Assembly (NCBI GenBank): GCA_964030475.1
Contig: CAXIPT010000011.1
Span: 415,673-479,672 of the forward strand
DNA length: 64,000 nucleotides
Direction: 5' to 3'
Source: Tethya wilhelma
Lineage: Eukaryota; Porifera; Demospongiae; Tethyida; Tethyidae
Part shown: piece after piece, positions 1 to 64,000 of the stretch
Layout: the number at the start of each line of letters is the position of its first letter
Position numbering within the stretch: position 1 is the first letter of the stretch
The notes under the pieces: model-generated
Seen by the model: only the letters and a program-made list of their open reading frames with translations
The model's database searches: none
What the model was told of the DNA's origin: nothing
Position numbers and translations under genes: made by a program

Positions 1-735
1 ACACACACACACACACACACACAATAGGGAGTGAGACAAATACATTGGTTTACAATACTGCAAACAAGTGCAGCCTGTAACCATAGTTGGTCTGATAGTG
101 GATAGAGGTACATGTTAACATGATGACCATTAGTTTAGACTTTAGATTGCCATAAAATTTATTGTGGAAATATTGGCAGTGTATTGAAATTTGACAAGTC
201 AGCAAATTTGCAATAAACTCTACAATTGATTATGGGGAATCCCCATACTTTACATAAGGGGTGTGGCAACTACACTGTATGATTAAAATAGTTGTGTTTG
301 TGGTTAAGATGATGGTCCACAGTCAAAATGAGATTTAGTGATCAATCAGAATCATAATGATAGGATACAGCTCTAGCTTCACAAAGGAGGAGCCTGTATG
401 CATGGCCATGAGGCTAAGATGGAACAATTCCACCCACAGTCAAAGATACACACTGCTGTATATAACAGGTTGCCTGGATATACACACCCACTAATTACAG
501 GCTGGACAAACCAGCCTACAGAGCCACTACTAAAATCGTGAACAGCTCCTTCCAGAGATAAATCACACAATCAAACTTTTCCTGCCCTGTCAAAAATAGA
601 TACCACGCTTGAGATAATTGGTTTTGGAATGAAGGACACCCATGAATGGGAACCAGACTGCTCATGGAACACATGGCTTAGCTTATTTTATGTAGACCAT
701 TTCCACTAATTCTAAAACACACATACTTGTCTACC
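1..735. repeat. CA tract plus repeated block, copy 1
   Basis: A CA dinucleotide tract (1-23) is followed by sequence that recurs nearly unchanged at about 6290-7364 and 31105-32017. Shared landmarks include the run around 'ggggtgtggcaac' (259-271) and the run leading into the AGAGGAGG MITE. The block lies 3' of a minus-strand coiled-coil gene in each copy, so it is probably downstream or intronic DNA carried by a segmental duplication. No convincing protein is encoded; short open frames here are not shared between copies. Confidence 0.7.
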
Positions 736-890
736 AGAGGAGGTAGGACACAGTTGACCTTTGTGCAATAGTTCACCTAATGAGGTACCCTCGTCACCTA
801 TACGTTTTTAATTAGATTTGATCACGTGGTCTAATTAAAAATGTGGGTGACGAGGGTGCACAAAGGTCAACCATGTCCTACCTCCTCTGT
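736..890. mobile_element. Short palindromic MITE, MULE-like, 9-bp target duplication
   Basis: The ends form an inverted repeat starting AGAGGAGGTAGGACA at the left and ending TGTCCTACCTCCTCTGT at the right, with complementarity continuing for over 30 bp. The 9-bp direct repeat TTGTCTACC lies on both sides (727-735 and 891-899). A 9-bp target duplication is typical of Mutator-like elements. The same insertion is present in the other two copies of the block (near 7365 and 32018), so it predates the duplication. Confidence 0.7.
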
Positions 891-962
891 TTGTCTACCA
901 ACATGTAACTACAAAACAAAATTTGTCAATTCAAAAATTTTTATACAAAATTTCCTAATTAA

Positions 963-1239
963 AGGAACTGTGTCACTATATAAGCGGTGTTTTGTTGCTA
1001 AAAATAAAAATAATGACGTTTTGTGACGTTTTTTGTTGATACGCGGGTACCACGTCCGGGAACGTTTGCATACTACTCCGTGTATTGCGCATTTTGCTTT
1101 TACTCGCGTAATAGTACTACGTGGTCAGCTGTTATTACAAGCCTAAGTAGCTCGCGTAATGCGCACTTAATACTGTAAGGTTTCTGTTTACAACCCATTT
1201 ATAGTAACAAAACACCGCTTATATAGTGACACAGTTCCT
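963..1239. mobile_element. TTAA-flanked MITE (piggyBac-like)
   Basis: The ends are inverted repeats of about 35 bp starting AGGAACTGTGTCACTATA. TTAA is present on both sides (959-962 and 1240-1243). The paralogous copies at about 7605 and 32250 read straight through a single TTAA (for example cctaattaactac near 32250), so they act as natural empty sites. TTAA duplication is characteristic of piggyBac-type elements. No coding capacity is seen. Confidence 0.8.
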
Positions 1240-1369
1240 TTAACTACAAAATATTAATTAATTCTTGCAAAAATTTTCTATTTAAATATTTTTACAAAAA
1301 TTCCCAATTTCCAGTATTGCTCCTCATACAGTGATGGAGTGGACCAGGTATGATTGTAAACTACTGTAC

Positions 1370-2670
1370 CTTTATCTCTAGTCTCCTCCAAGTCAGGGAG
1401 CTCTGACTCAGCCTGGTTGATCATCTCCTCACATCGTTGTACCCCCTCTTTCTTCTCCTTGACCTTCTTCTCCCAGTGTTCAATCAGCCATTCTAGTTCT
1501 CTCCTACCATCATCACTGCTGGTGGATAGATGACGTCTCAAGTCTCTCACCTCCTGCACACAATGAACACACATCAGGTTTGAAAATGGTCCACATCTAC
1601 CCACCCTAATCAGACCACATGGTACACTCATCACTTACCTCTTCAGCTTGCCACTGCTGTTGCTGCCAGAATGCGTTCTCCTATGAGGGGTCACAGAGAG
1701 TAGGAAGGTAGGTTAATTAGTGACCACAACACATTCACTAGTTAATTAACATCATTATACACAGTCACATACATGATGTCATTATTACACAATATTGATT
1801 CCTCCTCAGTGGAACAGACATCACATGATCACTATATCAATGTCATGTGATAGCCAAATTAACATGGGAACTAGTCTTGACCTCTGACCCCACCCTCTCA
1901 CGAGGAAAAAGGGTCTGGTGAACTTGGACACAATCTTCACACAAATTACATCATTGGAATGAAGTCACAAGTGAGGGGTGTGGTCAAGGTGGCATTATTA
2001 TGTGGTCCCATGGTGTGTGATATAGCTAATGGACGAGTTACCATGGTTATTGCTGTCACTACATGTGGAGAAGTAGTGCCACCACAGCAACTGATTTATA
2101 CTGAGTCACATGACAGACCCAATCTAATTCTTCCGCAGCAAGGTCTGACCGTTGTTTCAAAAGTCAGGGCCATCACTACTGTAAACACATGTACACACAA
2201 GTCGACATGAATTAAACAAAGGATGGAGCATATCAACATCCCACAACTCTGACAGGGAAAATAGAATGGTAGTACATCTACAGACAAACTCACTCGTTTC
2301 AATCCCTCTATGTTCCTCTTCTTCTCTCTCTGTAAGATGGAACCAACCAATCATGACTGATGATCATACATGACATGACCTCCTAACTACATGAAACAGA
2401 CACTCAAACATCAACCAAGTCTACATTCATACCGTGGTCAAATTAAAACAATCACTGACTAATGATTATGATGTGAGGATATCTCAGACTAGCATTGACA
2501 GAAACAGCCTCAAACTTTGTAGAGGAACTGATCATGTAGCCACACACTTTGTAGACTAATATTTATTTGTCTCAACATGACGTCATCATAGTCCACAGCT
2601 AGTCTACTGGAGAACTTACTATTCTCTTTTCAATCTCTTCCAGTGTCAGTGGCTCCTCTTTGGCTGCCAT
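1370..2670 (-). CDS. Small coiled-coil protein, copy A
   Basis: I read four exons on the minus strand: 2670-2620 (ATG, MAAKEEPLTLEEIEKRI), 2329-2294 (REKKRNIEGLKR), 1680-1639 (ENAFWQQQQWQAEE) and 1553-1370. All have GT-AG borders; the first three are whole numbers of codons. The last exon encodes a charged heptad-rich helix with QRCEE, INQAESEL and LEETRDK motifs, as expected for a coiled coil. If the final donor is not used, the frame ends a little downstream of LEETRDK. The protein would be roughly 105-135 residues. Four related copies occur in this window (others near 7.7-9.1, 32.4-33.8 and 56.9-57.6 kb). I do not recognise the family. It could also be the N-terminal part of a longer gene whose other exons were not found. 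Confidence 0.6.
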
Positions 2671-2692
2671 GATTCTTTCTCCTTGAGTCAAC

Positions 2693-3990
2693 CATGGATA
2701 TTATAGCTCGCGGAACGGGATTGGAAACACATCACGTGCGCCCATTAGTGCAATACTTTTCGCTTGGTTAGATCTTGTCCTCGCCTAAAGGTGTAAATTT
2801 TGTGAATTCTCACACGATTTGTGACCTTTCTGGGCTCGCTTTTGAGAAGAAAGAAGGCTGATTTCATGCTGATTTTAAGAGCTAGCGGCACTGGAGTGAG
2901 GTTAGTTGTGTATTTCTAGCTTGTAGTGCGTGTACTATGTACCAATTCAGGCCATGTATAGTTTTAATTGAGTGTACTCTTCTTCTCCTGACACTTGCAG
3001 GAGTTTCTATTTGTATAGTTCTGCTGCCATAAAGCTTTGTGTACCTGTAATGATCATAAATGTTGTGGAAATGCCTAAAAATAAGAGCTGTTGGTTGGCA
3101 GGGGTTCCAATGCATAGAACTGGCCCCATAACTTAGGCTCTCCTGGTCATCTCTCTATATTTTTTGCCTTCCATCCATAGCAACCTTTGGCCATTATCAT
3201 CTGGTTCTGTGTACCCATAACTAGATATTATTGGAGTAAAATGTGTTCTTAAATACATCACATGAAAGTTTAAGGTCCCTGCTGTAGAATGAGAGTGTTG
3301 GCTTGAATACATACATAAAATAGAGTTAACTTTCACCCTTCTAACTTGGGTCATATTATCTTCATTTTCCACAGCATCTTGTCATCAACCCTTTTGGCAT
3401 GAGGAGAAAGAAAAATGTTGGAGTATCAAATCAGTAAGTATACTTGATCCAGTTGGCTTTGAAGAACATCCTACTCCATTGGAGTTCCACTGAACTGATG
3501 AAAACACTGCTGGAACTTGAACAGACAGATTCATGTTTTAAATCCAAGTTTTATACAATCAGTCATAAGTTTTAAATCATATACTTTAATGCAACTACTT
3601 TAACAGTGACTGTCATTGATAAAATAGGTTATGATGACTGGTATTCTGGTAGGCTGAGATGGTATAAACAAAATAATTGTAAATTTCAAGTTTCATGATT
3701 CCAAGGTTCATGCTTTTGCTGTACTAGTTGTACTTCATATCCATTCTAACATTTCTGAAGCAGTACATGTAGTAAGGTGAGTTTTGTGAGCTGTCCAGTG
3801 TCAAAAAACCCTTCTCTGTAATAGAACAGAAGCAATTTCCAGTTGCTGCATTCCCCAGCAAGCTAGTAGAGCTGGCAGAGCTCAAGGTAAATTAGCCACG
3901 CCCCCAAAACCTTCCACTCTGCGGTGAAACTGAGATCTAACGCATCACGTGATGCGTTTCCAATCCCGTTCCGCGAGCTATAATATCCAT
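2693..3990. mobile_element. Non-autonomous TIR element of 1.3 kb with 8-bp target duplication
   Basis: The terminal inverted repeats begin ATGGATATTATAGCTCGCGG and run about 45 bp with one mismatch. GAGTCAAC is duplicated at 2685-2692 and 3991-3998. The paralogous copy near 9140 has the uninterrupted target (cttgagtcaacacacac), which confirms the insertion. Eight-base duplications fit hAT or P-type elements. The interior holds no long open frame and no transposase motif. Confidence 0.8.
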
Positions 3991-3998
3991 GAGTCAAC

Positions 3999-4226
3999 AC
4001 ACACAGCAGCTAGCATGGGACACGCCCTAAAGTTATGTACCCGCCCACCCCCGTCCTAACATACTAGGGTGATGCAAAGCATCATGGGGGCGAGCCTGCA
4101 TGAGTAGCTCTGTGGTCTCAAGGGTAGAGGTACGCATGTGCATGTTCTTATGTTGCATCTCATGATTCATGACTGCTGGAGCCATTAGGTGTTACTGTTT
4201 GAAGACGTAGATTCGGGAGAGCAGAG
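3999..4226. other. Flank between transposon remnants
   Basis: This continues the repeated block after the 1.3-kb insertion (shared with about 9147-9190 up to 'cgtcctaacat') and then becomes unrelated sequence leading into the decayed transposon-type gene. No gene is seen. Confidence 0.5.
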
Positions 4227-5992
4227 TTGAAGAACAAGCAAGAGCAGTCACTCCAATGGTGGCTATATGAGACAACTAAACCAGTACTGCTTGGTACTTC
4301 GTATACACTTGCTGTATATAGGGGACTTTGCTTGCAAACTCTTCTCACTCTTGACCATGCAACCAGTATAGCTAGGTCGTTAACTGTCAAGTATATAGGC
4401 ATCTCCAGGGTGCTGGCAGTTGTAGATATGAAGCACTCTCCATCACATATTTGTGTTGAGTGGCTTCCCTTTGGTGCTGCTGTACTATACCTTGAGAGTC
4501 TCCTTTCCAGTTGCTATATAATTTATATACATAAAGTTGATTCTGTTTTAGATGCCGGNAGACTTCCACAGTCACCAAATGAACATAGTGTCACACTAAT
4601 TGAATCAATTAACAGTTTCATGCCTCACTGGACACCAATCAAAAAAGACAACATTGTGTATGCCACTGTTCAATGTCAGGCTGTGTGCTAGATATTGAAG
4701 CATAACTTAAAATTGAAAAATGACCTTATGTAAATAAGGCTATCCCTCCCAGATAACAATTGTAGGAGACCAGCAAACATATGCACTAATGAAGGAACTA
4801 CAACGCCAACATCCAGAGCACCACTCATGGTTCATTGTTATGCCAGGTGACTGGCATATGTTAAAATTGTTAGGAGAAATGATCAGGGATTTACTATGGG
4901 ATGGAAGACTTAGGCAATTGGCATTTGAATGTGGATATAAAAAACTCCCGACTCAATGGCAGGAAATCCACATGCTTTTGTTGGCTCTGTATGAGACATT
5001 ATTACAAAAGGCACTTGTAACATTTAGCAGTACAAATGAATGTGAGCTGGATAGTGTACATTGTGAGGCATTTTGGACCTGGATAAAACATGTCGAAAGT
5101 ATACTAACTATCAAAGTGAAACATCAAGATTTTGGGCGGGGAATCTACTTACATTGAACATATATTTTGGATACTATTTGGCTATTAGATCTGGAAATTG
5201 GCTCTTAAGGAACAGCTGCATAAACACACATTGCCACTATTGTTTGCTTACAATCATAACAAGTACGAAGAATTGAGTACCATGGCAATAATTATATAAT
5301 GCTTTAACCTTACCTGATAACCTCTTACAGCTTTTCTTGAAGGGTGGATGGACTGTTAGTGTGAAAGGAGGACCACATCATAACATTGCTTTTGATGAAG
5401 CTCACGAAAGCATTATCAATCTAAACAATAACCTCTAGTACATTAGAACTGTAGAACTTGCTGACTTTATGTCATACCTAGATAGAATTGTAGCAGCATT
5501 TGAAGGCTTGCTGTATAGGAGTAAACAAAAAGAAACTGTTTCAGTTTGGAAACGTTATTTGTTTCAGAGAACCACAAGAATGATAGCTCTTCTAAGTGAT
5601 GTACCACTCTTTAATGTGTCAACTACACATTCCCCGCAATGTAATCCACTATCCAATGACAAAAAGAAAGCACTAGACTCAAGCACAATACATAATCTGT
5701 TAAATATAGTTAGTGTAGGAATTGAACACATGGAACAATTCATACCTCAACACATTAATTCTCCCCCCTCCATCCAGTGGCCCAAGAAAACGTAGAAAAA
5801 GAAACTGTAAATTAGCAGCATTTGCTCAAAGGGTTTCAACAAAGCGAGAGAGTAAAAAAAGAGAGAATAACATTGCTACAAATGCAATGACTATCTTACA
5901 GGCCCATGGAATAACTGCTCAAACTTGTTCTTACCCACTAGCAATAGCAGGTATATATTCCCAGTACGGTAGTACTGGGTACACAGGAATGG
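4227..5992 (+). pseudogene. Decayed transposon-type gene (GDWH-containing, DUF6589-like)
   Basis: Several plus-strand pieces fit one protein. The first covers 4227-4691 and is interrupted by an N at 4559. The second, 4789-5157, contains QHPEHHSWFIVMPGDWH and an LLALYETLL helix. A shifted frame near 5110-5210 reads SRFWAGNLLTLNIYFGYYLA then IRSGNW. A piece near 5333-5440 reads FLKGGWTVSVKGGPHHNIAF then DEAHE. The last, 5469-5795, is basic at its end. The order PGDWH, then FW and LAIRSGNW, then KGG and DEAHE matches my memory of a large family of uncharacterised transposon proteins in cnidarians and sponges. Frame changes and stops between the pieces indicate decay, although some gaps could be introns. 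The family name is tentative. Confidence 0.45.
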
Positions 5993-6201
5993 CACGGATG
6001 GCCCATTAGCGTAATACAAATATTCACACGAATAACTCTGCAAAAACTGAGCGCTTAGCACTAAAAGGCTTCTAAAGCTACTATTTAGCTCTTTCTCTTT
6101 CTAATGAGCCCAAAAACATGGCCTAAAACCATCGCTAAAGTNTTCTTATAGCTTGGTTTATCATTGAAGAGATAAACTTTCGTGGGCAAAGCTGCATATG
6201 C

Positions 6202-6207
6202 ACACCA

Positions 6208-6249
<42 letters not shown>

Positions 6250-6256
6250 ACACACA

Positions 6257-6289
<33 letters not shown>

Positions 6290-6290
6290 T
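6202..6290. repeat. CA dinucleotide microsatellite
   Basis: A nearly pure (CA)n tract with a few TACA variants. It opens the second copy of the repeated block, as the CA tract at 1-23 opens the first. Confidence 0.9.
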
Positions 6291-7364
6291 TGGGAGTAAG
6301 ACAAATACATGGTTGTACAATACCCTCAGTATTGTCTGGCAAACAAATGCAGTCACCATAGTTGGTCTGATAGTCGTTAATGGTACATGCTAACATGATG
6401 ACCATTACCAAACTAAAACTGTGCACAGACTGTTGACAAATAAAATATACACAGTGGGACATGGTCATCAACTTCATTTCATTTCATCAACTTCAGTGTA
6501 TTCTTTACTATCCAATTCATGTATGCATGTGTCTGTATATGACCTACTACAATGTCATTACAACTTCCTGCATTTTGTGGTTGAGATTGCCATAAAATTT
6601 TTAATATGGAAACATTGGTATATTGAAATTTGGCAAGTCAGCAATTGGCATAGAAATCACCAAATTAAATGGTATTAAACATGTTTTATTCTATCATACA
6701 ATTAATTATGGGGATAATGGCCAGATTTAAAGCTGCCGATATTTTGTGGGTAGCTCAATGACTTACATTCACAAGAGAAACTTTACATCATAGGATCAAG
6801 GCTATATAATAGGTAGCTAATTTTATTCTAGCACAAAATGTTATACTAACGAGCATTCTTCCTGGTTTACACAAAAACAGCACAAGGTATAAATTTGTAC
6901 AAATCTGTGGTCTATGGAATCCCCATACTTTACACAAGGGGTGTGGCAACAATGATTAAAATAGTTGTGTTTGTGGTTAAGATGATGGTCCACTGTCAAA
7001 ATGAGAGTTAGTGATCAATCAGAATCATAATGATAGGATACAGCTCTAGCTTCACGAAGGAGGAGCCTGCATGCATGGCCACGAGACTAAGATGGAGCAA
7101 TTCCACACACAGTCAAAGACACACTACACATTGTCAAAATGCCTGGATGGACACACCCACCAATTACAGGCTGGACAAACCAGCCTACAGAGCCACTACT
7201 AAAATGGTGAACAGCTCCTTCCAGAGATAAATCACATGATCAAATTTTTCCTGCCCTGTCAAAAATAAATACCACGCTTGAGATAATTGTTTTCGGAATG
7301 AAAAACACCCATGAATGGGAACCAGACTGCTCATGGAACACATATATACACATACTTGTCTACC
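6291..7364. repeat. Repeated block, copy 2
   Basis: Homologous to 24-735 and to 31105-32017, and in its first 300 bases to 30388-30680. It includes extra sequence (about 6700-6900) that is shared with copy 3 but missing from copy 1. A minus-strand stretch around 7185-7260 could read QEKFDHVIYLWKELF after a plausible AG acceptor and is conserved between copies, so a small exon is possible, but I cannot connect it to a gene. Confidence 0.6.
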
Positions 7365-7552
7365 AGAGGAGGTAGGACACAGTTGACCTTTGTGCAATAG
7401 TTCACCTAATGAGGTACCCTCGTCACCTATATGTTTTTAATTAGATTTGAACACGTGATCTAATGTGGGTGATGAGGGTACCTTGTTAGTAAACTTTGAT
7501 CTAATTGATCTAATTGAAAAAACGTGGTGATGAGGGTACCTTGTTCCTCAGT
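7365..7552. mobile_element. AGAGGAGG MITE, second copy, partly degraded
   Basis: Same left end (AGAGGAGGTAGGACACAG) and same flanks (ttgtctacc) as the element at 736-890. The right inverted repeat is mostly lost and an internal piece is duplicated. It was inherited with the segmental duplication rather than inserted independently. Confidence 0.6.
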
Positions 7553-7740
7553 TTGTCTACCAACTACAAAAAAATTGTCAATTCAAAAATTTTTACACAA
7601 AATTTGCTAATTAAATACGAAACATTAATTAATTTTTGCAAAATTTTTTTTTATTTAAATGCTTTCACAAAAATTCCCAATTTCCAGTATTGCTCCTCAC
7701 ATAGTGATGGAGTGGACTAGGCATGATTGTAAACTACTGT

Positions 7741-9122
7741 ACCTTTATCTCTAGTCTCCTCCAAGTCATGGAGCTGTGACTCAGCCTGGTTGATCCACTC
7801 CTCACATTGTTGTACCCTCTCTTTGCACACCTTGACCGCCTTCTCCCAGGCTTCAATCGCCCCTTCTAGTTGTCTCCTCCTACCATCATCACTGGTGGTG
7901 GATAGTTGATGTCTATAGTCTCTCACCCTCTGCACACAATGAACACACATCAGGTTTGAAAATGGTCCACATCTACCCACCCTAATCAGACCGCATGGTA
8001 CACACATCACTTACCTCTTCAGTTCTCCTCTGCAGTTGCTGACAGAGTGCCTTATCCTATGAGGGGTCACAGAGAGTAGGAAGGTAGGTTAATTAGTGAC
8101 CACAACACATTCACTAGTTAATTAACATCATTATACACAGTCACATACATGATGTCATTATTACACAATATTGATTCCTCCTCAGTGGAACAGACATCAC
8201 ATGATCACTATATCAATGTCATGTGACAGCCAAATTAACATGGGAATTAGTCTTGACCTCTGACCCCACCCTCTCACGAGGAAAAAGGGTCTGGTGAACT
8301 TGGACACAATCTTCACACAAATTACATCATTGGAATGATGTCACAAGTGAGGGGTGTGGTCAAGGTGGCATTATTATGTGGTCCCATGGTGTGTGATATA
8401 GCTAATGGATGAGTTACCATGGTTATTGCTGTCACTACATGTGGAGAAGTAGTGCCAACACAGCAACTGATTGATAGTCACATGACAGACCCACTCTAAT
8501 TCCTCTGCAGCAAGGTCTGACCATTGTTTCAAAAGTCAGGGGACCATTTTCCTCACTAGAGGGTGGGGTCTGGCTACTAACATGCACTCAATGTCAATGA
8601 CTACATACACTTTTGGTTAGAGCAGTGACAGTCCATCACTACTGTAAACACACACACAAGTCGACATGAATTAAACAAAGGATGGAGCATATCAACATCC
8701 CACAACTCTGACAGTGAAAAGTACATCTACAGACAAACTCACATTTTCCCACATCATTATGTTCCCCTTCTTGTATCTCTGTAAGATGGAACCAACCAAT
8801 CATGACTGATGATCATACATGACATGACCTCCTAACTACATGAAACAGACACTCAAACATAAACTAAGTCTACATTCATACCGTGGTCAAATTAAAACAA
8901 TCACTGACTAATGATTATGATGTGAGGATATCTCAGACTAGCATTGACAGAAACAGCCTCAAACTTTGTAGAGGAACTGATCATGTAGCCACACATTTTG
9001 TAGGCTAATATTTATTATTTGTCTCAACATGACGTCATCATAGTCCACAGCTAGTCTACTGGAGAACTTACTATTCTCCTTTCAATCTGTTCCAGTGTCA
9101 GTGGCTCCTCTTTGGCTGCCAT
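7741..9122 (-). CDS. Small coiled-coil protein, copy B
   Basis: This has the same four-exon layout as copy A. The ATG exon (9122-9072) reads MAAKEEPLTLEQIERRI. A small exon near 8804-8750 reads RYKKGNIMMWEN. A third near 8055-8014 reads DKALCQQLQRRTEE. The fourth, about 7930-7741, ends LEETRDK. Splice sites are conserved with copy A. Differences are mostly substitutions that keep the frame, which suggests a functional paralogue rather than a decayed copy. The product would be a short, highly charged helical protein of unknown role. Confidence 0.6.
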
Positions 9123-9198
9123 GATTCTTCCTCCTTGAGTCAACACACACAGCAGTTAGCATGGGACACGCCCTAAAGTTATCTACCCGCCCACCCCC

Positions 9199-9736
9199 AG
9201 AGGAGGTTGGACATGCGTAATAATTACGTCATAGTAGCGAGTTTAATTAGCATTCCTGGATAACTGTCCTTGCTCATTTCTGCCATCACACCGAATGAAG
9301 CAGCTTACTATGGCTGGTTTTTGATTGTTCGAGCAACAAAGATGTAGGATACAAGTCAAGAAGTCAAGAGCACAACTTTTTGCTAATTATGTTCACGTTC
9401 TAATCAGAATATCTGAGAATTTTGCAGGGGCTCAGCGGGGCTTGGCTGCTGTCTAACCTTTGCTGTCCAAGGTCTATCCAGAGCAGCAGCTTTGTTGATG
9501 TGCAAAGCTGCAGAAAGCCCTGAACACGATGAAACTGTATAACATCAATGGTTTTGCAATGTTTTTTCCACTTTTTTTTTAATTTGCAAGTAGAACATCG
9601 TCAAGGATGAGCGTATTTTCCTCAGGCTGCTTTATTTCATCCCGACCACTTCCATTTCACTATTTACAAATGACCGAGAGCAGTCGATGTACATGCAAAT
9701 TAGTTTCGCACGTGATGCGTGTCCAACCTCCTCTGG
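9199..9736. mobile_element. MULE-like MITE with 9-bp target duplication
   Basis: Starts AGAGGAGGTTGGACA and ends TGTCCAACCTCCTCTGG. CCCACCCCC is repeated on both sides (9190-9198 and 9737-9745). The paralogous site near 4040 (ccgcccacccccgtcc) is empty. The termini match the short element at 736-890, so both belong to one family. Its 538 bp contain no transposase. Confidence 0.75.
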
Positions 9737-9745
9737 CCCACCCCC

Positions 9746-10031
9746 GTCCTAACATATAATGGTGTCGACCCTTTACCTCCCAGTGAAGTAGGGAGAAGGT
9801 TATTACAAGAAATGACTGTAAAATGTGTACAAAATTATCGATAAAAACAGCAATATTATCTGTATACCAATGATAATGATGAATAATAAATAAAACATGG
9901 AGAAACTCAAAGTGTGCAGTATTTGAAGTCAAGTTAGCAGCTCTTGCCTGGAGCATTAGTCTTTATAAAGTTGTAGGCAGCCTGAGGGTATATGTATGTG
10001 TGTGTGTGTGTGTGTGTGTTGTGTGTGTGTT

Positions 10032-10066
<35 letters not shown>

Positions 10067-10071
10067 TATAC
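9746..10071. repeat. Noncoding sequence with TG and GA microsatellites
   Basis: About 9746-9990 shows no gene. Positions 9997-10031 are a TG-rich tract and 10035-10064 a GA tract. The same TG-GA pair recurs at 15733-15835, next to the same exon of the second VPS9-family copy, so it was duplicated together with that gene. Confidence 0.7.
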
Positions 10072-12039
10072 CTCATAAGTGACAAGGGTGTATTCATCTT
10101 CAGGTTGTGTGCTGGCAAAGTCCATCAGGAAATGAAGATAAGCTCCAAGATGAGGAACACTGGAGGGAGGGAGAAAGACTAAAGTTTTAACAAGAAAATC
10201 TTTAAATAAACCTTCAAAAGTATAATGAAAGAAATAAGCTAATATAACTTCTTAATTCCAGCTAATAGCACACACTAGCTCATTTACACAAACTTAAACT
10301 CAGTTAACATTACAAGTCTTCTAATCACTAGTAACTCACTTTGCTTTGCTAAGAATAAAGACCACTGCAGGCAGTAAGAAGTCACCACTGAGCTGTTCAA
10401 TCTAGTTGGACCGTCAGAGAGAGAGAAATTGTCATTAGTAAATGCACCATGTATTCTCATCTATGCTGTGACTCACTGAGCTGAGTTGAGTGAAGGCCGT
10501 CTTAAAGTGGTCCAGAAACTCACCAGGGGTGAACAGAGAACTGTAAAAATGATCAAATAAATCAATATCTTACATTAAAAAGAGTCTTGATACCCATACA
10601 ACAAGCTCTCTCTCACTTGATGACTCTCAGTGTGTTTGAAGCCTGGTCCAGAGCCTGTGGGGGGACAGACACCATCATTGAAGTCAGAACTGAGCACACT
10701 CACAACTGGTGTAACTGTATGACTTACTTTCAGTATCTCTCCTTCAGCCAGTCTCCCTACAATCTTATTACAGACACTCCTACATGTAGAACAGAGGGAG
10801 AGAAGAAACAAACCCAGTCATAAATACAGCTAAAGTTCACTTGGTTTAAAAATGCCGGTAGAAAAAAAAAAATCGAAAAAATTAATATCCAAAATTAATG
10901 GTTTCAAAATTTCAAGCACTATTGGAAAATCCCCGTTCTCCCTGTTCTTTTGATTGCTTTTTCAGCTTCCTACACCTTACCAGTCAAAAGTTAGGTATTT
11001 TATCCCATAAGAAAAGTATTGCCCCACCCTCACCCCCTCACCCCCTCACACCCTCACTCCCTCACTGACTCACTCTGGGAACTTGATGTAGTGCACCAGC
11101 CTCTCATTGTCCATTGCCTTGAGGTGGTCCAGTCCTCTCTGGTAGAGGAGGTCCTCTCTCTCGTGATGGAGGACATAGAGGGTGATGAGAGTTGGGAAGA
11201 GACGGGTGAACACCAGGGAGTGGAGCAACGTGTAACCTACAAACAGGGATCAAGACACAGGACAAATGCTGATATCAATTAATTTATGTAATTTTTATTC
11301 TAAATAATATAAACCACAGATCCTCGAGGAATTGTACGAGGAAATGCATTAAAATTTAATCAAAACAAATCTTCAAATCTAGCTGAGATTTGAATGCTAA
11401 AGTCCATCTGGTTTGAGAATGCTGGTAGAAAAATTGAATAACTTTCTTATTATCCAACCAATTTCAAAATTTCAAACACCAATAGAAAGCACTCATTCTT
11501 CCCGTTCTTTTGGCTGCTTTTTCAACTTCCCACACCTCACCAGTTAAACGTTAGCTATTACTGTATAGTGGGAAATTTTCGTAGGGGAAAATTTTTGAGA
11601 ATTTTGCGGTTTGGCAGCTTTCCGCGAAAATTTCCCCCCACAAAATTTATAAAGTACGAGGTCGTCACGTAATGTTGAGACGTAATCCACGAAAAATTTC
11701 CCCGCGAATTTCTATTCAAGACGAAAACGCAAAAATTTTCCCACACAAAAATTTCCCGCTATACGGTATTTTGTCCCATAGGAAAAGTATGACATGAATC
11801 TCATTATTTTACTTCTGGCGGCATTCTCAAACCAGATTAGATTCTAGTCGAATACATATGCATATAATGACTATAGTATAATTTATAGTACTTAAAAATA
11901 TTTGTTCTTAAAAGGGTATAACATTATTTTACCTGATTCAATGGAGACATAGTCATCAGGGTCTGAATATCCCTCTACCTTGGAGTGACCAAATTGAGAG
12001 ATGTTTTCATCTCCTCCACTGAGATAGGGGAAGAGAATC
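10072..12039 (-). CDS. Alsin-like VPS9-domain protein, copy A (C-terminal exons)
   Basis: Seven minus-strand exons with GT-AG borders: 12039-11933 (LFPYLSGGDENISQFG), 11236-11074 (LFPTLITLYVLHHERED), 10779-10728 (SVCNKIVGRLAEGEILK), 10654-10617 (ALDQASNTLRVIK), 10540-10477 (SLFTPGEFLDHF), 10401-10340 (LLPAVVFILSKAK) and 10159-10072 (VPHLGAYLHFLMDF then EDEYTLVTYE). The order LYVLHHERED, FTP, LLPAVVF, YTLVTYE follows the C-terminal VPS9 region of alsin (ALS2), a Rab5-family guanine nucleotide exchange factor. LLP and YTLVT match the conserved VPS9 surface. MORN and RCC1 regions are not seen. Upstream exons are lost at an N near 12103, where a plus-strand GTPase gene begins. A MITE sits in the intron at 11561-11766. 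The product would be expected at endosomal membranes, by family knowledge only. Confidence 0.65.
11561..11766. mobile_element. Hairpin MITE, TA target (mariner-like)
   Basis: Near-palindromic element with ends CTGTATAGTGGGAAATTTTC and its complement, flanked by TA. The second VPS9 copy lacks it at the homologous place (near 16950, ttaggtattttgtccc), which provides an empty site. Related copies are at 27820-28025 and 53089-53293. TA duplication is typical of Tc1/mariner-type elements. Confidence 0.75.
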
Positions 12040-12041
12040 CT

Positions 12042-12074
<33 letters not shown>

Positions 12075-12103
12075 CACACACACCTATCTGTCTGTCAGCT
12101 GCN

Positions 12104-12738
12104 TACCAGGCCCTCTCCTGTCTTGATGGGAGGGGCCTGGGTACGAGGCTAGTGGTAATCATGACATACAAGTTGCCACAAATAAAATAGTCTACAGATT
12201 TTTATAAGCTTACTCTAAACCTGGTGCTCTTTTATTTATTACCAGAACGTCTATTAAAACCTGTACTACTGCAAATACAACATTTTATGTTGTCAAATTA
12301 AAATTTAATTCCTACTCAAAGTTCTTGTGAACGGAAAATTATTTGTGGTGTGAAATATTTACGTAATCAAAACCACAAGAATCCAGGAATTAAGTTGCTT
12401 TGTTTGGACACTACAAAGTTGAAGGTTGTAGTGTAAGTCAAACCATACTACTTGCTCGTAAAGTGAAGTTGATGACCATTACCAGTTTCGTCAGTAGTAA
12501 CTTAATTGACTTATATTGTCTGTTGAAATGTAGTGGTATAACCTATAGCCTGACCATACATGCACTCCCTATTTTAGTGTTACATAACTAAAAAGAGATA
12601 GAGAGTATATGGATAGGCATTGCCAATTTGACACTCTGATTTTTGTGGATCATCATAAAATTTTTGTGGTTCGAACTTATTTTAATAACTCCAAAATTTT
12701 CCACTCTAGCTATGTATTTCTTGTACGATAATTTTCAG
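12104..12738. other. 5' region or intron of the first Roc-COR gene
   Basis: Begins just after an N (near 12103). AT-rich sequence without a convincing coding frame. It ends in the splice acceptor TTTTCAG at 12733-12738. One or more 5' exons carrying the start codon should lie here or have been lost at the join. Confidence 0.4.
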
Positions 12739-15707
12739 AGGAGAAGCGACGTCTTGATGAGAAGAAGCGACGTCTTGATGAGGAGAAACGACGTCTTGAT
12801 GCTCAATCCCAGAGACTTCTCGATGAAGCCCTCCGTGAAGGTCATGTGGAAACAAGTATCATCCTCCTTCTTCTCTTGGGGTTGGCTGGAGTGGGGAAGA
12901 CGTGTTTGAAATACCTCCTACTGGGAGAACCCCCACCATCAGTGCGACACAGCACCCCCTGCGCTGAGAGACCAACTAGAGCACACATCCGATCCATTTC
13001 AGGACTGAAGGTGAAAACAGAAGAGGCAGGCTGGAAAGAAATAAACCAGGAGAAGCTACTAACATTGATAGCACGAGCCATTCTTGCATTGCAGCGTATC
13101 ACAAAGCAGACCGTTTCTGTGGATAACTTGAAACAACTTACAGAACTCCTACCATTGAAAGACACTTCAGCAGATGGTGCTACTTCAAGCCAGCGACCCA
13201 GTGATACACCCCCTGACACCCAACAACCTCAGGACCAGTCAGGTGACTCCAAGGAGACTGTGGATGGTGATACATCCCCTTACACCCAACAACCTCAGGA
13301 CCAGTCAGGTGACTCCAAAGAGACAGTGGATGTTGATACATCCCCTGACACCCAACAACCTCAGGACCAGTCAGGTGACTCCAAGGAGACTGGGGATGGT
13401 GTTTTGGAGAAGATAATGAAACAAATTACAAGAGAAAAAAAAGTAGAGGAGCTGAAACAGCAAATCTCATATTGTCCAGATTTAGTGACAAAATTTGAAC
13501 TTAAATGGAAATTAAAACAACTTCAAACTGAAGATGGCAATAATCATAGTGATAGTTATAGTGATAGCGATAGCAGTGAAGCCCAGCCACAAGTAGAGGG
13601 TCCTGACAGCCACCAATCAGAAGAAATGTTTGGCTCTGAGTGGGTCTACTTCACTGACAGTGGAGGTCAGCCTCAGTTCCACGAGTTGCTCCCTCTCTTC
13701 ATCCACAACACATCAGCTACCCTGTTTGTGACTCGTCTCTCTGAGAGTCTAGACAGCCGTCCTCTAGTGGAATACTACAAGAATGGCAAGCCTGTCGGTG
13801 AAGCCCAGCACTCCCATTTCACAACCATCGACACCCTCAAGTGTCTGATCCGTTCCATGCAGTCTCGTCCCACCAAAGGAAGACTTCCCAAAATCATTGT
13901 GGTCGGTACTCACAAGGACCTCATGAAGAAGTGCTCTGAGAAACTGGAGCAGAAGAACAAGAGGCTTATTGATCTCCTGGGAGAATACTCAGAGAGCCTT
14001 GTATTCTTCTCTGAAGATACGAGTCAACTGATCTTCCCCGTGGACACTGCTCATCCTAAGAAAGAAGAAAAGGAGATTGCTGCAAACATCCGACGTATTG
14101 TAGAGCGCACAGTTGTAGAGAAAGTCAAAGTCCCGATCTGGTGGTATATCTTAGAGCTGATGCTTCGCCAACTAGCTAATCAGCTTGACAGGGAAATCCT
14201 TAGCAGGAGTGAGTGTCTTGAGGTGGCACGCAGTCTTAATTTTCAAGAGGATGCCTTTGATGCTGCTCTGAGGTTCTTCCACAACCTCAATGTCTTTCAC
14301 TACTATGGTGACACCCTGCCTGAGGTTGTCTTTGTGAATTCCCAAGTTCTTCTCGATAAGCTGTCAGAGCTCATTGAATACAGCTTCCACCTTAGACAAG
14401 GTAAGAGTAGCCAAGCTTCTTGCAAACCTCTTGAAGGGACGTGGCTTGAATTCAGAGATCAAGGAATCATTAAGGTTGATTTTCTGGAGGAGTTCCAGTG
14501 TCACTATGTGAAAGATCTCTTCACTCCACAATCGTTCTTGAAGCTGCTCAATAAGCTATTGATAGCAGCTCCCCTCACTGATGATGACACTCAACCAGCC
14601 TCACCTCTGGACCATTTCATGCCAGCTCTGCTCCAGATGCTTTCAAATACTGAGTTAGAGAAACACAGAGTCTTCTCTTCTACAGCTGCTCCTCTTCTCA
14701 TCCGATTCCCAGAAGGCTGGCCTCGAGCTGGAGTGTTTTGCTGTCTAGTCATCCACTTGATGACCGTCTGTGGGTGGAGAGTGAAACTTCCTTCAGGAAA
14801 GATAATGCTAGTTGCACGAAACTGTATTAAGTTCCAGATTCCAAAAACGGTCTGCTACGTCACATTGATTGATGCCTTCAGCCATATTGAAGTCCACATC
14901 AAGGCTCCTGGAAAAGAATGTCACAAACAGTGTCCAAAGATTTGCAAATCCATCATAAATGGAATTGAAGTTGCTTGTCATAAGCTCCATTACAACAACG
15001 ATCATCCTAGTCTAGCAATATTCTGTCCTCATACCACTGATGATGAGGAGGATGAAGAGAGTCCATCATTCAAGCAGCCTTCTCCAGCTAAAATACCAAA
15101 GCTTTCTTCAACCGCTGAATGGACACCAGGTTCAACTGAACAGAAACCCTTGACAGATAGTGTCAAACCCAAACCCCATGCTGCTGAGGTGATTGAAGAA
15201 AGTGGCTACTGGAACTGTACAATAGATGAACTCTTTGGAGAGCTGAAACCACAGCACACAATATGGCTCACTCCATCAGCACCACACATACCTGGTGAGT
15301 TGATCATGAATGATTTTTTTCCCTACTAATATTCCCCCTCTAAGTAGACGTTGATAGTTTTATTAATAATATTATCTTAATGTAACTATTAACGTTTATC
15401 CTAAACTGTTTTTTCTTTCTCTTCAGAACCGGAAGCTAATCTCGACATCCAACTGGTATCCATGGCTCTCACTGACCTTGTGGACTGGCACAAGCTAGGA
15501 CTAATGTTAGGAGTCAAGAAATCCAAGCTAGATGAGATCAGATTGAACTTTGACAAGTATGGAAATTCTCGTCAGAGAGATGAAATGATTGATCTTTGGC
15601 TGCGCAGTGATAGAGATGCTTCTTGGGAGAAACTGTGTACAGCTCTTGAAAACATGGACCAAAATACAATTGCACATCAGATTAGAACAAGGTACTCTTG
15701 TGAATAG
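12739..15707 (+). CDS. Roc-COR GTPase with C-terminal Death domain (copy 1)
   Basis: Two exons: 12739-15294 and 15427-15707 (acceptor TTCAG, stop TAG). The first opens with a coiled coil of KRRLDE repeats, then a Roc-type GTPase. Numbered from the GTG (Val) codon at 12846, which is not the true start: P-loop GLAGVGKT at residues 12-19, switch II DSGGQ at 271-275, base-recognition THKD at 355-358. Three 22-residue repeats (TQQPQDQSGDSKET) and an acidic Ser/Asp stretch lie between P-loop and switch II. After the G domain comes a COR-like region (VPIWWYILELM, FFHNLNVFHYYGDTLPEVVF). The second exon is a Death domain (LVDWHKLGLMLGV, WLRSDRDASWEKLCTALE). ROCO GTPases act as dimeric switches; a Death domain suggests adaptor-type signalling, as in DAPK1, but no kinase is present. 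The initiator exon was not found. Confidence 0.8.
13204..13401 (+). repeat. Coding minisatellite, three 66-bp units
   Basis: Three tandem units, each encoding 22 residues around TQQPQDQSGDSKET, inside the first Roc-COR gene. The unit is a multiple of three, so copy number can change without breaking the frame. Units differ by only a few bases. Confidence 0.85.
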
Positions 15708-15729
15708 TAAACCCTGACATGATATTTTA

Positions 15730-15837
<108 letters not shown>

Positions 15838-15840
15838 TAC

Positions 15841-17746
15841 CTCATAAGTGACAAGGGTGTATTCATCTTCAGGTTGTGTGCTGGCAAAGTCCATCAGAAA
15901 ATGAAGATAAGCTCCAAGATGAGGAACACTACATGTGGAGATAAAGACTAAAGTTTAAACAAGAAAATCTTCAAATAAACCTTCAAAAGTATAATGAAAG
16001 AAATAAGCTAATACCGTAGATCGGGAAATTTTCGCCGCTATAAATTTTCGCTTGTTTAATTTTTGCGTGTTTAATTTTCGCCACTTTGACGCGATTCGGT
16101 AAAGATCACCATACGTTTTAAATTTTCGTGCGTTTAATTTCGCACTCGCGCACGTGGCGAAAATTTTTTAGCGACGAAAATTTCCCGATCTACGGTATAA
16201 CTTCTTAATTCCAACTAATAACACACACTAGCTCATTTACACAAACTTAATCCCAGCTGACATTACAAGTCTTCTAATCACTAGTAACTCACTTTGCTTT
16301 GCTAAGAATAAAGACCACTGCAGGTAGTAAGAAGTCGCCACTGAGCTGTTCAATCTAGTTGGACAGAAAGAAAGAGAGAAATTGTCATTAGTAAACACAC
16401 CATGTATTCTCATCTATGCTGTGACTCACTGAGCTGAGTTGAGTGAAGGCTGTCTTAAAGTGGTCCAGAAACTCACCAGGGGTGAACAGAGAACTGTACA
16501 ATGATCAAATAAATCAATATCATACATTAAAAGGAGTCTTGTCAGCCATGCAACAAGCTCTCTCTCACTTGATGACTCTCAGTGTGTTTGAAGCCTGGTC
16601 CAGAGCCTGTGGGAGGACAGAAACCGACATTGAAAATAATCAGTCACAACTGATCACACTCACAACTGGTGTAACAGTACATGACTTACTTTAAGTATCT
16701 CTCCCTTAGCCAGTCTCCCTACAATCTTATTACAGACACTCCTACATGGAGAACAGAAGGATCCAGAGAAGAAACAAACCCAGTCATTAATACAGCTAAA
16801 GTTCACCTGGTATAAAAATGCCGGTAGAAAAAATCTAAAAAATTTCTAAATATCCCACCGATTTCAAAATTTCAAGCACCATTGGAAATTGCTCGCTCTC
16901 CCTGTTCTTTTGATTGCTTTTCCAGCTTCCCATGCTTACCCGTCAAAAGTTAGGTATTTTGTCCCATAAGAAAAGTATTGCCCCACCCTCACCCCTCACT
17001 GCCTCACACCCTCACACCCTCACTGACTCACTATGGGAACTTGATGTAGTGCACCAGCCTCTCATTGTCCATTGCCTTGAGGAGATCCAGTCCTCTCTGG
17101 TAGAGGAGGTCCTCTCTCTCGTGATGGAGGACATAGAGGGTGATGAGAGTCGGGAAGAGACGGGTGAACACAAGGGAGTGGAGCAACATGTAACCTACAA
17201 CCAGGGAGAGACGAGGGAGAGAATGGGGCACTGACAAATACTGATGATAATTAATTTATGTCATTTTTATTCTAAATAATGAACACCACCAGCTGCTATC
17301 TGTATGAGGAAATACAATGAAAACAAATCTTCAAATCTAGCTGAGATTTGAATGCTAAAGTCCATCAGGTTCGAGAATGCCAGTAGAAATAACTTTCTTA
17401 TTATCCAACCGATTTCAACACCATTTGGAAAGCGCTCTTTTTCCTGTTCTTTTGGTTGCTTTTTCAACTTCCTACGCCTTATATGCATGCGTTACTTCTT
17501 TTTTTCACTTCAGGCAGCATTCTCAAACCAGATGGACTTTTAATTAGGCTGTTCGAATTCTAGTCAAATGCATGCATGCAGACATTACTAATACTTAAAA
17601 ATATTTTACTCTTATATATACTGACGGAATATTTCACCTGATTCAATGGAGACATAGTCATCAGGGTCTGAATATCCCTCTACCTTGGAGTGACCAAATT
17701 GAGAGATGTTTTCATCTCCTCCACTGAGATAGGGGAAGAGAATCCT

Positions 17747-17779
<33 letters not shown>

Positions 17780-18290
17780 CACACACACACACCTATCTGT
17801 CTGTCAGCTGCCCCTCACCTGACTATGCTGTGTATTCTCTTGATGATGGAGTGCATCTCAGTGATGGCGTGAGGAAGGAGATACTTGTTGGCCCCTATCC
17901 CCTCATAGGAGGCCTGATAGACACTCTCTAATGACCCTGCATGAGTAAACACATGCATGAGGAAGCCATAGGCATATGTTGGAGCAATTGAAAGCATTAG
18001 GAGTTATGACTACACACAAAATGAAAGAGAACTGATCTAATAAGCGTGGGCCTATATTCAACCAATCATCACTGACTGTAGGAGTAGGAAGAGTATGTAC
18101 CACACAACAGACAACCCTTTACAAACTTCTAGTAGAATAAACTGATGGACTCTCAAAGAAGAAATATGGCCATGTCGGCATATTAGCCACTGCATGGCAT
18201 TTTGCATGCTAGTGATTGTCACATCTATCTGTGAGGACCACTTACCAACTAATTCCATCTCAATGGCCTCGATCAGTGAACTACTACCAA
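15841..18290 (-). CDS. Alsin-like VPS9-domain protein, copy B
   Basis: The same exons as copy A, about 95 percent alike by eye: 15928-15841 (VPHLGAYLHFLMDF, EDEYTLVTYE), about 16345-16284 (LLPAVVFILSKAK), about 16492-16429 (SLFTPGEFLDHF), about 16608-16571, about 16742-16690, about 17198-17036 (LFPTLITLYVLHHERED) and about 17745-17640. Two further upstream exons are present here: about 17933-17816 (SLESVYQASYEGIGANKYLL then HSIIKRIHSIV) and about 18281-18248 (SLIEAIEMEL). These extend the helical region preceding the VPS9 core. The gene is convergent with the Roc-COR-Death gene. Further 5' exons are uncertain. A TA-flanked MITE lies in the intron at 16014-16195. Confidence 0.65.
16014..16195. 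mobile_element. Hairpin MITE, TA target (mariner-like)
   Basis: Ends CCGTAGATCGGGAAATTTTC and its complement, flanked by TA at 16012-16013 and 16196-16197. The first VPS9 copy reads ataagctaatataacttc at the same place (near 10238), giving a base-exact empty site. A decayed relative without its right end lies at about 53663-53800. Confidence 0.85.
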
Positions 18291-18665
18291 AACAGAGATT
18301 GGTCCAGGACTACACATACACCTAGCCACCTACACAGAAATGAAGTGTTTCTATTATAAATGAAACTCAGTATAAAGATCATTTTAGGTATGCTACTATA
18401 TATACCTTGAAAAGTGTTCTCCTAGCAATACACAAATAAATAGCAACACTATATAGGACAATTAAGATGGACACTTATGGACGAGTGCATTTACCTCTCC
18501 TGCCATATTGTGTTCTCAATAGGCCACATGATCCCTGGAGGGGCAATAAATAGAAACACACACTCTTGTCTGCTGCAGGCAGAGAAGGAAGAAGAGAGCT
18601 GTTGGGTTGACTCCCTCTCACCTCTAGACACCAACCATCCTACAACCTTGACACACATATAATTA
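18291..18665 (-). other. Possible 5' exon region of VPS9-family copy B
   Basis: Between an AG after CTGCAG and a GTAAATG donor (about 18585-18494, minus strand) a frame reads DKSVCFYLLPLQGSCGLLRT. The same segment recurs near 49835-49920 and 59955-60040 upstream of the same neighbouring exons, so it travels with the VPS9 family. I cannot say whether it is translated. Confidence 0.35.
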
Positions 18666-19218
18666 CAAGGGGTAGTCACTCCCACTCCGCATATGGTTCC
18701 GTTTGCGACCGGGATCAAGATGGAATCAAGAAATCAAAGCAGATTTTCAACAAGAATCAAGCGATCAAGCTTGCTTTGTGGTCGAAACTCGATCAAGATC
18801 AAGAATGCCGCGACTATTATGACGTAATAGCTAGACTGTGCAATTTCAATTTTTTTTTTTCGTATTAATAGAAATGTATATACAGTTAGCTGGTTAGAGC
18901 GAGCTCTGCTCGTAAAAGTGAGAGAGAGTTTGATTTGCCAGTCTGGATTGGTGCAGATGACACTTTTACTCCAGAGTACCAGCATTAAATTCATTTTGTA
19001 GCAGTTCCTTCTCAAACTGTAGTTAGTTACGCGCGTTTTGCACGTGCAACCGCCTGAGGGTCAAAGTTCATTGATCAAGCGCTAGGTTTGACTTCGATCA
19101 AAGGATCAAGGACAATTTTTACTGTAGATCAAGCGATCAAGGCGACTTTTAGTGGATCAAGACTCTTGATCCCGGTCGCAAACGGAACCATACACCGAGT
19201 GGGAGTGACTACCCCTTG
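18666..19218. mobile_element. TIR element with AATTA target duplication
   Basis: Terminal inverted repeats start CAAGGGGTAGTCACTCCCAC and extend about 50 bp with a small mismatched patch. AATTA flanks both sides (18661-18665 and 19219-19223). The homologous places at about 49975 and 60128 lack the element. The interior has many GATCAAG-type motifs on both strands, resembling subterminal transposase-binding repeats. No coding sequence is seen. Confidence 0.7.
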
Positions 19219-20300
19219 AATTAATACACAAACTTGAGAGGAACAATGTGTAGTTTGATTAGCACTGGTTACCTGATAAAATGCCATGTGTATCAGTGGT
19301 AACCTAACAGTGGGATGGGTCCAATGAAAGACTAGTGTGGTTGTCTCCATTCACCTGTCCACACGGTCCCAGCTGGGGGCAATAAATAGAAATGACTAGA
19401 GAGAAACGTCCATGGAATTAGACTGAGAATGAGCTGGTCACCAGACACACACACACAGTGGCATTTATGTGACCTTTCATTTTATTTCAGAGGTCATCCA
19501 GTGCCTGTATGTCAGTTAGAGGCTTGAACCAAGCCAGCGACTAAAGTCAAGTGCCATTGTATAGCTAATGCTAAAGCTACTATCAGGGAAGTCACATAAG
19601 ATTGGTCATAGTACTGATTTAATAGTACCTCTTGTTTTGTGCGGCTCTTGCTTACAACACTTGTACCCGCGCTCCTTTCTTCCTTGTGAGACAGATAGTA
19701 TCCCTTTAGTGACCAACCCTCTTCCCAGGCCAAGTACAGAGACTGAGAGGAACTCCTAAGAGAGGGAAGGAGAGAGAGAACAACCAGGCAGAACTTGAGC
19801 GCCATACTGTATTGGAGATTAATGACCATGCGCACAAAAGGACCGCTACATGATGTCATTTTTGAGGTTATTTTTAGTCAATCTATTTATAGACACCACT
19901 ATGAGTTTTATAACGAGGTTTTGTGCACTGTAGAAGCTATAACACTCCTAGTTGCATGGTGCTGTTGATATCATCAATGAATGTTTAAAAGATGCAAAGT
20001 CGGAAGTCAGTATGTTTGAAAGATGTAATGACAGAAAGATACGTTCAAAAGGATGCAATGTCGGAAGGATGCATGCAATTTCAATCGGAAAGATATGTTA
20101 AAAAGGTGTACATGTAATGTTTTAATGTAAGAAAGATATGTTTAAAGGATGCATTGTGAGAAAGATATAATTATATGTTTTAAAGATGCAATGTCAATAA
20201 AATTTGTTTGAAAGATGCACTGTTAGAAAGACATGTTTAAAGATGCATTGTTTGCAAAGATATTATACATGCATGAACTCCTCCATGCCACTAACAGGTT
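19219..20300. repeat. VPS9-family upstream repeat with short tandem motifs
   Basis: Homologous to about 49980-51110 and 60120-61200. A minus-strand frame starting MALKFCLVVLSLLPSL (about 19805) resembles a signal peptide, but its copies differ in frame, so I do not call a gene. From about 19990 to 20275 there are imperfect tandem repeats built on GAAAGATATGTTTAAA and GATGCAATG, also seen at 50925-51110. Confidence 0.5.
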
Positions 20301-21103
20301 GCTGAGGAACAATGGCCTTCACTCCTATCCATCCAATTCTGACAAAGTGTTCAGGGACAAAAGCCAAGGTAGCTGCATGTCCTCTGAACAACAGAGCGCA
20401 TATCAGGATCATCCTTGTAGGGGACCTGTAAACCCAGGCGTTGGACATCCTTTGCAGTACCTGTTTTTTGTGAGGAAAGTAGAATAAAATATTAATTATT
20501 ACTGGGATGCAAAAAAAATAAACACAGCTATAGCTTACCTGACAAAAGTGGAAGTATAACATCGGATTCCCTTGACCTCACTGTTTGAGAACACAGTGTG
20601 TACAGCATTCATAATCGCCAGCTCAAAGTCTGACAGAACCATGGAGGGGAGCAGTTGCAAACCCAAATCAGCTACCCCCTCAGCTACAATTTTCAAGACA
20701 CGCTCGTATATATAGGTATATCTTCTCTCTGATTGGGAAGCAAGCAGTACACCAAATTAATGGCACATGCCAGTATCCCATGGACATGCAGAGCTGTGGA
20801 TGGTAAAGATCTGGTAGAAAACCCTCGGACATGTCCAGAAAGTTCCATCCACATGTGCATACAGGGTTTCTGCCTCCCGGGCCCAAGCCTATGCAAATCA
20901 GCCTCAGTGGCAAAGATGACAACTTTGTCATCATCGTCACCATCCTCTTTGAGGAGAAACTGGTCTCCAGTAGAGGTCTCCGCCCATTCCGCACCACTGA
21001 AGTGGACTTCAGCACGAGACTGAGGCAGTCGAGGAAGCTTTGCTTTCCTCTTGCGGTAGAGAGCAGGCTTTAGAGTGGTATATGTGGGGAGACAGGCTGC
21101 CAC
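20270..21103 (-). pseudogene. MULE-type transposase remnant
   Basis: On the minus strand, 21103-20880 reads a basic then acidic segment (KLPRLPQSRAEVHFSGAEWA). It is followed, with a frame change, by a piece resembling the DDE region of MULE transposases: the frame near 20840-20760 (FSTRSLPSTALHVHGILAC and relatives) and the stretch about 20690-20545 (VLSDFELAIMNAVHTVFS, STFV). After a GTAAGC donor, a second exon (about 20460-20300) reads LAFVPEHFVRIGW. SDFE.A..NA and LAFVP are typical of these transposases. Several frame shifts show it is not functional as assembled. A partial inverted copy lies at 22770-23080. Confidence 0.55.
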
Positions 21104-21854
21104 TTCATCAGCATTGGGTAGACAGCCTAGCCAGAGGCTGTGTATACAGCTGGGGGGATTGGCCTGATGCTGCTGCTAGCTGCCTCCTTCATCTCAGAGA
21201 CTACTTTGGTGGCTTGAACTTGTGCTTCACTGGGGGCATGATAATGGGTATTGGTTACATTCAGCAGCTCACAGTGGCATATCCAGGATTTTCAGTAATG
21301 GGCTCATGGGGGTGCTTTTACAATGCGGGCGCTTTGCGCCCAGAAATTTTAGGGCAGCCACGCCCACTTTTGGGTCACGTGATCAAAACTGTTCCTGGGC
21401 ACTTAGAGTTACGGCTCATTGTGCACCTCCAATAGATTATATTATACACTGCCATCTCGATCTTCCTCGCCTGTTTATCATGTAGCTGTAGCCCGGCCTG
21501 CATGGTACAGTAGAGATCTGGCACCACGCTGGGTTTTAGTGAACTCCATAAATCCTCTCTGATCCAATAAAGAGAGTGTTGCTGACTGGTTCTCAGGTGC
21601 TTGATAGTGGTAGGAATGAAAAACATACTGGATACAGCTACTTTTATACAAAAATCCTTCTCTTTTGGCGTGCACATCAAACACAAAGTCTATAGCAATA
21701 TATGCAGTTCAACCTCGATGACATAAATACTAAATTGAACAGAAAAAATTTGAATGCACATGCCTTCCAAAACGTGTAGGTGATTTGTCACTGTCACTTC
21801 CGGTAGGCGTAACGTAACGTAGGCGAAATGAGTATAAGCGAAACGTTACCAAAC
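21104..21854. other. No gene; contains a MITE-like end
   Basis: Around 21270-21400 the sequence (cagtggcatatccagga, then gcgggcgctttgcgcccag and ccacgcccacttttgggtcacgtga) matches the start of the element at 22424-22773. It is therefore probably a decayed relative. The rest shows no convincing gene or RNA. Confidence 0.45.
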
Positions 21855-22420
21855 AGTCTGACCATTGTTTCAAAGTCAGGGGACCATTTTCCTCACTAGA
21901 GCGTGGGGTCTGGCTACTAACATACACTCAATGTCAATGACTACACAAACGTTTGGTTAGAACAGTGACAGTCCATCACTACTGTAAACACACACACAAG
22001 TCAACATGAATTAAACAAAGGATGGAGCATATCAACATCCCACAACTCTGACAGTGCCAAATAGAATGGTAGTACATCTACATACAAACTCACATTTATA
22101 TAACTTTCCATCTTCCTCTTCTTGTCTGCCTGTAAGATGGCGGAACCAACAAATCATTATGACTGATGATACATGACATGACCTCTTAACTACATGAAAC
22201 AGACACCGTACAAACATCAACTAAGTCTACATTCATACCGTGGCCAAATTAAAACAATCACTGACTAATGATTATGATGTGAGGATATCTCAGACTAGCA
22301 ACAGCCTCAAACTTTGTAGAGGAACTGATCATGAGCTACACATTTTGTAGGCTAATATTTATTTAATATTTGTCTCAACATGACGTCATCATAGTACACA
22401 GCTAGTCTACTGGAGAACTT
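21855..22420 (-). pseudogene. Truncated coiled-coil gene block, fifth copy
   Basis: Homologous to about 8515-9065 of copy B, including the intron landmarks and a small exon next to cctgtaagatgg (about 22130). It lacks the long final exon, and the element at 22424 replaces the ATG exon. A residual fragment. Confidence 0.6.
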
Positions 22421-22423
22421 CAG

Positions 22424-22773
22424 GGGCGTATCTAGGATTTAGAATAGAAGGGTGCTAAACGGTAACGGGCGCGAAGCGCCCGAAAATTTTTGGAGACCAC
22501 GCCCACTTTTGGTCACGTGACTAGGTCTGGTACGCGTAAAGTGAGCTCGCGTTAGCGTTTCCAGCGTTAGCTGCGACAATTTGAACGTCTACAGAGACTA
22601 CTGTACAGCTAGCAATGTTAGTTTATAACTAAATACATGTAGAAAAGTTCAAAATTTTGTCGTGCAAAATAATTGCTACCGATATACTGCCAAAAGGCGA
22701 AGTGACTAATTATATTCATGACACTTTTGCGAGCTGGAGGGGGGTGCTCGAGCACCCGGAGCACCCCCCCTGA
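22424..22773. mobile_element. Element with CAGGGGCG / CCCCCCTG ends
   Basis: Starts CAGGGGCGTATCTAGGATTT and ends with a G/C-rich stretch (gagcaccccccctg). It contains a perfect hairpin GGGCGCGAAGCGCCC near 22467. This looks like a non-autonomous DNA transposon of the common CAGGGGCG type. No clear target duplication is visible, because the two flanks belong to different repeats. Confidence 0.5.
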
Positions 22774-23085
22774 ACTGTGTTCCCAAACAGTGAGGTCAAA
22801 GGATGTTACTTCCACTTTTGTCAGGTAAGCTATAGCTGCTTTTAATTTTTTCGCATCCCAATAATAATTAATTTTTATTCTACTTTCCTCACAAAAACAG
22901 GCACTGCAAAAGAATGTCCAACGCCTCGCCTCTGTTTTGTCCCTGAACACTTTGTCAGAATTGGATGGATGGGGAGTGATGGGAATGTGTATGAGATTGT
23001 TCAGATTTTCAAATCTGAGCAAGCTACTGTGGAGGTGCGTCTGTTACAGCTTTCAACAGGAGCTCGCCCCCCTCCTGCGTAGGTT
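22774..23085 (+). pseudogene. MULE-type transposase fragment, inverted
   Basis: Inverted partial copy of 20300-20600. It has the same exon end (acttttgtcag then gtaagc), the same intron and the start of the next exon (aaaacag then GCACTGCAAAAGAATGTCC). It continues slightly further than the other copy and ends near 23085. Confidence 0.55.
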
Positions 23086-23308
23086 TGACAATATATTTGT
23101 TATATATATATTATATTTGTGTTGTTCATTCCACACGCACACACACTGTCGGAGTTCTCTTATCACCATGTTTCTTGTTGTTGGGGCGAGCATGAGCGAG
23201 CCCCACATAAGCGTGTCGAACGAGGGATTTGTATGTCTGTATATATTTGTTGGGGCGAGCATGAGCGAGCCCCACATAAGCGTGTCGAACGAGGGATTTG
23301 TATGTCTG

Positions 23309-23339
<31 letters not shown>

Positions 23340-23824
23340 GTAATCGTCCGACCGACCGCTTTCCGTAAATACGAACTATATTCTAATTGTTCCAAATTAA
23401 CCGCATGCCATGCCACGTGTCTATGAAAAATTGCAAAGCCCTGAAAATTGTCACTGAACACTGGCCTCGCGCGCGCGCACACCGAACAGAAAGCCACTGA
23501 AGGACTGAGAACTGAACTGGACTGGACTGGAAGTGTCTATGTAAGATAGGCACGGCGAAAAGCTAAAGCACATTTTACTACAGGTGGCAACAACCTACAC
23601 GAAGGTAAGCTCACTATATCACTATGTTTATTTGTCAGCTAAAATCATAGCACACATAACTTGATTTATACGCAGTGGCCATGTATAAAACCAGCAAGCA
23701 AACTGAATAGTTTCACAGCTTGAAACTACNCAACTACTGTTGAATCTCTTTCAGCCATTTTTTTAATTTTCTTTCATGTGCTGGTGTTTTGTTTGTGTGT
23801 ATGTGTGTGTGTGTGTGTGTGTAG
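23086..23824. other. Tandem 69-bp repeat, TA tract and 5' region of the second Roc-COR gene
   Basis: Two near-identical 69-bp units (23181-23318) begin ttggggcgagcatgagcgag and are followed by a (TA)n tract to about 23333. Positions 23340-23770 are mostly unique and may hold the 5' exon of the following gene; an N lies at 23730. The acceptor before 23825 is preceded by a (TG)n tract rather than a normal pyrimidine tract. Confidence 0.5.
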
Positions 23825-26754
23825 CAATCAAAAAACAGAAACAGAAACAGAAACAGCAACAAGATGAGGAGCACCTCAAGGCTTGTGATGAGGCCATTAA
23901 GAAGAATGGCTCTGCTGATCAACTCATTGTACAGGGAGTCATGTTTGGTTTCCCACGCTCTGGGAAGAGCTCCCTCAAAGATCGTCTCGCTGGAAAGATA
24001 CGAACTATCAGAGGCAGCACTGGAGCAGCTGAAAAAGTGGCTCACGTTGAAATCACCATGTGCCAAGTCTCAGGAGGAATATGGAGGGAACTGGATGATC
24101 TTAATTTAGAAACAGCTGCAGTTGTTGGTAAAATTCAACATGTTCCTCCTCCAAGCTCACCTGCTACCCAACCAACGCAACCAACCAGTAGAACTACACC
24201 AGTTGGAAGAAAACCAGTACCAGAAAAAAAGCGCTCCTCAGTCTTTGTTTCCATTAAAAAAATCTTTAAGAAATCAACCTGTGAACCCCCACATCATGCC
24301 CGCTCCCTGGAGGTGATCAGCTCTTCCCTTCAAAGTCTTTCTCTTGAGGAGGTGAGCAGCTACATGGAGGAGACATGGACCCTCTACATGAGCGACACAG
24401 GGGGCCAACCAGAGTTCCAAGAGCTCCTTCCCGTTCTAGTGTCTGGACCAGCTCTCTTCTTCCTGGTCCTGAGACTCGACAAAGACCTCTACCAAAAGTA
24501 CACCATCGAATACATCCATCCAGAGACTGGTGAGAGTGTAGTCCCTTTTGAGGGCAGCTTCTCCATGGCCGAGATGATCCTGCAGTCTCTTGCCAGTGTT
24601 GCCTCTACAAGGATGCAGAGCCAGTTTGTGGATGATCTCACTCCAAAGATTCTGTTCGTAGGAACCCACAAGGATCGGCTGAGATCACCGCGAGAAGAGA
24701 TAGCCAAGATTGACACAGAACTGCAACGAATCGTCAAGACAACTGAGACATTTCGAGAAGGAATGGTGGTGTTTGCTTCAAAGTCTCAGCTCCTCCATGC
24801 TGTGGATAACACCAGTGAGGGTGATGGTGATTTCCAGAAGGTTCGAGCCACTGTTGAGAAGATTGCCCAGTCTCCTTTCTACCGCATCAACACACCTTTC
24901 TCCTGGCTAATGCTGGGCATCCTCCTGAGTCGAAGTGAGAAGAGAGTGATGAGTTATGAGGAATGTCAGGAGATGGGAAAGGAATGTGGAATCAAATCAG
25001 CTGCCGATTTGGACCACGCCCTCTGGTTCTTACACCACCGTGTTGGTACCATACGTCACTTCCAATCAGTGCCCGCCCTTCAAGACGTCATCATCAGAGA
25101 CCCTCAGTACATCTTTGATAAAGTGACAGAGTTAATTGTGGACACCTTCACGTTTGAAAAGGCCGCCACATTCACCAACGCCATTGACGATTTTCAAAAG
25201 AGAGGAATCTTTCCACTTTCAGCTTTCGAAAAGATTTCCACTGGTAATGACATCCTCACAAGTTCAAAGTTCATCTCTCTCCTTGAACACCTCCATATCG
25301 TGGCTCCTCTCCGTGAAGATGGTGCTGTCACTAAATATTTCCTCCCCTGTGCTCTGACCCATGCTGATCTACCTCCAGACTCAGAGAAAGGCCCAGAGGT
25401 CCCTCCCTTGCTTGTCTCCTTCAACAGTGGCTACTGTCCAAGAGGAGTGTTTGGCTCACTTGTGGTCCGTCTCATGTCAGAGGTCAAAGGAGAGTTTACC
25501 TGGGAGTTGGAGCAAGATAAAATCTATCGCAACCAGGTCCAAATGTCAGTCGGTCCTTACGACTCCTTTCGCCTTCGTCTCCAATCACAATACATTCGAA
25601 TTGATCTCGTATCTTCATTTAAAAGACGACAGAGACTAACTGTTGGTCGTGTGTGTTGTCATGTCCGCCACTGTGTCAAGGAGAGCATGGACCTAGTCAT
25701 TGACTCTCTCAACTACTCTGTGAAAGCTTCTCCCATTTTTGGATTTCTGGTTCCAACAACTGAAGGTGATATTCATCTAGCTACGATAAACTTTTTCGAA
25801 GGTGCACCAGTCAACATGAAAAACACAGTGACAGGAGAAAGAGTGTCTCTTCCAGATGGACACCAGTTCTGGTTTGATGAGGTATGGCTCACATTTCAAT
25901 GTATAGCCACTGACTGTACCATCTCATTATGTGTGTGTGTCTCTCCATATACAGTCTCATGACCTACCAGCTGGAGGAGACACTTCCAGTCAGACATCAC
26001 CGGGAGCTGTTGCCATGGAAACAATATCCCCTTCAGGTAGATATTCACTTTCAAAAAAGTTTGAAATGTCTATATTAAGTTATTTATTCTTTTGTTTCAT
26101 TCATTTTCCTCACAGAATCAAATCAATCTACAACCTTCAACCATCGACTTGTATCCCAAGCTCTTACATCACCGGGAGCTGTTGCCATGGAAAGAATACC
26201 CCCTTCAGGTAGATATTCACTTTCAAAAAAGTTTGAAATGTTTGTATTAAGTTATTTATTCTTTTGTTTCATTCATTTTTCTCACAGAATCAAATCAACC
26301 TACCACCTTCAACCATCGACTTGTATCCCAGGCTCTTACATCACCGGGAGCTGTTGCCATGGAAATAATACACCCTTCAGGTAGATATTCACTTTCAATT
26401 TCAGAACAAATTTTATTTTCTAATTTTGTCTTTTGCTTTGTTTTATTTCATTTCATTCATTTCCTTACAGAATCAGATCAATCCACTAATTTCAACTATC
26501 GATGTGTTTGCCAGTGTCTCTCCAATCTCCTTGACTGGCACAGGCTTGGTGTGCAGCTAGGGATTGAGAAGATCAAGTTGGACCAGATTAGAGTGGACTA
26601 CTTCCAGTTTGGAAGTGAGCGACAGAGAGATGAAATGGTTTACTTCTGGCTACGCAGTGATAGAGACGCTTCCTGGGAGAAATTGTGTACAGCCCTTGAA
26701 TCCATGGGCCAAATTACAATCTCAAATGACATTAAAACACGCGGGTTCTCTTAG
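23825..26754 (+). CDS. Roc-COR GTPase with C-terminal Death domain (copy 2)
   Basis: Five exons: 23825-25881, 25955-26036, 26116-26208, 26288-26380 and 26471-26754. Exon one opens with a Lys/Gln-rich helix (KQKQKQKQQQDEEHLK). Positions counted from codon 23776: P-loop GFPRSGKSS 58-66, switch II DTGGQ 207-211, GTHKD 296-300, then a COR-like region (INTPFSWLMLGILLSR, LWFLHHRVGTIRHF, KYFLPCAL, GYCPRGVFGSLVVRLM). The final exon is a Death domain (LLDWHRLGVQLGIEKIKLDQ, WLRSDRDASWEKLCTALE). The middle exons are two in-frame tandem copies of a hybrid exon (see its own entry). The gene lies head to head with none; its close paralogue is inverted at 28-30 kb. The real start codon is probably upstream of 23825. 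Confidence 0.8.
25955..26380 (+). repeat. Tandem exon amplification, 172-bp unit
   Basis: The string tcaccgggagctgttgccatgg recurs at about 25997, 26169 and 26341, a period of 172. The first exon (25955-26036) is the original linker. The next two (26116-26208 and 26288-26380, 93 nt each) begin like the Death-domain exon (ESNQSTTFNHRLVSQALT) and end like the linker (SPGAVAME). The join is at the shared 'acatcaccggg' type microhomology. At 93 nt and constant phase, each added copy keeps the frame. Confidence 0.85.
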
Positions 26755-27640
26755 TATAATATATGTGTGTGTGTATATGATTTTTGTGGATCATTAATTT
26801 GTGTTATAATATTTTCCTTTTGTAAAATACATAATTTTGATATTAAAATAAATTCTTTTTAAACAATCGAGCAAATTAATTTTCGACTTTCAGCGCATGC
26901 AATCCTATCATGTCATATATATATATATTGCATTCCATGCATTCAGGACTGTCTGTCATGTCACAAGTAATGGTTGGTCATTATCTGATGAGGTTATAGG
27001 AGGAATAACTGATACATACAAAGATAGCTAATCTCTTACTCTACCCACATCCTGTTTGTGTCGGACCAAAACAAGTCCGGCAGAGTAATTATAAAGTATA
27101 GCTGACTGCTGTAACTCAGCCAGCACTGAGATTTGGCTTCATCATTGCTATTGGATTTAGCTATAGCTATAATATTTATTGTCCACTGTTAGAGTCTACA
27201 GGCCAGTGTCTTCACTGATTCTCTGTTCGCTTCTGCGGATATTATTAAAGTTCGGGTTTAGTTAAATCTTTAGCTGGTCTCAGTCCTGCCATGGAGGTAT
27301 ATAGCTGGATGTATATGTGCATAAACATGAGCTACAGTAGCAATGGATGTAGTTTAAATTTGTATCTGGTAACAATTGAATTCTGTGCATCATAGAAGTC
27401 ATGATATACATGCTCCAGTTGCTGTCCAATATGATTGGGGTAACCCCTTGCAATTAGTGATGTAATGAGGTGCTCTAAATAGAAGAGCATCAGTAACCTG
27501 TAGTTGTGGAGGGTGAAATGAAAGTGACTGGTAAGTTGTTTCCGGGCAAGTGGAAAAGTAGGGAACGGGAACGGGAACGGGAACGGGATTGTTTTGATGG
27601 TCTTACCAATGAACCTGAGCATGCGCACTACAGTAGACCA
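26755..27640. other. Spacer between the inverted Roc-COR pair
   Basis: No gene is seen. The first 100 bases are AT-rich and likely hold the polyadenylation region of the Death-domain gene (aaaataaattc near 26846). Four GGGAAC units lie near 27564-27588. An N at about 27645 abuts the truncated Death domain of the minus-strand paralogue. Confidence 0.6.
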
Positions 27641-27645
27641 ATGCN

Positions 27646-30318
27646 GATCTCATCCAACTTGATACCATCAATCTCCAACTGCACTCCAAGCTGGTGCCAG
27701 TCAAGAAGTTTTGTAAGAGCCTGGGATACAAGTCGATGGTTGAAGGTGGTAGATTGATCTGATTCTGTGAGGAAAATGAATGAAATAGAAGAATAAAATT
27801 TAGTAACTTAAAACAGATACCGTACAGCGGGAAATTTTCGTGGGGGAAAATTTTTGCGAATTTCGCGGTTTGGCAGCTTTCCGCGAAAATTTTCCCCCAC
27901 GAAATTTGTAAGGTATGTGGTCGTCACGTATAGTTGAGACGCAATCCACGAAAATTTTCCCCGCGAATTTCTATTCAAGACGAAAACGCAAAAATTTTCC
28001 CCCACGAAAATTTCCCGCTATATGGTATATAAATTTTCAAAGTGAATATCTACCTGAAGGGGATATTGTTTCCATGGCAACAGCTCCCAGTGATGTCTTA
28101 CTGGAAGTGTCTCCTCCAGCTGGTAGATCATGAGACTGTACATGGAGAGACATACACACATAATGAGATGGTATAGCCAGTGGCTACATTGAAATGGGAG
28201 CCATACCTCATCAAACCAGAACTGGTGTCCATCTGGAAGAGACACTCTTTCTCTTGTCACTGTGTCCTCCATGTTGACTGGTCTACCTTTGAGAAAGTTT
28301 ATCGTGGCTAGATGAATATCACCTTCGGTTGTTTGAACTTGAAATCCAAAAACAGGAGACGTTTTCACAGAGTAGTTGAGAGCATCAATGACTTTGCCTA
28401 TGTTCTCATAGACACATTGGTGGACATGACAACACACTTCACCAACAGTTAGTCCTGGTCTTATAGGAGATAAAGACATGAAATCGATTCGAATGTACTG
28501 TGATTGGAGACGAAAGCGAAAGGAGTCGTAAGGACCAACTGACATTTGGACCTGGTTGCGATAGATCTTATCTTTCTCCAATTTCCAGCGAAGGTCTGAA
28601 TCTCCTTTGACCTCTGACATGAGACGGACCACCAGTGAGCCAAACACTCCTCTGGGACAGTAGCCGCTGTTGAAGGAGACAAGCAAGGGAGGGACGTCTG
28701 GGCCTTCCTCTGAGTCTGGAGGTAGATCAGCATGGGTCAGAGCACAGGGGAGGAAATATTTAGTGACAGCACCATCTTCATAGAGAGGAACCACGATATG
28801 AAGGTGTTCAAGGAGAGAGATGAACTTTGAACTCGTGAGGATGTCATTACCAGTGGAAATCTTTTTGAAAGCTGAAAGTGGAAAGATTCCTCTCTTTTGA
28901 AAATCGTCAATGGCGTTGGTGAATGTGGCGGCCTTTTCAAATGTGAAGGTGTCCACAATTAACTCCGTCACTTTATCAAAGATGTACTGAGGGTCTCTGA
29001 TGATGACGTCTTGAAGGGCGGGCACTGATTGGAAGTGACGTATGGTGCCAACACGGTGGTGTAAGAACCAGAGGGCGTGGTCCAAATCGGCAGCTGATTT
29101 GATTCCACACTCCTTTCCCATCTCCTGACATTCCTCATAACTCATCACTCTCTTCTCACTTCGACTCAGGAGGATGCCCAGCACTAGCCAGGAGAAAGGT
29201 GTGCTGATGCGATAGAAAGGAGACTGGGCAATCTTCTCAACAGTGGCTCGAACCTTCTGGAAATCACCATCATCCTCACTGGTGTTATCCACAGCATGGA
29301 GGAGCTGAGACTCAGAAGCAAACACCACCATTCCTTCTCGAAATGCCTCTGGAGTCAGTTGTCGTTGCAGTTCTGCATCAATCTTGGCTATCTCTTCTCG
29401 CGGTGATCTCAGCCGATCCTTGTGGGTTCCTACGAACAGAATCTTTGGAGTGAGATGGTCCACAAACTGGCTCTGCATCCTTGTAGAGGCAACGCTGGCA
29501 AGAGACTGCAGGATCATCTCGGCCATGGAGAAGCTGCCCTCAAAAGGGACTACACTCTCACCAGTCTCTGGATGGAGGTATTCGATGGTGTACTTTTGGT
29601 AGAGGTCTTTGTCGAGTCTCAGGACCAAGAAGAAGAGAGCTGGTCCAGACACTAGAACAGGAAGAAGCTCTTGGAACTCTGGCTGGCCTCCTGTGTCGCT
29701 CATGTAGAGGGTCCACGTCTTCTCCATGTAGCTGTTTAGTTCCTCAAGAGTAAGGCTTCGAAGGGAAGAGCTGATCACCTCCAGGGAGCGGGCATGACGT
29801 GGAACATGTAGTGAGCTAGGTTCTTCTTCAACTTCTGAAGGCAATTCTAAATTAGGTATGCTGTCAACAGATTGACGTGATTTCTTAAAGAATTTTCTAA
29901 AGACAGAAATAAAGAACGAAGGGGTTTTTAGTTGGCAAGCTAACTGGTTGAGTGTCACTAGCTATGGTTGTCTGTGTTGGTTGGGTAGCAGGTGAGCTTG
30001 GAGGAGGAATATGTTGAATTTTACCAATAATTGCAGCTGTTTCTGAATTAGGATCATCCAGTTCCCTCCATATTCCTCCAGAGACTTGACACATTGTGAT
30101 TTCGACGTGAGCCACTTTTTCAGCTGCTCCAGTGCTGCCTCTGATAGTTCGTATCTTTCCAGCAAGACGATCTTTGAGGGAGCTCTTCCCAGAGCGTGGG
30201 AACCCAAACATGACTCCCTGTACAATGAGTTGATCAGCAGAGCCATTCTTCTTAATGGCCTCATCACATGCCTTGAGGTGCTCCTCATCATGTTTCTGTT
30301 TCTGTTTCTGTTTGATTG
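27646..30318 (-). pseudogene. Roc-COR GTPase copy 3, frame-broken and missing half its Death domain
   Basis: Inverted paralogue of the 23.8-26.7 kb gene, highly similar. From 30318 it reads the same helix (KQKQKHDEEHLKACDEA), P-loop GFPRSGKSS and on to PPPSSPATQPTQ. The frame then changes near 29900-29960, within the linker before the basic FRKFFKKS motif. It continues open (DTGGQ, GTHKDR, COR region with YFLPCAL and GVFGSLVVRLM) to a donor near 28208. A linker exon (about 28133-28052) matches SPGAVAME. The Death-domain exon starts near 27763 (ESDQSTTFNHRLVSQALTKL, LDWHQLGVQL) and stops at the N at 27645 after about 39 residues. The break could be a real frameshift, a small intron or a sequencing error. 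A TA MITE lies at 27820-28025. Confidence 0.7.
27820..28025. mobile_element. Hairpin MITE, TA target (mariner-like)
   Basis: Ends CCGTACAGCGGGAAATTTTC and its complement, flanked by TA. Same family as 11561-11766, with long matching interior (gcggtttggcagctttccgc). It sits in the last intron of the third Roc-COR gene and is absent from the corresponding introns of its inverted paralogue. Confidence 0.8.
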
Positions 30319-30941
30319 CTACACACACACACACACATGCAGTGAGAGACACACACACACACGCACATGTACACAGTGAGACACACAATTGGGAGTAATG
30401 ACGAATACATGGTTTTATAATATCCTCAGTATTGTTTAGCAAACAAATGAAGTCACCATAGTTGGTCTGATAGTCATTAATGGTACATGTTAACATGATG
30501 ACTGTTACCAAACTAAAACTGTGCACAGACTGTTGACAAATAAAATATACACAATGGGACATGGTCATCAACTTCAGTGTATTCTTTACTATCCAATTCA
30601 TGTATGCATGTGTCTGTATATGACCTACTACAATGTCATTACAACTTCCTGCATACTGTGGTTTAGATTACCATAAAATTGTAATGTGGAAATGTAACGC
30701 CCTGCAGCAAGAACTGACTAAATAACAAACTATGTTGTGATGAATAGATGTATGATTTGTATGTAGCACTTTTATGGCTTACACAGCTGTGTATAAATAG
30801 TCTGTTTTGTGCAAACCAGTTGAGTTGGTCTCTTGTGAGTATAGAAATATATAAAATTATCACACAAGTTGATAATCCTTTTTCTGACGCCCAAGACCGA
30901 GGCGTTACAAAATATTGGCAGCATAAAGATGATGGTCCACA
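30319..30941. repeat. CA tract and partial repeated block
   Basis: CA-rich sequence (30320-30385) is the presumed intron end upstream of the third Roc-COR gene. The stretch 30388-30680 matches 6291-6590. About 30690-30940 is unique (aataacaaactatgttg onward) up to an N at about 30942. No gene is called. Confidence 0.6.
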
Positions 30942-30942
30942 N

Positions 30943-30990
<48 letters not shown>

Positions 30991-31105
30991 ACACATACAC
31001 ACACACACAATGCACACACAAACGCACACACAGACACATATGCACACACATGCACAAATATTGCACGCACGCATACACACGCACATACACACACACATAC
31101 ACACA
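30942..31105. repeat. CA-rich microsatellite
   Basis: (CA)n with ACGC and TGCA variants, preceded directly by an N. Its length in the assembly is unreliable. Confidence 0.85.
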
Positions 31106-32017
31106 ATAAGGAGTAAGCCGAATACATTGGTTTACAACACCGCAAACAAGCGCAGCCTGCAACCATAGTTGGTCTGATAGTGGATAGAGGTACATGTTAA
31201 CATGATGACCATTAGTTTAGACTTTAGATTGCCATAAAATTTATTGTGGAATTATTGGCAGTATATTGAAATTTGACAAGTCAGCAATTGCCACAGAAAT
31301 CACCAAATTAAATGGAATTAAACTCTATTATATGATTAATTAATTTAAAGCTGCCGATATTTTTTGGGTAGCTCAATGACTTACAGTCACAAGAGAAACT
31401 TTATATCATAGGATCAAGGCTATACAATAGGTATAGTTAATTTAACTCTAGCACAAAATGTTATACTAACAAGCATTCTTCTTCGTTTACACGAAATCAA
31501 CACAAGGTATAATATATAAATTTGTACAAATCTGTGGTCTTTGAATCCCCATACTTTACACAAGGGGTGTGGCAACTATGATTCAAATAGTTGTGTTTGT
31601 GGTTAAGATGATGGCCCACAGTCAAAATGAGATTTAGTGATCAATCAGAATCATAATGATATGATACAGCTCTAGCTTCACGAAGGAGGAGCCTGCATCC
31701 ATGGCCACAAGGTTAAGATGGAGCAATTCCACACACAGTCAAGGACACACACTACACATTGACAAATTGCCTGGATGGACACACCCACAATTACAGACTG
31801 GACAAACCAGCCTACAGAGCCACTACTAAAATACTCCTCTTTCCAGAGATAAATAACATGATCAAACTTTTCCTGCCCTGTCAAAAATAGATACCACACT
31901 TGAGATAATTGGTTTTGGAATGAAAGACACCTATGAATGGGAACCAGACTGCTCATGGAACACATTTTATGTAGACCATTTCCACTAATTCTAAAACACA
32001 CATACTTGTCTACCAGA
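31106..32017. repeat. Repeated block, copy 3
   Basis: Homologous to 24-735 and 6291-7364, in the same order relative to the AGAGGAGG MITE and the minus-strand coiled-coil gene. Confidence 0.7.
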
Positions 32018-32192
32018 GGAGGTAGGACACAGTTGACCTTTGTGCATCACCTATATAATATTATAATGAGGTACCTTAATTCGCCACTTGTAAGTTTTTA
32101 ATCAGATCACAAGATTAAAAACGTGGGTGACGAGGGTACCTCGTTAGTAAACTTTGGCACAAAGGTCAACCATGTCCTACCTCCTCTGTTGG
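32018..32192. mobile_element. AGAGGAGG MITE, third copy
   Basis: Same ends and same ttgtctacc-type flanks as 736-890, with a slightly different interior (an extra tataatattataatga stretch). Inherited with the block. Confidence 0.65.
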
Positions 32193-32385
32193 TCTACCAA
32201 CATGTAACTACAAAAAAATGTCAATTCAAAAACTTTTAAACAAACTTCCTAATTAACTACAAAACATTAATTGATTTTTACAAAAAAATTTTTATTAAAG
32301 TGTTTTCACAAAAAATTCACAATTTCCAATATTGCTCCTCATACAGTGATGGAGTGGACCAGGTATGATTGTAAACTACTGTACC

Positions 32386-33785
32386 TTTATCTCTGGTCTC
32401 CTCCAAGTCATGGAGCTCTGACTCAGCCTGGTTGATCCTCTCCTCACATCGTTGTACCTCCTCTTTATACCCCTTGACCTCCTTCTCCCAGTGTTCAATC
32501 TTCCCTTCTAGTTCTCTCCTCCACCAACCATCATCACTAGTGGTGGATAGTTCATGTCTCACCGCCTGCACACAATGAACACACATCAGGTTTGAAAATG
32601 GTCCACATCTACCCACCCTAATCAGACCACATGGTACACTCATCACTTACCTCTTCAGCATACCTCTGCTGTTGCTGACAGAATACTTTATCCTATGAGG
32701 GGTCACAGAGAGTAGGAAGGTAGGTTAATTAATGACCACAACACATTCACTAGTTAATTAACATCGTTATACACAGTCACATACATGATGTCATTATTAC
32801 ACAATATTGATTCCTCCTCAGTGGAACAGACATCACATGATCACTATATCAATGTCATGTGACAGTCAAATTAACATGGGAACTAGTGTTGACCTATGAC
32901 CCCACCCTCGCACGAGGAAAAAGGGTCTGGTAAACTTGGACACAATCTTCACACAAATTACATCATTGGAATGAAGTCACAAGTGAGGGGTGTGGTCAAG
33001 GTGGCATTATTATGTGGTCCCATGGTGTGTGATATAGCTAGTAGATGAGTTACCATGGTTATTGCTGTCGGATCACTACATGTGGAGAAGTAGTGCCACC
33101 ATAGCAACTGATTTGTAGTCACATGACAGACCCAATCTAATTCATCTGCAGCAAGGTCTGACCATTGTTTCAAAAGTCAGGGGACCATTTTCCTCACTAG
33201 AGGGTGGGGTCTGGCTACTAACATGCACTCAGTGTCAATGACTACATACACTTTTGGTTAGAGCAGTGACAGTCCATCACTACTGTAAACACACACACAA
33301 GTCGACATGAATTAAACAAAGGATGGAGCATATCAACATCCCACAACTCTGACAGTGAAAATAGAATGGTAGTACATCTACAGACAAACTTACTCCTTTC
33401 AAAAACTCTATGTGTCTCTTCTTCTGTGCCTGTAAGATGGAACCAACCAATCATGACTGATGATCATACATGACATGACCTCCTAACTACATGAAACAGA
33501 CACTCAAACGTCAACTAAGTCTACATTCATACCGTGGCCAAATTAAAACAATCACTAACTAATGATTATGATGTGAGGATATCTCAGACTAGCATTGACA
33601 GAAACAGCCTCAAACTTTGTAGAGGAACTGATCATGTAGCCACACATAAATTTTTGTAGGCTAATATTTATTACTGATGATTTGTCTCAACATGACATCA
33701 TCATAGTCCACAGCTAGTCTATTGGAGAACTTACTATTTCTCTTTCAATCTGTTCCAGTGTCAGTGGCTCCTCTTTGGCTGCCAT
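32386..33785 (-). CDS. Small coiled-coil protein, copy C
   Basis: Four exons as in copies A and B: ATG exon 33785-33735 (MAAKEEPLTLEQIERE-like), about 33433-33398 (AQKKRHIEFLKG), about 32695-32654 (DKVFCQQQQRYAEE) and about 32569-32386 (HELSTTSDDGW, QRCEERINQAESELHDLEE). The last exon is shorter at its 5' side than in copy A, with the sequence tcaccgcctgcac replacing the longer version. Its 5' flank is cut by the giant inverted-repeat element 27 bases beyond the ATG, so its promoter may be separated. Confidence 0.55.
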
Positions 33786-33811
33786 GATTCTTCCTCCTTG
33801 AGTCAACCACA

Positions 33812-36240
33812 GGCTCTGTGATCAAGTAGAAGAAGATCCAAATGACGTCATGTATATAAATCATGATAATAGGTATAGGACCGTGACGTCAACATGATGT
33901 GCAATAGAGAGTAATTGTGGTGCAGTGCCTGAGACTCTGACAGTAAGACAGTATGACAGTAGGACAGTGAGACAGTGTGACAGTATGACAGTGTGACAGT
34001 AAGACAGTAAGACAGTGTGACAGTAGGACAGTGTGACAGTAAGACAGTAAGACAGTGTGACAGTAGGACAGTGTGACAGTAAGACAGTAGGACAGTGAGA
34101 AAGTAAGACAGTGTGACAGTAGGACAGTGTGACAGTAAGACAGTAGGACAGTGTGACAGTACTGAAGACAGTGTGACAGTGAGACAGTAAGACAGTGTGA
34201 CAGTAAGACAGTGAGACAGTAAGACAGTGTGACAGTGAGACAGTAGGACAGTGTGACAGTAAGACAGTAAGAGAGTGTGACAGTATGACAGTGCAGTCAC
34301 TGGGACTCTGTGACAGTGAGACAGTGTGAAAGAGGCACACATACAGCCGGCAGTGATAGGGATGTACAGTAAGGTGTACAGCTAGGCAGTATAAGACCAA
34401 CGAGACAGAATATCAGTGGAGCAGTAAGTTATAGCATGACTGTGACAGTGAAACCAGAATAGTGTGGATGTGTTCTAATTAGAACGATGATCTTGGTTTG
34501 TTATTTATAGCATGACAATATTTTCTACTGTTGTTTTGTTCGCTGATGTAGGTTGTAGCTATACATGAGGAAAGATGTGAGATCATCCACTTTGTTTTGT
34601 TCTATGGAACCTCAATCGATCGGTATGGGCGTACTTAATTACCTTAGAGCATGTGCATGCAAATACTAAACTTGATATTGATGGACACTAGTACATGCAC
34701 TGTAATTCTGTGTCACTTCCTTTCTCCTCCTACCTATGTGTTACTTCCTTTCTCCTCCTACTTAATTCATTTTCAGTTTAGTTCAGTTCAAAGTGTCAGT
34801 GCAAGGTGATATTTCTGGTGTGCTTCATATCATTGCAGTGAAAGGTAAGAGGACTTTATTTATTGTAATGGTGTATGTAATGAGGTTATTTTCCATTTTC
34901 TGATTAGTGCCACTTGTACATCTGCATGACTGCATGCATGTATGTGTGCTAGCTGTGATAATTCATATTAATTGGCAACCCCTATTACATTTTCCTATAT
35001 TCTTGTGCTAGCGGGCTCACTTATGAATTGGTAGTCAAATGTGAACCACAAAAGGCCTACTGAAGTGTCAGATGTGCAGTGTTAACAGCTTAGTCTTGTG
35101 ACAATAATCAATATGGTTCTTGAAAACTGGAAGTGTTTGGAAAATGGAAGCAATTGTTTTGAGCTAGCTATTATTTTGTGCATTTTGTTTTATGTTTGGT
35201 AATCTGTTAAGCAAAAATAATAATAGCTAATGGATGCATAAAGATAGACTAGTGGTTCGGCAAGGTTCTACCCTATCTGTATGTGAATCTGAAGGTGTTA
35301 ATTACCAGACTAAGCACAAGAAAAATTCACACAGAGTGAAAATTAGTGTTGATCATTGTGTACAGTTGTGTGGACTATCTTAGAAATTGGGACACTCTTT
35401 TCTCTCTCTTTTCTCTCTCTTTTAACTTCACCTTTGGAGTTAAGATTTTCACTTCACTTTAGTGTTCTTCCGTGTATCAAGTGCGTTCTCCTCTGCTTGG
35501 TGTTTGTTCATCTAATTTCCACCTCTAGTTTCAGTACCCTCTTCTCACAGTCTTGTTTCATGGTGTGTTTGCTTTTTGCGTCTGTTGCAGACTGCCTTGG
35601 TGAATCGTGTGCGTATTGCTCCCTCCATGGGTGTAGCGTTTGGTCACTACTCTCTCCTCACAGTCTTGTAAGTGTGTTTGTTCATCTAATTTCCACCTCT
35701 AGTTTCATGGTGTGTTTGATTTTTGCATGTGTTGCAGAGTGCCTTGGTGAATCGTGTGCGTATTGCTCCCTGGGTGTAGTGTTTGGTCACTACTCTCTCC
35801 TCACAGTCTTGTAAGTGTGTTTGTTTGTCGATTTCCACCTCTTGTTTCATGGTGTGTTTGCTTTTTGCGTCTGTTGCAGACTGCCTTGGTGAATCGTGTG
35901 CGTATTGCTCCCCGGGTGTAGTGTTTGGTCAGTACCCTCTTCTCACAGTCTTGTAAGTGTGTTTGTTCGTCTAATTTCCACCTCTAGTTTCATGGTGTGT
36001 TTGATTTTTGCATGTGTTGCAGAGTGCCTTGGTGAATCGTGTGCGTATTGCTCCCCGGATGTAGTGTTTGGTCACTACTCTCTCCTCACAGTCTTGTAAG
36101 TGTGTTTGTTTGTTGATTTCCACCTCTAGTTTCATTGTGTTTTTGCTTTTTGCGTCTGTTGCAGACTGCCTTGGTGAATCGTGTGCGTTTTGCTCCCCGG
36201 GTGTAGTGTTTGGTCAATACCCTCTTCTCACAGTCTTGTA
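33812..36240. repeat. Left terminal inverted repeat
   Basis: Inverted copy of about 46468-48940. From the outside: a 130-bp end containing atgacgtcatg, the GACAGTNN satellite, unique sequence (about 34330-35245) with a stretch ctatcttagaaattgggaca (35367-35390), then the tandem exon-like array. High identity between arms suggests recent activity or ongoing conversion. Confidence 0.85.
33944..34325. repeat. GACAGTNN octamer satellite, left arm
   Basis: About 45 tandem octamers of GACAGT followed by two variable bases (AA, TG, AG, GA). On the opposite strand all three frames stay open (Leu-Ser-His-Cys and similar), because an 8-base period cycles through the frames without creating stops. The apparent open frames are therefore not evidence of protein. 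Confidence 0.9.
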
Positions 36241-36245
36241 AGTGT
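35515..36245 (+). repeat. Tandem exon-like array, left arm, about 143-bp units
   Basis: Five units with a period of 142-147 bp. Each contains a consensus acceptor (ctgttgcag) followed by a 73-nt segment (ACTGCCTTGGTGAATCGTGT ... CTCACAGTCTT) and a consensus donor (gtaagtgtgttt). The intervening 70 nt resembles a minimal intron of the size seen elsewhere in the window. Splice signals point toward the NTPase gene that starts about 190 bases downstream. At 73 nt the segment is not a multiple of three, so spliced units would shift frame; a noncoding leader is more likely than a protein repeat. Confidence 0.75.
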
Positions 36246-36437
36246 GTTCTTTTGTCAATTTTCACCTCAGTATGTAAAGGTGTTTTTTATTCATTTTTAA
36301 TTTTTTAGCATTAATTGTTTACTGTGAATTCGTAGAGAGATAGTTTACTATATACATGTTTTCATCACACATTACATTGCAATAAATTCAAATATGCATG
36401 ACATTGTACTATAGCTTTATGTTTGTTTTAGGTAAAT

Positions 36438-37579
36438 ATGGTAGTTACATTAGTAACTGTTCATATCATCAACATGCAGGTAATGGCAACACCATCAGCT
36501 AAACGAAAGAGGATTAGCAGTCCTACATTTGGTAGTCCAGCTCACGATGACATAATTTCTTCGGTCAGGGATGCTCAAAGTGTTTCGTTTCCCTGGGATG
36601 AGGCAGTGCCTCCAACAATCAAAACATGGTTTATTGCTCTTGGAAAGTCACACAATTGCCCACCAGAGTTCCTCTTGGTTGGAGCACTTGTGTCCACTGC
36701 TGCAATTATGGGTCCCAATACATCGATTGAGATTAGGAAAACGTACACTGAGCCATTGAATCTGTATGTTATATGTATTGGCGTTCCTGGGGCTGGTAAG
36801 AGTCAGTGTCACAGGATGGTAGCTGTCGATCCTATCTTGGAACTACCACAGCCATTATCTTCGATGCTTGTTGATGATTACACAAAAGCTGGTTTGCTTC
36901 GTCACCTTCAAAGACATGAAGGGCGGGCATTGATTGCACATGAAGAAATGGGAGCATTTTTTGACTTGGTGCAAAAGAGACAGTTTGAAGGTCAAGGAGA
37001 GAGACAAATGTATTGTCGTCTATACGATGCTGGGAGATGGTCTCGGCATACTGCATCTGGTACATAGTAAAATAGTACATAGTACACAGTACATACGTAG
37101 TACATAGTATTTTTAAGGAACTACTTGAAATGTGTGGAATGTGTATCAAACACTACACAGGGTCTCAAAAGCAGGACGGAGCACAGGAATGTAGTGACCA
37201 CAACTGTGTGTGCATACTGGGATATATGCAACCCCATCCCTTTATAGCCAAGACGTTACCGATACTGAGGGAAACGGATGATGGGTTTTTCGACTGTCTC
37301 CTTGTGTGCTGTCCTAAGACGAAGGTTTTAAAAGAGGAGGTAAAATCTCTTTGCACATGCACACACGTGCAGGTATTACGTAAAAGTTATGTACATGCTC
37401 TCACCCACCTTTTTTGGTAAAACATGTATTATTACCATTATTTGGGAGCATGTATCATTGAGTGCATGGCTAACTATTGTGTTGAGTTTGCAATTATTCC
37501 CTTTCAAGATTTGGTTGCTAGTCCGTAGCAAACACATGACATTGCACACACACACACGCACACATGCACACACACGCAT

Positions 37580-37624
<45 letters not shown>

Positions 37625-38776
37625 GGAGCTTGATGATTGGTGCACCACTCTACAGCAGCAACAAATCCAGTCACTGACAGAACCATTCAGATTGGTGAAC
37701 AAATGGCATGCATCAGATGTAGAAGTGACCTACAAGTTTTCAGATGAGGGTGCAAAAGTATATCGTGAGTTTGCTAACGAAATGGCAGATGTTCTCAATG
37801 AACAGTGGGAGTCCGGAAACTTGCAGGGTAGCAATAGATCCAAGGACAAGCGAACACTGATCAGGTAGATGCGTGCATGTAGTACATGTCATCTGTGTAC
37901 ACAATATTGTATACACAACTCTACTGTTTTTAGCATAATAGTTTGTATGACTGTGCTTAACACATTACATGTACATGTATACAGATTGAGCGGAGCAATC
38001 CATGTCCTATATGCAGCTATAGACAGGTGCTTAAGGAGTGGAGAGCAAACCCAACCAAACACAACACCGCCGAGAAGTGGAATTGACAGCAGGAGTCCAT
38101 CACCTACCCAGCCTTCGAATTCAGCAATAGATACAGAGGAGCTGACAACAGAAATAAGCAATCAAGAAGTGAAAATGGCTGTGGCGCTGACTGATTACTT
38201 TCATGAGCAGAGGATTGCTTTTGAACAGGTACAATGTTTCATGTAAATATTGTAGCTATAAATAATAGCACTATCGGCTTAATGAACATAGGAGAATTAT
38301 AACTGCATGTAAGATAGTACACACCAATAAGTATTTGTATTTTCTATAGCTGGTTAATCTTCCAGTCTCAAGAGAATCACCAGCAGCTGAGCAGGCTTTA
38401 GCACACACGATATTGCTGGCCAAAGGAGCATTCTGTACTCCAAGAAGCATCTGTCGATCCGTGACAACGAGAAAAAAAGCCAACCTCTGATGAAGTTGCA
38501 CAAGAAATGAAGAAATTGGCAAATGGAGGGTTGGGAAAGTATGTTGCAACAAGAGACAAAGTTTTTTACAAGCCTTTGCCTATTGAAGCAAACAAAGATG
38601 CCATAAAGAACATTGTGGACTTTGAAACTTATAAAAATTCCTTTGCACAGCCTGAAAATTTGCCACCGACACACTTCTCAAGTGCACAATATGACAGGCT
38701 ACTGACCAATGCACCTGACTCTTCAAAACTTCGTGAAGAGTACAACTTCAGCTTCTCGGGATCTAGTGGAGATTGA
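36438..38776 (+). CDS. DUF3987-like P-loop NTPase of the giant element
   Basis: Proposed exons: 36438-37059, 37161-37339, 37626-37864, 37985-38228 and 38350-38776, all GT-AG with consistent phase, about 570 residues. The ATG at 36438 follows an acceptor TTTTAG; ATG 36483 (MATPSAKRKR) is an alternative start. Exon one has PPEFLLVGALVSTAAIMGPN and the Walker A motif GVPGAGKSQ (residues 115-123). It is followed by RALIAHEEMGAF and, in exon two, ILGYMQPHPF. This order matches DUF3987 proteins, known from mobile elements and often associated with primases or helicases. A CA tract (37543-37620) is in intron two. In the last exon one extra A near 38472 breaks the frame; the duplicated copy at 40395-40744 lacks it, so the break may be an allele or error. 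ATPase activity is inferred only. Confidence 0.65.
37543..37620. repeat. Intronic CA microsatellite
   Basis: (CA)n immediately before the TTGCAG acceptor of the third NTPase exon. The pyrimidine tract is largely replaced by CA repeats. Confidence 0.85.
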
Positions 38777-40393
38777 ACTTTCACATCCAACACATTCACA
38801 TCCAGCTACCGTACACATTTCAACACTCTTATAATAATCATGTCATCAATCAGTCATATAGGGTTCATGCACATTCATCATTATTTTCTTGATTTATACA
38901 CTTGCATTGATCAATCGCAGATCGATCCAGGCCAATCATAATCATCAACTCATTATTTGTATAACTACGTATACTTATGTCATTATTTACAATGTACATA
39001 TTTAGCAAAGTATACAATGTATTTAGCAAACATTAATTTTTGTGACAATAATTATCATAGGTCATGTGAGAGTTAACATGAATGTAATAATGAATTGTAT
39101 AATAATGGGCATTAAGTGGAATACGTATACAGTGCATGAATATAGACATTTTAGATTTCACGACTATACTGTTGGTACAACACTTCACTCTTAAACATGG
39201 TTTGTTTCATGACAGATTTGATTTCCTCCTGGCTTCTCTGATAGACAGATATCTCAATATTCAATTGTGATGCTAATCTCACAATAGAAGTGTAGATGCT
39301 ATACACTTTGAAAACATCTCCATCATCCATACATTGACAGTTAAAGTGTTTATCTAAGACAGTCTGCATGACACTGCACACAATCAGGTATTCCATCTTA
39401 CTGAAGTTACCAACTTTAACTGGTTCTCCAACCTCCTTGACGAATGTAGACGTGGCTTTTCCTCTTAAAGGTACCTTTTGATTTTCAAACTTTTCCCTCT
39501 TACGTTTCCCAGATGCTTCTGTCACTACCAGTTTTGGCCGTACACCAAATGGATTTGCACATGATCTGCATCGACATGTCTCATTACAAGGCTTTTCTGC
39601 TTTAAAGCACGGACATCGACATGTATATTCAGAGATGGAAAATGAACAAGGAACACCTTTCATTGTTGATTTTTTTCCACAGTTACATTTTAATTTTGTC
39701 ATGACAGGTTTGTTCGTGACATCGGTTAATGGCTCCTTGTCAGTACCATGGTTGGGACTCTGTACAGTAACAGTTTGATTGTCATTTTCCTGTGTGGTCG
39801 GAACAACAGCATCGTATAGTGACCTGCTCCACATTGTAGGAACGCAACATATATGGGGGTGTCATGTAACATTTCACAATAGGTTGGGTGTTGGATGACA
39901 ACTGGCATGTTCACTGCTGATGTCAGCAGAACTATTGGACACCTCAATGTATTGCTTAAAGCTGTAATAACCAAATCACCAATATCCGTTGCAAACACTC
40001 CAGGTTGTAAGAAGTGATGTGCTTGTTCCTGAAGCTGTCCCGCAGTCAAAAATTGCTGGTACTCATTACTGTGCGGACCTAGCCACTCTGCCACAGTCAT
40101 TTTTCTCAATTCTTGCACTAAACATTCTATTGGAATAGGTGTCGAGATATCAGACAAAAAGTTCCGTAGTGTTGCATTGCCTGCTTCAATTTGATATCTT
40201 ATACCGTGTGCAATAGCATAAAAGAGACAATCACCATCTCTAGGAGCAAAAACTCGGGTAAATTTCCATGATTTGAGAACTTCATTCAGCCGTGATTCGT
40301 GAGATGACACTTGAGACAGTTCCATTACTGCGGGATCATATAAGTTGGTACATATGTTGTCTGACATGAAAGGAAGAGACTTAATCTCGACAC
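38426..40393. repeat. Direct duplication, first copy (probable assembly duplicate)
   Basis: Nearly identical to 40395-42365 over about 1.97 kb, with the two copies abutting at a single N (40394). The first copy carries an extra A in the NTPase 3' exon and two extra bases in the OTU region (near 39815, gcatcgtatagtgac versus gcatcgtagtgac). Both break frames that are intact in the second copy. Two haplotypes placed in series is the simplest explanation. Confidence 0.75.
39151..40393 (-). pseudogene. Duplicate 3' part of the OTU-CXC transposase
   Basis: Covers the OTU region (FAPRDGDCLFYAIAHGI) and the CXC region (CRCPCFKAEKPC) of the gene described at 41125-44197. It stops at the N at 40394 and carries a 2-base insertion just upstream of the OTU histidine region that shifts the frame. 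It is more likely an assembly duplicate than a second gene. Confidence 0.7.
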
Positions 40394-40394
40394 N

Positions 40395-40744
40395 GAGCAT
40401 TCTGTACTCCAAGAAGCATCTGTCGATCCGTGACAACAAGAAAAAAGCCAACCTCTGATGAAGTTGCACAAGAAATGAAGAAATTGGCAAATGGAGGGTT
40501 GGGAAAGTATGTTGCAACAAGAGACAAAGTTTTTTACAAGCCTTTGCCTATTGAAGCAAACAAAGATGCCATAAAGAACATTGTGGACTTTGAAACTTAT
40601 AAAAATTCCTTTGCACAGCCTGAAAATTTGCCACCGACACACTTCTCAAGTGCACAATATGACAGGCTACTGACCAATGCACCTGACTCTTCAAAACTTC
40701 GTGAAGAGTACAACTTCAGCTTCTCGGGATCTAGTGGAGATTGA
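40395..40744 (+). pseudogene. Duplicate last exon of the NTPase gene
   Basis: Second copy of 38426-38776. Here the frame is open from SVTTRKKPTSDEV to the stop after FSGSSGD, which indicates the intended reading of that exon. It has no upstream exons because the preceding sequence is the end of the duplicated transposase piece. Confidence 0.75.
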
Positions 40745-41124
40745 ACTTTCACATCCAACACATTCACATCCAGCTACCGTACACATTTCAACACTCTTAT
40801 AATAATCATGTCATCAATCAGTCATATAGGGTTCATGCACATTCATCATTATTTTCTTGATTTATACACTTGCATTGATCAATCGCAGATCGATCCAGGC
40901 CAATCATATAATCATCAACTCATTATTTGTATAACTACGTATACTCATGTCATTATTTACAATGTACATATTTAGCAAAGTATACAATGTATTTAGCAAA
41001 CATTAATTTTTGTGACAATAATTATCATAGGTCGTGTGAGAGTTAACATGAATGTAATAATGAATTGTATAATAATGGGCATTAAGTGGAATGAATACGT
41101 ATACAGTGCATGAATATAGACATT

Positions 41125-44100
41125 TTAGATTTCACGACTATACTGTTGGTACAACACTTCACTCTTAAACATGGTTTGTTTCATGACAGATTTGATTTCC
41201 TCCTGGCTTCTCTGATAGACAGATATCTCAATATTCAATTGTGATGCTAATCTCACAATAGAAGTGTAGATGCTATACACTTTGAAAACATCTCCATCAT
41301 CCATACATTGACAGTTAAAGTGTTTATCTAAGACAGTCTGCATGACACTGCACACAATCAGGTATTCCATCTTACTGAAGTTACCAACTTTAACTGGTTC
41401 TCCAACCTCCTTGACGAATGTAGACGTGGCTTTTCCTCTTAAAGGTACCTTTTGATTTTCAAACTTTTCCCTCTTACGTTTCCCAGATGCTTCTGTCACT
41501 ACCAGTTTTGGCCGTACACCAAATGGATTTGCACATGATCTGCATCGACATGTCTCATTACAAGGCTTTTCTGCTTTAAAGCACGGACATCGACATGTAT
41601 ATTCAGAGATGGAAAATGAACAAGGAACACCTTTCATTGTTGATTTTTTTCCACAGTTACATTTTAATTTTGTCATGACAGGTTTGTTCGTGACATCGGT
41701 TAATGGCTCCTTGTCAGTACCATGGTTGGGACTCTGTACAGTAACAGTTTGATTGTCATTTTCCTGTGTGGTCGGAACAACAGCATCGTAGTGACCTGCT
41801 CCACATTGTAGGAACGCAACATATATGGGGGTGTCATGTAACATTTCACAATAGGTTGGGTGTTGGATGACAACTGGCATGTTCACTGCTGATGTCAGCA
41901 GAACTATTGGACACCTCAATATATTGCTTAAAGCTGTAATAACCAAATCACCAATATCCGTTGCAAACACTCCAGGTTGCAAGAAGTGATGTGCTTGTTC
42001 CTGAAGCTGTCCCGCAGTCAAAAATTGCTGGTACTCATTACTGTGCGGACCTAGCCACTCTGCCACAGTCATTTTTCTCAATTCTTGCACTAAACATTCT
42101 ATTGGAATAGGTGTCGAGATATCAGACAAAAAGTTCTGTAGTGTTGCATTGCCTGCTTCAATTTGATATCTTATACCGTGTGCAATAGCATAAAAGAGAC
42201 AATCACCATCTCTAGGAGCAAAAACTCGGGTAAATTTCCATGATTTGAGAACTTCATTCAGCCGTGATTCGTGAGATGACACTTGAGACAGTTCCATTAC
42301 TGCGGGATCATATAAGTTGGTACATATGTTGTCTGACATGAAAGGAAGAGACTTAATCTCGACACGAGCTGTATCACTTACTTTGGATACTTGTCTATGG
42401 GTAAAATACCACATCACAGCTTTCACCAGTATTTGTTTGACAGCGTGATCAGGCATGGTAATAGAGACATCCATTTCATCGCTAAGTTCATCGGTTTCAG
42501 TGTAACTTTTTTGTTGTATACATGGTGACATCCCACATATTCTATCGATCATTTGTTGATACGAACAGTTAGAAATATCCAGACGTAGCACTGAATCAGA
42601 GTTGTTCACTACAGTTGATGACTTGCAAAAGTTAATCCCAAAACGTTCTGTGGTAGCAGGTGTGTTGACAAATAACTGTTGATAAAACTCTATAGAGCGA
42701 GATGGTCTGTTCTCTAAATTTGATATCATCTTTTCGTTATGGTTAAAAAAGCAGCATGAATAAAGAGCATATGCTAGCTCGATTCCATATCTAGATGACG
42801 ACATAATACCATTCAATTGCTTGTGGAGGTTTTCGTTTCTATTGGTTCCTCTACCGCGTTTTATCCCCGATAAACAGCCATTCTGCATATGCTTACGGAT
42901 GTTTTGAACTTCTTTTAATGCTGCTTCATTCAATACTGGCACACCATCATACTTGACTGTCTTCCACTTCTTCAAAAATTTGTCCAAATTAGATTCGAGG
43001 ACTGATGGAGATGGAGTTGTCATACAACGATCTATTCCCTTGTCTGCTGGGTCGTGAAACACAGTTTTCCATTCACTCATGCATGTACTCCGTAGAGGAT
43101 GCCGTTTTGGAATTTTTTCTCCTACCCTCTTGATAGCATGAAACAGATCTAAATACACAGTCAGGTTGTCACCAAACACTTTTTGTAACAGCTTTCTCCA
43201 TGAACAACAGTTGTCGATATAGAATTCAGACAGCACCTTCCCTTGAGTATGAAGACGTTCATTCAATGAAGTAAGATGACTCTCGATAACAGCAAATGAT
43301 ACTCCTGAAGAGAGTTTCCATGTTACAACCTGTCCAATTCCATTTAGAACACAAAACAGTGCACTATACTGTGTAATCCAACGATGGTCTCCTGCTTGTC
43401 CCATACCTATGTTAGCTGCGTGCATGTACAAAGCAACATTATTATGTATAGTACTTAATATAGGGACACAAAAGCGTAAACTCACTAGCTGATGAAAATG
43501 TGTGGTCACAACTAAGCCATAAGTCTTCTTGGTCACGATTGACAAGAGTAGTATTTTGCATGCATTTTGTGTAGGTTTCTTCTTTCCTCCAGAAACTTTC
43601 CAAAAAGCATCCAGATATTGCATGAACGCTGGGAACAACGCATGTAATTTCATGTTGGTCTTTTTGCGTAAGAATTGGCTGTGAAACATTTGAAGATTGA
43701 ATATGATTCAGTTTCATTTGCTGTGTGAAAAAACGAAATGATTGTCGTTTAACAAGAACATCCCGAACTCCATGAATACTCATTCCTGTAGACAGTAAAA
43801 CAAAAATTAGTTCGGCACACTCCACAGTGAAACCAGTGATATGCCATAAACGAAATGGCACAAAACATGAGGGAATCTCGCGGAGCAAAGCTGGGTTATA
43901 GGCCAATATCTCATGTCCCGTAGCACACCTGTACACACGTCCAACTAGTAAGACAACAGAATCAAGTCCATATATCTTTCGTGGTTCTGATCTTGGACCA
44001 CTAACACCATCTCTCCATCCACAAGGATGAAGTGTCCTATTATTGTCTGTTTCCAAACACTTCGGACAAATCAGTCTGTCTTTCAGGAAAGGGAATTGTT

Positions 44101-44197
44101 CTAATGGTGACCATAACAAAACAGGTGGAATGAAAAACATTGCTGGACAAGGCGGGTTAGATGTCAAAATTTGAGGAAAATTATGGAATGATAGCAA
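41125..44197 (-). CDS. Transposase with zinc-binding, DDE-like, OTU protease and CXC regions
   Basis: Exon 44197-43486, a 70-nt intron (GTGAGT...GCACGCAG, 43485-43416), exon 43415-41125; 1000 codons in all. The 44197 codon is TTG, so the start is further upstream or at Met19; an in-frame ATG at 44341 is separated by a TAG at 44258-44260. Order (numbering from 44197): a CPKC/CATGH zinc-binding region resembling DUF6729 (about 40-100); the candidate DDE core SCDHTF (Asp231), FYIDNCCSWR (Asp305), LDLFHAIKR (Asp327), GTNRNENLH (Glu432); an OTU-type cysteine protease with DGDC (Cys643) and GHY (His779); and a CXC tesmin/TSO1-like region (about 823-871, CRCPCF, CRCRSC). The intron falls three codons after DHTF, and splicing restores TNIGMGQ. 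DDE cores cut and join transposon ends; OTU domains remove ubiquitin; CXC domains bind DNA. Confidence 0.75.
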
Positions 44198-44460
44198 TGA
44201 GGGTGATGATGGATTTTCATTGTTGAATTTGCAACAGATATTTGATATAAAAAGGCACTATTCTGTGGGAAGTCGAGAAGCAGTGATGCAGTTCTGTGAC
44301 AGAAGCACGATAACAAGTGCAACACTTGCTATATTCGACATGTTAATCAACTGACCTAAAATAAGTTATAAAATTCATTTATTACAGAGTAATATCGAAT
44401 GTAAAAATCAAACAGACAAAGAACTCAGACATGGAAATTGACGAACAAACATACTTAATT
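44198..44460 (-). promoter_or_regulatory. Presumed 5' leader of the transposase gene
   Basis: Between the inward array and the coding exon there is an acceptor-like TTATTTTAG (about 44364-44356, minus strand), followed by an ATG at 44341. This parallels the TTTGTTTTAG plus ATG arrangement upstream of the NTPase gene. It suggests that both genes receive a leader from their adjacent inverted repeat. The in-frame stop noted above means the exact splicing is unknown. Confidence 0.4.
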
Positions 44461-44947
44461 ACACGATTGTGAGGAGAGAGTATTGACCAAACACTACACC
44501 CGGGGAGCAATACGCACACAATTCACCAAGGCAGTCTGCAACAGAGGCAAAAAGCAAACACACCATGAAACAAGAAGTGGAAATTAAATGAACAAACACA
44601 CTTACAAGACTGTGAGGAGAGAGTAGTGACCAAACACTACACCCGGGGAGCAATACGCACACGATTCACCAAGACAGTCTGCAACAGTTTCAAAAATCAA
44701 ACACACAATGAAACTAGATGTGGAATTTAGATGAACAAACACACTTACAAGACTGTGAGGAGAGAGTATTGACTAAACACTACACCCGGGGAGCAGTACG
44801 CACACGATTCACCAAGGCAGTCTGCAACAGACGCAAAAAAGCAAACACACCATGAAACATGAGGTGGAAATCGACAAAAAAACACACTTACAAGACTGTG
44901 AGGAGAGAGTATTGACCAAACACTACACCCGGGGAGCAATACGCACA
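44461..44947 (-). repeat. Exon-like array next to the transposase gene
   Basis: About three and a half units of the 143-bp array on the minus strand, so acceptors and donors face the transposase gene. It ends abruptly at 44947, where sequence in the opposite orientation begins. Confidence 0.75.
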
Positions 44948-46383
44948 GATAGACTAGTGGTTCGTCAAGGTTCTACCCTATCTGTATGTGAATCTGAAGG
45001 TGTTAATTACCAGACTAAGCACAAGAAAAGTTCACACAGAGTGCAAATTAGTGTTGATCATTGTGTACAGTTGTGTGGACTATCTTAGAAATTGGGACAC
45101 TCTTTTCTCTCTCTTTTAACTTCACCTTTGGAGTTAAAATTTTCACTTCACTTTAGTGTTCTTCCGTGTATCAAGTGCGTTCTCCTCTGCTTGGTGTTTG
45201 TTCATCTAATTTCCACCTCTAGTTTCAGTACCCTCTTCTCACAGTCTTGTTTCATGGTGTGTTTGCTTTTTGCGTCTATTGCAGACTGCCTTGGTGAATC
45301 GTGTGCGTATTGCTCCCTGGGTGTAGCGTTTGGTCACTACTCTCTCCTCACAGTCTTGTAAGTGTGTTTGTTCATCTAATTTCCACCTCTAGTTTCATGG
45401 TGTGTTTGCTTTTTGAAACTGTTGCAGACTGCCTTGGCGAATCGTGTGCGTAATGCTCCCCAATTGTAGCGTTTGGTCACTACTCTCTCCTCACAGTCTT
45501 GTAAGTGTGTTTGTTCATCTAATTTCCACCTCTTGTTTCATGGTGTGTTTGCTTTTTGAAACTGTTGCAGACTGCCTTGGTGAATCTTGTGCGTATTGCT
45601 CCCTGGGTGTAGCGTTTGATCACTACTCTCTCCTCACAGTCTTGTAAGTGTGTTTGTTTGTCTAATTTCCACCTCTTGTTTCATGGTGTGTTTGCTTTTT
45701 GAAACTGTTGCAGACTGCCTTGGTGAATCTTGTGCGTATTGCTCCCTGGGTGTAGCGTTTGATCACTACTCTCTCCTCACAGTCTTGTAAGTGTGTTTGT
45801 TTGTCGATTTCCACCTCTTGTTTCATGGTGTGTTTGCTTTTTGCGTCTGTTACAGACTGCCTTGGTGAATCGATTTCCACCTCTTGTTTCATGGTGTGTT
45901 TGCTTTTTGCGTCTGTTGCAGACTGCCTTGGTGAATCGTGTGCGTATTGCTCCCCGATTGTAGTGTTTGGTCACTACTCTCTCCTCACAGTCTTGTAAGT
46001 GTGTTTGTTCATCTAATTTCCACTTCTAGTTTCATGGTGTGTTTGCTTTTTGAAACTGTTGCAGGCTGCCTTGGTGAATCGTGTGCGTATTGCTCCCTGG
46101 GTGTAGCGTTTGGTCACTACTCTCTCCTCACAGTCTTGTAAGTGTGTTTGTTTGTCGATTTCCACCTCTTGTTTCATGGTGTGTTTGCTTTTTGCATCTG
46201 TTGCAGACTGCCTTGGTGAATCGTGTGCGTATTGCTCCCCGTGGGTGTAGCGTTTGGTCACTACTCTCTCCTCACAGTCTTGTAAGTGTGTTTGTTTGTC
46301 GATTTCCACCTCTTGTTTCATGGTGTGTTTGCTTTTTGCGTCTGTTGCAGAGTGCCTTGGTGAATCGTGTGCGTATTGCTCCC
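44948..46383 (+). repeat. Exon-like array in the opposite orientation, up to the gap
   Basis: Starts with inner-arm sequence (agatagactagtggttcg, as at 35248) and runs into about eight 143-bp units on the plus strand. One unit is partly duplicated near 45870. This orientation faces away from the transposase gene and does not fit a simple two-arm element. It is either a local inversion or a misassembly near the gap. Confidence 0.7.
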
Positions 46384-46467
46384 NNNNNNNNNNNNNNNNN
46401 NNNNNNNNNNNNNNNNNNNNNNNNNNNNNNNNNNNNNNNNNNNNNNNNNNNNNNNNNNNNNNNNNNN
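46384..46467. other. Assembly gap (84 N)
   Basis: Run of N within the tandem array. The array orientation changes across it. Confidence 0.99.
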
Positions 46468-48940
46468 CTACACCCGGGGAGCAATACGCACACGATTCAC
46501 CAAGGCAGTCTGCAACAGTTTCAAAAAGCAAACACACAATGAAACTAGAGGTGGAAATTAGATGAACAAACACACTTACAAGACTGTGAGGAGAGAGTAT
46601 TGACCAAACACTACACCCGGGGAGCAATACGCACACGATTCACCAAGGCAGTCTGCAACAGTTTCAAAAATCAAACTCACAATGAAACTAGAGGTGGAAA
46701 TCGATAAACAAACGCACTTACAAGACTGTGAGGAGAAAGTAGTGACCAAACACTACACCTGGGGAGCAATACGCACAAGATTCACCAAGGCAGTCTGCAA
46801 CAGTTTCATAAAGCAAACACACCATGAAACTAGAGGTGGAAATTAGATGAACAAACACACTTACAAGACTGTGAGGAGAGAGTAGTGACCAAACGCTACA
46901 CCCAGGGAGCAATACGCACACGATTCACCAAGGCAGTCTGCAACAGTTTCAAAAAGCAAACACACCATGAAACTAGAGGTGGAAATTAGATGAACAAACA
47001 CCAAGCAGAGGAGAACGCACTTGATACACGGAAGAACACTAAAGTGAAGTGAAAATCTTAACTCCAAAGGTGAAGTTAAAAGAGAGAGAAAAGAGTGTCC
47101 CAATTTCTAAGATAGTCCACACAACTGTACACAATGATCAACACTAATTTTCACTCTGTGTGAATTTTTCTTGTGCTTAGTCTGGTAATTAACACCTTCA
47201 GATTCACATACAGATAGGGTAGAACCTTGACGAACTACTAGTCTATCTTTATGCATCCATTAGCTATTATTATTTTTGCTTAACAGATTACCAAACATAA
47301 AACAAAATGCACAAAATAATAGCTAGCTCAAAACAATTGCTTCCATTTTCCAAACACTTCCAGTTTTCAAGAACCATATTGATTATTGTCACAAAACTAA
47401 GCTGTTAACACTGCACATCTGACACTTCAGTAGGCCTTTTGTGGTTCACATTTGACTACCAATTCATAAGTGAGCCCGCTAGCACAAGAATATAGGAAAA
47501 TGTAATAGGGGTTGCCAATTAATATGAATTATCACAGCTAGCACACACACATGCATGCAGTCATGCAGATGTACAAGTGGCACTAATCAGAAAATGGAAA
47601 ATAACCTCATTACATACACCATTACAATAAATAAAGTCCTCTTACCTTTCACTGCAATGATATGAAGCACACCAGAAATATCACCTTGCACTGACACTTT
47701 GAACTGAACTAAACTGAAAATGAATTAAGTAGGAGGAGAAAGGAAGTAACACATAGGTAGGAGGAGAAAGGAAGTGACACAGAATTACAGTGCATGGCTA
47801 TGACTTTGAGGAGAGGAAGTACTAGTGTCCATCAATATCAAGTTTAGTATTTGCATGCACATGCTCTAAGGTAATTAAGTACGCCCATACCATACCAAAA
47901 TTGATCTGGATCGATCGATTGAGGTTCCATAGAACAAAACAAAGTGGATGACCTCACATCTTTCCTCATGTATAGCTACAACCTACATCAGCGAACAAAA
48001 CAATAGTAGAAAATATTATCATGCTATAAATAACAAACCAAGATCATCGTTCTAATTAGAACACATCCACACTATTCTGGTCTCACTATCACAGTCATGC
48101 TATAACTTACTGCTCCACTGATATTCTGTCTCGTTGGTCTTATACTGCCTAGCTGTACACCTTACTGTACATCCCTATCACTGCCGGCTGTATGTGTGCC
48201 TCTTTCACACTGTCTCACTGTCACAGAGTCCCACTGCACTGTCATACTGTCACACTCTCTTACTGTCACACTGTCCTACTGTCACACTGTCTCACTGTCT
48301 TACTGTCACACTGTCTTACTGTCTCACTGTCTTACTGTCTTACTGTCACACTGTCTTACTGTCACACTGTCTTACTGTCTTACTGTCACACTGTCTTACT
48401 GTCACACTGTCTTACTGTCTTACTGTCACACTGTCTTACTGTCTCACTGTCCTACTGTCTTACTGTCACACTGTCTTACTGTCACACTGTCTTACTGTCT
48501 TACACACTGTCATACTGTCTTACTGTCACACTGTCACACTGTCTTACTGTCTCACTGTCCTACTGTCTTACTGTCAGTGTCACACTGTCTTACTGTCACA
48601 CTGTCTTACTGTCACACTGTCTTACTGTCATACTGTCTCACCGTCACACTTTCATACAGTCTCACTGTCAAACTGTCATACTGTCTTACTGTTACTGTCT
48701 CACTGTCACACTGTCTTACTGTCACACTGTCTTACTGTCACACTGTCTTACTGTCACACTGTCATACTGTCTCACTGTCACACTGTCATACTGTCTCACT
48801 GTCCTACTGTCATACTGTCAGAGTCTCAGGCACTGCACCACAATTACTCTCTATTGCACATCATGTTGACGTCCTATACCTATTATCATGATTTATATAC
48901 ATGACGTCATTTGGATCTTCTTCTACTTGAGCACAGAGCC
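46468..48940. repeat. Right terminal inverted repeat
   Basis: Reverse complement of the left arm. It contains about four array units (46468-47000), unique sequence (47003-48180), the octamer satellite (about 48205-48825, longer than on the left) and the terminal 110 bp ending at 48940. Confidence 0.85.
48205..48825. repeat. Octamer satellite, right arm
   Basis: Tandem CTGTCNNA-type octamers, the complement of GACAGTNN. It is about 1.6 times longer than in the left arm, so array length differs between the two ends. Confidence 0.9.
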
Positions 48941-49040
48941 GAATTCAGTGCTGATCTTGCTGTTGACAGACAGTTAATTTGATGGTAGACTCACACCTAT
49001 ACAGCATAGAAATTAAACACAAAATTAAACTTTTGCATCT
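48941..49040. other. Right flank of the giant element, up to an N
   Basis: About 100 bases (gaattcagtgctgatcttgc onward) that do not resume the coiled-coil 5' flank seen at the left end. This leaves the insertion site unresolved. An N at 49041 separates it from VPS9-family sequence. Confidence 0.6.
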
Positions 49041-49041
49041 N

Positions 49042-50705
49042 TATGTTGGAGCAATTGAAAGCATTAGGAGTTATGACTACACACCAAGGTAAGAGAACTG
49101 ATCTAATAAGTGTGGGCCTATATTGAACCAATCATCACTGACTGTAGGGGTAGGAAGAGTATGTACCACACAACAGAAACCTCTTTACAAACTTCTAGTG
49201 GAATAAACTGATGGACTCTCAAAGAAGAAATATGGCCATGTCAGCATATTAGCCACTGCATGGCATTTTGCATGGAAGTGATTGTCACATCTATCTGTGA
49301 GGACCACTTACCAACTAATTCCACCTCAATAGCTTCGATCAGTGAACTACTGCCAAAACAGAGATTGGACTACACGTACACCTAGCCACCTACACAGAAA
49401 TGAAGATCATGTGATCAACTCATAATATCACATGACCAACTAACTATTCAGTTTGATACAAAAGAACTGAGGCAGGAACATAATTTCAACAAGACTTACA
49501 ACGATAGCCAAAGAGAAGAAAGGTAGCAGGACCAGGTATGGATCACAGGGGGAGACTGCCTTTGGAGAACAGTGCTTCGATATAGAGTGTGAAGGACATA
49601 GTGTTGGTGCTGCTCCCTCTGTCAGTCCGGCATGGAGGTGACAGCCTCCTCTCCAGCACATAGCTACTGGATATTGAAAAGTGTTTCTATTATAAATGAA
49701 ACTCAGTATAAAGATCATTTTAGGTATGCTACTATATATACCTTGAAAAGTGTTCCCCTAGCAATACACAAATAAATAGCAACACTATAGGACAATTAAG
49801 ATGAACACTTATGGACGAGTGCATTTACCTCTCCTGCCATATTGTGTTCTCAATAGGCCACATGCTCCCAGGAGGGGCAATAAATANTAGAAACACACAC
49901 TCTTGTCTGTTGCAGGCAGGTTTGACTCCCTCTCTCCTCTAGACACCAACCATCCTACAACCTTGACACACATATAATACACAAACTTGAGAGGAACAAT
50001 GTGCAGGTTTGATTAGCACTGGTTATGCCGTGATAAAATGCCATGTGCGATCATAGATGGAGAATGTAACAGTTTCTGTTCACAAATGCTAAACATTTTA
50101 CTATAATATTATATTGTGGGTGATTGAGTATAACTTTGTAAACTTTTACCACACTGAGAAATAACCGGAAAGATAAACATATATACAAAGATATCTGAAT
50201 TCCCAGTGTTTATTGGGAAAATTGAGCATGTGCAAACAGTGACTACGTATACCAGGCCTTCTCCTTTCTGGATGGGAGGGGGCTGGGTACAAGGCTAATA
50301 TATAGAGTACTTGTAACAGATTGATAATTATTTACCTCTTGTTTTGTGCTCTTGTTTACGACACTTGGTCCTCTCTGACACAGCACAAAAAGGCTTAGTT
50401 TCCAATTTGTACACTATATTGGGTTATGTACATGAACAAGTAGTTTCCAAGAGTTTGTGAAATTGAGTTCATTTCACAAGTGGTGCGCAAGTAGTGCACA
50501 AGACTGACAAGAGTGTACAAATTGGAAACTTTTGGGAAATGAACCATTTTCATGCTGTGTGAGTCTCTGTGTTTGGCCTGGGAAGAGAGCTAGTCACTGA
50601 GGAAAACTATCTGTCCCGTGCACAAGAAGAAAGCAGAGGAACTCCTAAGAGAGAGTGAAGGAGAGAGGGAGAGAGAGACACTCGGCAAAACTTGAGCGCC
50701 ATGCT
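49042..50705 (-). pseudogene. VPS9-family 5' fragment, copy C
   Basis: Homologous to 17977-19800 of copy B without the TIR element and to copy D at 59240-61100. It includes the SLIEAIEVEL exon (about 49355-49313) and the FYLLPL-type segment (about 49915-49830, split by an N at 49888). A segment at about 49672-49497 shared only with copy D has a frame containing MSFTLYIEALFSKGSLPL before a stop. The VPS9 core is missing beyond the N at 49041. It is probably a fragment, or its 3' part lies elsewhere. Confidence 0.5.
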
Positions 50706-51448
50706 GTAGTGAAGATTAATGAGCATGCTCACAAAATGACCGCCAGATTACGTCATTTTAGAGGTCATTTTTAGTCTATCTATTTATATAGGCACCACCA
50801 TGAGTTTTCAAAAAGATGTTTTGTGCTGGAACAGTATAGTGGGACTGAGCGAATCTCAGGATACAACGCTGCACTGTAGAAGCTATAGTTGCATGCATAT
50901 TGCTGTTGATATCATAAATGAATGTTTAAAAGATGCATTGCAAAGTTGGAAAGATATCAAAAGGATGCAATGTCGGAAGGATGCAGTTTCAATTGGAAAG
51001 ATATGTTTGAAAGATGTAACGTTGTAATGTCAGAAAGATAAATTATGTTTAAAACATGTTCATGCATTGTGAGAAAGATACTGAAAGATACATTAATTGT
51101 TGGAAAGATAACATCATCGTCGGCATGGAAACAGCAGTTTCTACAAGTAGACATTAATTTTTGTTTTTTGATTGCTTTTTTCTAAAACATATCAGTCCAG
51201 TCATGAATGGCCCATGCTACAACCATCACACAAGGCATCATCAATTTTAATTGATTGGATTGCATGCATGGAGAGCTATAAATATATATTATAGTTTGAT
51301 TGATCAAATTAAACACCTTTTTCTTATCAAACATTAAAACAATGGAAGAAGTATAATGTTAGCAAATAATACAAACTGAATGCTGCATGAAAATTTTCAC
51401 AAATGCATACATAATACACACACACACACACACACATGGTAAAATATG
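50706..51448. other. VPS9-family upstream repeat, no gene
   Basis: Contains the same GATATGTTT / GATGCAATG tandem motifs as 19990-20275, then AT-rich sequence and a CA tract (51417-51436). No coding feature. Confidence 0.5.
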
Positions 51449-51567
51449 TCAGTGTTTCTCATCACAAAGGGTACCTTGTTCTAATCTGATATGCAATTGT
51501 ATTTTGGTCCATGTTTTCAAGAGCTGTACACAGTTTCTCCCAAGAAGCATCTCTATCACTGCGCAGC
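51449..51567 (-). pseudogene. Orphan C-terminal half of a Death domain
   Basis: On the minus strand the frame reads LRSDRDASWEKLCTALENMD, then an IRTRY ending and a stop. This is nearly identical to the end of the first Roc-COR gene's Death-domain exon. It is cut at an N (51568), beyond which a CA tract and the peptide transporter begin. The rest of this gene copy is not in the window at this place. Confidence 0.75.
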
Positions 51568-51568
51568 N

Positions 51569-51610
<42 letters not shown>

Positions 51611-51611
<1 letters not shown>

Positions 51612-54339
51612 GCTCCAGGTGGACTCTCCAAGCTACAAGGATGAACGGAAGAATTGGTAAATTTGACATCCAACCGGACCAGGTCCAAGCCCTGAATCCC
51701 ATTCTCATTCTGGTCTTCATTCCCATATTTGAGTCCATCGTCTACCCCATCTTTGGAAAATGTCACCTTCTGAAAAAGTACGTTAAATGTAACATAGCAC
51801 CAAAGTGAACAGTTTTGTCTGTTCTTGAATGGAAATGGGCTTTACAAATTTATTATTATAATTTTTACAAATTGAATGCTTATTTTTGTAATTTTCATAA
51901 AAACTGTAGTAAAATCTTTCTAATTTAAACTTACTATATTCTTTATTTTCATGAATCAAAACTACATCTTTCCATTGATCATCTTCTATCTACGATTTCA
52001 TCTTCCATCCCCCCCGCCCATACATGTAGACCCCTCCAGCGCATGGTGACTGGTATGTTGATAGCCGGACTAGCGTTTGCAATAGCCGGGATTGTTGAGA
52101 TCCAGGTACAGAAGGCCGAGGACACACTGAAGGAGGGACAGTCTAAACTGGTGGTACACAACGCAGCTACTCAAGATCTCTCTTTTGAAGTTATAGGGAA
52201 GAACTTTGCCCAGTTCAACTTGACCTACCAAGATGTAAGAAGTTAGCCACTTGGTAGTTAGAAAGTGTGTGGTGTGTTATAATATGGGTATGACTGGATT
52301 TACTAGTTCTCCCCTTTTCTAGCTTGATGTGTTAATTACATTCCAGTCATGTGACTGCTCAATTTGGTCACATGCACCTTGTGTGTGTGTGCTGAGTCAG
52401 CATAATGTAAATACGCATAAAACCTTGAAATCTAACTGGGATTCGAACCCAGGTCTTTTGAACGTATTGCTTAAACTGTCCTATTTTTTCGACTTCACAA
52501 AGCAAAAAATATCAATTTATCCTTTTGTATATTTTACTGATAATTTTTGTCTTTATCTATTTTCACTAGCACAAGGTGTTCAAGACTGCTCCATCTGACA
52601 ACCTCACTCTGATGGTCTTGAGTGAGTCACAGAGCACGTCACTTCAGTTTCAACTTGATGACCAGAGCATCACACAGATCATCATGACCACCTTCAGTAA
52701 CGGCTCACTGAATTTTATCCTGGTAAGTTGATTTGTATCATGAAGAAACAAATAGTACCATAATTATTTAAATGGCTGTGCAGTAGATCTACTATAATTT
52801 GGATAAAAATATATTTTGAGGTCTTTTCCACTCGTAAATCATGTAATATTATTATGTATATTAAAGGAGGAATTTGGTCTCTGCTATATATATACTGTTT
52901 TCCTCTTTATTATGGGAAATATGGATTAGCAAGCACATGCAGGGGTATATGCTATATACCCCAATCTTAGTGTAATAAAACCTACTGTAAGTTGGTGCAT
53001 TATTGCTAGCTTCCCAATTTTTTATAGTCATTAAAAAATAAACCAAAAAAACAGAAGTAGAAAACCATACACTGTGAACTGTGAACTACCGTATAGCTCC
53101 AAATTTTCGTGGTACAATATTTTCGTGAATTTCGTGATTTGACCGTATATCACGAAAATTTTCTCCATGTAAATTTAGAAACCGTATATCGGCAATATAA
53201 TTTCAGAGATCGTGATTCACGAAAATTAGCTCAAAACGGCAAAGACAGACTTTTCACGAACTTTTTGAACCACGAAAATTTGGAGCTATACGGTATTTAC
53301 TGTGAACTCTGAACTCTAAACCTGTGTCTATCTTCCCACAGGATGAGTACAGGGAGTATGCTCCTGAGGGTGGTGACTCGGCCATACAGTAAGTTTTATA
53401 TTGAAACTAAAACTGAAACTCTCACATTCTGTCATCTCTCTCTCTCACTAACCACCAGGGTGGTCAATGCTCTCGATGAAACTGAAAGTGAATTCTCCAT
53501 CACGATACAGTCCGAGGGAGGAGGAGGAGACTACGACTCCGACTGTAAGTCCGTTCCCTTCCTGGCCCCCGATCTCGCCTCCTTCACTGTCTCCAACCAG
53601 ACCAACGTCACCGTGGGAAAGTAAGATAAGATCTAGCTTTGTATAATATTTTCAGCTTCTACTGTAGATTGGGAAATTTTTGCAGCTATAAATTTTCACT
53701 TGTTTAATTTCTGTGTGTTGAATTTTTACCACTTTACTGATTCGGTAAAGATTGTCATACGTTTAAATTTTCATGCGTTTAACTTTTGCCACTTGCACAC
53801 AGTTCCGTACATAATGTCATTATTAGTTGTTTTTTTTCCTATATACTTAAGGGAAAATTTAGTGACACTAGGTACTAGATTTTTCCTATAATTATATTAT
53901 AGGGGATTTTTAGTGACATGCACTAAATTTTTCCTATAGTGTGATAGGGAAAATTTGGTGATGTGCGCTAAATTTTCCCTATAGTATTTGGGGAGCATTA
54001 TAATGGCCTGTCACTAAAGTTCTCCTATAGTACCTGGGGGTGACATTAGTGACAGCAAGCACTAAATTTCTCCTATAGTAGTTGAGGAAAGTTGAGCAAA
54101 AAATCTAGTGCCTAGTGTTCACTGTATACTGTGTACTGTGTACTGTGTACTGTATACTGTATACTGTATACTGCGTACTGTGTACTGCGTACTGCGTACT
54201 GCATACTGCATACTGCGTACTGCGTACTGCATACTGCATACTGCATACTGCTGCGTACTGCATACTGCATACTGCATGCTGCGTACTGCGTACTGCGTAC
54301 TGCATACTGCATACTGCGTACTGCATACTGCATACTGCG

Positions 54340-54379
<40 letters not shown>

Positions 54380-54672
54380 TATACTGTACTGTGTACTGTG
54401 TGATGTTTGAATGTCTCTTGGTCCTGTTCAGATATGAGTATCGTATCAATGTCACTGAGGCAGGTGGCAGTGAGTCCAGTCTGGCGTCAGGGTCTGGCAC
54501 CACCCCTAACTTCACCATTGAGGTACATATGGTAGCATATTATATTGTGTGTTTAATGATTTCTTAGTTCTCAGTCTTTGAGTTAACTGATGAGTATATT
54601 TTACAGTGTACGTATACAGTGATTCTGGAAAAATTTGCTGTTGCTGTATTTGTGTACTTTGCTATTTGAAAT

Positions 54673-54741
<69 letters not shown>

Positions 54742-55715
54742 GACTGGCACTCTCTCCCACCCGTTCAGAGGCGGAGCCATCTACACCATTGTGGTCACCC
54801 TGGCCAGCAATGACAGTGTCACCATGTGGAACTCTGAGGATCCCCAGCTGAGAGCTGATGAGGACAGTGTACGTGGACTAACTTTATCATATTAAGTTTA
54901 TTTTTACGATAGTAATAAACTTTTGCTGGTCCAAATTTTATGATATTTCATAGTCATGTAGTATAATTATGGTTAGCAAGATTCATATCCACATTTCGTT
55001 TTAGCTGTATGTCTTACTCGTTAGCACTAGGTTGGTCACGTACACTTTTGCAAGATTCTTATAAACTTAGATCCATATGCTATTACTTCTACCCCTCTGT
55101 AGCGCTATGCCCTGACCATCGTTGAAGTGGACCCTCCCAACAGTGTCTCCATCTTCCTACAAGTCCCCATGTACGTCCTCATCACAGCCGGAGAGGTGAT
55201 GTTCTCTATCACTGGACTGGAGTTTGCCTACTCACAGGTAGAACTATGGGAGAATGAATGATAGACTTTCATTGGTAGCTTTATTCCCAGACTGTATAAT
55301 AGCTTTTTTGTGAATGGTGACTGCCAAAAAAAGAATGCTGAGTTGCATGCATGACTGATTTAGCTATATATGTATACAAGGCGTGCATGTACATGTACAT
55401 GTGGAGAAGTAGAAGTTGGTACATGAACGAAGCCTGTATGAAGGATAATTTGGATGATTTATGAGTACTTGTTTATCTTTCTCTCCTGCAGGCTCCTGTA
55501 AGTATGAAGGCCATGTGTCAAGCTGCCTGGCTTCTTACCGTTGCCTTTGGCAACCTGGTGGTGATCATCATAGCTGAATCCAGCATCTTTGAGAACAGGG
55601 TATGATGTGTATGAGTGCGAGGGGAGGGTGTATTAGCTAGATATGTGTAAGTTGGTTTAAAATGTGTCGTTCCCTTATGAAAAGTTATGCACATACACAC
55701 ACACACACACACAAT

Positions 55716-55749
<34 letters not shown>

Positions 55750-56041
55750 GGCTCTTGAGTTTTTCTTCTTTGCTATCCTGATCGGTGTAGTAACAGCCGT
55801 CTTTGCTGTCATGTCCTTCTTCTACAAGTACGTCGACCTCACAGCCAAGGAGGGGTCAAGGTCCACCTCCGGCACTAGCACCCCTCCCAGTCTACGTCAT
55901 GATGAGAGCAGTGCCCTCGTCATGGACAAAGGAGGAGAGGAAAATGGCACAAGACCTCCTCCGAAGTACTCCTCGGAGACGGAAGGTATATCGAGGACTT
56001 CTGAGTTTCCTAAAGATTCCCCCTCTGAGAGCGAGTTTTAG
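51611..56041 (+). CDS. Proton-coupled oligopeptide transporter (SLC15), C-terminal half
   Basis: Ten exons: 51611-51777, 52030-52234, 52570-52722, 53342-53388, 53459-53620, 54432-54522, 54743-54868, 55103-55237, 55492-55599 and 55751-56041 (stop TAG). Exon one, [20 protein letters not shown] then [12 protein letters not shown], matches PEPT1/PEPT2. Exon two continues into a membrane helix ([19 protein letters not shown]). Exons three to seven form the large extracellular domain characteristic of animal PepTs ([23 protein letters not shown]). Exons eight to ten carry the last helices ([59 protein letters not shown]) and an acidic cytoplasmic tail. The proteins import di- and tripeptides with protons across the plasma membrane. 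N-terminal exons with the proton-coupling motifs are lost at the N at 51568. AATAAA follows near 56145. Confidence 0.9.
52428..52475 (-). other. tRNA T-arm-like sequence (possible SINE or tRNA relic)
   Basis: The minus strand reads CTGGGTTCGAATCCCAG, a perfect T-stem/loop with a consensus B box, inside a transporter intron. No matching acceptor stem could be built with upstream sequence, so an intact tRNA gene is unlikely. A tRNA-derived SINE or decayed tRNA is possible. Confidence 0.35.
53089..53293. mobile_element. Hairpin MITE, TA target
   Basis: Ends CCGTATAGCTCCAAATTTTC and its complement, flanked by TA (53087-53088 and 53294-53295), in a transporter intron. Related to, but a distinct subtype of, the 11561 and 27820 elements. 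Confidence 0.75.
53663..53805. mobile_element. Decayed MITE of the 16014-16195 family
   Basis: Begins actgtagattgggaaatttt and follows the 16014 element through cgatt-cggtaaagat-like sequence but lacks the right end. Confidence 0.55.
53840..54100. repeat. Degenerate tandem repeat, about 55-60 bp units
   Basis: Repeated 'ttttcctatag ... gtgacat...actaaatttt' phrases within a transporter intron; four or five diverged units. Confidence 0.6.
54118..54405. repeat. TACTGYR heptamer satellite
   Basis: About forty tandem heptamers TACTGTG, TACTGTA, TACTGCG and TACTGCA. Variants occur in runs. Because seven is not a multiple of three, open frames appear on both strands without being genes. It lies in the intron before the exon at 54432. 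Confidence 0.9.
54678..54735. repeat. CT dinucleotide tract before a splice acceptor
   Basis: (CT)n directly precedes TTCTCCAG and may serve as an extended pyrimidine tract for the exon at 54743. A shorter CT tract does the same before 55751. Confidence 0.85.
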
Positions 56042-56852
56042 TTGAAGTACCAGCTAGCTGGTTGATGGACACACCTTTCTTGGTCTTTGTCTTTGTCTTG
56101 TGTGGTTTTATCTTGTATATACCTTTTGTTAACACAATTTTACAAATAAACTTTTATTATAATCATAATTATTATGCATACATGATGTAGCATTTGTTTA
56201 TTAACGTACATAAATTTTGTGTCTTTGTTAATCTTTAAAAATTAATATAACAGTACAATAATTATGTCGTATTATTTTTAGTTCCATTTGTACTATTTTT
56301 ATTTGATGGTAGTTACTGACTTACTGTAGGTGTCTGAGCCAATTGTTTTTATGCACAGGTTTGTGTTTTGTGACTATTAATAATGTTATGTGGTGATGTT
56401 AAAAATAAAATTTTAATTATTATGATCATATTGCCGTATGTGATGCATGCATTATAGCTAATAGCAAAACTATATAAATCCACATGCACAGCACTGGATA
56501 TACATGCAGATTAAAAATAATAAATAAAACTATGGTAGCTAATTTTTTTCACAAAAATGTATCACATGTGTCCACTGTCTCTGTTTCGTTGCTGTCATCT
56601 GTTTCTATGTCCGGATCCACTGAATCACCTATATCAGTATGCCCCAAGGTTGTAACTAATTTAAACAAGAAAAAAATTGGAAGCAGGTGAAAGTGACAAA
56701 ACAAGAATTATTTGGACACCATCTTTTTTTTTTACTCAATCTAATAGCTTGATTTGGAGATTTGCAGCTGCAGGCAGCTGTTCATAATCTGAACTTCATG
56801 AATTTCTATAATCATTATTATGACTTAGTATGCATGGTAATACTGTACGTAC
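56042..56852. other. 3' flank between transporter and coiled-coil gene D
   Basis: AT-rich sequence. A polyadenylation signal candidate lies near 56145 for the transporter. No gene is seen up to the convergent coiled-coil gene. Confidence 0.6.
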
Positions 56853-57642
56853 CTTTATCTCTAGTCCCCTCGAAGTTGTGTATCTCTGCCTCGGCCTTGT
56901 TGATCCCCTCTTCACATCGTTGTACCACATCTTTGTACTTCATGACTCTCTTCTCGTCACATTCAATCAACCACTTAAGTCGTTTGGTGATGGAGAGTTG
57001 CAGCCGATTGGCTGCTTTCCTCTTAGCAACATCACTGGTGGTTACTGTCGATCTGGTGGTGGACAGTTCATCTCTATAGTGTCTCACCCTCTGCACACAA
57101 TGAATACACGACACATTGCATGGAGGTTTTGAAAATCTACCTCTTATGATATAATTTTATCTGATCTATAGCTGATGCCATCATGGCTGGTACACTCATC
57201 ACTTACTTGTTCAGCTTCCCTCTGACTTTGCTGACAGTATTCCTTATCCTGTAATTAAATAATGTTATTAGACTAAGTATGTATTAGAACTCACGTGTAG
57301 AGATTAGGAAGGTAGGAATAAAATCGATATTCAGACACCTCAAATTAAACAGACTATCAGTCTGATAATGCATCCCCTCGAAGACTTACTTACATTTTCC
57401 CAAAGCACTATAACCCTCTCCCTCACTTTCTGTAAAGATGTACAAAATCATGATTGTATAATAATAATTATGAACTTACTCGAGCAGCATCAGATCATTA
57501 AATTTTTGACTATTGACTCTGTTCATGCTTATTTATGGCATCTATAGCTATTGTTTAGTTTACAGTCAGTCAATGCAGTCATTATAGGACAACTTACTAT
57601 TTTCATTTCAGTTAGTTTCAGTTGCTCCTCTGTGGCTTCCAT
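56853..57642 (-). CDS. Small coiled-coil protein, copy D (most divergent)
   Basis: Four exons in the layout of copies A-C but with many substitutions: 57642-57598 (MEATEEQLKLTEMKI), about 57432-57397 (KVRERVIVLWEN), about 57249-57208 (DKEYCQQSQREAEQ) and about 57090-56853 (STTRSTVTTSDVAKRKAANR, then KRVMKYKDVVQRCEEGINKA). Exon four is longer, with an insertion of about 18 codons near its start. All splice sites and the frame are intact despite divergence, which supports selection on the protein. The introns do not share the repeated block of copies A-C. Function unknown. Confidence 0.65.
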
Positions 57643-57857
57643 GATTCTATCACCACTACTTATACTGTACTTTGTATATATGTTGTGGTATGGTTAAATT
57701 GACCTTGGATGATAATGATATTAAAGACTACCTCATCAAAAAAACATGACGCATGTGATCATGAATTCCATTATTCAAAGTTATAATTATGTTTAGGTCA
57801 AAGCATGCAGGTCCACTTATGCACATACTGCACATGTCATGCACATGCACATGCACA

Positions 57858-57907
<50 letters not shown>

Positions 57908-57909
57908 NT
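57643..57909. repeat. 5' flank of gene D, CA tract and N
   Basis: About 200 bases of unique sequence, then (CA)n (57855-57907) ending at an N near 57908. Confidence 0.7.
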
Positions 57910-58022
57910 TCATGTTGACTGGACAATCATGATAAAATATTATCATGGCTGGATGAATATCACAATTGTTAGAAGTTAAAATCCAAACACAGGAGATGCT
58001 TTGACAGAGTAGTTGAGAATGT
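57910..58022 (-). pseudogene. Roc-COR gene fragment
   Basis: Matches about 28272-28385 (the NYSVKTSPVFGF region of the third Roc-COR copy) with small deletions. It is bounded by an N and by a tandem repeat, so only about 110 bases remain. Confidence 0.65.
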
Positions 58023-58262
58023 TGTACGGGCACATGCGCATGTTGCAAAATTACAAGTGTATACATGTTGCAAGCTATACAGGCACAAGCGTATGCAGTC
58101 AATCCGACAAGCGTATGTTGCAAAGTTACAAGTGTACAACTGTATAATTATACATGTTGTACGAGCACATGTGCATGTTGCAAAGTTACAAGTGTACATG
58201 TTGCAAAGTTTAACGGGCACATGCACGAGAGAGAAAGTGAGAGAGAGAGAGAGAGAAAGAGA
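58022..58262. repeat. Tandem repeat of GTTGCAAAGTTACAAGTGTA units, then GA tract
   Basis: Four or five imperfect units of about 40-60 bp sharing gcatgttgcaaa, ttacaagtgta and gggcacatg, followed by a GA-rich stretch like that before the homologous exon at 17750. Confidence 0.7.
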
Positions 58263-58289
58263 TGATCACACACACACCTATCTGTCTGT

Positions 58290-61100
58290 CAGCTGACCCT
58301 CACTTGATTATGCTGTGTATTCTCTTGATGATGGAGTGCATCTCAGCGATGGCGTGAGGAAGGAGATACTTGTTGGCCCCTATCCCCTCATAGGAGGCCT
58401 GATAGACACTCTCTAATGACCCTGCATGAGTAAACACATGCATGAGGAAGCCATAGGCATATTTTGGAGCAATTGAAAGCATTAGGAGTTACTGATGACT
58501 ACACACAAAAAGAAGGAGAACTGATCTAATGAAAGCACCACTGTGTGGTGCACAAGCCTCAGCACCCTAGCTAGCACACTTATGCATATGTGTAAAAGAG
58601 TGTATTATACCTACATGTATGGCCCAAGTGTAAAACTAATCTACCAATCATAGTAGGCCCAAGTTAGCCTATAGTCCCCAGGCTCCTCAGCTTAGTAGCC
58701 AGTCAGGCATGTAGTGAAGTTCACTGATACAAACAACACACATCTAACCTCAGTACTAGATCATATTATGACCGTCAGTGTCAGTCCTCATGCTCATCTG
58801 CTCATCTCTGACCAAGCAACAGTAAGAACAGTACTATATCATACATTCACAGTTCTACAAGGTGTTATCTCATTTGAGTTACTTACCTGACCAAGCAGCT
58901 ATCTGATTTTATAGTGAACTGGCCTGGCCCAGCACTCTATGCAAGCTCAACTGTATTTCTAGATAACGCACATCACATGGGGCGTGATCGATGGGTGCGG
59001 TTTCGAAGCCTAAGCGCTCAGAGATGCACAAAAGCCTAAGATCTCAGAAACTACAGCGTTCTGCAAGATCCTACACGACAAATTTCAAGATAATTTTGAT
59101 TCATGAACGTAAGTACCTTCTATTTGGACTATACAGCTGCCATTCTTCAGATAACTTAGTAACAGATGGACACACACACACACACACACAAAACGACTAC
59201 CTTAACCCTCTGCACGTGCTACGCACGTGCTGAGGCTTAATAAGTGTGGGCCAATATTGAACCCATCATCACTGACTGTAGGAGTAGGAAGAGTATGTAC
59301 CACACAACAGAAACCTCTTTACAAACTTCTAGTAGAATAAACTGATGGACTCTCAAAGAAGAAATATGGCCATGTCAGCATATTAGCCACTGCATGGCAT
59401 TTTGTATGCTAGTGATTGTAACATCTGTCTGTGAGGACCACTTACCAACTAATTCCACCTCAATAGCCTCGATCAGTGAACTACTGCCAAAACAGAGATT
59501 GGACTACACGTACACCTAGCCACCTACAGAGAAATGAAGATCATGTGATCAACTCATAACATCACATGACCGACTAACTATTCAGTACGATACAAAAGAA
59601 CTGAGGCAGGAACATTATTTCAACAAGATTTACAATGACAGCCAAAGAGAAGAAAGGTAGCAGGACCAGGTATGGATCACAGGGAGAGACTGCCTTTGGA
59701 GAACAGTGCTTCGATATAGAGTGTGAAGGATATAGTGTTGGTGCTGCTCTCTCTGTCAGTCCGGCATGGAGGTGACAGCCTCCTCTCCAGCACATAGCTA
59801 CTGAATATTGAAAAGTGTTTCTATTATAAATGAAACTCAGTATAAAGATCATTTTAGGTATGCTACTATATATACCTTGAAAAGTGTTCCCCTAGCAATA
59901 CACAAATAAATAGCAACACTATAGGACAATTAAGATGAACACTTATGGACGAGTGCATTTACCTCTCCTGCCATATTGTGTTCTCAATAGGCCACATGGT
60001 CCCTGGAGGGGCAATAAATAGAAACACACACTCTTGTCTGCTGCAGGCAGAGAAGGAAGAAGAGAGCTGTTGGGTTGACTCCCTCTCTCCTCTAGACACC
60101 AACCATCCTACAACCTTGACACACATATTATACACAAACTTGAGAGGAGCAATGTGTAGTTTGATTAGCACTGGTTACCTGATAAAATGCCATGTGTATG
60201 GTACCCTAACAGTGAGATGAGGCCAATGAAAGACTAGTGTGGTTGTCTCCATCCACCTGTCCACACGGTCCCAGCTGGGGGCAATAAATAGAAATGACTA
60301 GAGAGAAATGTCCATGGAATTAGACTGAGAATGAGCTGGTCACCAGACACACACACACACAGTGACATTTACGTAACACTTTCATTTTATTTCAGAGGTC
60401 AGCCAGTGCCTGTACGGCAGTTTGAGGCTTGAGCCAAGCCAGAGACTAAAGTTGAGTGCCATTGTAGCTAATGCTCTCCCTTCTTGATGGGAAGGACCTG
60501 GGTATGAGGCTAATACTCCATTAGATGCTTATGTGACTTCACTGATAGTAGCTTTAGGGCCTGGTATATACACACTGTTTGCACATGTACTAAAGTTATC
60601 CCACATACTTTTTAGTATACTTTGCTTCCATGTGGACCATCACAGGTGGAGAATGTAACAGTTTCTGTTCACAAATGCTATACATTTTACTATATATTGT
60701 GGGTGATCAAGTATAACTTTGTATTTTTTTACTACACTGAGAAATAACCGGAAAGATAAACGACTACATATATGAAGATACCTGAATTCCCAGTGTTTAT
60801 TGGGAAAATTGAGCATGTGCAAACAGTGACTACCTGGCCTTTTCCTTTCTGGATGGGAGCGGGCTGGGTACGAGGCTAATATATAAAGTATTAATAACAC
60901 TGAGATTGATAATTATTTACCTCTTGTTTTGTGCTCTTGTTCATGACACTCAATTGGTCCTCTCTGAGTCTCTGTGTTTGGCCTGGGAAGAGAGCTAGTC
61001 ACTGAGGAAAACTATCTGTCCCACAAGAAGAGAGCAGAGGAACTAAGAGAGAGCGAGGGAGAGAGAGACACTCGGCTGAACTTGCGCGCCATACTGTATT
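58290..61100 (-). pseudogene. VPS9-family 5' part, copy D
   Basis: Contains the SLESVYQASYEGIGANKYLL exon (about 58425-58308), the SLIEAIEVEL exon (about 59490-59450), the segment shared with copy C (59812-59635) and the FYLLPL-type segment (about 60055-59960). The VPS9 core and other 3' exons are replaced by a tandem repeat and an N. A 707-bp insertion interrupts it. It could be the 5' end of a gene whose rest is misplaced, because 58265-58500 joins cleanly to the equivalent of 17760 in copy B. Confidence 0.5.
58531..59237. mobile_element. Insertion of about 707 bp relative to VPS9-family paralogues
   Basis: Copies B and C read gatctaataagcgtggg or gatctaataagtgtggg across this point (near 18036 and 49105). 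Here the sequence is split, with TAAT on both sides (58527-58530, 59238-59241). AAGCCTCAGCAC near the left end is inverted near the right end. No coding sequence is seen. Confidence 0.6.
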
Positions 61101-61743
61101 GGAGATTAATGAGCATGCGCACAAAATGACCGCCACATGACGTCATTTTAGAGGTTATTTTTAGTCGATCTAAGCACAACTCACACTCTGGAACATGGTA
61201 GCAAGTCTCAGGATTACCTGATACAATGAACGCTGCACCGGTACCGTAGAAGCATCACCCAAGAAGTAAACAAGCAAACAGGTTTCACAAGGTAAGCTAT
61301 ATGTGTCATGTGTCCAGGACGTTTTGTTTATAAATCAATGTATACTGAGTCACTCACAAAGTTATGTTTTGATGTGTAATTATCTACCGTTAATTTATAG
61401 CATCAACCCTGCTGGGAATGCATACCAAATTAATCCGTGTTTATTTCACCTTCCAAACACTACAGGTTTCTTCATTTATCACTGACTAATTGCAAGGAGC
61501 TACCCCGGCCCAATCTTACTGGACAGCAACTGGCCTGGAGTTTCACTGTATTAGAGATGGACAGGATTCAACTGTAAACTTACAAGGTACAATTGTAAAC
61601 TGTATCTTCATACTATGCTATAGCTAGCTGATACTTACCTCTACATCCACACAGCTGCAGAGAGAGAACAACCAAACTCTTTGTTGGCTGTCACCATGGC
61701 AGCTAAAGTGTAGCTATGGGAGGGACTGTCTACTAGCTATGTT
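61101..61743. other. Upstream region of bystin
   Basis: The first part is the end of the VPS9-family upstream repeat. 61280-61740 may contain 5' exons of the bystin gene (acceptor-like ttatag near 61400, acacag near 61655), but no stretch clearly matches the bystin N-terminus. Confidence 0.35.
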
Positions 61744-62952
61744 GAAGGAGGGCTCAGTCAGAAGATCCTAGGTCAGGCTCGTCAGCAGCAAGAAGAGCTG
61801 GAGGACATGGGAGGGACTCTGGAGGGAGAGAGAAGAATGAAATGAAAGCGTACAAAGCCTTCGCCCAGTTTTGGTACACTTGGGGGAAGTCCCTACAATC
61901 AGTGGGTGAATCAGATGAAGAAGACTCGTCTGATGATCATGACTTTATTCATGAAGAGGAGGAGAGTGGTGGACGGGAGTATGACCCTGTCATTGACGAA
62001 GACGAGAAGGCAATGCAACTGTTTATGAACTCTGACCCCCAGCCTAGGAGGACACTAGCCAACATCATCCAAGAAAAGATTCGAGACAAAGAAACTGAAA
62101 TAAGCTTCACGCATGACCGACAGTGTGACTGCAAAACCACAGATGGACGAACGAGTAGAGTCTCTATTTAAAGGAGTGGCAAAAATCTTATCAAAATATC
62201 GATCAGGGAAACTCCCCAAAGCGTTCAAAGTGATACCCTCTCTCTCCAACTGGGAGGATGTCCTCTACCTCACAGAACCAGAGCAATGGACGGCTGCCGC
62301 CATGTTTCAAGCCACCAGGATATTTGCCTCCAACTTGAACTCTGTCAAAGCTCAGCGTTTCTACAACTTGGTCCTCCTGCCTCGAATTCGGGACGACATT
62401 TCTGAATACAAGCGCCTCAACTTCCATCTCTACATGGCCCTGAAGAAGTCCCTCTTCAAACCAGCAGCTTTCTTCAAAGGTATTCTCCTACCTCTCTGTG
62501 AGTCCGGCACCTGTACTCTGAGAGAGGCTCTAATCATCAGCAGTGTCCTGGGCAAGACCAGCGTCCCAATGTTACACTCCAGTGCTACCATTCTCAAGAT
62601 GGCCGAGATGGAGTACACCGGTGCTAACAGCATCTTCATTAGAACCCTTCTGGACAAGAAGTACGCTCTACCTTACAAGGTGGTGGATGCAGTGGTGCTC
62701 CATTTTGTTCGTTTCACGTCTGATAAGAGGGACCTCCCCGTTCTCTGGCACCAATCACTGCTGACCTTTGTCCAGCGCTACAAGGAGGACATGTCTGTGG
62801 AACAGAAGGAAGGGCTGATGGAACTGATACGAAGCCACACCCACCATGAGATCACACACGAGATAAGACGAGAGATATTGAACTCCAAGTGTCGTGATAT
62901 TGGAGAGACCTTTGTGAACAGGACTCAACAAGGAAGAATGGACACTGACTGA
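61744..62952 (+). CDS. BYSL: Bystin (40S ribosome assembly factor), 5' part disrupted
   Basis: From 62113 an uninterrupted frame reads the conserved bystin body: [82 protein letters not shown] and [17 protein letters not shown], ending in a stop at 62952. Upstream, the known N-terminal pattern is present but split over frames. [17 protein letters not shown] (61753-61803) runs into a TGA at about 61841. An acidic segment ([12 protein letters not shown]) with [20 protein letters not shown] is in another frame, which must shift again at about 62104-62112 to reach the body. Bystin (yeast Enp1) acts in nucleolar and cytoplasmic 40S maturation. Near-perfect conservation of the body argues for a live gene with sequencing errors; a damaged copy is the alternative. 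Introns are absent in the body. Confidence 0.85.
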
Positions 62953-63520
62953 TTTAACATTAATAGTTTCTGCATGCTTAATTTAACATTAATTGTGATT
63001 GAGCTGTTTATTTTAATTTAATATTAAATTTTTGACAATGCATGGGTATAATGATCGAGATGATTATAAGCAATTATTTCTTGCTTGACCTACGTATATT
63101 ACGTAAAACTTATTTATGGCCGATTAACTATTAGACACTAGAGCTAGTCTTTGCACGTATTGACAGAATTAATCATCACATGATTATATATATTAATATT
63201 ATATAATGTGTAAACACCATAATAATTATAATTACAATAATCAGGTGCAATAATTATAGTAAAAATTATTATTATTACACGAACTAATTTAACCAAAACA
63301 AATGTGTGTGTACTACATTGGCGTGTCTGCAGTGAAGATTTTTAAGAGTATACTATAAAAAAATTGACAGACTGAGCGGGAAAAATCTAAAACTTATAAT
63401 TATTATAGTTATAATGTACATGTAACTATTAAAGATTAAATTTCTGCATGCATATACTAAAATTTAAAAAAAAAAAAACAACAACAAAAAATATCTCTTT
63501 GCAGTGCACAAAATAATTAT
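62953..63520. other. Intergenic, AT-rich
   Basis: Separates the convergent bystin and subtilase genes. It is very AT-rich, with an A tract near 63465. No gene is seen. Confidence 0.7.
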
Positions 63521-64000
63521 TTATTGGAATTTGTGGGGTAGTTGCGATTTTTTCAGTTGTTCATTTTCCTCTTTTAATTTTTTATTTTCCTCTTTTAATT
63601 TTTTATTTTCCTCTTTTAATTTTTTATTTTCATATTCATCGATTTCTGCTTTCAAGAAGGGGATTACATCAAGTAGTGTGTCGTCACCACCCTTCCTGCG
63701 GTCTTTAAGAAACCGTTTTAAGAAACTTGGATCTCGATATTTCTTTCTCTCTGCTTCATTTTCCACGAATCTATTAGAGAACTCGAGTACGAGGGCAATC
63801 AGCCCAGCAATGGCTGGAGCAGCACAAGAGCTGCCAGTACTGCTGCGTGATGATTCACTTCCAGTTACATCTGGGTGTACTACAGCTTCTCCAGGTGCAA
63901 AACAATCAAGATCTTCTGGAGCATTGGTGTCCATCCTTTTGCCACTCTGGTTGTGAGCTCCCACACTAATCACTTCCAGTTCACTAGCTGGAAATTGAAT
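63521..64000 (-). CDS. Subtilisin-like serine protease, C-terminal part with coiled-coil tail
   Basis: The frame enters from beyond the window edge and reads FPASELEVISVGAHNQSG, then DCFAPGEAV and the catalytic-serine motif STGSSCAAPAIAGLIA, the family's GTSxAAPxxAG with Ser at the first position and Cys at the fourth. This order is diagnostic of S8 subtilases. After the catalytic domain come about 45 charged residues and a coiled coil with three identical heptads (NKKLKEE), ending LPHKFQ and a stop. The Asp and His catalytic residues lie outside the window. A coiled-coil tail directly after the protease core is unusual; secreted or lysosomal location cannot be judged without the N-terminus. 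Confidence 0.85.
   Translation of the reverse strand: MQFPASELEVISVGAHNQSGKRMDTNAPEDLDCFAPGEAVVHPDVTGSESSRSSTGSSCAAPAIAGLIALVLEFSNRFVENEAERKKYRDPSFLKRFLKDRRKGGDDTLLDVIPFLKAEIDEYENKKLKEENKKLKEENKKLKEENEQLKKSQLPHKFQ

Follow-up and report, generated by a model that had tools for sequence, protein, structure and literature searches.

Maize MuDR carries genes that read convergently from TIR promoters, and the DxxH motif is characteristic of MULE-type enzymes. In bacteria, several transposons work with an ATPase partner (MuB in Mu, TnsC in Tn7 and IstB in IS21), and ISCth4 is an insertion sequence with a single gene that lacks OTU, CXC and ATPase. To our knowledge, a separate ATPase partner would be unusual in a eukaryotic DNA transposon. 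MULE target duplications are given as spanning 8-11 bp in the relevant passage of PMC6446971. As for DUF3987, the literature found concerns bacteria or phages, judging by titles and abstracts. No report of a DUF3987 partner in an animal transposon was found in the open literature searched, though a Repbase entry could exist, and a word search of the KolobokP paper (PMC9587614) returned neither OTU nor DUF.

Here we describe a DDE element with long TIRs in which a DUF3987 P-loop protein (gene A) is coupled with an OTU-CXC transposase (gene B). The coupling is supported by three joint loci; the one on contig C99 is complete, having TIRs and a target duplication of 8 bp. We consider it probable that these elements form a two-gene DNA transposon family, with B as transposase and A as P-loop ATPase. 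The genome comprises 124.6 Mb in 204 contigs, and the window, meaning the whole stretch of 64,000 nucleotides analysed, is part of contig C11. Its features are the following.

33804..33811, no strand: left flank CAACCACA, with no matching copy at the right end
33812..36268, + strand: left inverted arm, beginning GGCTCTGTG
33843..33860, + strand: TGACGTCA then TATATAAA near the left end, putatively promoter-like
33939..34326, + strand: array of GACAG-type 8-bp units facing inward, with 44 GACAG words
35551..36268, + strand: 143-bp tandem units in which acceptor-like and donor-like splice sites were recognised by eye
36483..38776, + strand: gene A, DUF3987 P-loop, five exons with GT..AG introns (approximately 36483-37059, 37161-37339, 37626-37864, 37985-38228 and 38350-38776)
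38426-40393 and 40395-42365, no strand: one sequence in duplicate around the N at 40394, an unmerged overlap of about 1.97 kb
41125..43415, - strand: gene B exon 2, with most of the DDE core, OTU and CXC
43485-43416, - strand: sole intron of gene B
43486..44140, - strand: gene B exon 1, taken from the Met adopted here, with a zinc-type N-terminal region and the first catalytic D
44258..44341, - strand: 27-residue signal-peptide-like leader upstream of gene B, with an in-frame stop at 44258-44260
44403..46383, no strand: 143-bp repeats with an orientation switch near 44946, adjoining an N gap; structure doubtful
46468..48940, - strand: right inverted arm with GACAG array, probably part of an insertion on contig C6
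48941..49040, + strand: right-arm flank of 100 bp, beginning GAATTCAG and bounded by the N at 49041

Arms and genes of the window unit

The arms at 33812-36268 and 46468-48940 match each other in inverted orientation, with 719 nt at 99% and 325 nt at 98%, and their overall identity is 92.2% across 2166 alignment columns. The terminal GGCTCTGTG is present at both ends. The original prediction of more than 2 kb of inverted identity with matching terminal motifs was therefore correct, and its outer end at position 48940 agrees with ours. The array of the right arm lies at 48210-48819, reading CTGTC on the + strand. The outer 8 bases are unlike, CAACCACA at the left versus GAATTCAG at the right, so that no target duplication bounds the unit. 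The sequence left of it (33560-33811) is itself a repeat, with copies of 87-93% identity up to 31 kb upstream on C11 (418132, 424581 and 437938).

In every 143-bp unit at 35551-36268, a stretch of about 73 nt is flanked by splice sites of acceptor-like and donor-like type. From their letters, the units look as if they were repeated non-coding mini-exons in a leader, which would be spliced. Further in, the orientation switch within 44403-46383 may reflect a chimeric piece or a genuine palindrome.

Gene A matches DUF3987 with a Pfam E of 1.1e-16 (61.4 bits against a cut-off of 27), and the P-loop GxPGxGKSQ is found in all three full sequences (window, C99 and the homologue P0077). Its last exon has a frame break in the copy at 38350-38776; the copy after 40394 keeps the frame open. 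By sequence, gene A had no PDB match at E 1. The structure model of P0077 is poor (pLDDT 35), and the role of A is thus without structural support.

In gene B the catalytic order is D..D..DxxH..E. The core is modelled as RNase H-like, with a long helical insertion before the catalytic E, a predicted fold that resembles IS256; the DDE core of the window gene gave no profile match above cut-off. Three PDB entries of the ISCth4 transposase (6xgx, 6xgw and 6xg8), which we take to belong to the IS256 family, have 15% identity to gene B. The VIA-align rows of this comparison cover mainly residues 584-787, so that families missing from them are not thereby excluded. The OTU match (E 5.2e-9) is above the Pfam cut-off, and the domain, modelled with an OTU fold, keeps the catalytic Cys and His. 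For the MSL2-type CXC the match in the window gene is below cut-off (E 0.001); the nine-cysteine cluster is seen as nine conserved Cys columns. A Pfam survey of 42 gene B homologues at E 0.1 matched 19 families, with MSL2-CXC in 16 of the 42 sequences. The N-terminal stretch has a weak DUF6729 match (E 0.0053), and NCBIfam gave one match, far below cut-off. Both proteins are thus of the kinds first proposed, a DUF3987-like NTPase and an OTU-CXC transposase, and the two genes are convergent as described (A on the + strand at 36483-38776, B on the - strand at 44140-41128).

A signal-peptide-like N-terminus is present in 9 of 13 homologues of at least 995 aa (P0018, P0036, P0049, P0050, P0051, P0052, P0053, P0056 and P0074), compared with 13 of 264 control pieces. 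Gene B on C99 has such a leader too.

The gene pair elsewhere in the genome

The element on C99 spans 4224-13550 (9,327 bp) and contains both genes with no N inside, the N runs being outside only.

C99 8322-5150, - strand: gene B
C99 8863 to about 12288, + strand: gene A

The two genes are divergent here. Both ends read GGCTGATGGCACATTTAGCGGG inward (GGCT... termini), both arms have inward-facing GACAG-type arrays, and ACTAAAAG is found on both sides as a perfect 8-bp target duplication. The empty site GCTTAGCACTAAAAGGCTTCT occurs at 6 distinct places in the fetched loci, all paralogous repeats (9 rows, three of them re-listing a place in overlapping loci). Gene B of this copy and gene B of the window align over 793 residues with 40% identity. 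The two genes do co-occur inside TIRs at another locus, contrary to what had been named as a refutation.

Duplications of 8 bp were found at C99 and for the C6 arm with the right arm of the window, inside the 8-11 bp range given in that passage of PMC6446971. They fit an ordinary OTU-bearing member of the MULE superfamily, a kind that includes the Repbase Hydra element MuDR-6_HM, whose row in Table 1 of the same paper lists an ovarian tumour gene. The DDE fold and the D..D..DxxH..E order fit as well, and we regard this assignment as possible, if tentative. Pfam MULE would speak against it, matching 1 of 42 homologues at E 0.13, although distant MULEs may escape this single model; so would the MuDR-6_HM row (PMC6446971), compared by description only, with its one ORF and no TIR.

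Loci were merged by hand at 20 kb, and a partner was counted within 15 kb. The genome searches gave 9 A loci and 23 B loci, with 3 shared against 0.05 expected, namely the window, C99 and C2:1.28 Mb. Gene order is convergent in the window and on C2, and divergent on C99. The C2 pair is decayed by internal stops; a GACAG array lies beside B, and A is 8.7 kb away, enclosed by inverted copies of a different repeat. With P0077 as query, three more weak A places came up outside the 9 loci, none with B. The expectation of several copies with two genes, common termini and duplications is matched by C99, and not by most A and B loci, which are unpaired, nor by the decayed C2 pair or the varying gene order.

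No partner was found within 15 kb for 6 of the 9 A loci and 20 of the 23 B loci. Together with the changing position and orientation of A, the B count would agree with B alone being the transposon and A a passenger in some copies, not needed for movement. Outside the genome, the profile search for A returned 8 proteins, Dendronephthya being the one organism named, and the search for B returned 76, with Desmophyllum the one named, a difference in the same direction between searches that differ in query and candidate cap and whose lists come without gene neighbourhood. Passenger status is nevertheless rather unlikely: A and B stand together at 3 loci of diverged subfamilies, as the 40% identity of B between window and C99 shows, Walker-type motifs are kept in A of the window, C99 and P0077, and many of the lone loci are fragmentary or have stops. 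In viral and genome collections, the search for gene B relatives gave 18 and 44 pattern matches respectively, 0 of which were confirmed by tblastn.

In terms of termini, the pattern GGCT-N15..38-AAATGACGTCAT occurs at 44 places in the genome, compared with 1 for the reversed control. Among the 25 of these viewed as letters, 15 belong to one GGCTAACGTATGACC-like repeat and one, with an A run, is likely chance. This dispersed repeat has end-like GGCTAACGTATGACCACGCC..AAATGACGTCAT, for example at C1:1107952 and C2:15007115. Pattern ends lie 3.2 kb before A on C1:21.44 Mb and 3.8 kb before B on C36, and at C2:15.00 Mb an end-like copy of the GGCTAACGTATGACC-type repeat is 3.7 kb from a gene B fragment. 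Four inverted terminus pairs are closer than 20 kb: C99, the window, C7 (5.7 kb) and C60 (16.1 kb). Genome searches listed no A or B match in C60:30084-46193 or C7:2711692-2717355, which are perhaps non-autonomous or carry other genes. An inverted AGCTCTGTGCTCAAATA pair at C132:13829-34041 (20 kb) was put aside, the parts read (13700-20000 and 33400-34200) showing retroelement-like ORFs. A GACAG pattern search was also discarded as evidence: among the matches listed, some are 4-bp-spaced simple repeats, and since GACAG is unchanged on reversal its control had no value. Among the copies read, none was a complete one of the window subfamily.

Assembly of the window unit

Positions 40394, 46384-46467 (84 N) and 49041 are N, and the window element is split over at least three assembly pieces. 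The sequences flanking the N at 40394 are identical in 1,959 of 1,974 alignment columns. This near-identity reaches both edges and so indicates an unmerged contig overlap, not an element repeat; a biological duplication at 38.4-42.4 kb was dropped as a reading. The piece before 40394 runs without interruption from the left arm through A into the 3' part of B, while the one following it has the end of A, the whole of B and the inner arm repeats. Since the A/B pairing is visible on both pieces, the gene pair does not depend on the doubtful right-arm piece.

Between the 84-N gap and the N at 49041 stands a piece of about 2.6 kb, which carries the right arm. On C6, the arm at 3412591 is preceded by GAGGAATTCAG, which pairs with the right-arm flank GAATTCAG by way of an 8-bp duplication. 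Another copy of the repeat that holds this site, at C8:1727410, lacks the element and reads ..AAGTCGTGAGGAATTCAGTGCTGATC... The C6 arm and the right arm of the window thus bounded one insertion, and the two arms of the window therefore most likely come from different insertions. The simplest reading of the mismatched flanks is a misplaced right-arm piece. Two arms at unrelated loci had been named as a refutation; this is nearly the case at the window locus, and not for the family.

The mismatch could also be biological, the C11 and C6 copies having swapped ends by arm recombination. The arms are long and similar, and an exchange would yield the same flanks. We find this improbable, however, given a right arm on a short piece with 100 bp of flank only between two N stretches, and three further subfamily arms (C6, C11:483 kb and C32) that likewise end at a single N, the pattern to be expected if the assembly breaks at this repeat. 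Finally, one intact 15-kb transposon as originally drawn is barely credible: inverted arms and matching termini stand in the given order, but the ends have no common 8-bp flank, the overlap is written twice and inflates the size, and the right flank pairs with C6. The lesson is that a false unit in a scaffolded assembly can arise from long inverted arms.

Proposed mechanism and known transposons

For the two-gene family that we favour, gene B would be the transposase, its IS256/MULE-like DDE core presumably joining DNA with an 8-bp stagger, as the target duplications show. The CXC zinc cluster may bind the inward GACAG arrays and pair the ends, perhaps helped by the zinc region at the N-terminus. 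With its catalytic Cys and His, the OTU domain is probably an active deubiquitinase that would spare the transposase or its partners from turnover. The P-loop ATPase of gene A is most likely an accessory factor in assembly, in the choice of target or in a replicative step. For both genes of the window subfamily, transcription seemingly starts at a promoter in the long arm and runs inward.

A bolder proposal, drawn by analogy, is a separate animal transposon superfamily with a leader-bearing DDE-OTU-CXC transposase and a dedicated ATPase A that would choose targets or remodel the complex like MuB, TnsC and IstB; we consider it unlikely. Leader and OTU together could point to a transposase that goes through the ER or is retained at it, without being degraded there.

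If A proves to be needed, an animal-type element would divide its tasks as bacterial Mu and Tn7-like transposons do, and in that case with a transposase that itself includes a deubiquitinase-type domain. Thanks to its common terminal features (GGCT.., TGACGTCA, GACAG arrays and the 8-bp duplication) the family is easily found, and the C99 copy offers a compact element for tests.

Among known systems, Zisupton/KDZ elements share the 8-bp duplication, as a passage of PMC12730594 gives it. Rehavkus, in the account in PMC6446971, likewise has a minisatellite near a TIR, and differs in its 9-bp duplication and PHD finger. The 42 gene B homologues had no PHD finger match and no KDZ transposase domain among their 19 Pfam families (E 0.1). 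Two genes in one element are also found in maize MuDR (mudrA and mudrB), unlike here with no DUF3987 P-loop mentioned in the passage on mudrB (PMC6446971). MuDR-6_HM from Hydra (Cnidaria) is, like this element, described with an ovarian tumour gene, in a MULE; its table row, with one ORF and no TIR, differs in listing no DUF3987 partner, long arms or GACAG arrays (PMC6446971). As in Mu, Tn7 and IS21, a DDE enzyme is accompanied by a separate ATPase, a likeness by analogy only, with gene A belonging to DUF3987.
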